The position numbers were made by a program, and so were the translations under genes. 64,000 nt of DNA from Rhodococcus rhodnii NBRC 100604. Lineage in GTDB: Bacteria; Actinomycetota; Actinomycetes; Mycobacteriales; Mycobacteriaceae. Positions 1 to 64,000 of the stretch are shown piece by piece. Position 1 is the first letter of the stretch, and each line of letters starts with the position of its first letter. A model generated the notes under the pieces. It did not search any database. It saw only the letters and a program-made list of their open reading frames with translations, and was not told the origin of the DNA. Location: positions 24,738-88,737 of the forward strand of contig NZ_BCXD01000020.1 in NCBI RefSeq assembly GCF_001894925.1, read 5' to 3'.

Positions 1-292
1 GCAGCGCTCGAAGCGCTGACTCCCGTGCCGCATCGCGCCCCCTCGAGGTTTCCCCGAGGGGGCGTTCTCATGCCCCGGAGGGTTCGTCCGCCGGCCTCGA
101 GGCGGGCTCGAGGGGCTCCTCGAGGTCTTCCTCGAGGGTTGCGTTTCGGCCCGCTCGAGCGGTCCCTCGAGGGCCGCGGAACCCGGCGACATGGGGCACC
201 TCGAGCCGTTCGGCGTCCACTCCTCGAGACGGCCCGTCCGACACGCCGCGGCGACACGCCGGTCTTTCGACCTGCGGCGGAGCACTCACACC

Positions 293-333
293 TGTGGACA
301 ACTGTGGGGATCACGTGGACAACGTGTGGACAA
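293..333 (-). promoter_or_regulatory. DnaA box cluster
   Basis: Three boxes sit in phase-like spacing: TGTGGACAA at 293-301, CGTGGACAA at 314-322 and TGTGGACAA at 325-333. The reverse complement TTGTCCACA is the actinobacterial DnaA-box consensus. These are initiator-protein binding sites of the origin. Confidence 0.85.
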
Positions 334-405
334 TTGGTGCAGAAATCGGGCTGACCTCGAGGATTCCACATGCGAGCCCGATCGGTCCTCGAGTCGGTCC
401 TCGAG

Positions 406-414
406 ATGTCCACA
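406..414 (+). promoter_or_regulatory. DnaA box, opposite orientation
   Basis: ATGTCCACA matches the actinobacterial consensus TTGTCCACA at 8 of 9 positions. It is inverted relative to the 293-333 cluster. Confidence 0.6.
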
Positions 415-768
415 TGCCTCGAGGCGGTGCGACCAGCCTCGACGGGGGTTCGTCCCCAGATTCCACAACACCTATTGGTACTGCTGTTGTCTCTCTCCAT
501 TCATCTCTTCGAAAACAGCTGTGGGGACAACCGTCGTACACAGGCCTCGTCTCGAGTCGGATCGTCTCGAGCGGATCGGGTTTGCGGCGGGGCCTCGAGG
601 GCTTACCGTTGTGCAGCGCAGTCGACACCTCCCCGTGACCGAATTCGCTCCGTGAACGGACGACGCGTCGGACTGCTGTGGGAGACTCGGCGCAGATGAT
701 CAGACGGCCCGGTAGGTGGTGTTCGCATGCACGGTGACGTGGTACCGACGGAGAGGAACGACGCGGCG

Positions 769-1965
769 ATGGAGCACGCTGAGGGGCAGACGGGGGATCT
801 GAGATTCCGCGTCACCCGTGAGGAGTTCGCGGACGCCGTCGCGTGGGTCGCTCGCAGCCTGCCGTCCCGGCCTCCGGTGCCCGTGCTCGGTGGCGTGCTC
901 CTCGAAGCCGGCACCGAAGGACTCACCGTCTCCGGCTTCGACTACGAGGTCAGCGCACAGATCCGCGTCGCCGCGGAGGTCGCGAACGGCGGCCGCGCAC
1001 TGGTGTCCGGGAAGCTCCTCGCCGACATCACCAAGTCGCTGCCCGGCAAGCCCGTCGACGTCACGCTCGACGGCACGCGTGTGCTCATCAACTGCGGCAG
1101 CGCGAAGTTCTCGCTGCCCACGATGCCCGTCGAGGACTACCCGCAGCTCCCGTCGCTGCCGGCACGGACCGGCACGATCGAGGCGACGGTCTTCGCCGAG
1201 TCGATCGGTCAGGTCGCCGTCGCCGCAGGTCGCGACGACACCCTTCCGATGCTCACCGGTATCCGCGTCGAGATCGGCGACGGCTCGATGGTCCTCGCGG
1301 CAACGGATCGCTTCCGGCTCGCCGTCCGCGAACTCGAGTGGTCGCCTGCCGGTGCGGGCGAGGCAGCCGTCCTCGTTCCCGCCAAGACACTCTCGGAAGC
1401 CGCGAAATCCATTCCGGGAGAAGGTAGTTCTCCCGTCGAGCTCGCCCTCGGCAGCGGCTCGGCCGTGGGCCACGACGGCCTCCTCGGCATCGTCAACGAG
1501 GGCCGTCGCACCACGACCCGCCTTCTCGATGCGGAGTTCCCGAAGTTCCGTCAGCTCCTGCCCGCCGAGCACACGTCGATGGCGGACGTCGAGGTCGCTC
1601 CCCTCGTCGACGCGATCAAGCGCGTCGCCCTCGTCGCCGAGCGCGGAGCCCAGGTCCGGTTGCAGTTCACGCCCGGCAGCGTCGTGCTGTCGGCGGGTGG
1701 CGACGACGCCGGCAAGGCAGAGGAGGAACTGCCCGCCGAGTTCCACGGCGAGCCGCTCATGATCGCGTTCAATCCCGGTTACCTGCTCGACGGTCTCTCG
1801 TCGCTGCACTCCGAGAAGGTGAGCTTCGGCTTCACGACGCCCAGCCGTCCCGCGGTGCTCCGTCCCGCGAGCGACGAGGCCCCTCAGCCGGACGACTCGG
1901 GCAACTACCCCGCGCCGCACAGCGTGTACACGTACCTGCTGATGCCGGTCCGGCTCCCGGGCTGA
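769..1965 (+). CDS. dnaN: DNA polymerase III beta sliding clamp
   Basis: This is the ring-shaped processivity clamp that tethers the replicative polymerase to DNA. The protein has the beta-clamp hallmarks [17 protein letters not shown] near the start, [36 protein letters not shown] and the C-terminal [14 protein letters not shown] start at ATG 769 (398 residues) because GGAGAGG lies 12 bases upstream and about ten residues before the conserved LRFR fit the mycobacterial clamp. An in-frame ATG at 727 would add 14 residues but has no clear ribosome-binding site. The gene follows oriC and precedes gnd and recF, the usual order in the group. Confidence 0.97.
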
Positions 1966-2015
1966 TCCTCGTCGATCGACACCACCCGCAATCCCGAGCG
2001 AACGGAGGCGCTTCG

Positions 2016-2909
2016 ATGAAGATCGGCATGATCGGACTCGGCCGGATGGGATTCAACATGCGGGAGCGGTTGCGCCGCGCCGACATCGAGGTCGTCGGGT
2101 TCGACCCCCGGCCCGAGGTGACCGACGTCCCGGACGTCGCCGGGCTCGTCGCGGCGCTCCCCGCGCCGCGGATCGTGTGGGTCATGGTGCCGAGCGGCCC
2201 CGTGACGCAGTCGGTGATCGGCGAGCTCGCGGGCGCGCTCGAGGCCGGTGACCTCGTGATCGACGGCGGAAACTCCAAGTGGACCGACGACACCGCACAT
2301 GCCGCGGCACTCGCCGAGCACGGTATCGACTTCGCCGATTGTGGTGTGTCCGGCGGTGTCTGGGGACTCGAGAACGGCTACGGGCTCATGGTCGGTGGCA
2401 CCGACGACGCCGTGTCGCGGGCGATGCCGGTCTTCGACGCGTTGCGACCGGCCGGCGAGCGCGCCGACGGCTTCGTTCACGCCGGTGCCGTCGGCGCAGG
2501 TCATTACGCGAAGATGGTGCACAACGGCGTCGAGTACGGACTGATGCAGGCCTACGCCGAGGGATTCGAGCTGCTCGGTGCGCCGGGCCTCGTGTCGGAC
2601 GTTCCCGGTGTCCTGCGTGCCTGGACGAACGGCACGGTGGTGCGGTCCTGGCTGCTCGACCTCCTCGTTCGGGCGCTCGACGAGGATCCGGGCCTCGAGA
2701 CGATCTCCGGCGTCGTCGACGACTCCGGCGAAGGCCGTTGGACGGTGGACGCCGCGGTCGCGAACGCCGTTCCGGCACCGGTGATCTCGGCTGCGCTGTT
2801 CGCGCGTTTCAGTTCCCGGCAAGGGGATGCGTCGCCGGCGATGAAGGCCGTTGCGGCGCTGCGTCAGCAGTTCGGCGGCCACGCCGTGCACACGAACACG
2901 GAGCCGTAG
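2016..2909 (+). CDS. gnd: 6-phosphogluconate dehydrogenase, short NAD-type
   Basis: It oxidatively decarboxylates 6-phosphogluconate to ribulose 5-phosphate in the cytosolic pentose phosphate pathway. The 297-residue protein begins with a Rossmann nucleotide-binding motif (GLGRMG, residues 7-12) and carries the substrate-site segments DGGNSKW, GVSGGVWGLENGYGLMVGG and GHYAKMVHNGVEYG. Its length matches the short family rather than the roughly 470-residue form. CGGAGG precedes ATG 2016. Lying between dnaN and recF is normal in Mycobacteriales. The stop codon abuts the TTG start of recF without a gap, so the two are probably translationally coupled. Confidence 0.93.
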   Translation: MKIGMIGLGRMGFNMRERLRRADIEVVGFDPRPEVTDVPDVAGLVAALPAPRIVWVMVPSGPVTQSVIGELAGALEAGDLVIDGGNSKWTDDTAHAAALAEHGIDFADCGVSGGVWGLENGYGLMVGGTDDAVSRAMPVFDALRPAGERADGFVHAGAVGAGHYAKMVHNGVEYGLMQAYAEGFELLGAPGLVSDVPGVLRAWTNGTVVRSWLLDLLVRALDEDPGLETISGVVDDSGEGRWTVDAAVANAVPAPVISAALFARFSSRQGDASPAMKAVAALRQQFGGHAVHTNTEP

Positions 2910-4154
2910 TTGTTCGTCAGATCGCTACGGCTGCGCGACTTTCGATCCTGGGATCACGCGGAGTTCGTGTTCGCTCCCGGGCCCACGGTGCTCGTCGGGC
3001 CGAACGGCCACGGCAAGACGAACGTCGTCGAGGCCGTCGGATACCTGTCGACGCTGTCGTCTCATCGCGTGTCGTCCGACGCCCCGCTCGTGCGCAGCGG
3101 TCGCACTGAGGCGACCATCTCGGCGACCGTCGTCAACGCGGGTCGCGAACTCACGATCGACGTCGAGATCGTTTCGGGCGCAGCGAACAAGGCCAGGATC
3201 GGTGGTTCGCCGACTCGCCGGACTCGCGAGATTCTCGGGGTCCTGCAGACCGTGGTGTTCGCGCCCGAGGACCTCTCGCTCGTACGCGGCGATCCCGGCG
3301 ATCGCCGACGGTATCTCGACGAGATGATGACAGCGCGCAGGCCGGCGCTCGCGGGTACTCGCGCGGACTACGACAAGGTGCTGCGACAGCGTTCGGCGTT
3401 GCTGAAGTCCGCCGGCGGCGCACTGCGTCGCGCGTCGGCGGCGGGGCGCACGGATCCCGAAGCCGCGAGCGCACTCTCGACTCTGGACGTGTGGGACGGG
3501 CATCTCGCGGAGTACGGTGCCCAGTTGCTCGTGGCACGTGCCGAGGTCGTCCACGCGCTCGCGCCGCACGTGACGAGTGCCTACGCGTCGATCGCGCGGA
3601 ACTCGCGTCCTGCGACGATCCGGTACCGCTCCTCGCTCGCGGAGGCGCTGCCGGAGGGTTTTTTCGATCCCGCGCGCGCCCCGGAGGACGGCGACGTCGA
3701 CCTCGTTCGCAGTGCCTTCGTCGCGGAGCTGGAACGTGTGCGGCGCAAGGAGATCGAGCGCGGCGTCTCGCTCGTCGGGCCGCACCGCGACGATCTCGAG
3801 TTGCTGCTGGGCGACGGCCCTGCGAAAGGTTTTGCGAGTCACGGTGAATCGTGGTCGTTCGCGCTGGCGCTGCGGCTCGCGCCGTTCGAGTTGTTGCGTG
3901 ACGAGGGGACCGATCCCGTGTTGATCCTCGACGACGTCTTCGCCGAACTCGACCGTGACCGTCGCCGCGCCCTCGTCGATTTCGCGTCCGGTGTCGAGCA
4001 GGTGCTCGTGACGGCCGCGGTCGAGGACGACATTCCGGAAGTGTTGCGGGCGCATCGTTTCCGGATTCGTGCCGACGACGGAGCGGACGGCAGGATCTCG
4101 GCGGTGGTCGGAAGTTCGGATGGTCCGGTGGAGAGTGCGAGGGGGTCGGCGTGA
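2910..4154 (+). CDS. recF: DNA replication/repair ATPase RecF
   Basis: RecF is an SMC-like ATPase that helps RecR/RecO load RecA at gapped DNA. Visible motifs are Walker [10 protein letters not shown] at residues 30-38, the ABC-like signature region near [11 protein letters not shown], and Walker [12 protein letters not shown] near residue 340. The 414-residue length is slightly above the usual 360-390. The TTG start at 2910 immediately follows the gnd stop; [15 protein letters not shown] is the normal RecF N-terminus, which supports this start. The 3' end overlaps the next gene by four bases (GTGA). Confidence 0.95.
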
Positions 4155-4708
4155 GCGACGGTGACGCGGCGGGAGGCGGCACACCCGAGCAGCCACGGGG
4201 AGTCGACATCGCGCGACGGGCGCTCGAGGAGGCGCGTGCCGCGGCGAAGGCGAAGGGGCAGGCAGTCGGACAGGGCCGCGCGTCCGGTGTGCGCGCGCTG
4301 CGGAGCGGCAGGGGACGCGGCCGTCGCGGGTGGTCGGGTCCCGGCCCGGATGCGCGTGATCCGCAACTGCTCGGTGCGCTGACGGGTGCGTTGTCCAAGC
4401 AGCGGGGGTGGTCGGGGAAGGTCTCGGAGGGCGTCGTGTTCGGGCGGTGGGAGGACGTCGTCGGTCCGGACATCGCCGCTCACGCGCAGCCGACCGCGTT
4501 GCGTGATCAGACGCTCTCGGTCTCGGCGGAGTCGACGGCATGGGCGACGCAGTTGCGCATGATGCAGCCGCAGATTCTGGCGCGGATCGCCGATGCCGTC
4601 GGGAACGGGGTGGTGCGGTCGCTCACCATCACCGGGCCCACCGCGCCGAGCTGGCGGAAGGGCGAGCGGCACATCCGTGGCCGGGGTCCGCGCGACACGT
4701 ACGGCTGA
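4151..4708 (+). CDS. DUF721 (DciA-like) protein
   Basis: A 185-residue protein of the DUF721 family, the one always found between recF and gyrB in mycobacteria. The basic, low-complexity N-terminal 75 residues ([17 protein letters not shown] and GRGRGRRGW) are followed by the conserved domain with [20 protein letters not shown] and [19 protein letters not shown]721 contains the ancestral DciA replicative-helicase operator, so a role in DnaB loading is a reasonable inference. The GTG start overlaps the recF stop as GTGA, indicating coupled translation. Confidence 0.88.
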
Positions 4709-4759
4709 CGCCGGCGGGCGACCGGCGATTCCTCGACCTGTGGACGGAACCCCTGGCAA

Positions 4760-4788
4760 TTGACTGTAACCAGCTGTTACAGTTATCG
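4760..4788 (+). promoter_or_regulatory. sigma70-like promoter with embedded palindromic operator
   Basis: TTGACT (4760-4765) and TTATCG (4783-4788) are separated by 17 bases. Between and overlapping them lies a perfect inverted repeat, ACTGTAAC (4763-4770), five-base spacer, GTTACAGT (4776-4783). A repressor bound there would block polymerase directly. It faces the metal-dependent hydrolase/reductase pair. The shape is typical of TetR-type operators, but no regulator gene is adjacent. Confidence 0.7.
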
Positions 4789-4868
4789 AAGTTCAGTGGC
4801 ATGCATCACTGGTGTCGTGCGATTCTGTCGTCCCATCACCGGTGTCGCCCCGCTCCAAGGAGGTCCCG

Positions 4869-5822
4869 ATGACTGCTCGACTCGACTCGCCGCAGCTCGC
4901 CGACACCGGGTACGACGTCTCTCGACACGATGGCGCTCGACACGACGAGGCGCCGGATCACGTGATGCTCCACGCCCGCAACGTCGAGTTCGACTGGACC
5001 GGTGTGCCGATGCACTGGATTCCGGGCGATCCGTTCAGCACCCACGTCTTCAACGTCCTGCATCTGCTGCTGCCGGCGGGGGAGGACTGGTTCGTCGAGA
5101 CGTTCAAGGAAGCACTGCCGCTCATCGAGGACGAGAAGCTGCGGGACGACGTCATCGGCTTCATCGGCCAGGAGGCCGTGCACTCGCAGTCCCACTCGGG
5201 TGTTCTCGAGCACCTCGAGGGTCAGGGTCTCGACACCACACCGTTCACCGATCAGATCGAGTGGGTGTTCGGCAAGCTTCTCGGTCCGCGTCCACTCACC
5301 GGTCTGCGCGCCCGGAACTACCTCGTCGAGCGGCTCGCGCTGATCGCTGCGATCGAGCACATCACCGCGTTCCTCGGCGACTGGATCCTCAACGCGGACG
5401 GCCTCGATCGGGCCGACCCGCACCCCACGATGCTCGATCTGCTGCGCTGGCACGGTTCGGAGGAGGTCGAGCACCGGGCGGTTGCGTACGACGTGCTGTG
5501 GTACTTCGATCAGCGCGAGTTCCGCCGGTTGCGCGCCCAGGTGATCGTCACACCGGCGATCGTCTGGCTGTGGGTTCGTGGCGTCCGTTTCCTCATGCGC
5601 TCGGACCCGCAGCTCGAGAAGTGGTCTGCGCATCGCCGCAAGCCGCACCTGTCCGACTTCCGCGCCGCCGGGCGCCGCGGCACGCTGCCGACGTCGTTCG
5701 AGCTCGCGAAGCGGATGGCGAAGTACTTCCGCCGTTCGTACACCCCGCTGGACGAGGGCGACACCGGTCAGGCCGTCCGTTACCTCGCGTCGTCGCCCGC
5801 CGCACGAGCGGCCGCACAATGA
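4869..5822 (+). CDS. Predicted metal-dependent hydrolase (PF10118-like)
   Basis: A 317-residue soluble helical protein resembling the predicted metal-dependent hydrolase family PF10118. Acidic/histidine pairs typical of a di-metal helical bundle are visible: FIGQEAVHSQSH, LIAAIEHITAFLGDW and HGSEEVEHRAVAYDV. AAGGAGG six bases before ATG 4869 fixes the start; an upstream in-frame start at 4812 lacks such a site. The 3' end overlaps the reductase gene as ATGA, so the two proteins are probably co-produced, perhaps as hydroxylase/desaturase-like enzyme and electron donor. The substrate is unknown. Confidence 0.8.
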   Translation: MTARLDSPQLADTGYDVSRHDGARHDEAPDHVMLHARNVEFDWTGVPMHWIPGDPFSTHVFNVLHLLLPAGEDWFVETFKEALPLIEDEKLRDDVIGFIGQEAVHSQSHSGVLEHLEGQGLDTTPFTDQIEWVFGKLLGPRPLTGLRARNYLVERLALIAAIEHITAFLGDWILNADGLDRADPHPTMLDLLRWHGSEEVEHRAVAYDVLWYFDQREFRRLRAQVIVTPAIVWLWVRGVRFLMRSDPQLEKWSAHRRKPHLSDFRAAGRRGTLPTSFELAKRMAKYFRRSYTPLDEGDTGQAVRYLASSPAARAAAQ

Positions 5823-6943
5823 GTGTGCGCTCGGCCGCAGAACGAACGCGGGCGGCGCTGCGCAACGGAGTCCGGTTCGAGGTTCCACCCGATCTGCGGG
5901 GTCGTTCCCGTGGTGATCTCGCGATCCGGGCCGCGCAGGCGGTCGTCGGCCGCTACGTCGATCTCGTCGGTGGGTGGGACTACGACGACGCGTTCGCTGT
6001 CCACGATCCGAACGCGGACTTGCACCTGGTCGTGACGGGCCGCACCGTCGTCGCGCACGACGAGAACGTCGTGCAATTGCGGTTCGCGGCTCCTGCCGGC
6101 GGTGTACTGCCGTCGTGGAATCCGGGTGCCCACCTCGACATCCATCTTCCGTCCGGTCGACGCCGGCAGTACTCGCTGTGCGGCGATCCGGCCGACCGTT
6201 CCGGTTACTCGATCGCGGTCCGCCGGATACCGGACGGTGGTGGCGGTTCGATCGAGATGCACGGGCTCGCGGAGGGAACGCAGGTCGTCGTGCGTGGACC
6301 CCGCAACGGTTTTCCGTTCGTTCCCGGTGGCAAGGCACTGTTCGTCGCGGGCGGTATCGGCATCACCCCGATCATCGCGATGACGCGTGCGGCCCGTCGG
6401 CTCGGGATGGACTGGCAGCTCGTGTACACGGGCCGCAGCCGCGACTCGTTGCCGTTCCTCGACGAGATCGAGACGTGGGAGCGCGATCGCGTCGTGATCC
6501 ACACCGACGATGTCGACGGCCTGCCGACGGCCGAGGATCTGCTCGGACGCGCACCGCGGGACGGCGCCGTCTACTGCTGCGGACCGGTGCCGATGCTCGA
6601 CACGATCCGTGCGCATTTCGACGCGTGCGGTGCGCGTGCTCTCCACTTCGAGCGGTTCGGGCCGCCTCCCGTCGTCGGCGGAGTCCCGTTCGAGATCGAG
6701 CTCGCGAGTACCGGCACCGTCGTACAGGTGCCGGCGGACGAGTCCGCGCTGGCCGCCATCCGTCGTGAGGTGCCCGAGGTCGCGTACTCGTGCCAGCAGG
6801 GTTTCTGCGGCACGTGCCGCGTCCGCGTGCTCGCCGGCGAGCCCGAGCATCGCGAACGACGGCTCACGCCCGACGAGCAACGCACCGAGATGCTGCCGTG
6901 CGTGTCGCGCTGCGACGGCGGCCGGCTCGTACTCGATCTCTGA
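5819..6943 (+). CDS. Phthalate-dioxygenase-reductase-type flavin/2Fe-2S oxidoreductase
   Basis: A 374-residue electron-transfer protein that passes NAD(P)H electrons through a flavin to a plant-type 2Fe-2S cluster. From N- to C-terminus there is an unusual extension of about 85 residues, a flavin-binding barrel (RRQYSLCGDP), a pyridine-nucleotide domain (GGIGITPIIAM, VYCCGPVPML) and a C-terminal ferredoxin domain with cysteines in SCQQGFCGTCRV and LPCVSRC. This order is that of phthalate dioxygenase reductase and VanB. It starts at ATG 5819, overlapping the upstream stop. It presumably feeds electrons to the upstream metalloprotein. Confidence 0.88.
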   Translation: MSVRSAAERTRAALRNGVRFEVPPDLRGRSRGDLAIRAAQAVVGRYVDLVGGWDYDDAFAVHDPNADLHLVVTGRTVVAHDENVVQLRFAAPAGGVLPSWNPGAHLDIHLPSGRRRQYSLCGDPADRSGYSIAVRRIPDGGGGSIEMHGLAEGTQVVVRGPRNGFPFVPGGKALFVAGGIGITPIIAMTRAARRLGMDWQLVYTGRSRDSLPFLDEIETWERDRVVIHTDDVDGLPTAEDLLGRAPRDGAVYCCGPVPMLDTIRAHFDACGARALHFERFGPPPVVGGVPFEIELASTGTVVQVPADESALAAIRREVPEVAYSCQQGFCGTCRVRVLAGEPEHRERRLTPDEQRTEMLPCVSRCDGGRLVLDL

Positions 6944-6997
6944 CCTGCGACGGCTACCCGCGCACACCCGCGCAGTGAACACCAGGAAGGAATATTC

Positions 6998-7918
6998 GTG
7001 ACCACTCGTCTCACCGTCACCAACGGCTCCGTGGATCTCGCGGTCGTCGTCGAGGGCAACCCGGACGGCGAGACGCTCGTACTCGTCCACGGCTGGCCCG
7101 ACACGCACGGCATGTGGGGCGGCGTCGTCGAACGCCTGGGTGACCGCTTCCGGATCGTTCGGTTCGACAACCGAGGGGCGGGCGAGTCCTCGGCGCCGAA
7201 GGGCGTCGAGTGGTACTCGCTCGGGCATCTGGCGGCGGATCTGTTCGCCGTGATCGAGGCGGTGAGCCCCGACGCGCCGGTCCACGTGCTCGCACACGAC
7301 TGGGGTTCGGTCGCGGTGTGGGAGGCGGTGTGCGAACCGGGAGCCCCCGAGCGGATCGCGTCGTTCACCTCGGTCTCGGGACCGAATCTCGACTACCTGT
7401 CGACGTGGGCGCGCGCGTCGCTGTCGCAGGGACGGCTCGCGGGACCGCTGGCCCAGGTCGCTGCGTCGGCGTACACGGTGGCCTTCCAGATCCCGGGTCT
7501 CGCGGCTCCCGTGCTGCGTGGGCTGTCGCGGGTCTGGCCGCGTTTCCTCCGGTTCTTCGACGGACTCGATCCCGCGACCGTGCACGTCGCGCCGACGCTC
7601 TACGAGGACATGGTCCGTGGTCTCGCTCTCTACCGGGCGAATATCCGCGAGCGCCTCGCACGGCCCCGACGGCGGACGACGACGGTGCCGGTCCAGCTGG
7701 TCGTCAACAGTCGCGATCATGCGGTCCGGCCGGTGAGCTACGAGATGTACGAGCAGTGGGCCCCGATCGCGCGGCGCGTGACGATCTCGTCGGGCCACTG
7801 GGCGCCGTTCTCGCACCCCGGCGACCTCGCGCGGGCGGTCGCCGACTTCGTCCCGTCCCTCGCCGCCGGTGCCGCCACGCACACCGAAACGGCGGCGTCC
7901 GCGTCGCAGCCCGGGTAG
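6998..7918 (+). CDS. Alpha/beta-fold hydrolase (epoxide hydrolase/dehalogenase-like)
   Basis: A 306-residue hydrolase with HGWPDTHGMW (oxyanion hole), FDNRGAGESS and a nucleophile elbow AHDWGS. Aspartate at the nucleophile position is typical of epoxide hydrolases and haloalkane dehalogenases rather than serine esterases. The acid/base partners are likely in NSRDHAVRP and SGHWAPFSHP. The GTG start at 6998 has AGGAAGG upstream. The gene lies 54 bases after the reductase on the same strand and may belong to the same transcription unit. The substrate is unknown. Confidence 0.85.
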   Translation: MTTRLTVTNGSVDLAVVVEGNPDGETLVLVHGWPDTHGMWGGVVERLGDRFRIVRFDNRGAGESSAPKGVEWYSLGHLAADLFAVIEAVSPDAPVHVLAHDWGSVAVWEAVCEPGAPERIASFTSVSGPNLDYLSTWARASLSQGRLAGPLAQVAASAYTVAFQIPGLAAPVLRGLSRVWPRFLRFFDGLDPATVHVAPTLYEDMVRGLALYRANIRERLARPRRRTTTVPVQLVVNSRDHAVRPVSYEMYEQWAPIARRVTISSGHWAPFSHPGDLARAVADFVPSLAAGAATHTETAASASQPG

Positions 7919-10125
<2,207 letters not shown>

Positions 10126-10138
10126 CGGCTCCACCCGA

Positions 10139-10175
10139 GACGGCCCCCTCGCGCACGATGCGAGGGGGCCGTCTT
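10139..10175 (+). terminator. Rho-independent terminator after gyrB
   Basis: A perfect 14-bp stem (10139-10152 with 10160-10173), mostly G-C, closes a 7-base loop and is followed by a short T-containing tail. It lies 14 bases past the gyrB stop. Confidence 0.85.
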
Positions 10176-10379
10176 GTGTCGGTACGATCACACGTGAAAG
10201 ATCACGGATCTGTCACGACAGGACAGGTTCAGGGTATCGGCAGGGTCGGCGCACTGTGATACAAACGCTCGACCCGGCGCTCCGAGACGCGCTCGGCGGC
10301 CCGATCGACAGCTGGAAGGGGAGCGTGAGGTCATGGCGCCATACGAGCCGATCGAGCGCGAACGCGAACGGGGGAGCAC

Positions 10380-13262
10380 ATGAGCAGCACCGACGAGGAA
10401 CGCGAGCGCACTGCGGAGCGCCGCGCCCCCCGCGTCTTCGACATCGACAACTGGAGTCTGCGCGCCAAGATCACGGCGGTGCTCGCGCTGCCGGTCACGG
10501 TCGCGATGGTCCTCGGTGGTCTTCGGGTCGCGACCGAACTCGAGAACGCCGTGCACTTCACGACGGCGGCGGAGCAGATCGCGGGCGTCCCCGATCTCGT
10601 CGCGCTCGAGGGCGCCATGGGCGCCATGGTCAGTGGTCACGTGTCCGGGACCGCCGAACCGCAGGAACGCAGCAACGTCGAAGGCCAACTCGACCGCGTC
10701 GCCGACTTCGCGGAGACCCCCGACCTGCCGGCGCAGACCGCCGAGGCGATCGAGGAGTCGGTCGCGCAGGGCCGCGCGATCCTCGATCTGCTCGACACGC
10801 CCGGCACCAGCACCGGGGCCGTCGCGGAACGGCAGACCGAGTTCGCCGAAGGCGTCATCGGCGAGGTCGACGACATCATTCGTGTCATCGACGATCCCGA
10901 GGTCATCGACAAGGGTGCCCTGCTCGGCACCGCATGGAACGCACAGCGGACGCTGTTCGACCAGTCGGTCGCGATGATCGAGATCCTCTTCGATCGCTCG
11001 ACTCCCATCAACGACGTTCTCGCGACGAGCGGCGCCGAACTCGCGTTGCTCGACAGCATGAGCCGGTACTACGCGGAGCAGCCGGACAAGCTCGAGCAGG
11101 TCGACGCGCTGCGTGCGGCAGTCGCAGAGCGTGGCCGCCTCATGGAACAGACGGTGCGGTCGTTCGCCACGAACCCGCAGGCACAGATGCCGGTCATCCC
11201 GCTGCGTGCCTCGCTGCTCGAGAGTCGCGACACGTATCGCGCGCTCGTGACGGATGCCGCCGTCGACATCTCGTCGAGCGTGCAGGCACGCGCCGACGAC
11301 ACGCGGGCGGCGGCGTTGCGCGACACCGCGATCGTCGTCGTGACGCTGCTGGCGGCACTGGTGCTCGCACTGATGGTGTCGCGGTCGCTCGTCGGCCCGA
11401 TCCGTCGGCTGCGCTACGGCGCGTTGCGGGCGGCCCGGCGTGATCTGCCCGAGGCCATCGAGCAGATCAGGTCGACGGACGATCCGCGCAAGGTCTCGTT
11501 CGATCCGGTCGAGGTGCACACCGACGAGGAGATCGGGCAGCTCGCCCGCGCCGTCGACGACATCCACGCGCAGGCGCTGCGGCTGGCGGGCGAGCAGGCG
11601 CACCTGCGGCTGCAGATCAACGACATGTTCGAGACGCTGGCCCGCCGCAGCAAGTCCCTCGTCGATCAGCAGCTCGGGCTCATCGAGAGCCTAGAGTTCG
11701 AGGAGAAGGATCCGCGGCGACTCGAAGCGCTCTTCAAGCTCGATCACCTCGCCGCGCGCATGCGTCGCAACGGCGAGAACCTGCTCGTCCTCGCCGGCAC
11801 CCGCACCCGCCGAACGCAGTCCGAGTCCATCTCGCTCGGCGACGTCCTGCGTGCCGCGATCTCGGAGGTCGAGGACTATCAGCGCGTCCAGATGGACGCG
11901 GTGCCCGACGGCGCACTCGCAGGGTCGGTCGCGACGGACGTCGTGCACATGCTCGCCGAACTCGTCGACAACGCGCTGCGGGCGTCGCCGCCGGACAGCG
12001 CCGTGACGTTCGGGTTCGCGCGTGCAGTCGACGGCGGTGTGCTGCTCGAGATCGCCGATCGCGGCATCGGTATCCCCACCGATCAGCTGCGTGCGATCAA
12101 CGAACGGCTCGCGTCGGGCGGCGAGATCGGTCCGGACACCGCGCGTCACATGGGACTGTTCGTCGTCAGCCGCCTCGCGGAGCGTCACGGCCTGACGGTG
12201 CGGATGCGCGCGACGTTCGACACCGCCCGCAACCCGGGCATCACCGTCTCGATCCACGTTCCGACGGGCGTGCTCGTGTCGAACCCGCCGCTCGGCGGCG
12301 CGCGTTCCGTCGAGCGCACCGGGCCGCAGCGGGCGGTCGCCGCGCCCGCGCGGCAGACGGAGCTTCCGCAGCGCAGCGCGGCGCCCGCCGCAACCGAGAC
12401 GACGCGCAGCGGGCTCCCGCGGCGCGCCCGTCGTGGCGACGTGGCGCCCGCACCGGCGCAGGCGCAGGATTCGGCTCCGACGCAGCAGTTCTCGACGTAT
12501 TCGCAGCAGCCTGCCCGGAGCGAGCAGCCCGCTCCCACCGAGCAGGCGGCACCGGCGGCGGTGCCCCGCAAGACCCTCTCGGGTCTGCCGAAGCGCACCC
12601 CCGGCGCGAGCGGCATCGCACCGGACGCCGTGCCCGCACCGCAGCAGTCCCGCCCGGAGCTGCAGGAACAGCCGAGCGAACCCGACCGGGTGAGCACCGG
12701 GGAGCTGCCCGTGACGCAGGGCTGGACGCTCCCCGGGGCGGAGGCCGAGCAGACACCGAAGGCCGAGCGCCCTGCGCCCGCGCCGCGTCACCGGTACCGG
12801 TCCGACACCGCCAAGACGGCGTCCTTCTTCGCACCGCGCAGTGGCGACGACGCTCCAGCGCCGGCGAGCCGGCCGGCGGACCGCTCCCAGCAGGTGACGC
12901 CGATCTTCGCGGAGATGTCGCGCTGGCTCAGCGATCCGGCCGAGACGGCCGAGCCCGATCCCGACTGGCAGTCGGCGGGCGACTCCGGATGGGCTGCGGC
13001 GGCGCGGGTCTCGGAGGCGTCCGCGCCGGTCGATCCGGAGATCGGGCTGCCGCGCCGTACGCCCGGCGATCGGCTGCTGCCCGGCAAGGTCGAGGACGCC
13101 GACACGGGGACGTTCCGTAAGGTCCGCGATCCCGATGCGATCCGCGCGAAACTCAGCAGGCACCAGCAGGGCGTCCGCGACGGGCGTGCCGCGCGTCGGC
13201 CGGCAGTGACCGGTTCGGCACCACACCTCCGGGCGACCGGACGAGGAGAGGGAGACCAATGA
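10380..13262 (+). CDS. Conservon sensor histidine kinase-like protein (CvnA)
   Basis: A 960-residue membrane kinase-like protein, first gene of a four-gene conservon. Transmembrane segments near residues 31-52 and 314-338 enclose an extracytoplasmic helical sensor domain, followed by a HAMP-like linker. A GHKL ATPase domain follows, with N-box [12 protein letters not shown] (about 525), DRGIGIP (about 560) and [15 protein letters not shown] long Pro/Ala/Gln-rich tail runs from about 640 to the end. No standard H-box dimerisation motif is evident, and conservons lack a classical response regulator. GGGGAG precedes ATG 10380. The end overlaps cvnB by four bases. Confidence 0.88.
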
Positions 13263-13672
13263 CCAGCCCGATCGGTTCCGATACGGCCCGGCCACTCGAT
13301 TGGCTGGTGTCGAACTTCGCCGACGACGTCGCCGGCGTCTCGCACGCCGTGCTCGTCTCGGCCGACGGCCTGCTCATGGCAGCGAGCCGCCATCTGCCGA
13401 TCGACCGCGCCGAGCAGCTCGCCGCCGTGACGTCCGGGCTCGCGAGCCTGTCGGCGGGCGTCGCGCGTCTCTTCGACGGCGGCGGCGTGCTGCAGTCCGT
13501 CGTCGAGATGCAGAACGGCTACCTGCTGCTCATGAGCGTCGGCGACGGCTCGTATCTCGCGACGCTGACCGACGCCGAGTGCGACATCGGGCAGGTCGGG
13601 TACGAGATGGCCCTGCTCGTCGATCGAGTCGGGACCACCGTGCAGGCGACGGCGCGCGTCCCGCGCGGCTGA
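13259..13672 (+). CDS. Roadblock/LC7-domain protein (CvnB)
   Basis: A 137-residue cytoplasmic roadblock/LC7 protein with [34 protein letters not shown] and [18 protein letters not shown]. The family acts as a GTPase-activating or scaffolding partner of Ras-like GTPases, here most likely the CvnD homologue three genes into the operon. The start overlaps the kinase stop as ATGA, and the stop overlaps the next ATG by one base, so all four proteins are probably made in fixed ratio. Confidence 0.92.
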
Positions 13673-14091
13673 TGAACGACCGGAACGAGGAGCGCGGCGA
13701 CGCGATGGGCCGCGGCTACCGCGCCTCCGAGCACGGGGGCGCGACGGAGTCGCCGTCGATCGTCCGCCCGTACATGCTCACGTCCGGCCGCACTCGGCCC
13801 GCGGTCGAACTGGCGCTCGAGGCTCTGATCCGGGCGCTCCCGGACTCGAACGAACGAGCGTGGCAGCTCGGCGAACTCGACGCCGCGATCGTCGAGCTGT
13901 GCCGGCAGTCGCCGTCGGTCGCCGAGATCGCCGCGCGTCTGGGCCTGCCGCTCGGCGTCGCCCGCGTGCTCGTCGCGGATCTCGTCGAAGCCGGTCATCT
14001 CCAGATCCTGGCCACCCTGCGTGAGGATTCGTCCGAATCCGAGCGCCGCGAACTCATCGAAAGGGTCCTCAGTGGACTACGGGATATCTGA
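13672..14091 (+). CDS. DUF742 winged-helix-like protein (CvnC)
   Basis: A 139-residue DUF742 protein with the family signature RPYMLTSGRTRP and a helix-turn-helix-like core (SPSVAEIAARLGLPLGVARVLVADLVEAGHL). It starts at ATG 13672, overlapping the cvnB stop by one base. A second ATG at 13705 with the conserved part intact is possible. DUF742 proteins are found in conservons and partner the roadblock protein and GTPase in membrane-associated signalling. Whether it binds DNA is not established. Confidence 0.9.
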   Translation: MNDRNEERGDAMGRGYRASEHGGATESPSIVRPYMLTSGRTRPAVELALEALIRALPDSNERAWQLGELDAAIVELCRQSPSVAEIAARLGLPLGVARVLVADLVEAGHLQILATLREDSSESERRELIERVLSGLRDI

Positions 14092-14695
14092 CAGGGCGTA
14101 CGGGACGCCCGGCCCCGCGTACGACGCCGGGGAGTCCGATCGGGTCACCTCCGCGAAGATCGTGGTCGCGGGCGGTTTCGGTGTGGGCAAGACGACGCTC
14201 GTCGGCGCCGTCTCGGAGATCGTTCCGCTCAAGACCGAGGCGCTCGTGACCGATGCCAGCGAGAGCGTCGATTCGCTCGCGGGCCTTCCGCAGAAGTCGA
14301 CCACGACCGTCGCGATGGACTTCGGCCGCATCAGCCTCGCGGACGATCTGGTGCTGTATCTCTTCGGAACCCCAGGCCAGCACCGGTTCTGGTTCATGTG
14401 GGACGACCTCATCCGCGGTGCGATCGGTGCGATCGTCCTCATCGACACGCGGCGGCTCGACGAGTCGTTCGCGGCGGTCGACTTCTTCGAGGCGCGCGGG
14501 CTGCCGTTCATCGTCGCGATCAACCAGTTCGACGACGCGCCGCGGTATCCGTTCGAGGACATCCGCGACGCGCTCGCCGTGCCGGGGGACGTGCCGATCA
14601 TCTCGGTCGACGCGCGCGATCGCGAATCCGCCAAGCGTGCGCTCGTCGAGGTGACGCAGTACGCGCTGCGCAAGCTGCATTCGGTCGCACGCTGA
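14072..14695 (+). CDS. Conservon small GTPase/ATP-binding protein (CvnD)
   Basis: A 207-residue Ras-like GTPase of the conservon. Visible motifs are the P-loop GGFGVGKTT, the switch-II region LFGTPGQHRFWFMW and a G4-like NQFD. GTG 14072 (beginning VDYGISDRAYG) lies inside the end of the DUF742 gene, 20 bases before its stop. A longer reading frame from 14021 would overlap that gene by 71 bases and is less likely. The gene closes the conservon; nucleotide state is presumably set by the roadblock partner and read out by unknown effectors. Confidence 0.9.
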   Translation: MDYGISDRAYGTPGPAYDAGESDRVTSAKIVVAGGFGVGKTTLVGAVSEIVPLKTEALVTDASESVDSLAGLPQKSTTTVAMDFGRISLADDLVLYLFGTPGQHRFWFMWDDLIRGAIGAIVLIDTRRLDESFAAVDFFEARGLPFIVAINQFDDAPRYPFEDIRDALAVPGDVPIISVDARDRESAKRALVEVTQYALRKLHSVAR

Positions 14696-14755
14696 CCCTC
14701 CGGCCGCGCCCGAGCGGGTCCGGCCGGTACCGACACACGAACGACGAACAGGGCT

Positions 14756-15574
14756 ATGAACGCTGACATCCAACAGTTCTCGATGGGCACGTGGGTCGCG
14801 ATCCTCGCGGCCGCGACGTCCTTCGTGGGCGTCTTCGTGGCGATCGCGTCGACGCGCACGGCCGGCGCCGCACGCGGTGATCGCGCGCGTACCGGCTGGG
14901 TCGGGTGGGCGGCGTTCGCCTTCGCCGTCCTCGGAGCGTGGGTACCGCAATTGCTCGTCGCGGCGGGCTTGGGTCTGTCGTCCGGTGACGTGGACGTCTC
15001 GACGCGGATCCGCTTCGATCTCACGTGGCTCGTGATCTCGCTGGTCGTCGTCTTCGTCCTGTCGGCGGCAGCGTTCTTCGTCCTCGCCTCGCCGCGTCGT
15101 TCGTGGCAGGCGACCGGTGCGCTCGCCGCGGCACTGCTGTGGGTGGGTCTCGTCGGCGGGAATCTCGCGTTCGTCCGGTCGCTCGTGCTGCAGGGGACGC
15201 ATTCGCTCGATCCGCTGTACGTGGGGGTGTCCGCCGCGGTCGCTCTCGTGGTCGCGGTGGGTGTCGTCGCGACGGTGCTCCGGCTCGGCACGCGGACGCT
15301 GCGGCTCGTCGCGTCGCTGCCGATCGCCGCCCTCGTCGTGGTGATCTACTGGGCCGGGTTCGAAGGCGTATCCGTCTCGCCGGATCCGCAGTTCGCGCCG
15401 CCGAGCGGTGTCGAGATCTTCTCGGCGCTGCTTCCCGCGTTCCTGCTGGGCATGCTGGTCGTGACCATTCCGATCGCCGCGCTGCTCATGGCTCCCGACC
15501 GCGTGTCGGCCGCGCTCGAGCGTGAAGCCGACCTGCTGGCAGAGGAGTCGAACGAGGCGTTCACGCTGAACTGA
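14756..15574 (+). CDS. Membrane protein with degenerate MHYT-like fold
   Basis: A 272-residue integral membrane protein with about seven hydrophobic segments. The opening QFSMGTWVAILAAATSFVG, the spacing of helices and the middle GTHSLDPLYVGVSAAVALV follow the layout of bacterial MHYT sensor domains. However, the three Met-His motifs that give the family its name are replaced by WVPQLLV, GGNLAFV and VIYWAGF. If the relationship is right, the copper or gas-binding histidines have been lost. It lies 60 bases after the conservon on the same strand and may be its membrane partner. A cytoplasmic acidic tail ends the protein. Function is unknown. Confidence 0.65.
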   Translation: MNADIQQFSMGTWVAILAAATSFVGVFVAIASTRTAGAARGDRARTGWVGWAAFAFAVLGAWVPQLLVAAGLGLSSGDVDVSTRIRFDLTWLVISLVVVFVLSAAAFFVLASPRRSWQATGALAAALLWVGLVGGNLAFVRSLVLQGTHSLDPLYVGVSAAVALVVAVGVVATVLRLGTRTLRLVASLPIAALVVVIYWAGFEGVSVSPDPQFAPPSGVEIFSALLPAFLLGMLVVTIPIAALLMAPDRVSAALEREADLLAEESNEAFTLN

Positions 15575-15629
15575 GCACGTCGGATTCCCGTCGGGCGTGT
15601 GTCCGTGCAGGCGACACCTGACCTGCACA

Positions 15630-15635
15630 TATAGA
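15630..15635 (+). promoter_or_regulatory. Putative -10 element of gyrA
   Basis: TATAGA lies 110 bases upstream of gyrA in the 170-base spacer after the membrane protein gene. A -35 at 17 bases upstream is weak. Confidence 0.4.
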
Positions 15636-15744
15636 CTCGAGTGGTTGCGCGAGCACCACCGGAAGCGAGTCCTTCCTCCGACCAGGGTGCGCACCGCAGC
15701 CGTTCGCCGACGCCCGCGACAGTGGGCGGGAGAAGAAGGAGCTC

Positions 15745-18255
15745 ATGACTGACACCACGTTGCCGCCGGAAGGACCGGGCGACCGGGTCGAGCCCGTAGA
15801 CATTCAGCAGGAGATGCAGAACAGCTACATCGATTACGCGATGAGCGTGATCGTGGGGCGTGCGCTGCCGGATGTGCGCGACGGGCTCAAGCCCGTGCAC
15901 CGCCGTGTCCTCTACGCGATGTTCGACAGCGGTTTCTTCCCGAACCGCGGGTACGTGAAGTCGGCGCGTTCGGTCGCCGAGACGATGGGCAACTATCACC
16001 CGCACGGCGACTCGTCGATCTACGACACGCTCGTGCGTCTCGCGCAGCCGTGGTCGATGCGCTACCCGCTCGTCGACGGTCAGGGCAACTTCGGTTCGCG
16101 TGGCAACGACGGCCCCGCCGCGATGCGCTACACCGAGGCGCGGCTGACTCCGCTCGCGATGGAGATGCTCCGCGAGATCGACGAGGAGACCGTCGATTTC
16201 CAGCCGAACTACGACGGCCGAACACAAGAACCTGTGGTTCTCCCCAGCCGTATCCCCAACCTGTTGATCAACGGGTCGGGTGGCATCGCGGTCGGCATGG
16301 CGACGAACATTCCGCCGCACAACCTCAACGAGGTCGCCGACGCCGTCTACTGGGCGCTCGACAACTACGAGGCCGACGAGGAGACGACGCTCGAGGCGTG
16401 CATGGAACGCGTCAAGGGACCGGACTTCCCGACGCACGGCCTCATCGTCGGCACGCAGGGCATCCAGGACGCGTACCGCACGGGTCGCGGCTCGGTCCGC
16501 ATGCGCGGCGTCGTCGAGATCGAGGAGGACGGCCGCGGGCGTACCACGATCGTCATCACCGAGCTGCCGTACCAGGTCAACCCGGACAACCTCATCCAGT
16601 CGATCGCCGAGCAGGTTCGCGACGGCAAGATCGCCGGCATCTCGGACATCCACGACGAGTCGTCCGACCGCGCGGGCATGCGCATCGTCGTCACGGTCAA
16701 GCGCGACGCCGTCGCGAAGGTCGTCCTCAACAACCTCTACAAGCACACGCAGCTGCAGACGAGCTTCGGTGCCAACATGCTCTCGATCGTCGACGGCGTG
16801 CCGCGCACGCTGCGCCTCGATCAGATGATCCGGCTCTACGTCGACCACCAGATCGAGGTCGTCCGCAGGCGCACCGAGTACCGGCTGCGCAAGGCCGAGG
16901 AGCGCGCCCACATCCTGCGCGGACTCGTCAAGGCACTGGACATGCTCGACGAGGTCATCGCCCTGATCCGTCGCTCGCCCGACACCGAGAACGCCCGCAA
17001 CGGGCTCATCGAGCTGCTCGACATCGACGAGATCCAGGCGACCGCGATCCTCGACATGCAGCTGCGTCGCCTGTCGGCGCTCGAGCGGCAGAAGATCATC
17101 GATCAGCTGGCCGAGATCGAAGAGCAGATCGCCGACTACCGCGACATCCTCGCCAAGCCCGAGCGGCAGCGGCTCATCGTCCGCGAGGAGCTCGCCGAGA
17201 TCGTCGAGAAGTTCGGCGACGACCGCCGCACCAAGCTCGTGGCCGCCGACGGCGACGTCGCCGACGAGGATCTCATCGCGCGCGAGGACGTCGTCGTCAC
17301 GATCACGGAGACCGGCTACGCGAAGCGCACCCGCACCGACCTGTACCGCTCGCAGAAGCGTGGCGGCAAGGGCGTCAAGGGTGCGGACCTCAAGCAGGAC
17401 GACATCGTCAAGCACTTCTTCGTGACGTCCACGCACGACTGGCTGCTGTTCTTCACGACGAAGGGCCGCGTCTACCGCGCGAAGGCGTACGAGCTGCCCG
17501 AGGCGAACCGCACGGCGCGCGGCCAGCACGTCGCGAATCTCCTGGCGTTCCAGCCCGACGAGCGCATCCAGGGCGTCATCCGCATCAAGTCGTACGAGGA
17601 CGCGCCGTATCTCGTGCTGGCGACGCGTGGCGGCCTCGTCAAGAAGAGCAGGCTCAGCGACTTCGATTCGAACCGCTCGGGTGGCATCGTCGCGATCAAC
17701 CTGCGCGGCGAGGACGAACTGGTCGGCGCGGTGCTGTGCTCGTCCGAGGACGACCTGCTGCTCGTGTCCGCGAAGGGGCAGTCGATCCGGTTCCACGCGA
17801 CCGACGACGTGCTGCGTCCGATGGGCCGTGCCACCTCGGGTGTGCAGGGCATGCGGTTCAACGAGAGCGACGTGCTGCTCTCGCTCAACGTCGTCAAGGA
17901 CGGCGTGGGCAAGTACCTGCTGGTCGCGACGTCGGGTGGCTACGCCAAGCGCACGCCGATCGAGGACTACACACCGCAGGGTCGTGGCGGAAAGGGCGTA
18001 CTCACCATCCAGTACGACCCGAAACGTGGCACGCTGGTCGGTGCCTTGATGGTCGACGACGACGACGAGCTGTACGCCATCACGACCAACGGCGGTGTGA
18101 TCCGCACGCCCGCGAAGCAGGTCCGCAAGGCCGGTCGCCAGACGAAGGGGGTTCGTTTGATGAACCTCGGTGACGGCACCAACCTGCTGGCGATCGCGTA
18201 CAACGCCGACGAGCCCGAGCCCGAGACCGCAGAGGGAACGAAGGAGTCCAAGTGA
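15745..18255 (+). CDS. gyrA: DNA gyrase subunit A
   Basis: The DNA-breaking and rejoining subunit of gyrase, 836 residues. The catalytic tyrosine is in [10 protein letters not shown] (Tyr129). The C-terminal half has the beta-pinwheel repeats, including a GyrA-box-like segment [10 protein letters not shown]. In the quinolone-determining region [12 protein letters not shown], residue 90 is serine, where Mycobacterium tuberculosis has alanine; serine is the ordinary, quinolone-sensitive residue of most bacteria. AAGGAG precedes ATG 15745. The stop overlaps the GTG start of the DUF3566 gene, as in related genomes. Confidence 0.97.
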
Positions 18256-19571
18256 GCACTCCCCACCAGCCGGGTAGCGACCAGCGTGAAGACGATCGCT
18301 CGGGCAACGGTGCGGCCGGGCAGCCGCCGAAGGGACAGGACTCCCCGAAGGGCGGGGCCGGAGTGACGGGGCAGGGGTCCGGTGCAGCCGGTGCCCAGAA
18401 GCCCGGAGCTCCGAAGTCCGACGCGGCAAAGCAGGACGCCGCGACGAGCGACTCTCCGAGGGCCGACGCCCCGAAGGCCGCATCCCCGAAGGGTGAGGCA
18501 CCGAAGGGTGACACGCCCAAGGGGGATGCGCCGAAGGGTGATGCCGGGAAGCCGGCGTCGCCCGCACCCGCGGCACCGAAAGGTGACGTGGCGAAGGCTC
18601 CGGCTGCTGGTGCCGTGAACGGCGATCAGCGCAAGCCGCAGCAGCGTGATCCGCAGCATCAGGGGCCGTCCAAGGGTTCGGCGGGTCGTCCGATTCCGCC
18701 GCAGCACAAGCCCGCTGCAGCGTCCGGCCAGGCGGCTCAGCAGGGCAAGCCGGGTCAGGGTGGTCAGCAGGCGAAGCCGGTGCGTGGTCAGCAGGAGCCG
18801 CCGTGGCAGCGCGGCGTCCAGCGGGAGCCGCAGACCAACGTCCGCCGTGATGCGCCGCAGCAGAACCGCCCCGCGGGGTCGCCGCCGGCCGGCGGACCCA
18901 AGACCGGTGCCACGCCGGCTGCGTCGGGGGCACCCGCGAGTGGCAAGCCCGCCGAGAAGGGTCCGCAGTCGGGTCGTCCCGTCGTGACGGGGACGGCCGC
19001 GCCCGGTGCGCCGCGGCCCGCGGATCGCGAGGCGGCGAAGGCGAAGCAGGCGGGGATCGACGGCCCGACCCGCCACATCCAGCGCAACACGTTGCCGAAG
19101 GACATGCCGGATCTCTCGGAGGCGAAGCATCCGACGCCGCAGGAGGAGCCGCAGGCGGCGGAGAAGAAGAAGCCGTACACGCCGCAGGCGACTCCGCAGC
19201 GGGTCGCCGAGGGCGAGGCGCTGCGCGCCACCGTCCAGATCCGCCGGGTCGATCCGTGGACGACGCTCAAGGTGTCGTCGGTGCTGTCGGTGTCGCTGTT
19301 CCTCGTGTGGATGGTCGCCGTCGGTCTGCTCTATCTCGTCCTCGACGGGATGGGTGTGTGGGACCGGCTGAACGGCGCGTTCACCGACCTCGTGTCCGAG
19401 ACGGGAGCCGAGGGCCTGATCTCGGCGGGGCAGGTGTTCGGGTACTCGGCGATCGTCGGCCTCGTGAACATGGTGCTGTTCACGGCGCTCGCGACGGTCG
19501 GGGCGTTCATCTACAACATGGTCGCCGACCTCGTCGGCGGGCTCGAAGTCACACTCGCAGATCGCGACTGA
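18252..19571 (+). CDS. DUF3566 membrane protein with repetitive N-terminus
   Basis: A 439-residue protein whose first 300 or so residues are low-complexity, rich in Ala, Pro, Lys, Gly and Gln, with repeated APKGD-type units around residues 75-105. The conserved C-terminal DUF3566 domain has two transmembrane helices ([20 protein letters not shown] and [20 protein letters not shown]). DUF3566 genes sit directly after gyrA throughout the order. The long disordered cytoplasmic arm is longer than in many relatives. Function is not firmly known; location and topology suggest a cell-envelope or division role. Confidence 0.88.
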
Positions 19572-19681
19572 ACTGGGGAGATGCGTACCGCCCGGACCCG
19601 TTTTGGTGTGCGCGGGGCCGGTGCGGTAACCTTCATTCTCGGTTCGAGCGAAACCTCGTGAGGTTGCGTGTGAGCCATCCA

Positions 19682-19755
19682 GGGCCTATAGCTCAGGCGG
19701 TTAGAGCGCTTCGCTGATAACGAAGAGGTCGGAGGTTCAAGTCCTCCTAGGCCCA
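19682..19755 (+). tRNA. tRNA-Ile (GAT)
   Basis: A 74-base cloverleaf. Acceptor arm GGGCCTA pairs with TAGGCCC, the D-arm is GCTCAGGCGGTTAGAGC, the anticodon loop is CTGATAA and the T-arm holds GGTTCAAGTCC. The 3' CCA is not encoded. This is the conserved tRNA after gyrA. Confidence 0.97.
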
Positions 19756-19785
19756 CTCCTGGTGTCGACGAGAGGCATCCCGACG

Positions 19786-19881
19786 ATGCGAAAAGCACTG
19801 CTCATCATCGGTGCGGGTATCGTCGCGGGGCTGATCGTCACCACGCTGACATCGCGCAGCGAGGTCTGGCACAAGGCCTGA
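19786..19881 (+). CDS. Small DLW-39-family-like peptide
   Basis: A 31-residue frame between the two tRNAs: a basic start (MRKALL), a hydrophobic stretch (IIGAGIVAGLIVTTLT) and a short polar tail ending SEVWHKA. Position between tRNA-Ile and tRNA-Ala, a membrane-inserting N-terminus and a D/E-x-W motif match the small DLW-39 proteins of actinobacteria, though this one is shorter than I remember for the family. The ribosome-binding site (GAGAGG) is weak. Function is unknown. Confidence 0.6.
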   Translation: MRKALLIIGAGIVAGLIVTTLTSRSEVWHKA

Positions 19882-19903
19882 GTCCGCTCGGGTAGCAGGA
19901 AAC

Positions 19904-19976
19904 GGGGCCTTAGCTCAGTTGGTAGAGCGCTGCCTTTGCAAGGCAGATGTCAGGAGTTCGAATCTCCTAGGCTCCA
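19904..19976 (+). tRNA. tRNA-Ala (TGC)
   Basis: A 73-base cloverleaf. Acceptor arm GGGGCCT pairs with AGGCTCC (one G-T pair), the D-arm is GCTCAGTTGGTAGAGC, the anticodon loop is TTTGCAA and the T-arm holds GAGTTCGAATCTC. CCA is not encoded. Confidence 0.97.
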
Positions 19977-20021
19977 CAATCACATTTCATACGCACACGA
20001 CCTACGAGTCGTGTTCACGAC

Positions 20022-20050
20022 GAGGGTGCCCCCACTGCGGAGGCACCCTT
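20022..20050 (+). terminator. Hairpin after tRNA-Ala
   Basis: GAGGGTGCC (20022-20030) pairs with GGCACCCTT (20042-20050) around an 11-base loop, 46 bases beyond the tRNA. There is no long T-tract, so termination strength is uncertain. Confidence 0.5.
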
Positions 20051-20113
20051 CGTGCATTCCGGGGTACGCCAACGGCCTGGACTGCGATTCGCCGTGAGTT
20101 CGCGGCGAGCGTG

Positions 20114-20142
20114 TTGACTGTGTTCACATCCGCCCGTAACTT
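20114..20142 (+). promoter_or_regulatory. Promoter of the DJ-1/PfpI gene
   Basis: TTGACT (20114-20119), 17-base spacer, TAACTT (20137-20142). This predicts a leader of about 90 bases before ATG 20237. Confidence 0.6.
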
Positions 20143-20236
20143 CGAGTTCGCGGTGCGCACATGGTCCCGGATCGCAGTCCCTGCACCAGGACGCACGGGG
20201 CAACGAGCTCGGCCGCTACCGGAACGAGGACGTGCC

Positions 20237-20950
20237 ATGACATCCGTGCTGATGGTGCTCTCGGCAGCACGCCACTGGACGCTGAAAGACGGCACTCGGC
20301 ACCCGACGGGGGTGTGGGCCGAGGAGTTCGCGGTCCCATATCAGCTGTTCGTCGACGCGGGGTTCGAGGTCACGGTCGCGACGCCCGAGGGCGAGCAGTC
20401 CGTCATCGACGAGCTCAGCCTGGGTATCTCCGGTGGCCTGCCCCCGAAGACGAAGCGGATCGCCGCCGAGATCGAGCGTCTGCAGCCGGTGCTGGACCAT
20501 CCTGCGGATCTGGCCGACATGAACCCCGACGACTTCGACCTGGTCTTCTACTCGGGCGGCCACGGGCCGATGGAGGACCTGGCCGTCGATCCGGTCTCGG
20601 GGGCACTGCTCACCGAACGCTTGAAGTCCGGGAAACCGCTCGCCTTGCTCTGCCACGCGCCTGCCGCCGCATTGGCGGCGAAGAACCCCGACGGCAGCTG
20701 GCCGTTCGCCGGCTACCGGATGACCGGGTTGTCCAACCGCGAGGAGCGTCTCAACAGATTCGCCTGGAAAGCCCGGTGGCTGCTGGAGGACCGGTTGAAC
20801 GAGGCCGGGGCCGACTACTCCAAGGGGTTCCCGTTGCGCCCGCACATCGTGCACGACCGCAACCTGTACACCGGCGAGAACCCGCAGTCGTCGGAGAAGC
20901 TCGCCCGACAGCTCATCGCCGATCTGCAGAGCTCGCCGAGCGCTCACTGA
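20237..20950 (+). CDS. DJ-1/PfpI-family protein (Hsp31-like)
   Basis: A 237-residue protein with the type-1 glutamine amidotransferase-like fold. YSGGHGPMEDL and the nucleophile elbow LLCHAPAAAL (reactive cysteine) match the Hsp31/class III glyoxalase branch of the DJ-1/PfpI superfamily, which remove methylglyoxal or act as chaperones. A catalytic glutamate is likely in AVPYQLFVDAGFEV or the preceding GVWAEEFA. It is a monocistronic gene with its own promoter. A second, shorter PfpI protein lies at 29762-30316. Exact activity is an inference from the family. Confidence 0.85.
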   Translation: MTSVLMVLSAARHWTLKDGTRHPTGVWAEEFAVPYQLFVDAGFEVTVATPEGEQSVIDELSLGISGGLPPKTKRIAAEIERLQPVLDHPADLADMNPDDFDLVFYSGGHGPMEDLAVDPVSGALLTERLKSGKPLALLCHAPAAALAAKNPDGSWPFAGYRMTGLSNREERLNRFAWKARWLLEDRLNEAGADYSKGFPLRPHIVHDRNLYTGENPQSSEKLARQLIADLQSSPSAH

Positions 20951-20991
20951 TCGGGGCGAAGCCGACGTGCTCCGCGACGACGGCGCGCCGT

Positions 20992-21765
20992 TCACCGACC
21001 GACCGAGTGCCGCGCGGCGAGGAACTCGCGCCACGTCGTCGAACCTCGTTGAACGCCGTCGTCGGCGAGGTTGTCGCCCGCGCGGTAGGCCCGCCCGACC
21101 TTTCCGGGGATCCGCACCGGCAGGCTCGGGCGGTGGCTGCGGCCGGTCTCGTCGTAGTAGACGTCGGCCAGTTCGCGCAGGGTGGACACCTCGGGTCCGG
21201 CGATGTCGGCGACCCGGCCGGCCGGTGCGCCGAGCGTGAGTTCGCACAGCCGGGCGGCGACGTCGTCAACCGCGACGGGCTCGAACCGCAGGCCGCCGGG
21301 CCTCGGGAGTAGCGGGAGCCGGCCCATTCCGCGGACGATCGGAAGGACGAAATCGTGCAGTTGCGCGGACCGCAGGATCGTGAAGGGCACGCCGCAGGTG
21401 GCGACGATCCGTTCCGCTTCGGCCTTGGCGCGGAAGTACCCGATCGGCATCGCGTCGGCGCCGGTGACGGAGATGAGGATCAGGTGTTTCACGCCGGCAG
21501 TGTGCGCAGCGGCCGTGAGATTCTTCGCGGCGACGTCGTCGCCCTTCGCACCGCCGGCCAGGTGCAGCACGACATCCACGCCGGCGAGCGACTCCGTCAG
21601 GCCCTGCCCGCTCACCGTGTCGGCCTCGACGTGAACGACTCCCGGCTCGTCGGTGCCGGGGTGGCGGGAGACGACGCGCACGTCGCGTCCGGCGTTCGTC
21701 AGCAGGGGGACCACGCGGCTGCCGATGGTTCCGGTTCCGCCGGTCACGAGAATGGGGGAGGTCAT
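20992..21765 (-). CDS. NmrA-like NAD(P)-binding reductase
   Basis: A 257-residue atypical short-chain reductase. ILVTGGTGTIGSRVVPLL near the start is the NAD(P)-binding GxxGxxG motif; HLILISVTGADAM, YFRAKAEAE and PFTILRSAQLHDF follow the NmrA/SDR-a pattern. ATG 21765 is preceded by a GAAAGGA site. It is divergent from the ECF41-type sigma gene. The promoter between them matches the ECF41 consensus exactly, so this reductase is very probably the sigma factor's target, as in other ECF41 loci, where the partner is a decarboxylase, oxidoreductase or epimerase. Confidence 0.88.
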   Translation of the reverse strand: MTSPILVTGGTGTIGSRVVPLLTNAGRDVRVVSRHPGTDEPGVVHVEADTVSGQGLTESLAGVDVVLHLAGGAKGDDVAAKNLTAAAHTAGVKHLILISVTGADAMPIGYFRAKAEAERIVATCGVPFTILRSAQLHDFVLPIVRGMGRLPLLPRPGGLRFEPVAVDDVAARLCELTLGAPAGRVADIAGPEVSTLRELADVYYDETGRSHRPSLPVRIPGKVGRAYRAGDNLADDGVQRGSTTWREFLAARHSVGR

Positions 21766-21815
21766 GGGTACTGTCCTTTCGGTCACGAACGAGCCCGTTC
21801 GCTCGTCGGCATCAC

Positions 21816-21842
21816 GACGATCGAGCTCGCACAGATGTGACA
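21816..21842 (-). promoter_or_regulatory. ECF41-type promoter
   Basis: Reading the minus strand, TGTCACA (21842-21836), 16 bases, CGTC (21819-21816). This is the known ECF41 promoter consensus with no mismatch, 50 bases upstream of the NmrA-like start. Confidence 0.85.
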
Positions 21843-21861
21843 ACGGACCGGGAGGTACGGC

Positions 21862-22728
21862 ATGACGGATCAGCGAATCCTCGCTCGCAGGTTCGAGACC
21901 GAGCGTCCGCGGCTCCACGCGATCGCCGCGAAGCTGCTCGGATCGAGTGTCGACGCCGACGACGCCGTCCAGGAGACCTGGCTGCGCTTCGCGCGTACCG
22001 GTCCGGAGGGGATCGACAACCTCGAGGCGTGGCTGACCACGGTCGTGTCCCGGATGAGTCTCGACATGCTTCGCGCACCGCGGCGGACGCGTGAACAGTC
22101 GTGGCAGGTCGAGACCTGGCGGGACGAGCCGGTCGCACTCGATGCGGATGCGGCCGAACTGGTGTCGCAGAACGAACAGGTCGGCGTCGCGTTGCTCACG
22201 ATGCTCGAGTTGCTGGGCCCCGCCGAACGAATCGCCTTCGTGTTGCACGACGTGTTCGGTCGGTCCTTCCGTGATATCGCCGAGGTCCTCGATCGGTCGC
22301 CCGAGGCCGTCCGTCAACTCGCGTCACGGGGGCGCCGACGGCTCCGCGGTGCCGAGGACGTCGCGCGCTCCGACCGCGTGCAGAGCCGCCGAGTGGTCGA
22401 CGCATGGCTCGTCGCGGCCCAGGGCGGCGATCTCACCGCCCTGCTGTCTCTTCTCGACGACAGCGCGGTGCTGCATGCCGACTACGGCACGTCGACGCAG
22501 ATCGTCAGCGGTGCGACGGCGATCGCGCAGCAGGCGGTCCTGTCCGGTCGCCTGGCCGCTCATTCGACGCCGGTCCTCATCGACGGCCGGCCGGGTGTCG
22601 CCGCCGTCATGGGCGGCCGGGTCGTCTCGATCATGGCCTTCGAGATCTCGGGGGAGCGCATCACCGGTCTGCGCGTGCTGGCGGACCCGGAGCGGCTCGG
22701 CGCCGTGAGCCGGGTGCTCGGGCTGTAG
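21862..22728 (+). CDS. ECF41/SigJ-type sigma factor with SnoaL-like C-terminus
   Basis: A 288-residue extracytoplasmic-function sigma factor. Region 2 (DADDAVQETWLRFAR) and region 4 (RSFRDIAEVLDRSPEAVRQLASRGRRRL) are followed by a SnoaL/NTF2-like extension of about 100 residues. ECF41 proteins have no separate anti-sigma factor and use this extension to control themselves. The linker has TWRDEP where the family has WLPEP, and the end has ADPERL near the family NPDKL motif. GGGAGG precedes ATG 21862. It is divergent from its likely target, the NmrA-like gene. Confidence 0.92.
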   Translation: MTDQRILARRFETERPRLHAIAAKLLGSSVDADDAVQETWLRFARTGPEGIDNLEAWLTTVVSRMSLDMLRAPRRTREQSWQVETWRDEPVALDADAAELVSQNEQVGVALLTMLELLGPAERIAFVLHDVFGRSFRDIAEVLDRSPEAVRQLASRGRRRLRGAEDVARSDRVQSRRVVDAWLVAAQGGDLTALLSLLDDSAVLHADYGTSTQIVSGATAIAQQAVLSGRLAAHSTPVLIDGRPGVAAVMGGRVVSIMAFEISGERITGLRVLADPERLGAVSRVLGL

Positions 22729-22789
22729 ATCTCGGGCGTGCGCCTCCGTGGTAACGCTGTCCGCGATGGTCGACCATCCGCCATTTTCG

Positions 22790-22795
22790 TATAAC
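22790..22795 (+). promoter_or_regulatory. -10 element of the RHH antitoxin gene
   Basis: TATAAC ends nine bases before ATG 22805, so transcription would begin almost at the start codon, giving a leaderless message. Confidence 0.5.
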
Positions 22796-22804
22796 ACTAA
22801 TGGC

Positions 22805-23062
22805 ATGGGCGAGCGCGAGACGATCAACGGGATGCCGGTCACGGAGGCGCAGATCGCAGCATGGGCTGCTGAAGCCGAGGCCGGATTCGACGTCGCCGCT
22901 CTGAAAAAGCGCGGCCGTGGCCGCCCAGGCCGTGGCGCCGAGCCGTCACAGGTCATAGCACTGCGTCTCACCGCGGACGAGATCAGCGCTCTCGACGCTC
23001 GGGCGGTGCGGGAGGGCAAGTCTCGCTCCGAGGTGATCCGCGAGGCGCTGGCGTCGAGGTGA
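22805..23062 (+). CDS. Ribbon-helix-helix (CopG-like) antitoxin
   Basis: An 85-residue protein whose C-terminal half is a ribbon-helix-helix DNA-binding domain (VIALRLTADEISALDARA and GKSRSEVIREAL), after a basic linker (KKRGRGRPGRG). These proteins repress their own promoter and neutralise a toxin encoded immediately downstream. The downstream toxin frame overlaps by GTGA but is broken here. The start at 22805 lies just after a good -10 element and no ribosome-binding site is present, consistent with leaderless translation. Confidence 0.8.
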   Translation: MGERETINGMPVTEAQIAAWAAEAEAGFDVAALKKRGRGRPGRGAEPSQVIALRLTADEISALDARAVREGKSRSEVIREALASR

Positions 23063-23270
23063 GAGTTCATCCCTAGGCGTTGAAGCACGGGATCGGTGCC
23101 GAGGACGCGATCCAGGCTGCGACGTGGGCGACGTGGGTCGAGAACCTCGATGACGACAGTCCCGCCAGGCAGCTTCGACTCGGGTTCGATACCCCCGGCA
23201 GGATGCTGGAGACAGTTGTCCTGGTCGTGGGGCGCCCCGGCATCGCCGCACCCGATGTCGAGAACGCGGC
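23059..23270 (+). pseudogene. Decayed toxin partner of the RHH antitoxin
   Basis: A GTG at 23059 overlaps the antitoxin stop (GTGA) and opens a frame reading MRVHP, then TAG at 23074-23076, then ALKHGI and onward through ENLDDDSPARQLRLGFDT and LETVVLV. The reading resembles toxins that pair with CopG-type antitoxins in actinobacteria. Past about 23225 the expected C-terminus (a His-containing IHAM-like motif) is found only in the +1 frame (PHPMSRTR). One nonsense and one frameshift change therefore inactivate it. The family identity is from memory of similar proteins and is only moderately sure. Confidence 0.6.
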
Positions 23271-23339
23271 TGTGCGGGTCCAGGCACCGGTGCTCGAACT
23301 TCGTTGCCCGTGTTGCCCTACCGTGCCACGATCGGATGC

Positions 23340-24107
23340 GTGATCGATCCCGGGCTCGACGGCAAGACGGTGCTGGTGACCGGTGGTGCGATGAACATCG
23401 GTGCCGCCATCTCGCGGGCGTTCGCCGCGCAGGGTGCGCGCGTCGCGGTGCACTACGTCGGCGGCGTGTCCCCCGACGGGACGCAGGAGCACCGGCGCGT
23501 GGCGGACGACGACGTCGAGCGGTTCGTCGCGTCGCTGCCCGGCGCGGTGGCCGTCGAGGCGGATTTCCTCGAACCGGGTTCGGCCTCCGGTCTTTTCGAT
23601 CGGGTGCACGACCTCCTCGGCGGCGTGGACGTGCTGGTGAACAACGCGGCGTATGCGACGGAAGCCGACACCTTCGCGACGATGGACGATGCAGGACTGG
23701 AGCGAACGTATCGCGTCAACGCGATCGCGCCCGCGATGCTGATCGCCGAGTTGTCGAGCCGTCTGCGGGACGACGGGAGTGCCGCCGTCGTCAACATCTC
23801 CACCGACGCCGCACGCGGGTTCCCCGGGCAGGTCGGGTACGGGACGTCGAAGGCCGCGCTGGAGTCGCTGACACGAGGCGCCGCCCTCGATCTCGGTCCG
23901 AGGATCAGGGTCAATGCGATCGCTCCGGGCCCGGTGCAGACGGGGTGGATGACCGACGAGATCGTCGAATCCGTGGTCCCGTCGATACCCTTGCGCCGCG
24001 TCGGCGACCCGGACGACATCGCCGACGCCGCAGTCTTCCTCGCGTCACGGCAGGCTCGGTGGATCACCGGGCAGGTGGTGCAGGTCGCGGGCGGGCACTG
24101 GCTCTGA
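23340..24107 (+). CDS. SDR-family oxidoreductase
   Basis: A 255-residue classical short-chain dehydrogenase. Cofactor site VLVTGGAMNIGAAI (a variant of TGxxxGIG), NNAAYATEAD, the catalytic serine region VVNISTDA and YGTSK with the catalytic Tyr and Lys, then NAIAPGPVQTGWM. The closing segment FLASRQARWITGQVVQVAGGHWL is typical. GTG 23340 begins just before the first beta strand. The substrate is unknown. It follows the toxin remnant with no sign of a shared operon. Confidence 0.88.
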   Translation: MIDPGLDGKTVLVTGGAMNIGAAISRAFAAQGARVAVHYVGGVSPDGTQEHRRVADDDVERFVASLPGAVAVEADFLEPGSASGLFDRVHDLLGGVDVLVNNAAYATEADTFATMDDAGLERTYRVNAIAPAMLIAELSSRLRDDGSAAVVNISTDAARGFPGQVGYGTSKAALESLTRGAALDLGPRIRVNAIAPGPVQTGWMTDEIVESVVPSIPLRRVGDPDDIADAAVFLASRQARWITGQVVQVAGGHWL

Positions 24108-24168
24108 AGGCGCATCGACGCGTCGGCTCGCGGGAGTACCGTTCGAGTAGCGACCGAGGAGGCCTCCG

Positions 24169-24744
24169 ATGCGCAGAGTCACCTATTCGATGGGAATGTC
24201 GCTCGACGGCTACATCGTGGGCCCTGACGGCAATTTCGCGTGGGGTGCGCCCGACGACGACGAGTTCCGGTTCTTCATCGACCAGATCCGCGAAGTCGGC
24301 GTCCACCTCATGGGCCGGCGCCTCTACGAGACGATGCTCTATTGGGAGGACGCCGTCGGCGATCCGGACCTGAGCGCGCTGGAACGCGAGTGGATCACGC
24401 TGTGGAATCCCCTGCCCAAGGTCGTGTTCTCCCGGACGCTCGATGCAGTGCGCGGCAATGCCGTCCTGGCCACCGGGTCGCCGGCCGAGGAGATCGCGCG
24501 CCTCCGGGCCGAGCCGGGTGAGGGACACATCGCGATCGGCGGAGCGGATCTGGCTGCTGCGGTGGCCGAGGCGGACCTGATCGACGAGTACCGGCCGAAG
24601 ATCGTCCCGGTGCTGGTCGGCGGCGGGACACCGTTCTTGCCGCAGCACGCACGGCAGGTCGATCTCGCTCTCGTCGAGACGCGCACCTTCGCCTCCGGCC
24701 TCCTCTACGCCCGCTACGACGTGCGGCATCAGACGTCGGACTGA
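24169..24744 (+). CDS. Dihydrofolate-reductase-fold (RibD C-terminal-like) protein
   Basis: A 191-residue protein of the RibD-C/dihydrofolate reductase-like fold. MGMSLDGYIVGPDG at the N-terminus and HLMGRRLYETM, VFSRTL and AIGGADLAAAV follow the usual pattern, with IVPVLVGGGTPFL near the end. Free-standing members are NADPH-dependent reductases of unknown substrate. GAGGAGG lies upstream of ATG 24169. The 3' end overlaps the convergent Xre gene by 16 bases. Confidence 0.85.
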   Translation: MRRVTYSMGMSLDGYIVGPDGNFAWGAPDDDEFRFFIDQIREVGVHLMGRRLYETMLYWEDAVGDPDLSALEREWITLWNPLPKVVFSRTLDAVRGNAVLATGSPAEEIARLRAEPGEGHIAIGGADLAAAVAEADLIDEYRPKIVPVLVGGGTPFLPQHARQVDLALVETRTFASGLLYARYDVRHQTSD

Positions 24745-24983
24745 CGCTTCGCGCCTGCCGCGACGGCGTCGCTTCCGGGCTCGGGCTCCCATCGCAGCAG
24801 ATCGCCGGGCTGACAGTCGAGAACCTCGCACAGCATCTCCAACGTGGTGAACCGGACCGCTTTGGCGCGGCCGTTCTTGAGGACGGCGAGATTGGCGGGG
24901 GTGATGCCGATGCGCTCCGCGAGCGTTCCTACCGCCATCTTGCGCCGGGCGAGCATGACGTCGATGTCGACGACGATGGGCAT
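24729..24983 (-). CDS. Xre-family helix-turn-helix regulator
   Basis: An 84-residue Cro/CI-type regulator. The helix-turn-helix is GTLAERIGITPANLAVLKNGRAKAVRF, followed by TLEMLCEVLDCQPGDLL. It overlaps the end of the DUF2975 membrane gene by one base (TGATG), the standard arrangement of Xre/DUF2975 pairs. It probably autoregulates through the palindrome at 25520-25537. Confidence 0.9.
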   Translation of the reverse strand: MPIVVDIDVMLARRKMAVGTLAERIGITPANLAVLKNGRAKAVRFTTLEMLCEVLDCQPGDLLRWEPEPGSDAVAAGAKRQSDV

Positions 24984-25492
24984 CAGATGACCTCGTCGAG
25001 TTCGGCTTCGAGATACTTCGCCCTGGTGTCGAGGGCGACTGCCTGGGCCAGCAGTGTTCGCATCACGTAGACCACGAGGGCGACGCCGGCGAGGACCAGC
25101 GCGAACCCGCACACCAGGGCTACCAACCCGGGCGCGACCTCGTCGCCGGGCGCGGCACGGTTCGCGAACCGGGCGACGACTGCGATGCCGAACGTCAGGA
25201 CCGCCGCGATGGCGATCGCTCCGATGACGAGGTCGACATAGCGGAACGCTGCGTGAGAGAACACGGTGCCGCGGCCGACCATGGTCAGCAACCGCCAGAT
25301 GCATACGGCCACGACCTGCATCGTCGCCGTTCCGACGACGCCGATGACGGTCAGCGCCACGTCGAGTGTCCCCGTCGGTGTTCGCTCGGAATCGAGCCAG
25401 AGCATCGCCACCATCATCACCTGGACGACGACGGATCCGGCCAGCGCGACGGCGATCACCGCTTTCAGCGTCAGGATCACCCATCGATTCAT
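24983..25492 (-). CDS. DUF2975 membrane protein
   Basis: A 169-residue protein with four transmembrane segments (VILTLKAVIAVALAGSVVVQV, VVGTATMQVVAVCIWRLL, LVIGAIAIAAVLTFGIAVVA and LVALVCGFALVLAGVALVVY). DUF2975 proteins are membrane partners of small Xre regulators; the pair is thought to sense or respond to something at the membrane. ATG 25492 is chosen over a GTG three codons earlier; neither has a strong ribosome-binding site. Confidence 0.85.
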   Translation of the reverse strand: MNRWVILTLKAVIAVALAGSVVVQVMMVAMLWLDSERTPTGTLDVALTVIGVVGTATMQVVAVCIWRLLTMVGRGTVFSHAAFRYVDLVIGAIAIAAVLTFGIAVVARFANRAAPGDEVAPGLVALVCGFALVLAGVALVVYVMRTLLAQAVALDTRAKYLEAELDEVI

Positions 25493-25519
25493 ATCTCGCA
25501 CAATACATCGTAGAACGAC

Positions 25520-25537
25520 GTTTATCTATCGATAAAC
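25520..25537 (-). promoter_or_regulatory. Palindromic operator upstream of DUF2975/xre
   Basis: GTTTATC, TATC spacer, GATAAAC: perfect 7-bp arms, AT-rich, 28 bases upstream of the operon. A likely Xre autoregulatory site. Confidence 0.6.
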
Positions 25538-25605
25538 AATAGATTCGGGAGCCGAGTCTCCACAGTTGCCCGCCGATCGCGCGGTGCCGGAGGACACTCG
25601 GCGTC

Positions 25606-26214
25606 GTGCCGATCGCCCTCGCCTATCCGTTCGCGGACCGGTGGCTCGTGCAGAACAGCCGGGCCGATCGCGTGCCCAGCCACGGCACGACGCTGTTCGG
25701 GTCGTCGTACGCGATCGACTTCGTGCCCGTGGACGCCGACGGCCGCACGGCGCCGATCACGCTCGCGAGCCTGATCCGGCCGGAGCCGCCGGAGCGGTTC
25801 CCGGGTTTCGGGCTCCCGGTGCTCGCGCCGGTCTCCGGAACGATCGTCGCCGCGCACGACGCCGAGCCCGATCACGCGGCGTATCGCGGCCTGCCGTCGG
25901 TGGGGTACGCCCTCACGCAGCGGCGACGGCTCGCGGCGGGCTGGCCCGCGCTCGCGGGCAATCACGTGTTCGTGGCGACAGGTGACGGCGTGATCGTCGC
26001 GCTCTGCCACCTCCGGCACGGCAGCGCCGCGGTGGTGCCGGGCACGCGAGTGGACACCGGCGACGTCGTCGGTACCTGCGGAAACTCGGGAAACAGCACC
26101 GAACCGCACCTCCACGTCCAGGCGATCGATCGCCGCGACGTCGAGCATGCGCGCGCCGTCCCGATGACGTTCGCGGGGACCGTCCCGCGCAGCGGCCAGG
26201 TGGTCGTCGGGTAA
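25606..26214 (+). CDS. M23-like peptidase
   Basis: A 202-residue protein with the LytM/M23 zinc-peptidase pattern: SHGTTLFGSSYAIDF (first His and Asp ligands), APVSGTIVAAHD, LCHLRHGS, then TCGNSGNSTEPHLHVQ with the HxH motif. It has no signal peptide or wall-binding domain, so either export is atypical or it acts inside the cell. The GTG start at 25606 has GGAGG 13 bases upstream. Cell-wall hydrolysis is the family function and is inferred here. Confidence 0.8.
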   Translation: MPIALAYPFADRWLVQNSRADRVPSHGTTLFGSSYAIDFVPVDADGRTAPITLASLIRPEPPERFPGFGLPVLAPVSGTIVAAHDAEPDHAAYRGLPSVGYALTQRRRLAAGWPALAGNHVFVATGDGVIVALCHLRHGSAAVVPGTRVDTGDVVGTCGNSGNSTEPHLHVQAIDRRDVEHARAVPMTFAGTVPRSGQVVVG

Positions 26215-26285
26215 CGCCACGGGGTGTGGTGGGCGACACATAAGGTGAGTCATTCGTCCATGCAACGACTTCTGGAGGAATTCCC

Positions 26286-26738
26286 GTGACCACACGCCAC
26301 ACCTTGCGTCTTCTGGCCGCCACTGCGGGAGTGGGCGCTCTCGCGCTGCTCGGGACGCCCGTCGCGTCGGCGCAGACGGAGGCGACGGAGTTGTGCACGA
26401 TCCCGTACCCGAACGCCAACGTCTTCGAAATCCCGGCGTCGAGCCGGGTCGAGGTGTCACCGGCGGGACCCGGCACGATCGACGTCGACATCCACACGAA
26501 GGCGAACTCGCTGATCGGCTACGACCAGCGGATCGGGGTGGTGTGGGCGAACCTCGACACCGGACGCAGCGGCGTCGCGGAGACGAACGCCCGCGTCCGT
26601 GGCTTCGACACCCTGCTCGAGATCGACGGCCTCACGACCGAGCCGGGGACCATCGCGTTCGTCTTTTCCGCGAGCAATCACGGCTGGGGTGACAACTACA
26701 CGTACGGCGACTGTTCGGCCGAGTACACGGTGTCCTGA
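26286..26738 (+). CDS. Secreted hypothetical protein
   Basis: A 150-residue exported protein. A Sec signal peptide (TTRHTLRLLAATAGVGALALL) ends at ASAQ. The mature part is a predicted small beta-domain with cysteines near residues 37 and 143 that could form a disulfide joining the ends. GGAGG precedes GTG 26286. The stop lies one base before a parS-like site. I do not recognise the family. Confidence 0.75.
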   Translation: MTTRHTLRLLAATAGVGALALLGTPVASAQTEATELCTIPYPNANVFEIPASSRVEVSPAGPGTIDVDIHTKANSLIGYDQRIGVVWANLDTGRSGVAETNARVRGFDTLLEIDGLTTEPGTIAFVFSASNHGWGDNYTYGDCSAEYTVS

Positions 26739-26739
26739 C

Positions 26740-26753
26740 GTTTCACGTGGAAC
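26740..26753. promoter_or_regulatory. parS: parS centromere-like site
   Basis: GTTTCACGTGGAAC is a full 14-base core of the bacterial parS consensus (as TGTTTCACGTGGAACA; both outer bases differ). ParB would load here to organise the origin. It lies about 26 kb from oriC and overlaps the stop codon of the convergent PPOX gene. Confidence 0.85.
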
Positions 26754-27675
26754 CGGCGGCGACGTGGTCGGTCCAGATCTCCGCAGCTTTCGGGAGTGTC
26801 CCCGTGGCGACGCGCGGTGCCGTCCACAGCGTCGACTCGACGAGACCTGGTTCGGTGCGAAGCTTGACGAGGTCGGCCTCGACGACGAGCGCGAGTTCGG
26901 GAACGTTGCCCTTCGACTCGAACCGCTCGCGCAGCGCGGCGTCGGTGCTCAGCCGTGCGGTGCCGGAGACGTGGAGCACGCGATCGTCGCCGGGGACCAC
27001 CGCGAGCACCGAGATCGCCGGGTTCGCCAGCAGATTCCGGTAGGTGTCGGTGCGGCGATTGCCGGGCCGGTCGGCGATCGCGAGGGTGTGGTCGTCCAGT
27101 GCGACGAAGAACCCGGCGGGCTCGCCCTTCGGGCTGACGTCGGCGAATCCGTCGGCGTCGACCGTCGCGAGAGTGAGGAACGGTGAGCGCGCGAGGAACG
27201 CGGTCACCGCGGCGTCGTGGAAGACGGCGCCGGGGACGGCCTCGCCCGGCTCGTGAGCGTCGTCCCACAGCTTGGAGCGGAGGATGCACTTCGCGCAGTG
27301 CAGAAACGCCTCCTCGACGTCGAGGGCGAGCGCATCGCCGTCGCGCCGGAGCCGTCCGTTGACGCGCAGCGTCTCGCGGTAGCCGGGGACGAACGCGACG
27401 AGTCCGGCGGCCGCGCCGTCCTCGGCGGGAACGTCGGCCGCAGGCAGGGCGATCCGCGTGTCGGTCACGGGATGCAGTGCGCCGGGCTCGCCGCCGAGCG
27501 CCACCGAGTGCAGCCGCCCGCCGGCATCCTCCGTGCCGAGCACCGCGAACGGCGAGTGCGCCAGGAACGCGAGGCAGTGCTCGTCGAGCCGGTCGATCGA
27601 CTTCGCGAGCGTGATCGGCGGCTGCTCCCCGAGGAGCGATTCGAGTTCGGCGACGGAGGTGACCACGAAAACCAC
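26743..27675 (-). CDS. PPOX-type FMN-binding flavoprotein
   Basis: A 310-residue protein of the pyridoxamine 5'-phosphate oxidase-like split-barrel family. The C-terminal half has the clear signature FLARSPFLTLATVDADGFADVSPKGEPAGF, TLAIADRPGNRRTDT and LANPAISVL, while the N-terminal half (FLAHSPFAVLGTEDAGGRL) looks like a related, weaker copy. Between them is HCAKCILRSKLW. I start at GTG 27675, overlapping the upstream stop; GTG 27666 is equally possible. The final codons and stop are part of the parS site. Confidence 0.85.
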   Translation of the reverse strand: MVFVVTSVAELESLLGEQPPITLAKSIDRLDEHCLAFLAHSPFAVLGTEDAGGRLHSVALGGEPGALHPVTDTRIALPAADVPAEDGAAAGLVAFVPGYRETLRVNGRLRRDGDALALDVEEAFLHCAKCILRSKLWDDAHEPGEAVPGAVFHDAAVTAFLARSPFLTLATVDADGFADVSPKGEPAGFFVALDDHTLAIADRPGNRRTDTYRNLLANPAISVLAVVPGDDRVLHVSGTARLSTDAALRERFESKGNVPELALVVEADLVKLRTEPGLVESTLWTAPRVATGTLPKAAEIWTDHVAAGST

Positions 27676-28664
27676 TATCCCACGGTCGGAACTGCGGTCG
27701 ACGGGTCGTCGTCGGAGGCCGCGGCGAGTGCGGGCACCGTCGCGTCGATGAGGTACGGCAGGCTCAGCGGGCTCGCGAAGCCGAGCGCGCCCTGCACGTC
27801 GTTGCCGAACTCGCCGAGGTAGACGGTGCGGTCCTCGCTCACGACGTCGAGCCCCGCGAACAGCGGATCGGCGGCGAGCTGCTCCTGCGTCGCACCGAGG
27901 ATCACGAGGGTGTCCTGATCGAGGAGGTCGATGCGCTCGGCGCTGACCTCGCCGGTCTCGTCGGGTGCGGTGAAGCCGAGGTCGTAGAAGAACAGTCCGC
28001 GCGGATCGCCCTCGCCGAGGATGTAGAACGAGCCGTCCATGTACATCGCGACGGCGGCGGTGCGGCCCTCGAACTGCGGGTTCTCGCTGCGGGCCGTCTC
28101 GAAGTCCGCGTCGACCGACTCGCGCAGCTCCTGTGCCTCCTGCTCCTTGCCGAGCGCCTCGCCGATCGTCTCGAGTTGCGCCTCCCACGACGCCGAGCCG
28201 CCCTGCCCGTCGGTGAGATCGCCGATCGTCGGGGCGAGCGCGGCGAGCGTGTCGTAGCCGGCCTGCTCGGTCAGCGAGTACGTCGCCGAGATGAGGTCGG
28301 GTTCCGCCGCGGCGATCGCCTCGTAGTCGAGTTCCATCTCGCCGACCTCGGGGATGTCGGTGGCGTAGCCCTCCGCCCACGGGCGCTGCTGGTAGTCGTA
28401 GCCGGAGAAGGCACGCGTCGCGACGGGCGTCTCGCCGAGCGCGAGGACGAAGTCGAGATCGTTGAAGCCCGCGGTGACGATGCGCTGCGGCGCCGACTCG
28501 ACCGTCGTCTCGCCGTAGGCGTGCTCGACGGTGACGGGGAAGGGGCCGCCGGTGGGCTGCGTCGCGGTGTCGTTGGCGTCGTCGTCGGATCCACAGGCCG
28601 TGAGTGCCGTGGCGCCGGCGACGGCGAGTGCGGTGAGGGCGGCGGCGCGACGGGAGTGCTTCAC
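27675..28664 (-). CDS. Iron-siderophore ABC transporter substrate-binding lipoprotein
   Basis: A 329-residue FecB/FepB-like binding protein. A basic N-terminus and hydrophobic stretch lead to the lipobox LTAC, so it is anchored to the membrane. The mature protein has the TroA fold elements RIVTAGFNDLDFVLALGETPVA, AIAAAEPDLISA and AVAMYMDGSFYILGEGD. GTG 28664 gives a normal signal peptide; a GTG at 28700 would add twelve unlikely residues. An IdeR/DtxR-like box upstream suggests iron control. No permease or ATPase genes are adjacent. Confidence 0.88.
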   Translation of the reverse strand: MKHSRRAAALTALAVAGATALTACGSDDDANDTATQPTGGPFPVTVEHAYGETTVESAPQRIVTAGFNDLDFVLALGETPVATRAFSGYDYQQRPWAEGYATDIPEVGEMELDYEAIAAAEPDLISATYSLTEQAGYDTLAALAPTIGDLTDGQGGSASWEAQLETIGEALGKEQEAQELRESVDADFETARSENPQFEGRTAAVAMYMDGSFYILGEGDPRGLFFYDLGFTAPDETGEVSAERIDLLDQDTLVILGATQEQLAADPLFAGLDVVSEDRTVYLGEFGNDVQGALGFASPLSLPYLIDATVPALAAASDDDPSTAVPTVG

Positions 28665-28678
28665 GGGTGACTCATTTC

Positions 28679-28699
28679 TGCCGAATGACGCATTCGGCA
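28679..28699. repeat. Perfect palindrome upstream of the iron-binding lipoprotein gene
   Basis: TGCCGAATG, 3-base spacer, CATTCGGCA. It lies between the iron box and the start codon, so it may be a second operator or an RNA hairpin in the leader. Confidence 0.6.
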
Positions 28700-28707
28700 C
28701 GACGATT

Positions 28708-28726
28708 TCATTGCAGGCTAACCTAA
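28708..28726 (-). promoter_or_regulatory. IdeR/DtxR-like iron box
   Basis: Minus-strand TTAGGTTAGCCTGCAATGA matches 14 of 19 positions of the DtxR/IdeR consensus, with the first 12 exact. It lies 44 bases upstream of the lipoprotein gene. Confidence 0.65.
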
Positions 28727-28770
28727 CCTGCCGCGATCCGGTGACCGCGGGTTCGTCGAGCAGTGGTGCG

Positions 28771-29652
28771 TCAGGGGGCGCCGTCCCACGAGTGGACCGT
28801 CACCCAGTCGACGTAGAAGTGGCCGCCGCCGATCGCCGGATACAGGCTCGATTCGAGCTGCAGCTGCCACCGCATCGGCGTCGTGGGGATGCCCCGGTTC
28901 GACTCCAGCAGGACGCGGTCGTCGAGCAGGAAGCGCACCGCCCAGGGCGTCCATTCGATGGTGACGACGCGCCAGTCGTTGTACGTCGACGGATCGACGT
29001 CGGAGAGGTCCTGCGAGTTCGGCGTCGCGCCCGGCTCGGCCCAGTGATGGAAGCCGAAGATCGGGCCGGTGAGCGGGCCCTCGGGGAAGTTGATCTCGCC
29101 GTCCTCGGGCCAGTTCTCCGACTGCGGCCACAGCAGCATCGCGAGCCGGTAGCCGGTGATCATCGGATGGCTCACCTTGATCCGCGCCGAGTAGCGGCCG
29201 TACACCTGGCCCTGATCGTCGCCGTGGAGCACGGGCGAGAGGTTCGCTCCGGCGCGACGTCCGTCCACCTCGCGCAGGTGATGGTCGAGCACGCCGTCGT
29301 GCACGCTGAGCACCTCGTCGGCGCGGTAGGGATTGCGGTTGTACGTGTCGAGGTAGCACTCGGGATAGGTCCGCCAGCGCGTGTCTTCGGTGCCGGTGTA
29401 GACGATCGCGTTCGGATTCCCGCAGTCGGCGTTCGCGAACGACCCCGTCGGAGCGTCGGTCGTGAAGTCGTCGACGAACACCTCGCGCCATCCGGGGATC
29501 GGCACCCGCGGCGCCGGTTGTGTACCGGATACGGCGCCGCCCGCCGAGCCCGTGGATTGGGCTGCGGCGGGCGCGGATGTGGCAACGAGAGTTGCCGTGG
29601 CGGCGGTGACGATGAGCGCAGCACGCAGAAACGGCGGGACTGGCACGGGCAC
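28771..29652 (-). CDS. Secreted glycoside hydrolase family 16 protein
   Basis: A 293-residue exported beta-jelly-roll glycosidase. A signal peptide (LRAALIVTAATATLVATS, cleaved near AAAQS) precedes the domain. The GH16 active-site strand is ENWPEDGEINFPEG, where the canonical motif E-I-D-x-x-E has Asn in place of the middle Asp. Aromatic residues around the cleft (YGRYSARIKVSHP, FGFHHWAEPG) are conserved. AGGAGG lies five bases before GTG 29652. The substrate would be a beta-glucan, but the Asn substitution makes activity uncertain. Confidence 0.85.
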   Translation of the reverse strand: MPVPVPPFLRAALIVTAATATLVATSAPAAAQSTGSAGGAVSGTQPAPRVPIPGWREVFVDDFTTDAPTGSFANADCGNPNAIVYTGTEDTRWRTYPECYLDTYNRNPYRADEVLSVHDGVLDHHLREVDGRRAGANLSPVLHGDDQGQVYGRYSARIKVSHPMITGYRLAMLLWPQSENWPEDGEINFPEGPLTGPIFGFHHWAEPGATPNSQDLSDVDPSTYNDWRVVTIEWTPWAVRFLLDDRVLLESNRGIPTTPMRWQLQLESSLYPAIGGGHFYVDWVTVHSWDGAP

Positions 29653-29761
29653 GAGCGCCTCCTGGTTCGGGAACGCTCGTACGCTAGCCGGGCCGATGCC
29701 GGAATTGTGAGCTACGTCCTTCTCGGGTTACTGCACCGTGTCTCGTCACCGGTCGGGGACG

Positions 29762-30316
29762 TCAGGCGGTCAGGGCCTTCTCGATGGCGCCGACGAAGTC
29801 GTCGAGATCGTGCGGATTGCGCGACGTGATGAGCGTGTATCCGCTGCCGTCATCGGTGACCACCGATGCGTCCGTCCACTGCGCACCGGCGTTGGTCAGA
29901 TCGGTACGAAGCGATGCATAGCTCGTCAGCTGCTTGCCGTCGACGATGCCCGCCTCCACCGCGACCCACGGGCCGTGGCAGATTGCGGCGATGGGCCTGC
30001 CGGAACCGCTGAACGACTTCGTGATCGAGAGTGCGTCGTCGTTCAGCCGGAGGGTGTCGGCGTTGACGGTGCCGCCAGGCACGATCAGGAGGTCGTAGTC
30101 GGCCGCCTGAACCTGATCCAGGGTGGTGTCCGGGGCCACCTCTCTGCCAGGGTCCTTGTCGCCATCGAGGGTCGTGATCGGGTCGGACGAGACCGCCGCG
30201 ACGGTGACGGTCGCGCCCGACTCGCGCAGCTTGTCGACCGGCACCACGAGCTCGTCCTGCTCGACGCCGTAGTTGGTCACGATCACCAGTACCTTCTTGC
30301 CGTTCAGGTCGGTCAT
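29762..30316 (-). CDS. DJ-1/PfpI-family protein (protease I-like)
   Basis: A 184-residue PfpI/YhbO-type protein. KVLVIVTNYGVEQDELVVP holds the conserved glutamate, LIVPGGTVNAD is the central loop and AAICHGPWVAVEAG carries the nucleophilic cysteine. GAAGGAGA precedes ATG 30316; an earlier in-frame start at 30406 would add thirty unlikely residues. The family contains deglycases and proteases active in stress. A larger superfamily member is at 20237-20950. Confidence 0.88.
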   Translation of the reverse strand: MTDLNGKKVLVIVTNYGVEQDELVVPVDKLRESGATVTVAAVSSDPITTLDGDKDPGREVAPDTTLDQVQAADYDLLIVPGGTVNADTLRLNDDALSITKSFSGSGRPIAAICHGPWVAVEAGIVDGKQLTSYASLRTDLTNAGAQWTDASVVTDDGSGYTLITSRNPHDLDDFVGAIEKALTA

Positions 30317-30424
30317 GTTCCGTCTCCTTCGGGTAGGGATGGGCTCGTGCTCTTCTTGCGCCGTGTTCCTGGACTCCGTGCTTCTGGAGGCCGTGTTCGT
30401 GGACAACGGGTGACGGGTGACGGG

Positions 30425-30832
30425 CTATTCCTGCTCCGGAGTCACAGCGGCGATCGCGCTCACCTCGATGAGGGCACCCGGAACGGTGATCCCGGCGACC
30501 TCCGCGGCCGTGACCAGCGGTGGTGGCCCCGACCGCGCGAGTCGCGGTGCGATCGCGCCGTAGGCCGCGCGGATGTCGGCTCCTTGCGCGACGAGCACCG
30601 TCCACTGCACGACGTCGTCGAGTGTCGCGCCGGCCGCGCCGAGCGCGATCACGACGTTCTCGACCGCGCGCCGCGCCTGCTCGGCGATCTCCGGCGACAC
30701 CACGGCGCCCGTCTCGTCGACGCCGTTCTGTCCGCCGACGTAGATCGTCGTGGCACCGGCGGGGACGATCGCGGCGTGACTGAACGCGGGGCTCGACACG
30801 AGTCCCGTGGGCTGCACGTAGGAGATGTCCAT
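30425..30832 (-). CDS. RidA-family (YjgF/YER057c) protein
   Basis: A 135-residue member of the Rid superfamily of enamine/imine deaminases. YVGGQNGVDETGAVV, EQARRAVENVVIALGAAGATLDDVVQWTV and PGALIEVSAIAAV match the trimeric fold. The usual catalytic arginine is expected near SPPPLVTAAEV; here the motif region reads RSGPPPLVTAAEV without the typical RPARSTVEV arginine, so it may belong to a non-RidA subgroup. It lies 32 bases downstream of nuoN on the same strand. Confidence 0.85.
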   Translation of the reverse strand: MDISYVQPTGLVSSPAFSHAAIVPAGATTIYVGGQNGVDETGAVVSPEIAEQARRAVENVVIALGAAGATLDDVVQWTVLVAQGADIRAAYGAIAPRLARSGPPPLVTAAEVAGITVPGALIEVSAIAAVTPEQE

Positions 30833-30864
30833 GGGTCCAGCCTGGCACCGCCCACCGACAGGTG

Positions 30865-32451
30865 TCAGACGAACGAGGCGGCGTGGTTCACGAGATCGAG
30901 CAGCGGCTGCGGGAACACGCCGAGCAGGACGGTCGCGACCGTGGCGGCCGCGACGACGCCGGCGGTCGCGGGCCTGCGAACGACCAGCACCTCGATGTCG
31001 GGATCGGGGTCGGTGAAGTACATGGCGCCGATGACCCGCACGTAGAAGTACGCGGCGATCGCGCTCGCGAGGACACCGACGACGACGAGCGCGCCGCCGC
31101 CCGCGCCGGCCGCCGCCTGGAAGACCGCGAACTTGCCGATGAATCCGCTCGTGAGCGGGATGCCGGCGAGCGCGAGCAGCGCCACCGCGAACGCGCCCGC
31201 GACGACCGGTGACCGGCGGCCGAGACCCGCCCACTGTGCGAGCGTCGTCGCCTCGGCGCCGTTCGGCTCCCGCACGAGCGTCACGACGGCGAACGCCGCG
31301 AGCGTCGTCACGGCGTAGGCGATCAGGTAGAAGAGCACCGACGAGATCCCGGTGCCGTCGAGTGAGACGAGCGCCGTGAGCAGGAAGCCCGCGTGCGCGA
31401 CCGACGAGTACGCGAGCATCCGCTTGATGTCGGTCTGCGTCATCGCGAGGATCGAGCCGAACACCATCGACAGGATCGAGACGACCCACACGACCGGCCG
31501 CCAGCTGTCCACGAGCGACGGCAGCGCGACGTGCAGCAGCCGCAGCAGCGCCCCGAACGCCGCGATCTTGGTGGCCGCCGCCATGAACGCCGTGATCGGC
31601 GTCGGCGCGCCCTGGTACACGTCGGGCACCCACGAATGGAACGGGACCGCACCGACCTTGAACAGCAGGCCGACGACGACGAGCGCACCGCCGACGACGG
31701 CGAACTCGCGGCCCGGGTCGTCCGCGGCGAGCGACGCGGCGATCCCGGCGAGGTCGAGCGTGCCCGCCGCGCCGTAGAGCATCGCGACACCGAACAGGAA
31801 GATCGCCGACGCGAACGCCCCCAGCAGGAAGTACTTGAGCGCGGCCTCCTGGGAGAGCAGGCGGCGGTGCCGCGCGAGCGCGCACATCAGATACAGCGGC
31901 AGCGACAGCAGTTCGAGCGCGACGAACATCGTGAGCAGGTCGTTCGCGGCGGGCATGAGCATCATGCCGCCCGCCGCGAACAGCACGAGCGGGAAGACCT
32001 CCGTCTGCTGCACACCGGCCCGCTCGGCGTCGCGTTCGGCGACGCTGCCGGGAACGGTCGCCGCCTGCGCCGCGAAATGATCCGACTGGTGACCGGCGTG
32101 GACGGCGGCGTTCGTCACGACGCGCGCACGGGTGCGTTCGGCGACGAGCGCGACCGATGCCAGCGTCACGACGAGGACGGCGCCCTGCAGGACGAGGGAG
32201 ACACCGTCGATCGCGACGGACCCGAGGATCGCGACGCTGCGGGTGCCCGCGAGCGAAGCGACCCAGACGAGCGCGACGACGAGAACGACGACCGAGAGCG
32301 CCACCTGCACCGCGTATCTCGCGCGGCGCGGCGCGAACGCCTCGACGACGACGCCCGCGATCCCGCCGGCGAACACGAGGATCATCGGCATGAGCAACGA
32401 GAACTCGATCGAGGGATTGAGCGCATCGGGGTTCAGCGCGTCGGGGTTCAT
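30865..32451 (-). CDS. nuoN: NADH-quinone oxidoreductase subunit N
   Basis: A 528-residue antiporter-like membrane subunit of complex I, last gene of the nuo operon. Conserved antiporter motifs are FVALELLSLPLYLMCAL (helix with the key Glu), SQEAALKYFLLGAFASAIFLFG and FKVGAVPFHSWVPDVYQGAP. The N-terminus repeats the NPDAL unit twice ([17 protein letters not shown]). ATG 32451 overlaps the nuoM stop (ATGA). Confidence 0.96.
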   Translation of the reverse strand: MNPDALNPDALNPSIEFSLLMPMILVFAGGIAGVVVEAFAPRRARYAVQVALSVVVLVVALVWVASLAGTRSVAILGSVAIDGVSLVLQGAVLVVTLASVALVAERTRARVVTNAAVHAGHQSDHFAAQAATVPGSVAERDAERAGVQQTEVFPLVLFAAGGMMLMPAANDLLTMFVALELLSLPLYLMCALARHRRLLSQEAALKYFLLGAFASAIFLFGVAMLYGAAGTLDLAGIAASLAADDPGREFAVVGGALVVVGLLFKVGAVPFHSWVPDVYQGAPTPITAFMAAATKIAAFGALLRLLHVALPSLVDSWRPVVWVVSILSMVFGSILAMTQTDIKRMLAYSSVAHAGFLLTALVSLDGTGISSVLFYLIAYAVTTLAAFAVVTLVREPNGAEATTLAQWAGLGRRSPVVAGAFAVALLALAGIPLTSGFIGKFAVFQAAAGAGGGALVVVGVLASAIAAYFYVRVIGAMYFTDPDPDIEVLVVRRPATAGVVAAATVATVLLGVFPQPLLDLVNHAASFV

Positions 32452-34055
32452 GGGCCCTCTCCCTCGGTGGCTGCGGTGCGGTCGACGGTGGGCGCCGGAT
32501 CGCCGCCCTCGATCCGGCTCACGGTGCGTTCGACCGCCGGATTCACGGCGTCGAGAACGGGTTTCGGATACAGCCCGAGGCCGAGGAGCGCGAGGACGAG
32601 CGGCGCTACGACGAGCAGCTCACGCGGCCGCAGGTCGCGCACGCCCTCGTTGCCGCCCCGGACGGGGCCCGTCATCATGCGCTGGTACGTCCACAGCACG
32701 TAGACAGCGGCGAGCACGAGCGCGAGCACGGCGGCGACGGCCGCCCACGGGTGCCGCGTGTACGTCCCGATGAGTACGAGGAACTCCCCGACGAACGGGC
32801 CGAGCCCCGGAAGCGACAGCGTCGCGAGCCCCGCGATCAGGAAGGTACCCGCGAGCACGGGAGCGACCTTCCCGATCCCGCCGTAGTCCGCGATCGCTCG
32901 GGTCCCGCGTTGCGTCACCAGGAATCCGGCGACGAGCATGAGTGCGGCGGTGGCGATTCCGTGATTGACCATGTAGAGAGTCGAGCCGGCGCCGCCCTGA
33001 TTCGTGAAGACGAAGATGCCGAGCACGATGAACCCGAAGTGCGAGATCGACGCGTAGGCGACGAGCCGCATGATGTCGGTCTGCGCGATCGCGACGAGGG
33101 CGCCGTAGAGGATGGATACGACGGCGAGCACGACGATCAGCGGCGCGAACGTCGCAGACGCCTCGGGGAACAGTTGCAGGCAGTACCGCAGCATCGCGAA
33201 CGTGCCGACCTTGTCGACGATCGCCATCATGAGCACCGCCGCGGAGGGGGTGGCCTGAGCGGCGGTGCCGGGAAGCCACGTGTGCAGCGGCCACAGCGGC
33301 GCCTTGATCGCGAAGGCGACCATGAAACCGAGGAACAGTGCATTGGCGACGGGCGCGGAGATCGCGAGCGAGCCGTCCGAGACCGCGGCGGCGATGGCCC
33401 GGACGTCGAAGGTGCCCGACTCGAAGGGGCTGCCGTCGCCCGCCGTCACGACGTACAGCCCGATGACGGCGGCGAGCATGACGAGTCCGCCGAAGAGGTT
33501 GTACAGCAGGAACTTCACGGCTGCGCGAGCGCGGGGAGACGCCGCGGCGCGTGGCCCGAAGCCCGCGACGAGGAAGTACATCGGGACGAGCATCGCCTCG
33601 AAGAAGATGTAGAACAGCACGATGTCGAGCGCTGCGAAGGCGACGATCACCATCGCCTCGACGACGAGGAACAGCGCGACGTAGCGGTGCGTCGCGCGGG
33701 GGCGATCGGCGTCGCCACGCGTGTCGTTCCAGCCCGCCAGCAGCAGTAGCGGGACGAGGACGGCTGTGAGCACGACGAGAACGAGCGCGATGCCGTCGAG
33801 CCCGAGCGCGTACCGGATCCCGAACGCCGGTATCCACGAGTGGGATTCGACGAACTGATAGTGCGCACCGCCGACGTCGAACAGGAACGCGAGCGCGACG
33901 GCCACGGCCGCGACGGCGAGCGAGACGGCGAGCGCGAGCGACTTGGCGGCGGTGTGTGCGCGGGCCGGGAGCGCGACGACGGCGGCGGCACCGACGAGCG
34001 GGAGCAGCCACAGCAGCGTCAGCCACGGGACGGTGCCGGCCGGATCGGATGTCAC
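32448..34055 (-). CDS. nuoM: NADH-quinone oxidoreductase subunit M
   Basis: A 535-residue antiporter-like proton-pumping subunit. Motifs include [16 protein letters not shown] (key Glu), [42 protein letters not shown] and [16 protein letters not shown]. The GTG start at 34055 overlaps the nuoL stop as GTGA. Downstream, nuoN begins inside the last codon. Confidence 0.96.
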
Positions 34056-35929
34056 CAGGAACCTCCCACGAGTGCTCCGGCCAGGACGATCGCGGCCCCG
34101 GCGAACATGTACATCGCGTACGACCGGACGAATCCGGTCTGGACGCGCCGCATCCGCTGCGACGACGCACCGAGCCCTCGCGGAATCGCCTGCACGACGC
34201 CGTCGACCCCGCGTTCGTCGACGTCGGCGAGCGTGTCCGCGAGGGCCCGCCCGGGCCGCATGAAGACGGCCTCGTTCACGGCGTCGCCGTACAGATCGGC
34301 GCGCGCGGCAGTGGTGAGTGCGCCTGCAGGAGGCGCGATCTCGGGCACCTCGCGCCGCGCGTACTGCACGTAGGCGACGGCGACACCCGCGGCGACGACG
34401 GCGAGCGTGATGGTCGTCATCGCCCACACCGGGATGGCGAGTGCGTGGTGTTCGACGCCGACGACGGGTTCGAGCCAGTGTTCGAGCCTGCCGCCGAGGG
34501 CGAGGAATCCGCCGATGCCGACCGAGCCGAGGGCGAGGAGGACCATCGGGCCCGTCATCGACGCGGGCGACTCGTGTGGGTGCGTGTCGGGCGCCCAGCG
34601 GCGGGGTCCGAAGAACGTGAGGATCATGACGCGGGACATGTAGAACGCGGTGATGCCCGCGCCCGCGAGCGCGGCCGTCCCGAGCACCATCCCGCGTACG
34701 CCGCCCTCCGCGAAGGCGGCCTCGATGATCTTGTCCTTGGAGAAGAAGCCCGACAGCGGCGGGACACCGATGATCGCGAGGTAGCCGAGCCCGAAGGTCA
34801 CGAAGGTGATCGGCATGACGGTCCGTAGCCCGCCGAAGCGGCGCATGTTCGTCTCGTCGTTCATCCCGTGCATCACCGAGCCGGCGCCGAGGAAGAGCCC
34901 CGCCTTGAAGAAGCCGTGCGTGACGAGGTGCATGATCGCGAATGCCGCACCGGCGGGACCGAGTCCGACGGCGAGCACCATGTAGCCGATCTGGCTCATC
35001 GTCGACGCCGCGAGTGCCTTCTTGATGTCGTCCTTCGCGCAGCCGATGATCGCGCCGAACAGCAGCGTCACGGCACCGACCGCGACGACGGCCGTCTGCG
35101 CGGTGGGGGTGAGTTCGTAGATCGGGTTCGCGCGGGCGACGAGGTAGACGCCTGCCGTGACCATCGTCGCGGCGTGGATGAGCGCCGAGACGGGCGTGGG
35201 GCCCTCCATCGCGTCGCCGAGCCACGACTGCAGCGGCACCTGCGCCGACTTGCCGCACGCCGCGAGCAGCAGCAGCAGCCCCATCGCGGTCAGTGTGCCC
35301 GAGGACGCGCCGGCCGCGCCGCCGAAGACGTCGTCGAACGACACCGAGCCGAAGGTCGCGAACATGATCATCATCGCGGTGGCGAGGCCGATGTCGCCGA
35401 CGCGGTTGACGACGAAGGCCTTCTTCGCGGCGGCCGCCGCGGACGGCCGATCCGACCAGAATCCGATGAGCAGGTACGACGCGAGACCCACGCCCTCCCA
35501 GCCGAGATAGAGCACGAGGAAGTTGTCGGCGAGGACGAGCACGAGCATCGCCGCGAGGAAGAGATTGAGGTACGCGAAGAACTTTCGCCGCTGCGGGTCG
35601 CCGCGCATGTACCCGATGGAATAGATATGGATCAGCGAGCCGACCCCGGTGATGAGCAGCGCGAAACACATCGACAGCTGATCGACGGTCAGCGACATGT
35701 CGACGCCGAGATCCGCGACCGGCACCCACGTGAAGAGGTGCGAGCTCAGCGCGCGGTCGTCCGCCGGCGCGGCGAGCATCGCGGCGAAGAGCCCCACCGC
35801 GACACCGAACGAGCCCAGTGCGGTGGCGCACGCGAGCAGGTGTCCCCACCGGTTGCTGCGCGCCCCCGCGAGCAGCAGGACGACGGCACCCACGAGCGGG
35901 AGCGCCGGAAGCAGCCACACTGTCGTCAC
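34052..35929 (-). CDS. nuoL: NADH-quinone oxidoreductase subunit L
   Basis: A 625-residue subunit, the largest antiporter-like proton pump of complex I, whose C-terminal amphipathic helix clamps the membrane arm. Motifs include [18 protein letters not shown] (key Glu), [38 protein letters not shown] and [19 protein letters not shown] 35929 lies 12 bases after the nuoK stop, one of only two real gaps in the operon along with nothing larger elsewhere. Confidence 0.96.
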
Positions 35930-35941
35930 ACACGTCTCCGA

Positions 35942-36241
35942 TCAGTTGCGGAGCAGGTCGGCGTCGTCGACGGACGCCGACGACCGGGCACGGAAGATGG
36001 TCATGATGATCGCGAGGCCGACGACGACCTCGGCCGCGGCGACGACCATCGTGAAGAACGCGAAGACCTGGCCGTCGAGGTTGCCGTGCATCCGCGCGAA
36101 CGTCACGAACGCGAGATTGCACGCGTTGAGCATCAGCTCGACACACATGAAGACGATGATCGCGTTGCGGCGCACCAGGACTCCCACGGCGCCGATCGTG
36201 AAGAGCAGCGCCGCGAGATAGAGGTAGTTGTCGGGGCTCAT
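35942..36241 (-). CDS. nuoK: NADH-quinone oxidoreductase subunit K
   Basis: A 99-residue subunit with three transmembrane helices ([38 protein letters not shown] and [20 protein letters not shown]). The two conserved membrane glutamates, in CVELMLNA and AAAEVVVG, are present. ATG 36241 overlaps the nuoJ stop by four bases. Confidence 0.96.
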
Positions 36242-36993
36242 CGCTCGCCCCCGCCGTCGGTGCGCTCGGTGTCGTCGGTGCGCTCGTCGTCGTCGCTGCG
36301 TCGGGGCTCGAGGACGTCGCTCACCGAGTCGCGGGTGTACGTGCCGTCGGGCAGCCGGGCCATGCGGTCGACGGCGTTGCCGCGCGCGTAGACGCCGGGC
36401 GACGGTTTCGGCGTCACGCGCCCGCCCGTGCGGAAGCGTTCGATGGACCGCTCGCGCTGACCGAGCCGACGCTCGAACCGTTCGCGGTGGGCGAGGAGCA
36501 TCGCGCCGATCGTCGCGACGACGAGCAGTACGCCCGTGAGCTGGAACGCCCACAGGTATCGCACGAAGACGAGTTCGGCGAGGCCCTCGACGTTGCCGCC
36601 CGCGTTCGCGCCGTCCAGTCCGACGAACGCAGCGGTCCCGGCGGCGCCGATCGCGCCGAGAAGCAGGACGGCGAACCCGAGTCCCGCGACGGCCGCGGCG
36701 ACCCGTTGGCCGCGCAGGGTCTCGGCGAGCGAGTCCGACGAGTCGACGCCGACGAGCATGAGCACGAACAGGAACAGCATCATGACGGCGCCGGTGTAGA
36801 CGACGATCTGCACGACGCCGAGGAAGACTGCGTCCTGGGCGATGTAGAAGGTGGCGAGGACGATCATCGTCGTCGCGAGGAACAGCGCGCTGTAGACGGC
36901 GCGCCGCGCGAAGACGACGCCGAGGGCGCCGACGATCGCGACGGCGCCCAGTGCCCAGAACAGCACGGCCTCGGCGCCACCGGTCGTCGTCAC
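36238..36993 (-). CDS. nuoJ: NADH-quinone oxidoreductase subunit J
   Basis: A 251-residue subunit with five hydrophobic segments in the first 170 residues, including [31 protein letters not shown], whose pi-bulge region is conserved. A long charged tail with repeats of DDTERTD follows; this cytoplasmic tail is an actinobacterial feature. ATG 36993 overlaps the nuoI stop. Confidence 0.94.
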
Positions 36994-37529
36994 GACGCGC
37001 TCCGCTGATCGTGCTCACGTGAGTCGGGGTCGACCGGGCCGATGCGGCCGAGGTAGTAGTCGGCGACGGTGCCCGTCATGGCGTGCGGCGGCGCCTCCAT
37101 GCCGTGATACAGCGGTGCGAGCAGGTCTTCCTTCGTGAAGATGAGGTCGCGCCGGTTGTCCTCGGCGATCTCGAACTCCTGCGTCATGGTGAGCGCGCGG
37201 GTCGGGCACGCCTCGACGCACAGGCCGCAGCCGATGCAGCGCAGGTAGTTGATCTGATAGTCGGCGCCGTAGCGTTCGCCGGGCGAGTAGCGGGCCTCGT
37301 CGGTGTTGTCGGCTCCCTGCACGAAGATCGCGTCGGCCGGGCACGCCCACGCGCACAGCTCGCAGCCGATGCACTTCTCGAGGCCGTCGTCGTAGCGGTT
37401 GAGGCGGTGTTTCCCGTGAAACCGTGCGGGCAGCCGCGGGTTCTCCTCGGGATACATCCGGGTGTGTTTGCGCTCGAACATCCCTCGCAGCGTCACCCAG
37501 AATCCGGCGACCGACTTGATGCTAGGCAC
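36990..37529 (-). CDS. nuoI: NADH-quinone oxidoreductase subunit I
   Basis: A 179-residue peripheral-arm subunit that carries two 4Fe-4S clusters (N6a and N6b) next to the quinone site. The ligand motifs are [12 protein letters not shown] and [15 protein letters not shown] 37529 ([14 protein letters not shown]) lies inside the 3' end of nuoH (8-base overlap) and gives the normal family length. A near-parS sequence lies inside the gene at 37409-37422. Confidence 0.95.
37409..37422. promoter_or_regulatory. Near-match to parS inside nuoI
   Basis: GTTTCCCGTGAAAC differs from the palindromic parS core GTTTCACGTGAAAC at one base. It may be a weak ParB site or chance within a coding region. Confidence 0.35.
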
Positions 37530-38760
37530 GGCTGTCCTCCCTGCTCGGCAGTTCGGGTACGGGGTACGCGCCGGGCTTCGGCGCCGATGGTGGCGGCCCC
37601 TGCAGCGTGGCGCGGCGGCGGCTGCGGACGAGTCCCGCGACGGCGGCCACGACGACGAGCCCGAGTCCGACGCCACCGACCCACAGCACGGCGGTGGCGA
37701 CGGAGTCGCCGTCGCGGCTGATCACGAGGACCGTCGCGACCGTCATGACCCACACGAGGGCGACGGGGATGAGAACCTTCCAGCCGAGGTTCATGAACTG
37801 GTCGTAGCGCAGCCGCGGCAGCACCGCGCGCAGCCACACGAACAGGAACAGGACGGCCCACACCTTGCCGACGAACCACAGCAGCGGCCACCATCCGGAG
37901 TTCGCGCCCTCCCACAGGTTGAGCGGGAACGGCGCGTGCCAGCCGCCGAGGAACATCGTCGTCGCGAGTGCGCTGACGGTGACCATGTTGATGTACTCGG
38001 CGGCCATGAACATCGCGAACCGCAGCGAGCTGTACTCGGTGTGGAAGCCGCCGACGAGTTCGCCTTCGGCCTCGGGGAGATCGAACGGCGCGCGGTTCGT
38101 CTCGCCGACCATCGACACGAGGTAGACGAGGAACGACGGCAGCAGCAGGAAGACGTACCACGTGCCCTGCTGCGCGCCGACGATCCCGGACGTCGACATC
38201 GTCCCGGCGAGCAGGAAGACCGACGCGAACGCGAGGCCCATCGCGATCTCGTACGAGATGACCTGCGCCGTCGACCGGAGGCCGCCGAGCAGCGGATACG
38301 TCGAGCCGGACGCCCAGCCGCCGAGCACGAGCCCGTACACGCCGATCGACGTGATCGCGAGGATGTAGAGCACCGCGACGGGCAGGTCGGTGAGCTGCAG
38401 CGGCGTCGTCGTCCCGAAGATCGACACGACGGGACCGAACGGGATGACGGCGAAGGCCATGATCGCCGCGACGATCGAGATGATCGGCGCGAGCAGGTAG
38501 ATCGGCTTGTCGACGCCCTTGGGGATGATCCCCTCCTTGAGCGCGAGTTTTACGCCGTCGGCGACGGTCTGGAGCATGCCGCGCGGCCCGACGCGGTTCG
38601 GTCCGACGCGAAGCTGCATGAAACCGAGCACTTTTCGTTCGGCATAGATCGCGACGACGGCGCTGGCCATGAGGAACGCGAAGATCGCGACGGCCTTGAG
38701 GACGACGAGCCACAGCGGGTCGGTGCCGAACATCGAGAGATCGGTCGGCGTGGTGTTCAC
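37522..38760 (-). CDS. nuoH: NADH-quinone oxidoreductase subunit H
   Basis: A 412-residue membrane subunit that forms the quinone tunnel with NuoB and NuoD. Conserved loops include [29 protein letters not shown] sequence near residue 50 and [23 protein letters not shown] with its invariant acidic residues. The C-terminal extension ([16 protein letters not shown] and onward) is longer than in E. coli. ATG 38760 overlaps the nuoG stop. Confidence 0.96.
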
Positions 38761-41135
38761 TGCTCACCTCCCGTGACGGTGACGCGCGCGCCGGACGTGA
38801 CGCCGAGGGCGGCGTGCACGTGCGAGCCGGGGGAGTTCGTCGGGAGCCACACGACGTCGTCGGGCATGTCGGTGACGGCGGCCGGTGCCGTGATCGCGCC
38901 GCCGCCGGTCGCGACGGTGACGGGGTCGCCGTCGGTCACGCCGAGCGCGGCGGCACGGGAGGGCGACAGGCGTGCGACGGTCGCGCGCGCGGTCTGCGCG
39001 AGTTCGTGTTCGCCGTCGAGCATGCGGCCGTCGCCGAGGAGCAGCGGCCACGTCGCGAGGATCGCTTCGCCGTCGTCGAGCACCGGGACGGGCCGCCCTG
39101 CCGTCGCGGGCAGCGTCGCCGGGGTCCCGTGCCAGCGGCCGATGCGGGCGAGCTCGGTGCGTGCGGCGTCGGCGTCGGGCAGCGCGAGCGGCGTGCCCAT
39201 CGCGCGGGCGAGTGCGTCCAGGACGCGGAGGTCGCTCAGCGCGGCGCTGCCGCTCAGGGCGGCCTCGAAGCTGCGCGGCCGCCCCTCCCAGTCGACGAAG
39301 GTGCCCGTCTTCTCGGCGACGGCCGCGACGGGGAAGACGACATCGGCGTGCTCGGTGACGGCGCTCGGTCGCAGTTCGAGGCTCACGACGAACTCGGCGT
39401 CGGCGAGCGCCGCGAGGGCGCCCGTGGCGTCGGGCAGGTCGTACGGATCGACGCCGCCGACGACGAACGACGAGTTCCAGGCGAGGATCTCGTCGACGGC
39501 GCGGCCCGGCGTCTCGGGCACCTCGCCCCACACCTGCTCGACGACGGCGCGAGCGGCGGGTTCGGACAGCGGGTGCCCGCCGGGCAGGAGCGTCGGGAAC
39601 GCGCCCGCACCGAGTGCACCGCGATCACCGGCGCGGCGCGGGATCCACGCGAGGCCCGCGCCCATGCGCTCGGCCAACCGCTGCGCTGCGGCGAGCCCGC
39701 CGGGGACACTCGCGAGTCGTTCACCGACGACGATGACGCCGCCGGCGTCGAGTGCGTCGTCCGGCAGATCGCCGAGCGTCGCCGTCTCGCGGCCTGGCAC
39801 CGTGGCGAGCACGGTCGCGTCCAGTTTCTGCAGGCCCGGCGTCGTGAACGGCGCGATCGCGGTGACCCGGAGCCCGTGGCGGCGGACGGCCTTGCGCAGC
39901 CGGAGGAAGACGATCGGCGACTCCTCCTCGGGCTCGAAGCCCACGAGGAGGACGGACGACGCGTGTTCGAGGCTGCGGTACGTCGGGCCGCCGGTGCGCT
40001 GCGCGTACGAGGCGAGGAAGCGGGTCTCGTCGGGGGAGACGGCGCGGGCGCGGAAGTCGATGTCGTTGGTGCCCAGCGCGACGCGCGCGAACTTCGCGTA
40101 CGCGTAGGCGTCCTCGACGGTGGAGCGGCCGCCGACGAGAACCCCCGCGCGAGCACGGGTCCGGCGCAGACCGTCGGCCGCGGCTGCGAGCGCGTAGGGC
40201 CACGACGCGGGTTCGAGCTCGCCGGACGTCGCGCGCACGAGGGGTGTGGTGAGCCGGTCGCGCTCGGTGGCGTAGCGGAACGCGAATCTGCCCTTGTCGC
40301 AGTTCCATTCCTCGTTGACCTCGGGGTCGTCGCCGGCGAGGCGGCGCGTCACCTTGCCGCGGCGGTGATCGGTGCGCTGCGCGCAGCCGGACGCACAGTG
40401 CTCGCACGCGCTCGGCGTCGAGACGAGATCGAACGGCCGGGCGCGGAACCGGTAGTCGGCGGACGTCAGCGCGCCGACGGGGCAGATCTGCACGGTGTTG
40501 CCGGAGAAGTACGACGAGAACGGCTCGTTGCCGTACACGCCGACCTGTTCGAGTGCGCCGCGTTCGAGCAGTTCGATCATCGGGTCGCCCGCGATCTGCT
40601 GCGAGAAGCGGGTGCAGCGCGCGCACAGCACGCAGCGTTCGCGGTCGAGCAGGATCTCGGCCGACAGCGGAATCGGTTTGGGATAGGTGCGTTTCGTCTC
40701 GTGGAAGCGTGAGTCGCCGTTGCCCGTCGTCATCGCCTGGTTCTGCAGCGGGCACTCGCCGCCCTTGTCGCAGACGGGGCAGTCGAGCGGGTGGTTGACG
40801 AGCAGCAGTTCCATGACGCCGCGCTGCGCACGCTCGGCGACCTCGGAGGTGAACTGCGTCCGCACCACCATGCCGTCGGTGAGCGGGGCGGTGCACGACG
40901 CGAGCGGCTTGCGCTGGCCCTCGACGTCGACGAGGCACTGCCGGCACGCGCCGACCGGCTCGAGCAGCGGGTGATCGCAGAAGCGGGGGATCGCGATGCC
41001 CGCGAGCTCGGCGGCCCGGATGACGAGAGTTCCTTCGGGCACGGCGATCTCGGTGTCGTCGATCGTCGCGCGGACGAACCCCTCGGGCAGCTCGTCGTTG
41101 GCGGTGTCGCCGCGTTCTCCGCTGGTCGCCGTCAT
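38757..41135 (-). CDS. nuoG: NADH-quinone oxidoreductase subunit G
   Basis: A 792-residue iron-sulfur subunit. The N-terminal ferredoxin domain has cysteines in [18 protein letters not shown] and LASC; the next cluster site is [29 protein letters not shown] and the later CPVGAL hold the 4Fe-4S ligands. CEHCASGC and NCDKGRFAF lead into the molybdopterin-oxidoreductase-like domain, which has lost its cofactor in complex I. ATG 41135 overlaps the nuoF stop (ATGA). Confidence 0.95.
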
Positions 41136-42436
41136 GAGACCGCCTCTCCGCGGCCCCACACCGTCGCGAGGGCCGGATCGAACGGGCAGCGCCCGAGCTC
41201 GATGTGTGCGAGATACTCGTCCCGGAAGTACTGCAGCGACGAGAGGATCGGGCTTCCCGCGCCGTCGCCCAGCGCGCAGAACGACTTGCCGACGACCGAG
41301 TCGGTCACGTCGAGCACGGTGTCGATGTCGCGCTCGTCCGCGTCCCCGGCTTCGAGTCGCCGCAGCAGGCCCGCGAGCCAGTACGTACCCTCCCGGCACG
41401 GCGTGCACTTGCCGCACGACTCGTGCGCGTAGAACTCCGTCCAGCGCAGCACGGACCGGACGACGCACGTCGTGTCGTCGAAGATCTGCAGCGCCTTGGT
41501 GCCGAGCATCGAGCCCGCGGCGCCGACGCCCTCGTAGTCGAGCGGGACGTCGAGATGCTCGGCGGTGAGGATCGGCGTCGACGAGCCGCCCGGCGTCCAG
41601 AACTTGAGGGTGTGCCCGGCGCGGACGCCGCCCGCATAGTCGAGCAGTTCGCGCAGCGTGACGCCGAGCGGCGCCTCGTACTGGCCGGGGCGCTGCACGT
41701 GCCCGGAGAGCGAGTAGAGCGTGAACCCGGGCGACTTCTCGGTGCCCATCGAGCGGAACCACTGTGCGCCGCGCTGCACGATCGACGGGACGCTCGCGAT
41801 CGACTCGACGTTGTTGACGACGGTCGGCCGCGCGTACAGGCCCGCGACGGCCGGGAACGGCGGACGCAGCCGAGGCTGGCCGCGTCGGCCCTCCAGCGAG
41901 TCGAGCAGCGCCGTCTCCTCGCCGCAGATGTAGGCGCCCGCGCCCGCGTGGACGACGAGTTCGAGGTCGAAGCCGGTGCCCTGGATGTCGCGGCCGAGCA
42001 GCCCGGCGTCGTACGCCTCCTGCACGGCGGTGCGCAGCCTGCGGATGACGGAGGCCACCTCGCCGCGCACGTAGACGAAGGCATGATTCGCGCGGATCGC
42101 GTACGCCGCGATGATCGCGCCCTCGACGAGGGCGTGCGGTGTCGCGAGCAGCAGCGGCATGTCCTTGCACGTGCCGGGCTCGGACTCGTCGGCGTTGACG
42201 ACGAGATAGTGTGGCGCGCCGTCGTTCTGCGGGATGAACGACCACTTGGTACCGACCGAGAAGCCCGCACCGCCGCGGCCCCGCAGACCGGATTCCTTGA
42301 CGGTCTCGATGATCTCGTCGGGATCGCGGTAGAGCGCCTTGTGCAGTGCCTCGTAGCCGCCGTGGCGCCGATACGTCTCGATCGACCACGACTCCGCTTC
42401 GTCCCAGTAGCGGCTGAGTACGGGGGTGAGCGTCAC
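41132..42436 (-). CDS. nuoF: NADH-quinone oxidoreductase subunit F
   Basis: A 434-residue subunit that binds NADH and FMN and starts electron transfer. Motifs are [17 protein letters not shown] and [12 protein letters not shown] (FMN/NADH), [20 protein letters not shown], and the 4Fe-4S site [12 protein letters not shown] with the distal cysteine in [11 protein letters not shown] 42436 overlaps the nuoE stop (GTGA). Confidence 0.96.
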
Positions 42437-43284
42437 GACGGGCCTCCTTCGCTGCGGCCGGGCTCGCTGCGATCCGGTGCGTGCATGCCGCGTTCGCGTG
42501 CCACATGCAGCCCGGCGAGCGACGCCGTGCCCGCGCTGGGCCCGACGGGGGAGCGTGGCGTGCGTTCGGGGAGTCCGGCGAGGGCGCGTTCGGTGTCGCG
42601 GAACCCGCACACCGGGCCGCCGCGGGTCGGTTGCGGGACGTCGCCGTTGCGCAGCCGATCGACCAGCTCGCGGGCCGAGGTGGGGGTGCTGTTGTCGTAG
42701 TACTCCCAGTTGACCATCACGACGGGCGCGTAGTCGCAGGCCGCGTTGCATTCGAGCCGTTCGAGCGTGATCTGCTCGTCGTCGGTCGTGCCGCCCGGCT
42801 CGATGCCGAGGTGTTCGCGCAGCGACGCGAGGATCTCGTCGCCGCCGAGGACGGCGCACAGCGTGTTGGCGCACACGCCGACGACGTACTCGCCCGTCGG
42901 GCTGCGCCGGTACATCGAATAGAAGGTCGCGACGGCCGCGACCTCGGCGCCGGTCAGAGCGAGGGTGTCGGCGCAGAAGTCGATGCCCGCGGGCGTGATG
43001 TAGCCGTCGACGGACTGGACGAGGTGCAGCAGCGGCAGCAGCGCCGATCGTGGCGACGGATACAGCGCGACGATCTGTGCTGCGTCCGAGTGCAATTCGT
43101 CGAGCGTGGCGGCCGGGTACGTCGTGCGGGCGCCGGGCTGGACGAGTTGCGTCGCCTCGTCGGGACGCGGGCCGATCTGCAGCAGGACGGGTGCCGGCGC
43201 CACCGGATCGGTCGCCGCGCCCTTGCCCAGCTGCCGGCTCTCGAACGTTCCCGCCTGCTCGACGGTCGTGGGATCGCCGGTCAT
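42433..43284 (-). CDS. nuoE: NADH-quinone oxidoreductase subunit E
   Basis: A 283-residue thioredoxin-like 2Fe-2S subunit. Ligands are in [13 protein letters not shown] and [12 protein letters not shown]. It carries extensions at both ends (about 45 residues before the conserved [10 protein letters not shown] segment and a disordered C-terminal tail), longer than the roughly 165 residues of E. coli but usual in actinobacteria. ATG 43284 overlaps nuoD by four bases. Confidence 0.95.
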
Positions 43285-44570
43285 CGGTCGACACCTCCCA
43301 TCACGGGGTCGATGCTCGCGACCGACGCGATGACGTCGGCGACGGAGCCGCCCTCGCACATCGCCGCGACGGCCTGGAGGTTGGTGAAGGACGGATCGCG
43401 AAAGTGCACGCGGTACGGCCTGGTTCCGCCGTCCGAGACCATGTGGACGCCGAGTTCGCCGCGCGGCGACTCGACTGCGGTGTAGACCTGGCCGGGCGGC
43501 ACCCGGAACCCCTCGGTGACGAGCTTGAAGTGATGGATCAGCGACTCCATCGACGTGCCCATGATCTTTGCGATGTGCTCGGGCGAGTTGCCGAGGCCGT
43601 CCATGCCGACCTTCAGCTTCGAGGGCCAGCCGATCTTCGGGTCGTCGACCATCACGGGGCCGGTGCGCAGCCTGTCCAGGCACTGTTCGACGATCTTCAG
43701 CGACTCGTGCATCTCCTGGACGCGCACGAGATAGCGCCCGTAGCAGTCGGATCCGTCGTCGACGGCGACGTCGAACTCGTAGTTCTCGTACCCGCAGTAC
43801 GGCTGCGAGCGGCGCAGATCGTGCGGCAGCCCCGTGGCGCGGAGGATGGGGCCGGTGACGCCGAGCGCGATGCAGCCGGTGAGATCGAGGTAGCCGATCC
43901 CGCGAGTCCGTGCCCGCCACACCGGATTCTCGGTGAGCAGCAGTTCCAGGTCGCGCAGCCGGCCCGGCAGGACGCGCAGCACCTCACGGACCTTCGCGAC
44001 GCCGTCGTCCGGCAGGTCCGCCGCGACTCCGCCGGGGCGGATGTAGGCGTGGTTCATCCGCAGGCCGGTGATCGTCTCGAAGACGTCGAGGATCAGTTCG
44101 CGATCGCCGAATCCGAACAGCATCGGCGTCGTGGCGCCCAGTTCCATGCCGCCCGTCGCGAGCGCGACGAGGTGCGACGAGATGCGGTTGAGTTCCATGA
44201 GCATGACGCGGACGATCTGCGCGCGCTCGGGCACCTCGTCGGAGATGCCGAGGAGCTGCTCGACGCCCAGGCAGTAGGCGACCTCGTTGAACATCGGTGC
44301 GAGATAGTCCATCCGCGTCACGAAGGTCACGCCCTGCGTCCACGTGCGGTATTCGAGGTTCTTCTCGATCCCGGTGTGCAGGTAGCCGATTCCGCAGCGT
44401 GCGTCGGTGACGGTCTCGCCCTCGATCTCGAGGATCAGCCGCAGCACGCCGTGGGTCGACGGATGCTGCGGGCCCATGTTGACGACGAGCCGCTCGTCAC
44501 CGTTGTCGCGGATCTGCTCGGCGATCTCGTCCCAGTTCTGGCCGCCGGCGGTGTAGATGGTGTCGGTCAT
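43281..44570 (-). CDS. nuoD: NADH-quinone oxidoreductase subunit D
   Basis: A 429-residue 49-kDa-type subunit lining the quinone cavity. It has [15 protein letters not shown] (the quinone-facing His), [30 protein letters not shown] and [18 protein letters not shown] 44570 overlaps the nuoC stop by one base (TGATG). Confidence 0.96.
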
Positions 44571-45259
44571 CAGTTGTACGACCTCCGCTCGTCGGGCGGG
44601 GGTATGCGAGCGCCCTTGTACTCCACGGGGATTCCGCCCAGCGGGTAGTCCTTGCGCTGCGGGTGGCCCTCCCAGTCGTCGGGCATCTCGATCCGCGTGA
44701 GCGACGGGTGGCCGTCGAAGACGATGCCGAAGAAGTCGTACGTCTCGCGTTCGTGCCAGTCGTTCGTGGGATAGATCGTCGTCACCGACGGGATGTGCGG
44801 GTCGTCGTCGGGGGCCGCGACGTCGAGCAGCAGGCGCCGGTTGTGGGTGATCGAGAGCAGCGGGTAGACGGCGTGCAGTTCGCGGCCGGCGTCGTCCGGG
44901 TAGTGGACGCCGCTGACGCCGAGGCACATCTCGAATCGCAGGCGCTCGACGTCGCGTAGCACCCGTGCGAGCAGGGGCAGGTGCGCGCGCTGCACGTGGA
45001 GGGTCAGGCCGCCGCGATCGACGACGACGTCCTCGATCACCTCGCTCGGCGCGAGCCCGCTGTCGGCGAGTACGGCGGTGAGGGTGTCGATCGCGTCGTC
45101 GAACCACTCGCCGTACGGGCGCGGGGTGGACGTGGGAAGCGTCGAGGAGCGCCGCAGGCCGCCGTAGCCGGAGGTGTCGCCGGAGCCCGTCGCGCCGAAC
45201 ATGCCACGACGCACCGCGACCGGGTCGGTGGTGCGGGCCGGGGGCCGCTCGCCCGTCAC
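44570..45259 (-). CDS. nuoC: NADH-quinone oxidoreductase subunit C
   Basis: A 229-residue 30-kDa-type subunit of the peripheral arm. The signature [20 protein letters not shown] and [22 protein letters not shown] are complete. The N-terminal 40 residues are variable. GTG 45259 overlaps the nuoB stop as GTGA. NuoC and NuoD are separate genes here, not fused as in E. coli. Confidence 0.95.
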
Positions 45260-45840
45260 GGCCGGGTTCCCGAGAACGGCTGGATCTGCAGCAGCGGCGC
45301 CTGGTCGATCGCCGCGGCCTCGACCTTCCGGATGGCGAGGTCGCGGTCGACGCCGAGCGGCATGCGCTGGATCTGGTCGTGCAACGTGAGGATCGCATTG
45401 AGCAGCATCTCCGGGCGCGGCGGGCAGCCGGGGAGATAGATGTCGACGGGGACGACGTGATCGACGCCCTGCACGATCGCGTAGTTGTTGAACATCCCGC
45501 CCGTCGAGGCGCAGACACCCATCGCCACAACCCATTTCGGTTCGACCATCTGGTCGTAGATCTGCCGCAGGACGGGCGCCATCTTCTGGCTGACGCGGCC
45601 CGCGACGATCATGAGATCGGCTTGGCGGGGGGAGGCGCGGAAGGCCTCCATGCCGAACCGGGCGATGTCGTAGCGGGGCCCGCTCGTCGCCATCATCTCG
45701 ATCGCGCAGCACGCGAGGCCGAAGGTCGCCGGCCACAGCGATCCCTTGCGCAGGTATCCGGCGAGTCCTTCGACGGTGCTGAGCAGGAAGCCGCTGGGGA
45801 CCTTCTCCTCGATCCCGCCGCCGGGAGTGGTCAGTCCCAT
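45256..45840 (-). CDS. nuoB: NADH-quinone oxidoreductase subunit B
   Basis: A 194-residue subunit bearing the terminal 4Fe-4S cluster N2, which reduces quinone. Cysteines are in [22 protein letters not shown] and [12 protein letters not shown] 45840 lies within the last codons of nuoA (10-base overlap). Confidence 0.96.
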
Positions 45841-46181
45841 GCGAGCCCTCCTCGTCGCCATTCGTACGCGTAGGCCACCGAGACGTTGAAGACGAACAGC
45901 GCCATCGCGACGAGCCCGAACGTGCCCAGTGCGTCGAAGTGCACGGCCCACGGGTAGAGGAAGACGATCTCGATGTCGAAGACGATGAACAGCATCGCGG
46001 TGAGGTAGTACTTCACCGGAAACCGCAGGCCACGGGGTGCGGGGGTGGGGTCGATGCCGCACTCGTACGCTTCGAGCTTCGCGCGGTTGAAGCGGCTCGG
46101 GCCCACGACGGAGGCGATCGCGACCGACACGATGCCGAAGACGACAGCGATCGCACCCAGCACCAGAATCGGTGTGTACAT
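45831..46181 (-). CDS. nuoA: NADH-quinone oxidoreductase subunit A
   Basis: A 116-residue subunit with three transmembrane helices and the conserved loop [23 protein letters not shown] (shown in part: ECGIDP), whose cysteine switches accessibility during turnover. First gene of the operon. GGGAGG lies upstream of ATG 46181. A longer frame to 46277 is rejected because the added residues are unrelated to the family. Confidence 0.96.
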
Positions 46182-46520
46182 CGCCGCCACCTCCCGATAC
46201 GTGAGCTGTGACTCAGTGATACGGATATGTGATGCACCACACTTATCACGAGTCACAGCGGGCGGCATTCTCAGCATGCGTTGTGTCGAGAATCACAATT
46301 CATCTATCGCGATGTGCGATAAATAGCCGGTGGCTCCGGTGCGCGTGAGTCGGCGGCGCATCGGTGGCCGTCCATACGTCGGACCTGCTGGTGATCGGGT
46401 TTCTACCTGCTGTGGACGAGCGATCACGCCCGCTTCGGCGGGTACTGCCTGTGAGGTCTACTCATCGGTAACCGGCGCGCTCCGGCACCCCGGAGCAGCG
46501 GCGGCGTGCCTGGTCGAGCG
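46182..46520 (-). promoter_or_regulatory. nuo operon control region
   Basis: This 339-base gene-free stretch upstream of nuoA is rich in symmetry. TGTGATGCACCACA at 46228-46241 is a near palindrome. CTGTGACTC at 46206-46214 and GAGTCACAG at 46250-46258 form perfect 9-bp arms bracketing it. TATCGC/GCGATA (46305-46310 and 46316-46321) is another inverted pair. These are likely regulator sites for respiration control. No clear -35/-10 pair stands out. The left part (46330-46520) shows nothing distinctive. Confidence 0.5.
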
Positions 46521-47042
46521 TCAGCGCGGAACTTCGGCGACCAGTACCTCGCCGACGCGCACGGCCCAGTCGCACATCGGGGTGGTGTCCTTGCTGAACG
46601 GTGATCGGTCGAACTGCATATCCACTACGCCGCCGTTGTCCATCGGCACGGTGAGCCAGCAGAAGGTGCCGGATTCATCGGCTTCCTGGCGGTAGGTGAA
46701 CCCTTCGCGGCCCGCGACGGTCACGTCCTGGAAGTCGGTGTTGCCGGGGAAGTTCCGGAAGTGGTCGGGTCCGGTGGTTGAAGATGCACTCACGATCACC
46801 GCTACGTCGGGGCCTTCCCACTCACAGCTCTTCCATCCCGGTTGGCCCTGGGCGAGCGAACCCGGGCCTTCACTCGCGGGATCGAGAGAGGCGCGGATCA
46901 AGGCCTCGTCGGAGATCGTGCACGGGTCCCACGGCCCGGGTGCCGCAGTCGGGTCCGCTGTCTCGGACGTACTGTCACCGCAGGCCGTGCCGACCAACCC
47001 GATTGTCACCAACGCTGCTGCAACCACTGATCGCCGAATCAT
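46521..47042 (-). CDS. DUF3558 lipoprotein, copy 1
   Basis: A 173-residue lipoprotein. Signal sequence RRSVVAAALVTIGL leads to lipobox VGTAC. The mature part has WDPCTISDEALIRASLDPAS, CEWEG and FCWLTVPMDNGG and ends with CDWAVRVGEVLVAEVP, matching DUF3558 proteins of Mycobacteriales. Four cysteines in the mature domain probably form disulfides. ATG 47042 is preferred over GTG 47048. A close paralogue is at 47482-48009. Function is unknown. Confidence 0.85.
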   Translation of the reverse strand: MIRRSVVAAALVTIGLVGTACGDSTSETADPTAAPGPWDPCTISDEALIRASLDPASEGPGSLAQGQPGWKSCEWEGPDVAVIVSASSTTGPDHFRNFPGNTDFQDVTVAGREGFTYRQEADESGTFCWLTVPMDNGGVVDMQFDRSPFSKDTTPMCDWAVRVGEVLVAEVPR

Positions 47043-47060
47043 GTGCACAGGGAACCGTGT

Positions 47061-47441
47061 TCACCTATCAGTCGTCGCGGCGTTGATTCGAGCCACTGCC
47101 TGTGAAGTTTCGTCGTCGGTGGTGAGCAATTCTGCTACCTGAGCGCCCACCATGTCGTGGATTGCCTCGAGGCATGCGATGTGTTCCTCGAGGCGAGAAA
47201 CGAACTCTTTGGTCGTCTCGGACAGCATCACGGCCAGTTGGTGCCCGCACTCGAAGTTCCCGAGAGGAAGCAGGCGGACCTGGCTCAACATGCGGTCGTG
47301 CACCGACTGCAGTGATGCAATCGCGCCCGCGGTTGCCTTGGCACAGTCCACCGCAATGTCGGGATCGAGCACGAGCTCACCGGCCTTGGCCTGCGCCCCG
47401 AGCGCAAGTAGATAGTCCAGCCCGGAAACCGCACCAGTCAT
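47061..47441 (-). CDS. Hypothetical helical protein between DUF3558 copies
   Basis: A 126-residue, largely helical, soluble protein without signal peptide (SVHDRMLSQVRLLPLGNF, ETTKEFVSRLEEHIACLEAI, AQVAELLTTDDETSQAV). It lies 18 bases upstream of DUF3558 copy 1 on the same strand, probably in one transcription unit. Size and helical content recall small proteins co-encoded with secreted lipoproteins, but I do not recognise the family. Confidence 0.65.
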   Translation of the reverse strand: MTGAVSGLDYLLALGAQAKAGELVLDPDIAVDCAKATAGAIASLQSVHDRMLSQVRLLPLGNFECGHQLAVMLSETTKEFVSRLEEHIACLEAIHDMVGAQVAELLTTDDETSQAVARINAATTDR

Positions 47442-47481
47442 GTCGACCCCCCAGATAGCGAATTGCGTCGAGGATACGCCG

Positions 47482-48009
47482 TCAGCGCGGAGCCGCAGAG
47501 ACCAGCGCCTCGCCGACGCGCACGGCCCAGTTGCACATCGGAGTGGTGCCGTGCGAGAACGGAGACCTCGTGACCTGAAGATTCAGCGAACCGCCGCCTT
47601 CCAGCGGAACCGTGAGCCAGCAAAAGTTATCCGGGTTCAATCCGGTCTGGCGATAGGTGAATCCCGGGCGCCCGGCGACAGTGAGTTCGTGGAAGTCGAT
47701 GTTGCCGGGGAAGTTCCGGAAGTGATCCTCACCGGTCGTCGCGGACGCGTTCAGGATCGCGTTGACATCCTCACCGGTCCACCGGCAGCTCTCCCATCCC
47801 GGCTGGCCCTGGGCGAGAGAGCCCGGCCCTTCACTCGCGGGATCGAGGGATGCGCGGATCAACGCCTCGTCGGAGATCGTGCACGGGTCCCACGGCTCGG
47901 GCGCCGCACTCGTCTCCGCTGTTTCGGATGTACTGCCACCACACGCCGTGCCGACCGCCATGATCGCCAGAACTGCAGCCACGCCGACTGCCCCCCGAAT
48001 TCTGCTCAT
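47482..48009 (-). CDS. DUF3558 lipoprotein, copy 2
   Basis: A 175-residue paralogue of the protein at 46521-47042, with lipobox VGTAC. The segment WDPCTISDEALIRASLDP and the following SLAQGQPGW are identical in the two, and the C-terminal CNWAVRVGEALVSAAPR is nearly so. The DNA is also nearly identical over about 100 bases (46840-46940 and 47800-47900). This points to a recent tandem duplication or gene conversion that captured the intervening helical-protein gene. Confidence 0.85.
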   Translation of the reverse strand: MSRIRGAVGVAAVLAIMAVGTACGGSTSETAETSAAPEPWDPCTISDEALIRASLDPASEGPGSLAQGQPGWESCRWTGEDVNAILNASATTGEDHFRNFPGNIDFHELTVAGRPGFTYRQTGLNPDNFCWLTVPLEGGGSLNLQVTRSPFSHGTTPMCNWAVRVGEALVSAAPR

Positions 48010-48033
48010 GGCGTCATCTTGTCATCGGGCCGA

Positions 48034-49101
48034 TCAGAGGGTTCCGTCGGCGGTGGAGAGGGCGACGGCGAGCGCGACTCGTCCTGCCGTGTCGCGGAAC
48101 GACCTGCCGGTGAGCGCTTCTGCCTTGTCGAGACGGTTGCGGACGGTGTTCGGGTGCACGTTCAGCTGCGCTGCCGCGCGCGTGAGCGAGCCGTCGACGG
48201 CGTCGAACGCGCGCAGCGTCGCGACGACGTCGGTGCCGTGGCGGCGGTCGTAGCGCGCGAGCGGCAGATAGATGTGGTGGTGGAACGGCGCAGACTGGTC
48301 GGCGCGCAACCGCCCGATCAGCGATTCGAGCGTCGCCGTGTCGCGGCCCGACGACGTCGCACCGCGCGTCTCCGCGAGCCGAAACGCCGCGAGGGCCTCG
48401 TCGATCGCGCTCGCGACGTAGCCGATGGATACCGGCCCGCCCGTCCCGTGCGGTTCGGGCAGGGCGCGTCGCTGCGCGGCGCCCAGTGGTGCCGGAACGA
48501 TCGAGACGAGCGTGCCGTCGAGCGCACCCACCGGGAACTCGCCGCCCAGCGCCTCCTCGGGCCGCGTACCCGGCCCGGTGCAGACGACCTCGACGTCCTG
48601 GCCCGGCCGGATCACGCGATGTAGCTCGGGCGCGAGGACGGACGTCGACGCCCAGCCCTTGCGCACGGCGTCGAGCAGCCGTCCGACGGCGTGCCGGCGT
48701 TCCGTCGTGAGCTGGCGCGCCATGCGCAGGCCGTCGTAGAGCTCGGCGATCCGTGCGAATGCGAGCGTCGGCGGGATCTCGAGGACGGGGATCCCCGCCG
48801 CGTCGGCGGCGTCGAGCAGGGCGGGCGGGATGTGCTCCCACGCGATCTCGATGCCGAAGCCGATCGCGGCGGCGCGCGCGTCGATGCAGTCGCTCGTGAA
48901 CGCCCGCACCGAGGCGTCGTCGGTGAGCACGAGACCCGTCGTGAAGACGAGTGCGCCGTGGGGGACGTAGCCGCCCGGCCGGGGCAGTTCGGTGGCGTAC
49001 GTCGCGAGGATCTCGTGACCCAGGCCCGCGTCGCCGCCGACGAGACGCATGTCGGGCAGCGCCGCGTCGCGCAGCAGGTCACGGACCGTCACGATTGACA
49101 C
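48034..49101 (-). CDS. PucR-family transcriptional regulator
   Basis: A 355-residue regulator. An N-terminal PucR-type sensory domain (TVRDLLRDAALPDMRLVGG, ELPRPGGYVPHGALVFTTG) is followed by a long middle region and a C-terminal helix-turn-helix (GSLTRAAAQLNVHPNTVRNRLDKAEAL). GTG 49101 is preferred over ATG 49134 because a perfect palindrome overlaps the extra codons. Divergent from a permease-amidohydrolase pair, it probably controls them. PucR relatives govern purine and related nitrogen catabolism. Confidence 0.88.
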   Translation of the reverse strand: MSIVTVRDLLRDAALPDMRLVGGDAGLGHEILATYATELPRPGGYVPHGALVFTTGLVLTDDASVRAFTSDCIDARAAAIGFGIEIAWEHIPPALLDAADAAGIPVLEIPPTLAFARIAELYDGLRMARQLTTERRHAVGRLLDAVRKGWASTSVLAPELHRVIRPGQDVEVVCTGPGTRPEEALGGEFPVGALDGTLVSIVPAPLGAAQRRALPEPHGTGGPVSIGYVASAIDEALAAFRLAETRGATSSGRDTATLESLIGRLRADQSAPFHHHIYLPLARYDRRHGTDVVATLRAFDAVDGSLTRAAAQLNVHPNTVRNRLDKAEALTGRSFRDTAGRVALAVALSTADGTL

Positions 49102-49119
49102 GCTCGTAACGTACGAGCG
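49101..49119. promoter_or_regulatory. Palindromic operator at the pucR-permease divergence
   Basis: CGCTCGTA, ACG, TACGAGCG: perfect 8-bp arms. It abuts the regulator's GTG start and lies in the 193-base spacer to the permease, a natural place for autoregulation. Confidence 0.65.
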
Positions 49120-49294
49120 CCATGTTGTCGGCATGTGAACCCAGGTTGTGGGCGGATCACAATTGCCGGGCAGGCCATTGTGGACTGCTCCATTCGGCTT
49201 TCGTCGCGGCCTCCGCCGGGCCTAGCGTCACCGACGTCGCCACCGGCAGCCGTCGTCGCCCGCCGGGACTCCCTCTCGCACCACGGAGCGCCCC

Positions 49295-50596
49295 ATGGAC
49301 ATCACCACCAGCTCGCCGCAGCGGCAGCAGCCCACGCCCGAGCCGATCGACCCGGACTTCCCGCTCGAACCCGTCCCTCCGGCGTATCGGCAGGGCAAGT
49401 GGCAGGTCGCGATCGTCGTCGCGGGCTTCCTGTTCTTCACGCCGACGATGGTCACGGCCGGTCAGGTCGCGGGCCCGCTCGGTTTCGGCCCGTTCGTCCT
49501 CGCCGCGGCCGCCGCGACGGTGTTCCTCGCCGTCTACATCACGACCCTCGGCTACATCGCGACGCGCTCGGGCCTGTCGACGGTGCTGCTCGCGCGGATC
49601 ACGCTCGGGCGGATCGGCGGCAAGTGGGCGTCGCTGCTGCTCGGCGGCACCCAGATCGTCTGGTACGCCATCACGATCGGCGTGCTCGGCAACCTCGTCG
49701 GCGCCGCGTTCGGATGGAGCACGACGTGGCCCGTCGTCGTGGTCGGCGGCATCGTCATGGCGATCACCGCGTACTACGGCTTCAAGGGGATCGAGATCCT
49801 GTCGTGGATTTCGGTGCCGCTCATGACGATTCTCTGCATCTGGGTCCTCGCTCGCGCGATCGGCGAGGCCGGCGGGTGGGGCGATCTCACCGCGACCGGT
49901 GCGTCCGGCGAGCCGCTGTCGATGGGCGCCGCGATCAGCATGATGATCGGCACGTTCATCTCCGGCGGAACGCAGATGGGCAACTGGACGCGCTTCGGAC
50001 GGCGCGCCGCGTCGACGGCCGTCCTCGTCGCGGGCGCCGTCGTCGTCGTGCAGTTCGCGATGCTGTTCTTCGGCGGCGTCGGGGCCATCGCCTACGGCGT
50101 CGGCGATTTCGCGGAACTGCTGCTGTCGATGGGACTCGTCGTCGCCGCGCTGGTCCTGCTCGTCGCGAATCTCTGGACGACCAACGACAACACCGCCTAC
50201 GCGTTCGGCGTCGCCGGCGCCGAGATGTTCGAGCGAAACGACAAGCGGCCCTTCGTCGTCGGCGGCGTGATCATCGGCATCGTGCTCGCGATCAGCGGGA
50301 TCGCCGACTCGATCCTCGACTACCTCATCCTCATCGGTGTCATGATCCCGCCGCTCGGCGGCGCGATGATCGGTACGTACTTCGCGAGTGCCAAGAAGCT
50401 CGATCCGGCGCAGGCCGTGCGCACGGCGCCCACCGTCTCGGTGCCCGGCCTCGTCGCCTACGGGCTCGGCGTCGCCGTCGCCCTCGTGTGTGCTCTGACC
50501 GACACCGGGGCACCCGCTGTTCAAGGTCTCGTCGTCGCGCTCGTCGCGGCACTGGTCCTCGGACGGATCTCCACCACGAAGACAGGAGTGAACTGA
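49295..50596 (+). CDS. NCS1-family cytosine/purine permease
   Basis: A 433-residue transporter with about twelve hydrophobic segments, of the nucleobase:cation symporter-1 (CodB-like) family. FFTPTMVTAGQVAGPLGFGPF, GGTQIVWYAITIGVLG, GTFISGGTQMGNWTRFGRR and NLWTTNDNTAYAFGVAGAEM match the substrate-pore segments. It would import a nucleobase or related ring for the amidohydrolase encoded next, whose ATG overlaps this stop by one base. Confidence 0.9.
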   Translation: MDITTSSPQRQQPTPEPIDPDFPLEPVPPAYRQGKWQVAIVVAGFLFFTPTMVTAGQVAGPLGFGPFVLAAAAATVFLAVYITTLGYIATRSGLSTVLLARITLGRIGGKWASLLLGGTQIVWYAITIGVLGNLVGAAFGWSTTWPVVVVGGIVMAITAYYGFKGIEILSWISVPLMTILCIWVLARAIGEAGGWGDLTATGASGEPLSMGAAISMMIGTFISGGTQMGNWTRFGRRAASTAVLVAGAVVVVQFAMLFFGGVGAIAYGVGDFAELLLSMGLVVAALVLLVANLWTTNDNTAYAFGVAGAEMFERNDKRPFVVGGVIIGIVLAISGIADSILDYLILIGVMIPPLGGAMIGTYFASAKKLDPAQAVRTAPTVSVPGLVAYGLGVAVALVCALTDTGAPAVQGLVVALVAALVLGRISTTKTGVN

Positions 50597-52095
50597 TGGC
50601 CCTCGTCGTCGACAATGCCGACGTCATCACGATGGACGCGGTGACGGGCAGCGAGCCCGTCACCCGGAGCATCCGCATCGAGGACGGCGTGATCACCGAG
50701 ATCGGTGCCACCGTCACCGTGAACGACGGCGACACCGTTCTCGACGGGCGCGATCGCCTCGTCACGCCAGGGCTGGTCAACGCGCACACCCACAGCTGGG
50801 AGGCGCTGTACAAGGGGCGGTACGACAATCTGCCGCTCGAACTGTGGATGCTGTACTCGTATCCGATTCTCGGGGTCGACCCGCTACCCGAGGACGTCGT
50901 GCGGCTGCGGAGCCTGCTGTTCGCGATCGAGAGTCTCGAATCGGGGGTGACGACGATCGTCGACGACGTCCTCGAGACGCCGGGGCAGAGCGCGTCGCAG
51001 CTCGCGGCGGTGTTCGATGCGTACGAGCAGACGGGGATTCGCGCGAACGTGTCGGGGCACGTCATCAATCGGCCGTTCATCGACACGCTGCCGTTCGTGA
51101 CGCAGTGGCTGCCCGACGACATCGTCCGCGACGTGCGTGGGCAGGCGACCGTCACGGCGGAGGAGTACCTCGACTACAGCCGCACGGCGTTTGCGGCGCA
51201 CGACCGTTCGGCTGGCGGCCGGCTGAGGTACATGCTCGCGCCGTCGGCGCCGCAGCGTTGCACCCCCGATCTGCTCGCGGGTGCTACGGCGCTCGCCGTC
51301 GAGTACGACGCGGAATGCCATGTGCACGTGCTGGAGACCCGGACGCAGGCCGTTACGGCTCAGGTGGATTACGGGCGGACGTTCGTCGAGTATCTGCGCG
51401 ACATCGATGCGCTCTCGCCCAATACGACCTTCGCGCACGGGATCTGGCTGACGGACTCGGATATCGACATCGTCGCCGAGCACGGGGTGTGCGTGTCGCA
51501 CAATCCGTTGTCGAACCTCAAGCTCGGGTCGGGGCTCGCGCCGTGGCGGACGTATCACGACAAGGGCGTGACTCTCGGGCTCGGTACCGACGGGTGCTCC
51601 AGCAGTGACACGCCGCGGTTGCTCGAGGTGGCGAAGTCGGCGGCGTTGGTCCACAAGATCACCGACCCCGATCCGGAGACGTGGCCGAAGGTCGGGGAGG
51701 TGCTCGCCGCCGCGACGACAGGCGGTGCGCGCAGTGCGCGGCTGGGGGAGACCGTCGGATCGTTGGAGGTGGGCAAGCGCGCCGACTTCCTGGTCTACGA
51801 CCTGACGACGCTCGCGTTCACGCCGCGCTCACGGCTCGATCATCAGTGGGTGTACTCGGAGAACGGTGGGTCGCTCGAATACGTCTACGTCGACGGGCGC
51901 TGCGTCGTGGACCACGGGCGGATTACGACGGTCGATCGCGACGGCATTCTGCGGGAGCTGCGCGAGGCGATGCCGCGGATCGCGGAGTGGCAGAACAAGC
52001 TCGACGAGCTGAACGGGGTGCTGCACGAGCCGTTCGCGCGGATGTATCGGGAGTCGCTCACGCACCCGGTGCCGGTGAACCGCTGGGCCGGCTGA
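50596..52095 (+). CDS. Amidohydrolase (TRZ/ATZ, cytosine deaminase-like)
   Basis: A 499-residue metal-dependent deaminase of the amidohydrolase superfamily. Metal ligands are visible: HTHSWEA (His64, His66), the later HVHVLE, THFAHG-type FAHGIWL and the catalytic GLGTDGCSSSD aspartate. SHNPLSNLKLGSG is the TRZ/ATZ signature. Such enzymes deaminate or dechlorinate nitrogen heterocycles. Coupled to an NCS1 permease and beside a PucR regulator, it fits scavenging of a purine, pyrimidine or triazine-like ring. The 3' end overlaps the convergent response-regulator gene by 38 bases. Confidence 0.88.
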   Translation: MALVVDNADVITMDAVTGSEPVTRSIRIEDGVITEIGATVTVNDGDTVLDGRDRLVTPGLVNAHTHSWEALYKGRYDNLPLELWMLYSYPILGVDPLPEDVVRLRSLLFAIESLESGVTTIVDDVLETPGQSASQLAAVFDAYEQTGIRANVSGHVINRPFIDTLPFVTQWLPDDIVRDVRGQATVTAEEYLDYSRTAFAAHDRSAGGRLRYMLAPSAPQRCTPDLLAGATALAVEYDAECHVHVLETRTQAVTAQVDYGRTFVEYLRDIDALSPNTTFAHGIWLTDSDIDIVAEHGVCVSHNPLSNLKLGSGLAPWRTYHDKGVTLGLGTDGCSSSDTPRLLEVAKSAALVHKITDPDPETWPKVGEVLAAATTGGARSARLGETVGSLEVGKRADFLVYDLTTLAFTPRSRLDHQWVYSENGGSLEYVYVDGRCVVDHGRITTVDRDGILRELREAMPRIAEWQNKLDELNGVLHEPFARMYRESLTHPVPVNRWAG

Positions 52096-52513
52096 GCAGG
52101 TCGATCGCGGTGGCGCCGAGCTCGAACGGATCGACCGGCAGGGCGGCGACGGCGTCGGCTCCCGACCACTTCGCGAGCCACGCGTCGTCGCGGCGGGCGG
52201 TGAGGACGATGGTGGGTGGGACGGAGTCGAGCTCGTCCTCCATCTGCTTCGCGAGGCCGAGCCCGCCCATCGGCGTGGCTTCGCCGTCGAGAATCGCGAG
52301 ATCGACCGTTCCCGTGTCCAACTCCGCGAGCGCGGCGGCGGGTGTCGCGATCTCGACATGCTCGAGCAGCGGCAGCTCGGGGGACAGCCGCTCACCCAGT
52401 GCGGCCGTCACGGCAGCCCGCGTCGCCGCATTGCTGCTGTAGACGAGGACACGCAACGACACCGCACCCGACGCAGGCGTTGCGTGCTGGACAGCTGATG
52501 TGTCGGTGGTCAC
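52058..52513 (-). CDS. Response-regulator receiver-like protein (Rv3143-like), degenerate
   Basis: A 151-residue stand-alone receiver domain with a 20-residue extension. The phospho-acceptor region reads VDLAILDGEATPMGG and the Thr switch region IVLTARRDDAW, but the lysine that normally precedes the C-terminal proline is missing (AVAALPVDPFEL). M. tuberculosis has a similar stand-alone receiver, Rv3143, next to its nuo operon; here the lipoprotein/PucR/permease genes lie between. No output domain is present. Confidence 0.75.
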   Translation of the reverse strand: MTTDTSAVQHATPASGAVSLRVLVYSSNAATRAAVTAALGERLSPELPLLEHVEIATPAAALAELDTGTVDLAILDGEATPMGGLGLAKQMEDELDSVPPTIVLTARRDDAWLAKWSGADAVAALPVDPFELGATAIDLLSRPSGSPAPGA

Positions 52514-52542
52514 AGTGGTGACTGTACCGGGTGACCAGCCCT

Positions 52543-54777
52543 TCAGGACTTCAGCAACTCCGATTGCTTGCCACTCCAGGTCACGACGAGTTCGTCCCTG
52601 GCGCGACTGGCGGCGACGTAGAGCAGTGAGCGTTCGCGGAGCAGCGCCTCGGCCTTCTCCTCCTCGGCGACGGCGCGCAGTGTGGCGGCCGACGGGACGT
52701 GGGAGTCGTCGATGCCGGCGAGGATCACCCGCGAGAACTCCATGCCCTTCGAGCGGTGCATCGTGAGGACGAGGACGTGGCCTCCCGATGCCGGCTCGTT
52801 GTCCAGCGCTCGCGCATCGATTCCCCGATCACCGAGCGTGCGGACGAACCTGCCGCGGTCGTCGACGCCTCGCGTCAACATGGCGATGGTCGATGGCTCG
52901 ATGCCTTCGTCGAGCCAGGTGCGCACCTGATCGGCGACGACGGTGCGTTCCTCCTCGGTTGAGGCACATTCCCGCAGCGTCGGGTGCGGGCCGCTACGGG
53001 CAGAGCGGTACTCGGTGGTGTCCTCGACACCCTGTTCCAGATCCTTGTACTCGGCGCCCGACAGGACGCTGACCGCGAAGTGCAGGTTCTCGGCAGTCGT
53101 GCGGTAGTTCAGCGTGAGGCGTCGTGAACGCCCGACGATCTTGATGCCGAACCGAGCCAGAACGACGGGCTGACCGTAGATGCGCTGGTGCGAGTCCTCG
53201 GCGATGAAGAGGTCGTTCGGGCCTTCGGCGACGAGGCTGCGCAACAGCGTCCAGTGCGCGGCGTGCAGGTCCTGGGCTTCGTCGACGATGACGTGATCAG
53301 CGATGTGGGAGCCGTCTGCCTCGGCCTTCAGTCGCAGCGATTCGGCTGCCAGAGCCACGGCTTCGGGGAAGGTGAGCACACCCTCGAGCCGGTTGTGTCG
53401 GCGGAACGACTCGATGAGCTTCCACACGGCGATCCGCTGTGGCCTGCTCAACCGGACGCCGCGGCCCGGCCGTGCGACCTTGACGTACTGCTCGAGCGAC
53501 GCGATGCGGTTGCCCAGGACGACACCGACGTACTCGGGCTCGAGGAAGGCGGGCGTCGCCAGCTTGGCATCGAGATCGGTGGTCGTGGTCGCGACGGTGT
53601 CGCGCCACGCCTTGTCGGCGTTGGCTCGTGTGGAGGTGACTTCGAAGCTTCCGCCGAAGAGGGATTCGGTTGCGGCGGCGGTGTTCTGCGCCGCGACGAG
53701 CACCGCGTTGCCGAGTGCATCGATGCCGCGAACGTAGATTCCGGGTTCGCCCGGCTTCTTCGCGATCCGCAGGTTCGGGTCCAGCACCCGCAGGTCGTGC
53801 TCGAGTCCGGCGGCGAGCGTTCGATTGAACGTCGTCAGGACGATCCGCGCGTCGGGGTTCTGCTGGGCGAGGTGTCGCGCGCGGTGGATCGCGACGACGG
53901 TCTTGCCGGTGCCGGCTCCACCGGAGAGCCGGAACGGCCCGCTCTGGGTCTTCTCCGCGTACTTGCGCTGCTCGGGGTGCAGGAAGGTCCGCCATGCCGT
54001 GAAGTCGCCGCCTTCGATCACGCGGCGGAGTTCCTCGTTGTCCTCGATGTAGGCGAACTGCATCTTGGAGGCGGGTCGTTCCAGGGCGGCAAGGATGCGA
54101 TCGTCCTCGTCGAGGGTCTCGTCGTCGAGTGCTTCGTCGGTGAATCCGTGCTTGTCGCGGATGTCGTCGATGCTGGTGCCGACGGCGAGCTCGAGCAGTG
54201 CGCTTCCCTGCCAGCCCGCGACCTCCGCGGCGATCGCAGTGATGTCGTGATCGTCGCCTGCGGTCATGGCGCGTTCGGCCAGGGCTTCGTCGAGGCCGAG
54301 GCGTTCGGTGAGATCGGCCATCGTGTACCCGGCGTCGACGAGGAAGGGAACGGCCTCGTCGGCGGGCTCGATGTTGCCGATCCGACCGGCGGAGTCGTGG
54401 ACGACGGTGCGCTTGGCGCGATCGTTCTTTCCGTCGAGCTCACCGATGATGCCTTCGAGGGCGCCGTTGATCGGGTTGACGCGCAGCGTGGATCGCTCCG
54501 CGAGGGTATTCGCTTCGTCGTGCGGCCACGTTCCCATGTAGATGTAGGTCGTGTCGCCGTGTTTGCCCTCGACGCGGAACAGGATCGCCCGGTAGTGGAG
54601 GTCGACTCGTCCGGTGCGGACGCGTCGGTCGACGGCGCCCTTGATCGGTTCGATGTGCAGTCCGGGTGAGGTGTCGTCGAGGCGTACCTTCTCGAAGAAG
54701 TCGTAGACCTTGTTCTTGATCGACCCGTCGAGCTTGGGCATCGCCTTCATGTTGGTCGCGAGAACCAGATTCGCCAT
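52543..54777 (-). CDS. RelE-fold/UvrD-like SF1 helicase
   Basis: A 744-residue protein. Residues 1-105 resemble a ParE/RelE toxin fold (PGLHIEPIKGAVDRRVRTG, LHYRAILFRVEG, TYIYMGTWPHDEA). An SF1 helicase follows: Walker A LSGGAGTGKTVVAIHRA near 285, DEAQD near 500, the Q-RIYG and LNYRTTAEN motifs, HRSKGMEFSRVIL and LLYVAASRARDE. Related RelE/UvrD fusions occur in defence loci. The start overlaps the stop of the upstream helicase by one base (TAATG), so they are co-translated. Last gene of the minus-strand module. Confidence 0.85.
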   Translation of the reverse strand: MANLVLATNMKAMPKLDGSIKNKVYDFFEKVRLDDTSPGLHIEPIKGAVDRRVRTGRVDLHYRAILFRVEGKHGDTTYIYMGTWPHDEANTLAERSTLRVNPINGALEGIIGELDGKNDRAKRTVVHDSAGRIGNIEPADEAVPFLVDAGYTMADLTERLGLDEALAERAMTAGDDHDITAIAAEVAGWQGSALLELAVGTSIDDIRDKHGFTDEALDDETLDEDDRILAALERPASKMQFAYIEDNEELRRVIEGGDFTAWRTFLHPEQRKYAEKTQSGPFRLSGGAGTGKTVVAIHRARHLAQQNPDARIVLTTFNRTLAAGLEHDLRVLDPNLRIAKKPGEPGIYVRGIDALGNAVLVAAQNTAAATESLFGGSFEVTSTRANADKAWRDTVATTTTDLDAKLATPAFLEPEYVGVVLGNRIASLEQYVKVARPGRGVRLSRPQRIAVWKLIESFRRHNRLEGVLTFPEAVALAAESLRLKAEADGSHIADHVIVDEAQDLHAAHWTLLRSLVAEGPNDLFIAEDSHQRIYGQPVVLARFGIKIVGRSRRLTLNYRTTAENLHFAVSVLSGAEYKDLEQGVEDTTEYRSARSGPHPTLRECASTEEERTVVADQVRTWLDEGIEPSTIAMLTRGVDDRGRFVRTLGDRGIDARALDNEPASGGHVLVLTMHRSKGMEFSRVILAGIDDSHVPSAATLRAVAEEEKAEALLRERSLLYVAASRARDELVVTWSGKQSELLKS

Positions 54778-57700
54778 TACGCCACCCCGTTCGTGTTCAG
54801 TGCGACCGAGATCGCCTCGGCGTCGGGTGCACAGATCGTCCAGCCCGCCGCCGACATCGTATTCGCGACGTCGCTGTCCGGATCCGCAACGCCGACCCGG
54901 AGCTCGGGCCACGCGAAGTCGAGAACGTCGCCGCTTTCGGTTTCGTATCCCAGTTCGGGGATGGGCGTATCGGCGTGGGCGAGCGCCACCACCAGCTCTC
55001 GTTCGGCTCTGCTGCCGACTGCCTGATCCCAGATGGTCTTCCACTCGGGCGGCAGTGCCGCCTCGTCGGTGGTCGTCGTCGACGGCGCGGAGGTGTCGTC
55101 CTGCAGCAGAGTCACGGTGGTGACGCGGTGCGTGCCGCTGATGCCGAGCCAGTTCGACAGCCGGTTCCATTCCTTCCACCCGTAACCGTCGTGGATCTCG
55201 AGCTTCTCGTCTCGGTCGTCCACGGCGAGGACGGCGCGAATCGATCTGTCGGAGGCCGACATTGCGGAGGACACCGTGACGGTGCCGTCGCTGAGTGACC
55301 AGCACATGTCGGTGCCGCCGACGGCCGGGGGAGTGTCGCCGAGGAGCGTGGCGAGTGCACGTTCGGCCACGGACTCCTGGGGCGCCTTCACACGGTTGCC
55401 CGATCGGACGAACATGAGCGGCAGGTGGCGGCTGACCGTTTCCCATGCCTCGAGGTCGGGGTCGGCGATGAAGGCCAGGAGCTGCGACACGGGGTCTGCC
55501 GTCAGCAGCTTCAGCAGTGCGGGTTTGAGCTTGCCCATCGCCATGGTCTGTTTCGCGGCGCTGGCGGAGTACCACGCGGGCTCGGCCGATTCGCCCTTCT
55601 CGAATCGCCGCAGATCCTCGTGTCCGAACGACCAGACGAGGGTCCCGGCCTCGCGCAGCGCGGCGCGTTTGCGGGCGTCGTCGGCGATCCGGTTGTAGCC
55701 GGGCATGGCGTGGAAGCGACGGCCGTCCGCGAAGATCGCGATGCGGGGGATCGACGTGTCGGCCGTGCTCAGTTCGAAGTCGGGCCGCGATCCCCCCATG
55801 AGCACCTGTGGGGTCAGTACCCAGGTGCGAATCGTCTTGCCGGGCATCACGATCGTCGCTGAAGGCCCGTACGTGCCCGGTTTCTCTTTGATGCTGGCGC
55901 CCCTCGCGCGGAGGCGATCGACGAACGCGACGTAGAACTCCTTCTCGAGCGGGGATTCCTCGCTGCCGACCGGCGGTACGGATACGCCGTCGGTGACGGC
56001 GTCCAGCCACGCGGTGTCGTCGGGCTCGGCGTCGTCGACCACGCCGAGGATCTGGTCGAGCACGCGCAGTGCCGCCTTGCGGGAGACGCGATCGAGCTCG
56101 TGGGACGGCGCGAACGGCAGCAGGCACTTGTGGCACGCGAGCCGGTCGTGTTCGGCGCAGTCGCAGTCGTGCACCACGGCACGCGCGGCGGCGAGTACCG
56201 CCCACACCTTCGCGGGGTCGGCGAACTCGGCGAGATACCCGGTGCCGCCCGGCACCGTGTCGTGGATGAGCAGCGCCCGCTGGTCGGGGGCGTAGAGGGC
56301 GTCGGTGATGGTGGCGACGTCCAGGTGCTCGGGCGAGCCGCCGATCACCTGTCGCAGGCCGAGCAGGATCGCGGCACTCAGGCTCGGGTGAGCGAAGAGG
56401 TCGTACTCGAGGGAGCGGGGCAGATGCAGCAGCACGCCCTGGGTGCGCAAGGTCCGGGCGAGTGCGATCTCGCGGACGTGCTCGACCGGCGAGTTGCGGT
56501 GCCGACACCAACTGCGGTGCTCGTAGCGAGTGTTGCGGCCGGCGGACTTGTCGAGCTGCCCGCACGACGAGCACACGCGAAACAGGCCGGTGGTGGTGTC
56601 GTGTCCGGCGATCGTCCGCGTGCCACCTTGAGACGTACGCCGGCCCATGTTGAGCCACCGGACGTCGAGACGGCGGAGATACTGTGCGCCGAACTCGAAT
56701 TCCTCGACGGACCACGATCGGTCGACGTTGACGGGGTCGATGTCGGCGGCGGTGACGATGGTGAACGCCTCCTTGTGGCGTTCGTCGCGAGCGTCGTTGA
56801 TGGAGGCCTCGTCCCGCCGCACCTCGGCGGACACCCGCGCCATCTCGACGACCTGCAGCTGCTGGCTCACGTCGGCGATCGCGCCCGTCCCGCACCGAGG
56901 GCACGCGCTGATGGTCGGCGGAATCTCGCCGGCGAGGGTGATTCCGGCCCAACCACATTGGGGGCAGAGTCGCCACGTGTGGATGTTCGACTCGCCGGCG
57001 CCGAGGTCGACGGCGTCGATGCGCGCGGCGAGGCCCTGGGCGTAGAAGGTGGCGCCGGGCGCGAGTTCGGTGAGCGCGACGCGGGAGCCTCGCTGGTAGC
57101 TGGTGGCCTCGCCCATGTACTGGTTGGTGTCGGGGTCGATCCAGGTGACGCCGACGTCGAGGGTGACGGAGTCGTCGAGGAGCGTGTAGTTGGGGAGGAC
57201 GCCGTATCGCTCGAGGACGCTGATCCAATAGTCGTCGGTCAGATCGTGGATCTGTCCGCTGAGCAGGCGCAGCGAGCCCTTGGCGGTGCGGAGGTCGCGG
57301 CGGTCGTCGTCCGTGGCGGCCGGGGCGTCGGCTCGTCGCTCGAACTCGGGCATCTCCGCTTCGACGGCGGCGCGGCGGGTTGTCAGCTCGGCGAGATCCC
57401 GATTCCACCGATGCACGGCCTCCTGCAGCTCGGTGGCGAGTCCGCTCGGCGTCCCCTCGGCAGTCGATACGGCCCAGCGGCGAAGGGAGTCGCACGCATC
57501 GTCGCTCAGCACGTCGCCGAACTGCGAAAGGAAGCCGTCGACCAGCGCGTCGGAGTCCGTGTTCACGGCAGTGAGCAGCTCGGACATCCAGCTGCCCGGG
57601 TCGAAACTGCCGAGTACTGCGCGCGCACCGCGGGGTGCGATGGTGCTCGGTTCGCGGGCGAGGCGATCGATCACGTGCGCCACGTACTGGCGTTGCAGGA

Positions 57701-60700
57701 TCTCCTCGGCGGTGAGGAAGGTCGCGGGCGGGCGGACGTCGCCCTGGATCACCGACTTCGGGTCGTACAGCTTGGGCAGATGCTCGCCGCGGCCGCGGAC
57801 GAAAGCCAGGACCAGCGAGTTGCCGGTGAGGCGCCCGGCTCGGCCGACGAGCTGCAGATACGACGACACGGTGCGCGGCAGCGAGCCGAGCATGACGGTG
57901 GAGAGGTCACCGATGTCGATGCCCATCTCCAGAGTCGGTGTCGCGACGAGGACGTTCGGGGCCTGGGGGTCGGCGCCGCCACGCTTGAACGCGGTCTCGT
58001 AGCCGAGCCTCGTGGCGGTCGGCAGCAGTGACGTGTGCTCGCGGGCGACGACCCGCTTCATCTCCGCGGTGTCGTAGAGGCGACGGTAGAAGTTCTGCGC
58101 CTTCGGGGCGCGGGCGAGTGTTCCGGGGCAGCGGACCAGCAGACATGGAGCGCCGTCGAGCTGATCGATGGCCGTAGCCGTGCCGGGCGTGGGTGTCTGG
58201 CACACGCTGCACACGAGCAGATGACGCCCGTCGGCGAGGTCGTCCTCCGACGGCGCGGAGACGGTGACGGCCGAGGGCGGAAGCGAATACGCGGTGAGTC
58301 CAGCCTCGGTGAGGTCGGCGGTGAGCACGCGCTGCTCGGCCAGCACCCCGAACAGCGACTTCGCGAGGAAGCCGCCGTCGACGGGTGAGACGTTCAGGCA
58401 CTGGGAGGCCCAGCGCGCGTACCACGACGACGGCGCGGTGATCGCGTCGAAACCTTCCGGAGCGGTACGAGAGCCGACGGCAGGGAAGGCCGGCGCGGGC
58501 CGGCCCTTCGGGAATGCCGGCATGCCTTCGCCTTTGGGGCGCGCACCCCACACCCCCCGGCGGTTGGCGTCCTTCTCGATGTACTTGCGTAGCCACGGAT
58601 GCCGGATCGCACCGCGGGTCCGGATGCGCTCGACGGTGCCACGGACCCAGCGGGTGATGGCTTCGGCATCCGGCGGCGTGGTGGTGAGCTGGTGCTCGGT
58701 GACGTTGAGGGCGGCTCGGCCGAAGCGGACGGCGCGTTCAGGGTCGCCGAGATCGACCTCGGCGACGGCGCTGCCTGTGAGTTCGAGGGTGCGGCCGAGC
58801 CGCGACTGCAGGCCGAACTCGAGATCGATGTCGAACTCGAGTCGACGCTGGACCTTCGCCGTCGCGCGCTTGCGTGCTGCGGTCGTCGCGTCGGGACGCC
58901 AGAACGCCGTGAACTCGTCGTGCTCGACGATGTCGGGCCCGAGCAGGTGGTAGCGGCGAGCGGGATCGTTGCCGGCGCGCGCGATCACGGCCTCGCACAG
59001 CTCGGACAGCGGCAGCGGGGTGGCGCCGATCGCGCTGCGCAGCGTGGAGCGCAGACTCAGGGTGTGCGAGCGGGCCTGTACGAACCCGGCGCGATGCGCG
59101 GCGTCCTGCACGCTGTCGGTGAACATCAACGCCTTCTTCTCGTCGGCGTCGAGGCGGGCGTCGCCGAAGAGATTCGAGAGCGTCACCGAGAGTTGGGTGG
59201 CGACGGCGCTGCCGAGGAAGCGAATGCCGTCTGCGACACCGCACGCGGGGCACATGTCGTTCTTGGAGTCCTCCTCCACGTCTTCGCCGGTGAGCACGAG
59301 GACGGGGAGCACCTTGCCCTCGAGCACCTCGGTGCTGTCCGGGTCGGGCGGAGTGTCGACGATCTCGCGGTCGTCGATGCGGAACCACCGTAGACCGTCG
59401 ACCTGTGTGCCGGGCTGCGCGGCGGTGATCTGGGCCTCGGCGGGGGCAGACAGCAGCGCGCGGAACCGTGAGGCGCCGGCAGCGTGATCGGCGCGAATGG
59501 ACTCGTCGGTCACGTCGAGGGCGTGACCGGTGGGCGCGAGCCGGGCACCCCAACCCGAGCGGCCGCAGTGCCGGCAGTAGAGCGCCGGCAGGTGCATCGT
59601 CTCGGTGTCTTCGTGGACGCCGTCGTCCGACCAGCGGTACGACGTCGTGGGTGACACGGCTCGGTCGATGCGGGAGAGTTCCCGAATCCACAGGTGCACA
59701 TCGACGTTCAGAGCACTGCGACCCACCTCAGCGCGAAGGTGGGAGAGAGCGGCGAACAGATAGTCGAGGAAGCGCTCCTGCGAGACCAGCAGGCGACGAG
59801 TGTTGCGCTCGCCGACCGGGGCGTCGAAGAGTGCGCGCGCGAGGTCCGCGAGTGCGATCGCGTCGACGGCCTGCGCGAGCAGCCTGGCGATCAGTGGGTG
59901 GCCCTTGACCAGCTGCAACTGCTCGATCGGGGTCAGGTTGCGGAGGTCGGCGGGAGTGAGGTGCCGGTCGCCATCGAGCTCGTTCTCGGCGCCGAAGAGC
60001 TCATTGCGCTCGAAGACGTCGGCTCGCTCGAACAGTTCGGCCAGTACGGCGGTGGTGAGGGCTGCGTTGCTGGGCGAGCCGTCGGCGAACTCGTCGAGGC
60101 GTTCGGCAGCATCGGCGATGGCCGGCGCGATGGGGCGGTACAGCCGATCGAGTGCGCGGTCGCGATCGGCGAGCCACTCGGCGGCCGTGAGTCGGGTCTC
60201 GCCGATGACGGCGTCGGGGGGAAAGGTCTCACCGAAGACGGTGTGTGCGAAGTCGAGCATCGCGGTCGGCTCTGCCTTGGAGCCGAGTGTGGCGGACGTG
60301 GCGACGGGTGTGATGCGCCCGAGCGGGCGGGCGCGGTCGTCGTCCGTAACGGGGGAGGTATCGGTCCAGTGCGATTTGACGGTGAGACCGAGGCGCCGGA
60401 GCAGCATGGCGACGTCGGTGCCCTGCGCGCCGTCGTAGGTGTGGAACTCGTCGAGGACGACGTACTGCAGCGAGTCGGCAGACAGCCGCCAGATGTCGGC
60501 GCGGTCGGGGTGGAGCAGCAGGTGGTCGAGCATCTTGTAATTGGTGAGCAGGATGTCCGGCGGGGCCGAGTGCATCAGCGAGCGATCGGTGATGAGACCC
60601 TCGGCGCTGACCTTGGTGCGGCCGGCCGTTGATTGCTCGCCGGTGTAGAGACCGGCGGAGACGCCGGAGAGCTCGGGATGCTCGTCGATGAGCCGCGCGA

Positions 60701-61169
60701 GACGCTCGGCTTGATCGTTGGCGAGGGCGTTCATCGGGTAGAGGACGAGTGCCTTCATCCCGGTGACGCCGGCAGCCTTGGCGCGCAGGACGTGGTCGAC
60801 GATCGGGTAGAGGAATGCCTCGGTCTTGCCGGAGCCGGTGCCCGTGGTGACGAGCGTCGGCCGGGGGCGGGTGTAGAACTTGGTGGACAGTCCCTCGAAT
60901 GCTGCGGCCTGGTGGCCGTAGGGGGTGAATCCCGTTGGCCACCAGTCCAGGTGTAAGCCCCAGTTCCCGCTGGCCGGCGCAAACGGTAGCCGAAGGCGAG
61001 CGTAGGGGCCTTTGAACATGCCGGTGTCGGGGTGACCGACGAAGTCCGACAGGGCGCCCTGGGCATCGGGATCGGTCAGGGCGAAGGTGGTCGCGAGGTA
61101 GTCGGTGAGACCTTCGCGCAGATGGTTAGCTTGCAGGGTAGGTATCAGCGCGCGGATTGATGAGTTCAT
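54777..61169 (-). CDS. Giant DExH helicase with DUF1998 and Vsr/DUF559-like domain (DruE-like)
   Basis: A 2130-residue SF2 helicase. Walker A TGTGSGKTE at 109-117, DEFHTYDGAQ at 240, and the C-terminal helicase lobe ATPTLEMGIDIGDL with QLVGRAGR. CxxC zinc-finger pairs are scattered through it (YCRHCGRSGW, CPACGVADG, CSVCQTPTPG, CPQCGWAG with CPRCGTG, and CSSCGQ). DUF1998 is near 1560-1700 (HDTVPGGTGYL; CDCAEHDRLACHKC). A C-terminal Vsr/DUF559-like nuclease pattern lies near 1740-1880 (RPDFEL, FADGRRFH, DDARKRAALREAGTLVWSF). The layout resembles DruE of Druantia. It overlaps the upstream STAND gene by four bases. Confidence 0.85.
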   Translation of the reverse strand: MNSSIRALIPTLQANHLREGLTDYLATTFALTDPDAQGALSDFVGHPDTGMFKGPYARLRLPFAPASGNWGLHLDWWPTGFTPYGHQAAAFEGLSTKFYTRPRPTLVTTGTGSGKTEAFLYPIVDHVLRAKAAGVTGMKALVLYPMNALANDQAERLARLIDEHPELSGVSAGLYTGEQSTAGRTKVSAEGLITDRSLMHSAPPDILLTNYKMLDHLLLHPDRADIWRLSADSLQYVVLDEFHTYDGAQGTDVAMLLRRLGLTVKSHWTDTSPVTDDDRARPLGRITPVATSATLGSKAEPTAMLDFAHTVFGETFPPDAVIGETRLTAAEWLADRDRALDRLYRPIAPAIADAAERLDEFADGSPSNAALTTAVLAELFERADVFERNELFGAENELDGDRHLTPADLRNLTPIEQLQLVKGHPLIARLLAQAVDAIALADLARALFDAPVGERNTRRLLVSQERFLDYLFAALSHLRAEVGRSALNVDVHLWIRELSRIDRAVSPTTSYRWSDDGVHEDTETMHLPALYCRHCGRSGWGARLAPTGHALDVTDESIRADHAAGASRFRALLSAPAEAQITAAQPGTQVDGLRWFRIDDREIVDTPPDPDSTEVLEGKVLPVLVLTGEDVEEDSKNDMCPACGVADGIRFLGSAVATQLSVTLSNLFGDARLDADEKKALMFTDSVQDAAHRAGFVQARSHTLSLRSTLRSAIGATPLPLSELCEAVIARAGNDPARRYHLLGPDIVEHDEFTAFWRPDATTAARKRATAKVQRRLEFDIDLEFGLQSRLGRTLELTGSAVAEVDLGDPERAVRFGRAALNVTEHQLTTTPPDAEAITRWVRGTVERIRTRGAIRHPWLRKYIEKDANRRGVWGARPKGEGMPAFPKGRPAPAFPAVGSRTAPEGFDAITAPSSWYARWASQCLNVSPVDGGFLAKSLFGVLAEQRVLTADLTEAGLTAYSLPPSAVTVSAPSEDDLADGRHLLVCSVCQTPTPGTATAIDQLDGAPCLLVRCPGTLARAPKAQNFYRRLYDTAEMKRVVAREHTSLLPTATRLGYETAFKRGGADPQAPNVLVATPTLEMGIDIGDLSTVMLGSLPRTVSSYLQLVGRAGRLTGNSLVLAFVRGRGEHLPKLYDPKSVIQGDVRPPATFLTAEEILQRQYVAHVIDRLAREPSTIAPRGARAVLGSFDPGSWMSELLTAVNTDSDALVDGFLSQFGDVLSDDACDSLRRWAVSTAEGTPSGLATELQEAVHRWNRDLAELTTRRAAVEAEMPEFERRADAPAATDDDRRDLRTAKGSLRLLSGQIHDLTDDYWISVLERYGVLPNYTLLDDSVTLDVGVTWIDPDTNQYMGEATSYQRGSRVALTELAPGATFYAQGLAARIDAVDLGAGESNIHTWRLCPQCGWAGITLAGEIPPTISACPRCGTGAIADVSQQLQVVEMARVSAEVRRDEASINDARDERHKEAFTIVTAADIDPVNVDRSWSVEEFEFGAQYLRRLDVRWLNMGRRTSQGGTRTIAGHDTTTGLFRVCSSCGQLDKSAGRNTRYEHRSWCRHRNSPVEHVREIALARTLRTQGVLLHLPRSLEYDLFAHPSLSAAILLGLRQVIGGSPEHLDVATITDALYAPDQRALLIHDTVPGGTGYLAEFADPAKVWAVLAAARAVVHDCDCAEHDRLACHKCLLPFAPSHELDRVSRKAALRVLDQILGVVDDAEPDDTAWLDAVTDGVSVPPVGSEESPLEKEFYVAFVDRLRARGASIKEKPGTYGPSATIVMPGKTIRTWVLTPQVLMGGSRPDFELSTADTSIPRIAIFADGRRFHAMPGYNRIADDARKRAALREAGTLVWSFGHEDLRRFEKGESAEPAWYSASAAKQTMAMGKLKPALLKLLTADPVSQLLAFIADPDLEAWETVSRHLPLMFVRSGNRVKAPQESVAERALATLLGDTPPAVGGTDMCWSLSDGTVTVSSAMSASDRSIRAVLAVDDRDEKLEIHDGYGWKEWNRLSNWLGISGTHRVTTVTLLQDDTSAPSTTTTDEAALPPEWKTIWDQAVGSRAERELVVALAHADTPIPELGYETESGDVLDFAWPELRVGVADPDSDVANTMSAAGWTICAPDAEAISVALNTNGVA

Positions 61170-64000
61170 GATGACCGAAGCTCGCCCCAGAAGCTGCGAA
61201 TTTTCTCCTCAGAGGATTGGCGCGCGCAGAGTGCGGTTGAAGTAAACCGGAACGTCACAACTGATTTAGCCGAGCCTGATGCGGTGATCTGCTTAATCGA
61301 CGCCGCTCCGGCGCTTTCAAGCTTTCGAGTCAGATCAGCCCACAAAGGATCGTTCGGTCGGTACATCCCTCGTCCGGCGCTATCTCCAGGAATTAGGCTC
61401 TTTGTCATCACAATATAAGAATTTTCTCCGCGGGCGGACATCCCGTTGAGTACGTCGTACGCGAACAGCTCAAGAGTGGATGGCTCAGCATCGCGAGCCT
61501 CGTGCAGCTGACGTTGAACTCCTTGAGCGCCGAGTCGGTCCAGTCCTTCTAGGACGCGATGCACTCCCGCTTCAAAAGTGTCTGTCTTTCCGTCTCGACG
61601 AACTACGCTAATCTCTTGAACGGAGACCATTCCCTCGAAAAGCAATTGGGACATCGGGGTGGTGCTGTCGCCGCAAGATTCCAAATGATTGACTGTGCAA
61701 TTTGTCGATGTAATTGATCCCGTGGCTTCCGACGCGAAACTTAGGCGATCGATACGGCAATTCTCCAGGGTTATACCAAGTTGAGCTAGGGGCGTTAGGT
61801 CAAGTGATCCAAAATTTATGTCACGATACCAAGCTGAAGGCGCCGAATGTTTCGACGAAATGAAGGCTGAAATCAACGCCGCAAGATTGAGGGAGCCCAC
61901 GCTGGTGGAATCCTTTTTTGTCACAGATGGTTCCGGCAAGAAAGCCGTGAGGCCTTCCTCGTATCGTTCGACGATCGATGCGACTGTTGCATCCCCAAGT
62001 GGGGATCGCGCGAGCGCCGCGGTCATGGACGTGTAACCGTGAGAGCTGCTGAGGTATTGCTCTCCCAGATAATCTGCCAACATGACCTCGAAAAATATGT
62101 CGTGCTGGAAGCTGAATAGCGGAGAACCGTTGCTGTCTGATGAAGCTGACATTCCACAGAGGACTGTCAGTCGATCGCCGAGGGCCTGGTTTGGGCCATA
62201 AAACCCGTCGAGCTCAAGTGCGGATTCGCAAGCTAGTTTGAAATCGTCGACGTCGAGGCTTGATTCGCTGCTCTCGTAGAGGAGTCCGGCAATCTCCTGA
62301 AATATTGATCGAAGCTGGCGTGACGACACAGGTGATTGGCCGCCTCGACTCTCCAGCTTTTTAGTTTCTCGAGCAAGATATGAATCGATTAATGTCGAGC
62401 GTAGGCCCTGGAATTCGAGGGACGTTCCAGGTGGCGACGTTGCGTCATTGAAGGCCTGTGCGAAGAACGGAACCCCAAGTAGGGACAGGTCAGAGTCGCT
62501 GAGCGACTGTCGATACTTGGACCAGTGAGAGTTTTCCGCGAAAAGCCGCTCGACATCGGAGCGTGACCAGCGCTGCAGTTCTAGGATCATGTGGTGTGCT
62601 GGGAGGCCATCGAGTCGCGCTGCATTCTGCAGACTCGTCTGGTACTGGTTCGCAAAGTAGGACGATCGAGCCGAAAGGAGAATGGTGCCGCTTCCTCCAA
62701 GGTCTTTGAGGACCGGTCGAAGGAGCTGAAATGCATCACCGTAGCCCGTGCCGCCAACTAGCTCATCGAATCCGTCGATGACGAGGACAAGTAGGCCATT
62801 TCTACTGAGTGCGAGAACTGAACTGAAATCAAGGTTCTGCGTTCCCACGACGGCGGCATCAATGATGTCTTCGACCCTCTTTAGGCCCATTCCGCTACAG
62901 CTAATATATAGATAGAGCGGCTTGTTCAAATCGGTGTCGCACAGTGCGGTGGCGCGGTCCTTTGGTGCCTTGAATAGGTTGAAAGTCTTGCCTATGCCAG
63001 CCTCGCCTCGAACGAAATACACTTGTGGCACCCCGGCCGAGTTGTGTGAGGATTCGTCGATAATGTCATAGATGTCGACGGCCTGCCCACCCTTCGAAGG
63101 TTCGAAGCTCGTTCCTAGGAATTCCCGGACTGCAAATTTCGTAGATATCGAGTCGGGTATCTTGAGAGTGGAAAGGTTGGCGAACTGTTCGGCCTCAACC
63201 TGTCGGAGTTTGTCATTGATTTCGGCGAGCCGGTCGAGTGATCTCGGGACGACGACGTTCCAGTTTGCTATTGACTTCAGGAATTCGGTGTAGCTCGCCC
63301 ATCCGTCGGGCGATCTCCATTCGCGTTTATTGTTGTTGTCGATCCGGAATTGGTCGGTTCGGTACTCATGGCCCCCACTGGTCTTGCGTGCCCACGCTAG
63401 ATCGAATGGCGAGTAGGACCCTCGGAAGGAAAATTCCAGGTGAGACTCGCGGAACCCTTTGAGATCCTTGCGGATTGATTCGCGAAAGAGGCTGATGGCC
63501 TGGCGATCCTCTGAAGCAAGGGGAGGTGACGTGTATCTCGAGATCTCGCCTACAATGGCGTCGCTCGGGGAGTCGAACTCGATGGTGGGGCGCTCCGGAT
63601 TTAATGTGTGAAAGGTGCAACGTTGATCGGCGATACTTTGAAATATCGCGAGATCACCGGAACTATCGATGATAAAGGGATGCAGCGATGGTCCGAGTCC
63701 AAGCTGGAGATGGCCATCTGACCAGTGAACGCCTCCACGTTGTTCAACGTAGAGGCAGATCGCCTCTGCATTTTCCTGCTTGGCGTGAATCAGTGCTTCC
63801 TGCAGTTCAGTCCCGGATGGCTCAATCCCGCCGTGGGCGAGGTAATCCCGATACGCTTTGATTGTCCGATTGTTTGTATCTTCATCGAAGCGAAAAGTCA
63901 GTGCATCGCAGAGCGTGGAAACGTCCGGATTGACTCCTTGGGTCCGGCAGTATTCTGAGATCTTCGCTAAGATTTTGAGGGCTCTTCCCGATTCAGAGTA
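61166..64000 (-). CDS. STAND/NACHT-type NTPase, 5' end beyond the window
   Basis: The frame stays open with no stop or usable start from 63032 to the window edge, so at least 945 residues are encoded and the N-terminus is missing. Walker A GEAGIGKTFN is encoded at 62980-63010. LLVLVIDGFDEL is a NACHT-type Walker B and GTILLSARSSYFAN a sensor. Helical repeats follow, then a possible pentapeptide-like stretch (INFGSLDLTPL, ITLENCRIDRLSFAS). Base composition is far lower in G+C than the rest of the window, and two TTA codons (63602-63604, 63968-63970) occur. STAND proteins sense invaders and trigger effectors; its neighbours suggest defence. Confidence 0.8.
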   Translation of the reverse strand, partial: YSESGRALKILAKISEYCRTQGVNPDVSTLCDALTFRFDEDTNNRTIKAYRDYLAHGGIEPSGTELQEALIHAKQENAEAICLYVEQRGGVHWSDGHLQLGLGPSLHPFIIDSSGDLAIFQSIADQRCTFHTLNPERPTIEFDSPSDAIVGEISRYTSPPLASEDRQAISLFRESIRKDLKGFRESHLEFSFRGSYSPFDLAWARKTSGGHEYRTDQFRIDNNNKREWRSPDGWASYTEFLKSIANWNVVVPRSLDRLAEINDKLRQVEAEQFANLSTLKIPDSISTKFAVREFLGTSFEPSKGGQAVDIYDIIDESSHNSAGVPQVYFVRGEAGIGKTFNLFKAPKDRATALCDTDLNKPLYLYISCSGMGLKRVEDIIDAAVVGTQNLDFSSVLALSRNGLLVLVIDGFDELVGGTGYGDAFQLLRPVLKDLGGSGTILLSARSSYFANQYQTSLQNAARLDGLPAHHMILELQRWSRSDVERLFAENSHWSKYRQSLSDSDLSLLGVPFFAQAFNDATSPPGTSLEFQGLRSTLIDSYLARETKKLESRGGQSPVSSRQLRSIFQEIAGLLYESSESSLDVDDFKLACESALELDGFYGPNQALGDRLTVLCGMSASSDSNGSPLFSFQHDIFFEVMLADYLGEQYLSSSHGYTSMTAALARSPLGDATVASIVERYEEGLTAFLPEPSVTKKDSTSVGSLNLAALISAFISSKHSAPSAWYRDINFGSLDLTPLAQLGITLENCRIDRLSFASEATGSITSTNCTVNHLESCGDSTTPMSQLLFEGMVSVQEISVVRRDGKTDTFEAGVHRVLEGLDRLGAQGVQRQLHEARDAEPSTLELFAYDVLNGMSARGENSYIVMTKSLIPGDSAGRGMYRPNDPLWADLTRKLESAGAASIKQITASGSAKSVVTFRFTSTALCARQSSEEKIRSFWGELRSS

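What the first reader, a model, noticed from the sequence alone, without database searches (positions are those of the whole stretch)
52543..64000. Tightly coupled defence-like operon: STAND NTPase, DruE-like helicase/nuclease, RelE-UvrD helicase
Three consecutive minus-strand genes overlap by four bases and one base. Together they pair an NTP-driven sensor (NACHT Walker A GEAGIGKT, Walker B IDGFDEL) with two helicases from families common in anti-phage loci: a 2130-residue DExH/DUF1998 protein and a RelE-fold/UvrD fusion. Druantia and DISARM use DUF1998 helicases, but I know no named system with this trio. The first gene runs past the window, so further components may lie upstream. This is the best candidate here for a new system.
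Basis: partly seen in the sequence, partly recalled or inferred. Interest (0 to 1): 0.85.

Follow-up and report, generated by a model that had tools for sequence, protein, structure and literature searches.

The report
ARMADA operon with nested NLR-like guard
Two of these three genes are the last two genes of ARMADA type II, a recently described bacterial anti-phage system, and the third is an immune-receptor-like gene of foreign base composition that was likely slotted into that operon, where it is predicted to serve as a backup suicide switch.

Summary
The three genes are real, minus-strand, and overlap by 4 and 1 bases. Genes 2 and 3 are not a new system: they are ArmC (YprA/DUF1998 helicase, 54777-61169) and ArmD (RelE-UvrD, 52543-54777) of ARMADA type II (2025 preprint). 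The window ends at a contig end, inside gene 1. Another contig of the same genome begins inside armB and carries armA, each found once, so the operon is most likely armA-armB-[STAND]-armC-armD. Gene 1 is an NLR-like NACHT NTPase with a HEPN-type Rx4H motif and 54% G+C, against 66-69% for the arm genes. It is not part of a widely conserved trio: no match in 36 of 36 genomes with related ArmC/ArmD loci. In Gordonia sp. DT101 a close homologue (84%) is listed on a contig of the same length as its ArmC. In relatives the armB-armC junction is a cargo slot: 17 of 44 measured loci hold inserts (about 0.6-17 kb); 9 of the 17 carry a recognised defence gene (UG17 reverse transcriptase+SLATT, OLD/Gabija-like, GmrSD, DarTG, AbiE). 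armA-armB holds none in 15. Best reading: ARMADA restricts phage DNA; the nested HEPN-NACHT protein is likely a PrrC-like backup guard. New variant of a known kind.

The parts
61166..64000 (-). STAND NTPase gene (HEPN-like domain + NACHT + C-terminal helical/beta repeats); 944 codons, 5' end (about 56 codons) cut by the contig end
63833..63850 (-). Rx4H motif (RDYLAH), predicted HEPN RNase active site
   Evidence: Window residue 51; R and H invariant in 16 of 16 aligned sequences; signature as described in PMC3710099
62984..63007 (-). Walker A GEAGIGKT of the NACHT domain
62759..62779 (-). Walker B IDGFDEL of the NACHT domain
61166..61169 (-). 4-base ATGA overlap of the STAND stop with the armC start (predicted translational coupling)
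54777..61169 (-). armC: YprA-like SF2 helicase with MrfA Zn-binding/DUF1998 region and C-terminal nuclease-like region
   Evidence: Pfam/PADLOC; 28% identity over 2236 columns to ArmC of an E. coli ARMADA II operon; ARMADA side of the tree
60822..60842 (-). ArmC Walker A GTGSGKT (K115; counterpart of E. coli K110)
60441..60452 (-). ArmC DEFH box (D240; counterpart of E. coli D234)
56121..56381 (-). ArmC MrfA Zn-binding domain (PF09369, DUF1998 type)
   Evidence: residues 1597-1683, E 9.6e-12
55710..55787 (-). ArmC C-terminal RPDF...FADGRRFH stretch, candidate Vsr-type PD-(D/E)xK motif
   Evidence: residues 1795-1820; E. coli ArmC has RPDY...FLDGFAFH at the matching place (by eye); nuclease type as stated in PMC12458937
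52543..54777 (-). armD: RelE-like domain fused to a UvrD/GajB-like SF1 helicase
   Evidence: Pfam UvrD; 34% identity over 746 columns to E. coli ArmD; invariant Walker residues in 28 aligned homologues
54448..54777 (-). RelE/YoeB-like N-terminal domain of ArmD (about residues 1-110)
   Evidence: AlphaFold2 model, block pLDDT 88-95 over residues 21-100; Foldseek best hits are YoeB/RelE/YafQ-type toxins, E from 4e-4, TM 0.55-0.70 by target length
53899..53919 (-). ArmD Walker A GAGTGKT (K292; counterpart of E. coli K266)
53269..53283 (-). ArmD Walker B DEAQD (D499; counterpart of E. coli D454)

Best explanation
The finding is the 3' half of an ARMADA type II anti-phage operon (armC 54777-61169, armD 52543-54777) preceded by an NLR-like NACHT gene that likely sits in a variable cargo slot between armB and armC and is predicted to act as a HEPN-RNase backup guard of that system. 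Shown here: gene identities, overlaps, single matches for armA, armB and armC in the genome, contig breaks inside armB and inside the STAND gene, the base-composition step at the STAND-armC border, and varied inserts at the same junction in relatives. Inferred: that the two contigs join through a gap of roughly 3.3 kb (rest of armB plus about 56 STAND codons). Taken from the E. coli system (PMC12458937) and inferred here: ArmA-D together restrict phage without killing the cell, ArmB presumably marking self DNA, ArmC and ArmD processing foreign DNA. Predicted: the STAND protein is held inactive, recognises a phage product or the disabling of ARMADA through its C-terminal repeats, oligomerises through NACHT like an NLR, and brings HEPN domains together to cleave RNA and abort infection, as PrrC does inside a type I restriction operon.
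For: ARMADA: own-genome ArmA (80% to Rhodococcus ARC_M6 ArmA; C16:1503-4355) and 490 aa of ArmB (77% to R. globerulus; C16:7-1473, running off the contig start), each the only match at E 1e-3; 34%, 36% (over 364 columns), 28% and 34% identity of own ArmA, ArmB fragment, ArmC and ArmD to an annotated E. coli A-B-C-D operon; one ArmC in the genome, the two weaker hits being the DruE on C16; tree. Nested STAND: G+C 0.537 against 0.690 (ArmC), 0.664 (ArmD), 0.673 (ArmA), 0.666 (ArmB part); no match in 36 of 36 genomes with related ArmC/ArmD loci; no ArmB, ArmC or ArmD beside 8 of 8 distant homologues. Slot: armB-armC inserts in 17 of 44 loci, armA-armB 0 of 15; 9 of the 17 hold a gene of a known defence family. 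HEPN: Rx4H invariant in 16 of 16, Ex3R in the 10 N-terminal domains aligned, helical N-terminal domain in the model, weak HEPN matches in 2 of 10. Precedent: PrrC (PMC3710099); backup effectors in BREX loci (PMC12839542).
Against: The armB-STAND junction was never seen: it falls in the assembly gap. In Gordonia sp. DT101 only equal contig length (1,366,158) links STAND and ArmC, not adjacency. The HEPN call rests on motifs and a model: a profile of the N-terminal domain found 0 PDB sequences at E up to 10, and the Pfam HEPN hits (0.0058 and 0.18, one sequence each) are no better than some unrelated ones in the same list. The window copy lacks its first ~56 codons in this assembly, so an intact start is unproven. 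No data show RNase activity, abortive infection, or contact between the STAND protein and ARMADA. Insert and direct states are clustered on the ArmC tree (3 changes against 11.7 shuffled), so the 17 inserts are not independent events. One search had no positive control in its genome set.
Confidence: 0.62

Rival explanations
1. Same anatomy (ARMADA type II with a STAND gene in the slot), but the STAND protein is an autonomous single-gene abortive defence (Avs/bNACHT-like) that merely shares the operon's expression and has no functional link to ARMADA. This overlaps the best explanation in all but the link.
For: Homologues at 26-30% identity have no ArmB, ArmC or ArmD beside them in 8 of 8 places (six with 20 kb, two with about 1.5 kb on each side; one of the six shows an 85-residue helicase hit to ArmA at E 6e-5); their neighbours were not typed. 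Close homologues are few: 21 proteins at E 1e-3, one being the window's own, from a capped candidate list. Other slot cargo is also self-contained (UG17+SLATT, DarTG).
Against: Inserts fall at the armB-armC junction rather than armA-armB (17 of 44 against 0 of 15), which mere shared expression would not demand; the STAND stop overlaps the armC start.
Confidence: 0.4
2. STAND-ArmC-ArmD is a new three-gene system in which the STAND NTPase replaces ArmA-ArmB as the sensor.
For: The three genes overlap and are the only operon members on this contig.
Against: armA and armB are present in the same genome at a contig edge, in the fitting orientation and as single matches; no STAND match in 36 genomes with related loci; [quoted passage not shown] coli (PMC12458937).
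Confidence: 0.05
3. A Druantia or DISARM subtype.
For: DruE models match ArmC in pieces (best DruE3, 270 bits, 3 stretches); ARMADA shares a PglX-like methylase and a BrxHII-like helicase with DISARM (PMC12458937).
Against: ArmC lies with ARMADA ArmC proteins, apart from the DruE of the same genome (with a long-branch warning for the E. coli row); the DUF1998-type part is fused to the helicase, unlike DISARM DrmA/DrmB.
Confidence: 0.03

Closest known systems
ARMADA type II (Bell et al. 2025, PMC12458937)
   Same: ArmA, ArmB (part), ArmC, ArmD homologues; ArmC-ArmD order and overlap; RelE-UvrD fusion; a Druantia-type DruE gene beside armA, recalling the ARMADA-Druantia pairing reported for E. 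coli
   Different: A HEPN-NACHT STAND gene directly precedes armC. The paper's Results, read in full, describe no genes inserted in the operon, and 'nacht' occurs 0 times in its main text; supplements not seen
PrrC in the PrrI type Ic R-M operon (passages of PMC3710099)
   Same: NTPase fused to a HEPN-type RNase, encoded inside a methylase-bearing restriction operon
   Different: PrrC uses an ABC ATPase with a C-terminal HEPN; here a NACHT STAND with an N-terminal HEPN-like domain, and the host operon is ARMADA
Auxiliary/backup effectors in BREX and BREX-related loci (PMC12839542, section 35 part 1 and passages)
   Same: OLD, GmrSD and HEPN effectors embedded in a core defence locus
   Different: That survey concerns BREX and DUF499 systems; the word ARMADA does not occur in its main text
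Avs / bNACHT STAND antiphage proteins
   Different: No PADLOC model matches the window protein; HEPN-like N-terminal domain; embedded in an operon

Membership tests
ARMADA type II | YprA-like helicase (ArmC) with fused DUF1998-type Zn-binding region | tested here: met
ARMADA type II | BrxHII/RapA-like helicase ArmA | tested here: met
   C16:1503-4355, 34% to E. coli ArmA; PADLOC DrmD/DrmA/BrxH matches
ARMADA type II | PglX-like methyltransferase ArmB | tested here: inconclusive
   First 490 aa present (77% to R. globerulus ArmB; IIG/DrmMI models); the rest was found in no contig
ARMADA type II | RelE-like domain fused to a GajB-like UvrD helicase (ArmD) | tested here: met
ARMADA type II | Strict gene order armA-armB-armC-armD | tested here: inconclusive
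   A-B and C-D orders met on two contigs; the B-C junction lies in the gap, and a STAND gene precedes armC
ARMADA type II | Active Vsr-type nuclease at the ArmC C-terminus | tested here: inconclusive
   RPDF...FADGRRFH stretch set by eye against E. coli ArmC; no model scored it
ARMADA type II | Anti-phage activity needing all four genes | not testable with these tools
   Shown for E. coli in PMC12458937 only
Druantia | Helicase in the DruE clade | tested here: not met
   tree, (4 DruE rows); only partial DruE model coverage
DISARM | Separate drmA helicase and drmB DUF1998 genes | tested here: not met
   one 2130-aa protein carries both
Gabija | GajA OLD nuclease beside GajB | tested here: not met
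   GajB models match the helicase part of ArmD; no GajA among the families listed for the three proteins (best 25 each)
HEPN-STAND proteins | Rx4-6H with a polar residue after R, and an Ex3[KR] motif | tested here: met
   R107/H112 invariant in 16 of 16, E31/R35 in the 10 of 16 homologues given; the E31-R35 part of the window copy lies beyond the contig end
HEPN-STAND proteins | HEPN fold | tested here: inconclusive
   helical N-terminal domain in the model, but the fold matches concern residues 299-779; profile hits weak or none
Avs/bNACHT | Match to a curated antiphage STAND model | tested here: inconclusive
   0 PADLOC families at E 0.01; which STAND models that library holds was not checked

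The most novel reading that the evidence does not exclude
The armB-armC junction of actinobacterial ARMADA type II is a dedicated dock for interchangeable guard modules: whatever effector is slotted there (HEPN-NACHT STAND, OLD nuclease, UG17 reverse transcriptase with SLATT, GmrSD, DarTG, AbiE) is co-expressed with armC, kept silent by an intact ARMADA complex, and released when a phage disables it, a general PrrC-type two-layer immune operon.
Probability: 0.25. Interest if true: 0.82.

Novelty: new variant of a known kind. Interest (0 to 1): 0.55.

Why it matters
It turns an apparent new system into something testable: a second layer of immunity embedded inside ARMADA, a system named in a 2025 preprint. 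If the slot is real in function as well as in anatomy, the genes found at armB-armC junctions form a ready list of candidate backup effectors, some of them without any family match here (568 aa in Tomitella, 235 aa in Mycobacterium gordonae), and ARMADA joins restriction-modification and BREX as hosts of nested guards. It also gives a simple experiment: inhibit ARMADA and see whether the nested RNase fires.

Tried and rejected
Looked for more sequence upstream: contig C20 ends at the window end; no shared words of 15 to 127 bases between the C20 end and the first 2973 bases of C16. The window genome's genus is called Rhodococcus only because two handles of the same genus have the contig lengths of Rhodococcus records. 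Other STAND homologues at 79% and 59% are on short or unnamed contigs whose surroundings I could not see. Sequence profiles for the HEPN-like and RelE-like domains found nothing in the PDB. Foldseek and VIA-align hits for the STAND model concern residues 299-779; its N-terminal part was not folded alone. The 1050-aa neighbour of DruE on C16 had no PADLOC match at E 1e-10, so DruH is not confirmed there. Considered and rejected: ArmC as DruE, trio as conserved unit, DISARM. My script scored L026's armC-armD interval as short because the GmrSD protein ends in a copy of the ArmC tail, so the armC-armD count of inserts over 2.7 kb is 2 of 61, not 1; two more (L057, L058) have 297 nt. The Fisher values used 1 of 61 and take no account of relatedness, so I do not lean on them.

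Literature: PMC12458937: abstract, passages and the whole Results section; PMC12839542: section 35 part 1 and passages; PMC3710099, PMC13092281 and PMC13192584: passages only; other papers only as search listings.

Full report
What is there. The window's end is also the end of contig C20 of an unnamed 4.46-Mb genome in 70 contigs, in the same genus as two genomes whose contig lengths equal those of Rhodococcus sp. ARC_M6 and R. globerulus.

Genes 2 and 3 are ArmC and ArmD of ARMADA type II. A preprint of September 2025 (PMC12458937; Results read in full) defines this system as ArmA (BrxHII-like helicase), ArmB (PglX-like methylase), ArmC (YprA/DUF1998 helicase) and ArmD (RelE-UvrD), in strict order, all four needed for a direct, non-abortive defence in E. 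coli. An annotated E. coli plasmid operon found with ArmD as query has four genes in that order; its ArmC K110 and D234 and ArmD K266 and D454 carry the residue numbers mutated in the paper. The window's ArmC and ArmD align to it at 28% and 34% over nearly their whole length. In a tree of 50 helicases the window ArmC, the E. coli ArmC and 44 others lie on one side and four DruE proteins, one of them from this genome, on the other (the tool warns of long branches, the E. coli row among them). The RelE-like domain of ArmD is supported by a model (block pLDDT 88-95 over residues 21-100) whose best PDB matches are YoeB, RelE and YafQ-type toxins.

The front half of the operon is on another contig. 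ArmA (80% to the ARC_M6 protein) and the first 490 residues of ArmB (77% to the R. globerulus protein) are at C16:1503-4355 and C16:7-1473, both minus, ArmB running off the contig start. Each was the only match in the genome at E 1e-3, and ArmC occurs once, the two weaker hits being the DruE on C16. Orientation and copy number fit a single operon cut by an assembly gap; the gap itself, about 3.3 kb if armB has the R. globerulus length and nothing else lies there, was not seen. Next to armA, divergent, is a 1637-aa DruE-type protein (603 bits to a DruE1 model, 578 to DruE3) and a 1050-aa protein without a PADLOC match, in line with the ARMADA-Druantia pairing of the preprint.

Gene 1 does not belong to the core. 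Its G+C is 0.537, against 0.690, 0.664, 0.673 and 0.666 for ArmC, ArmD, ArmA and the ArmB part. No match at E 1e-5 exists in 36 of 36 genomes that carry related ArmC and/or ArmD loci (the tool notes that an empty answer without a positive control in the same set proves little, but the same query does find homologues elsewhere). Eight distant homologues (26-30%) have no ArmB, ArmC or ArmD beside them; one of them has an 85-residue helicase hit to ArmA at E 6e-5 nearby (for L135 and L136 only about 1.5 kb on each side was held, and the neighbours were not typed). The best homologue, from Gordonia sp. DT101, is 84% identical, and the same organism's ArmC (80%) is listed on a contig of the same length, 1,366,158 bases. 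This is linkage, not adjacency. The next homologues (79%, 59%, 59%) are on unnamed contigs whose context I could not see.

The junction is a cargo slot in relatives. In 27 armB abuts or overlaps armC (60 nt or less); in 17 an insert of about 585 to 17,349 nt lies between. The other loci had no ArmB in view, no full ArmC, or a contig end, and were not counted. The armA-armB interval was 6-45 nt in 15 of 15 where it could be seen. ArmC and ArmD are within 66 nt in 58 of 61 as the script scored it; one of these, L026, in fact has a 916-aa GmrSD gene between them, so armC-armD inserts over 2.7 kb are 2 of 61 (L026, L078).

What the slot holds. Of the 17 inserts, 9 have a gene of a known defence family: UG17 reverse transcriptase with a SLATT_5 protein (ARC_M6), OLD/GajA-like ATPase (R. 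gordoniae), GmrSD (scanned in L064, with a helicase carrying an MTES_1575 nuclease; L061 and L099 by similarity to it), DarT-DarG (Nocardia vermiculata; N. asiatica by similarity of its DarG), AbiEii (N. aurantia, Skermania). Three were scanned and had no family match: 568 aa in Tomitella and 235 aa in L033 and L079 (PADLOC only for the first two). The other five (L032, L040, L044, L048, L049; large Nocardia inserts) were not scanned. Gene calls in inserts come from a simple longest-frame script. Compact inserts are poorer in G+C than their armB and armC in ARC_M6, Tomitella and R. gordoniae, but not in L079. In N. asiatica a 351-bp perfect direct repeat of the armC 5' end flanks the DarG gene. 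On the ArmC tree the insert label needs 3 changes, against a mean of 11.7 for shuffled labels, so having an insert is inherited within clades while its content differs between close relatives: the window and R. gordoniae, whose ArmC proteins are 80% identical, hold a STAND gene and an OLD gene.

How it likely works. ARMADA is the first line (shown for the E. coli system only). The nested HEPN-NACHT protein is predicted to be a second line that cleaves RNA and stops the cell. The passages of PMC3710099 describe PrrC, a HEPN RNase with an NTPase, encoded inside a type I restriction operon, kept silent by it and released when phage T4 disables restriction; and HEPN domains fused to bacterial STAND NTPases. 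PMC12839542 describes OLD, GmrSD and HEPN effectors inside BREX-type loci as auxiliary or backup effectors. Against a tight functional link speaks that distant STAND homologues live without ARMADA; I give the purely autonomous reading 0.4. It shares all the anatomy with the best explanation, so the two figures are not exclusive.

Known or new. The system is ARMADA type II. The preprint's Results do not mention inserted genes, and 'nacht' occurs nowhere in its main text. Searches for ARMADA papers in the held library gave three that use the name for this system or its family, and none holds YprA, DUF1998, NACHT and defense together. Supplements and subscription journals were not available. I rate the nested STAND and the slot a new variant of a known kind.

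Noticed in passing
L143 (Skermania sp. ID1734) 13090-14421 and 16756-15425; reverse complement of L141 (Prescottella) 971-126: A second copy of the ArmB C-terminal region lies inverted downstream of armB (85% over 1335 bp in Skermania; 31% protein identity in Prescottella), as in invertible specificity modules; ArmB may switch its target domain by inversion. The missing armB 3' part in the window's genome could be an assembly break of that kind (speculation).
   Followed up: partly
L145 (Nocardia asiatica) 15286-15636 and 17768-18118: A 351-bp 100% direct repeat of the armC 5' end flanks a DarG gene in the armB-armC slot, a possible footprint of how cargo enters.
   Followed up: partly
L078 7256-10000 and L026 7250-10000: A GmrSD type IV restriction gene sits between armC and armD, and its C-terminus is a copy of the last ~128 residues of ArmC (46-50% identity; 258-306 bp at 78-86% DNA identity), either a recombination scar or a shared docking tail.
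   Followed up: partly
L127 8706-12305 (Rhodococcus sp. ARC_M6): UG17 reverse transcriptase, SLATT_5 protein and an HTH protein lie between armB and armC.
   Followed up: partly
L036, L040, L042, L043, L048: Two ArmD genes follow one ArmC in Nocardia (55-63% identical to the window ArmD each), in three of the five with a 427-aa gene between; L023 also has a second ArmD about 4 kb downstream.
   Followed up: no
L055, L069, L071-L074, L083, L093, L098: ArmD homologues without an ArmC match in the fetched stretch; several lie beside other conserved large-gene clusters (clusters 3-5).
   Followed up: no
L138 (G000:C16) 4510-12856: A DruE-type helicase gene and a 1050-aa gene run divergently from armA in the window's own genome.
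   Followed up: partly
window 32448-46277: NADH dehydrogenase (nuo) genes, then a PucR-type regulator at 48034-49134: armD ends about 3.4 kb from that ordinary gene.
   Followed up: no
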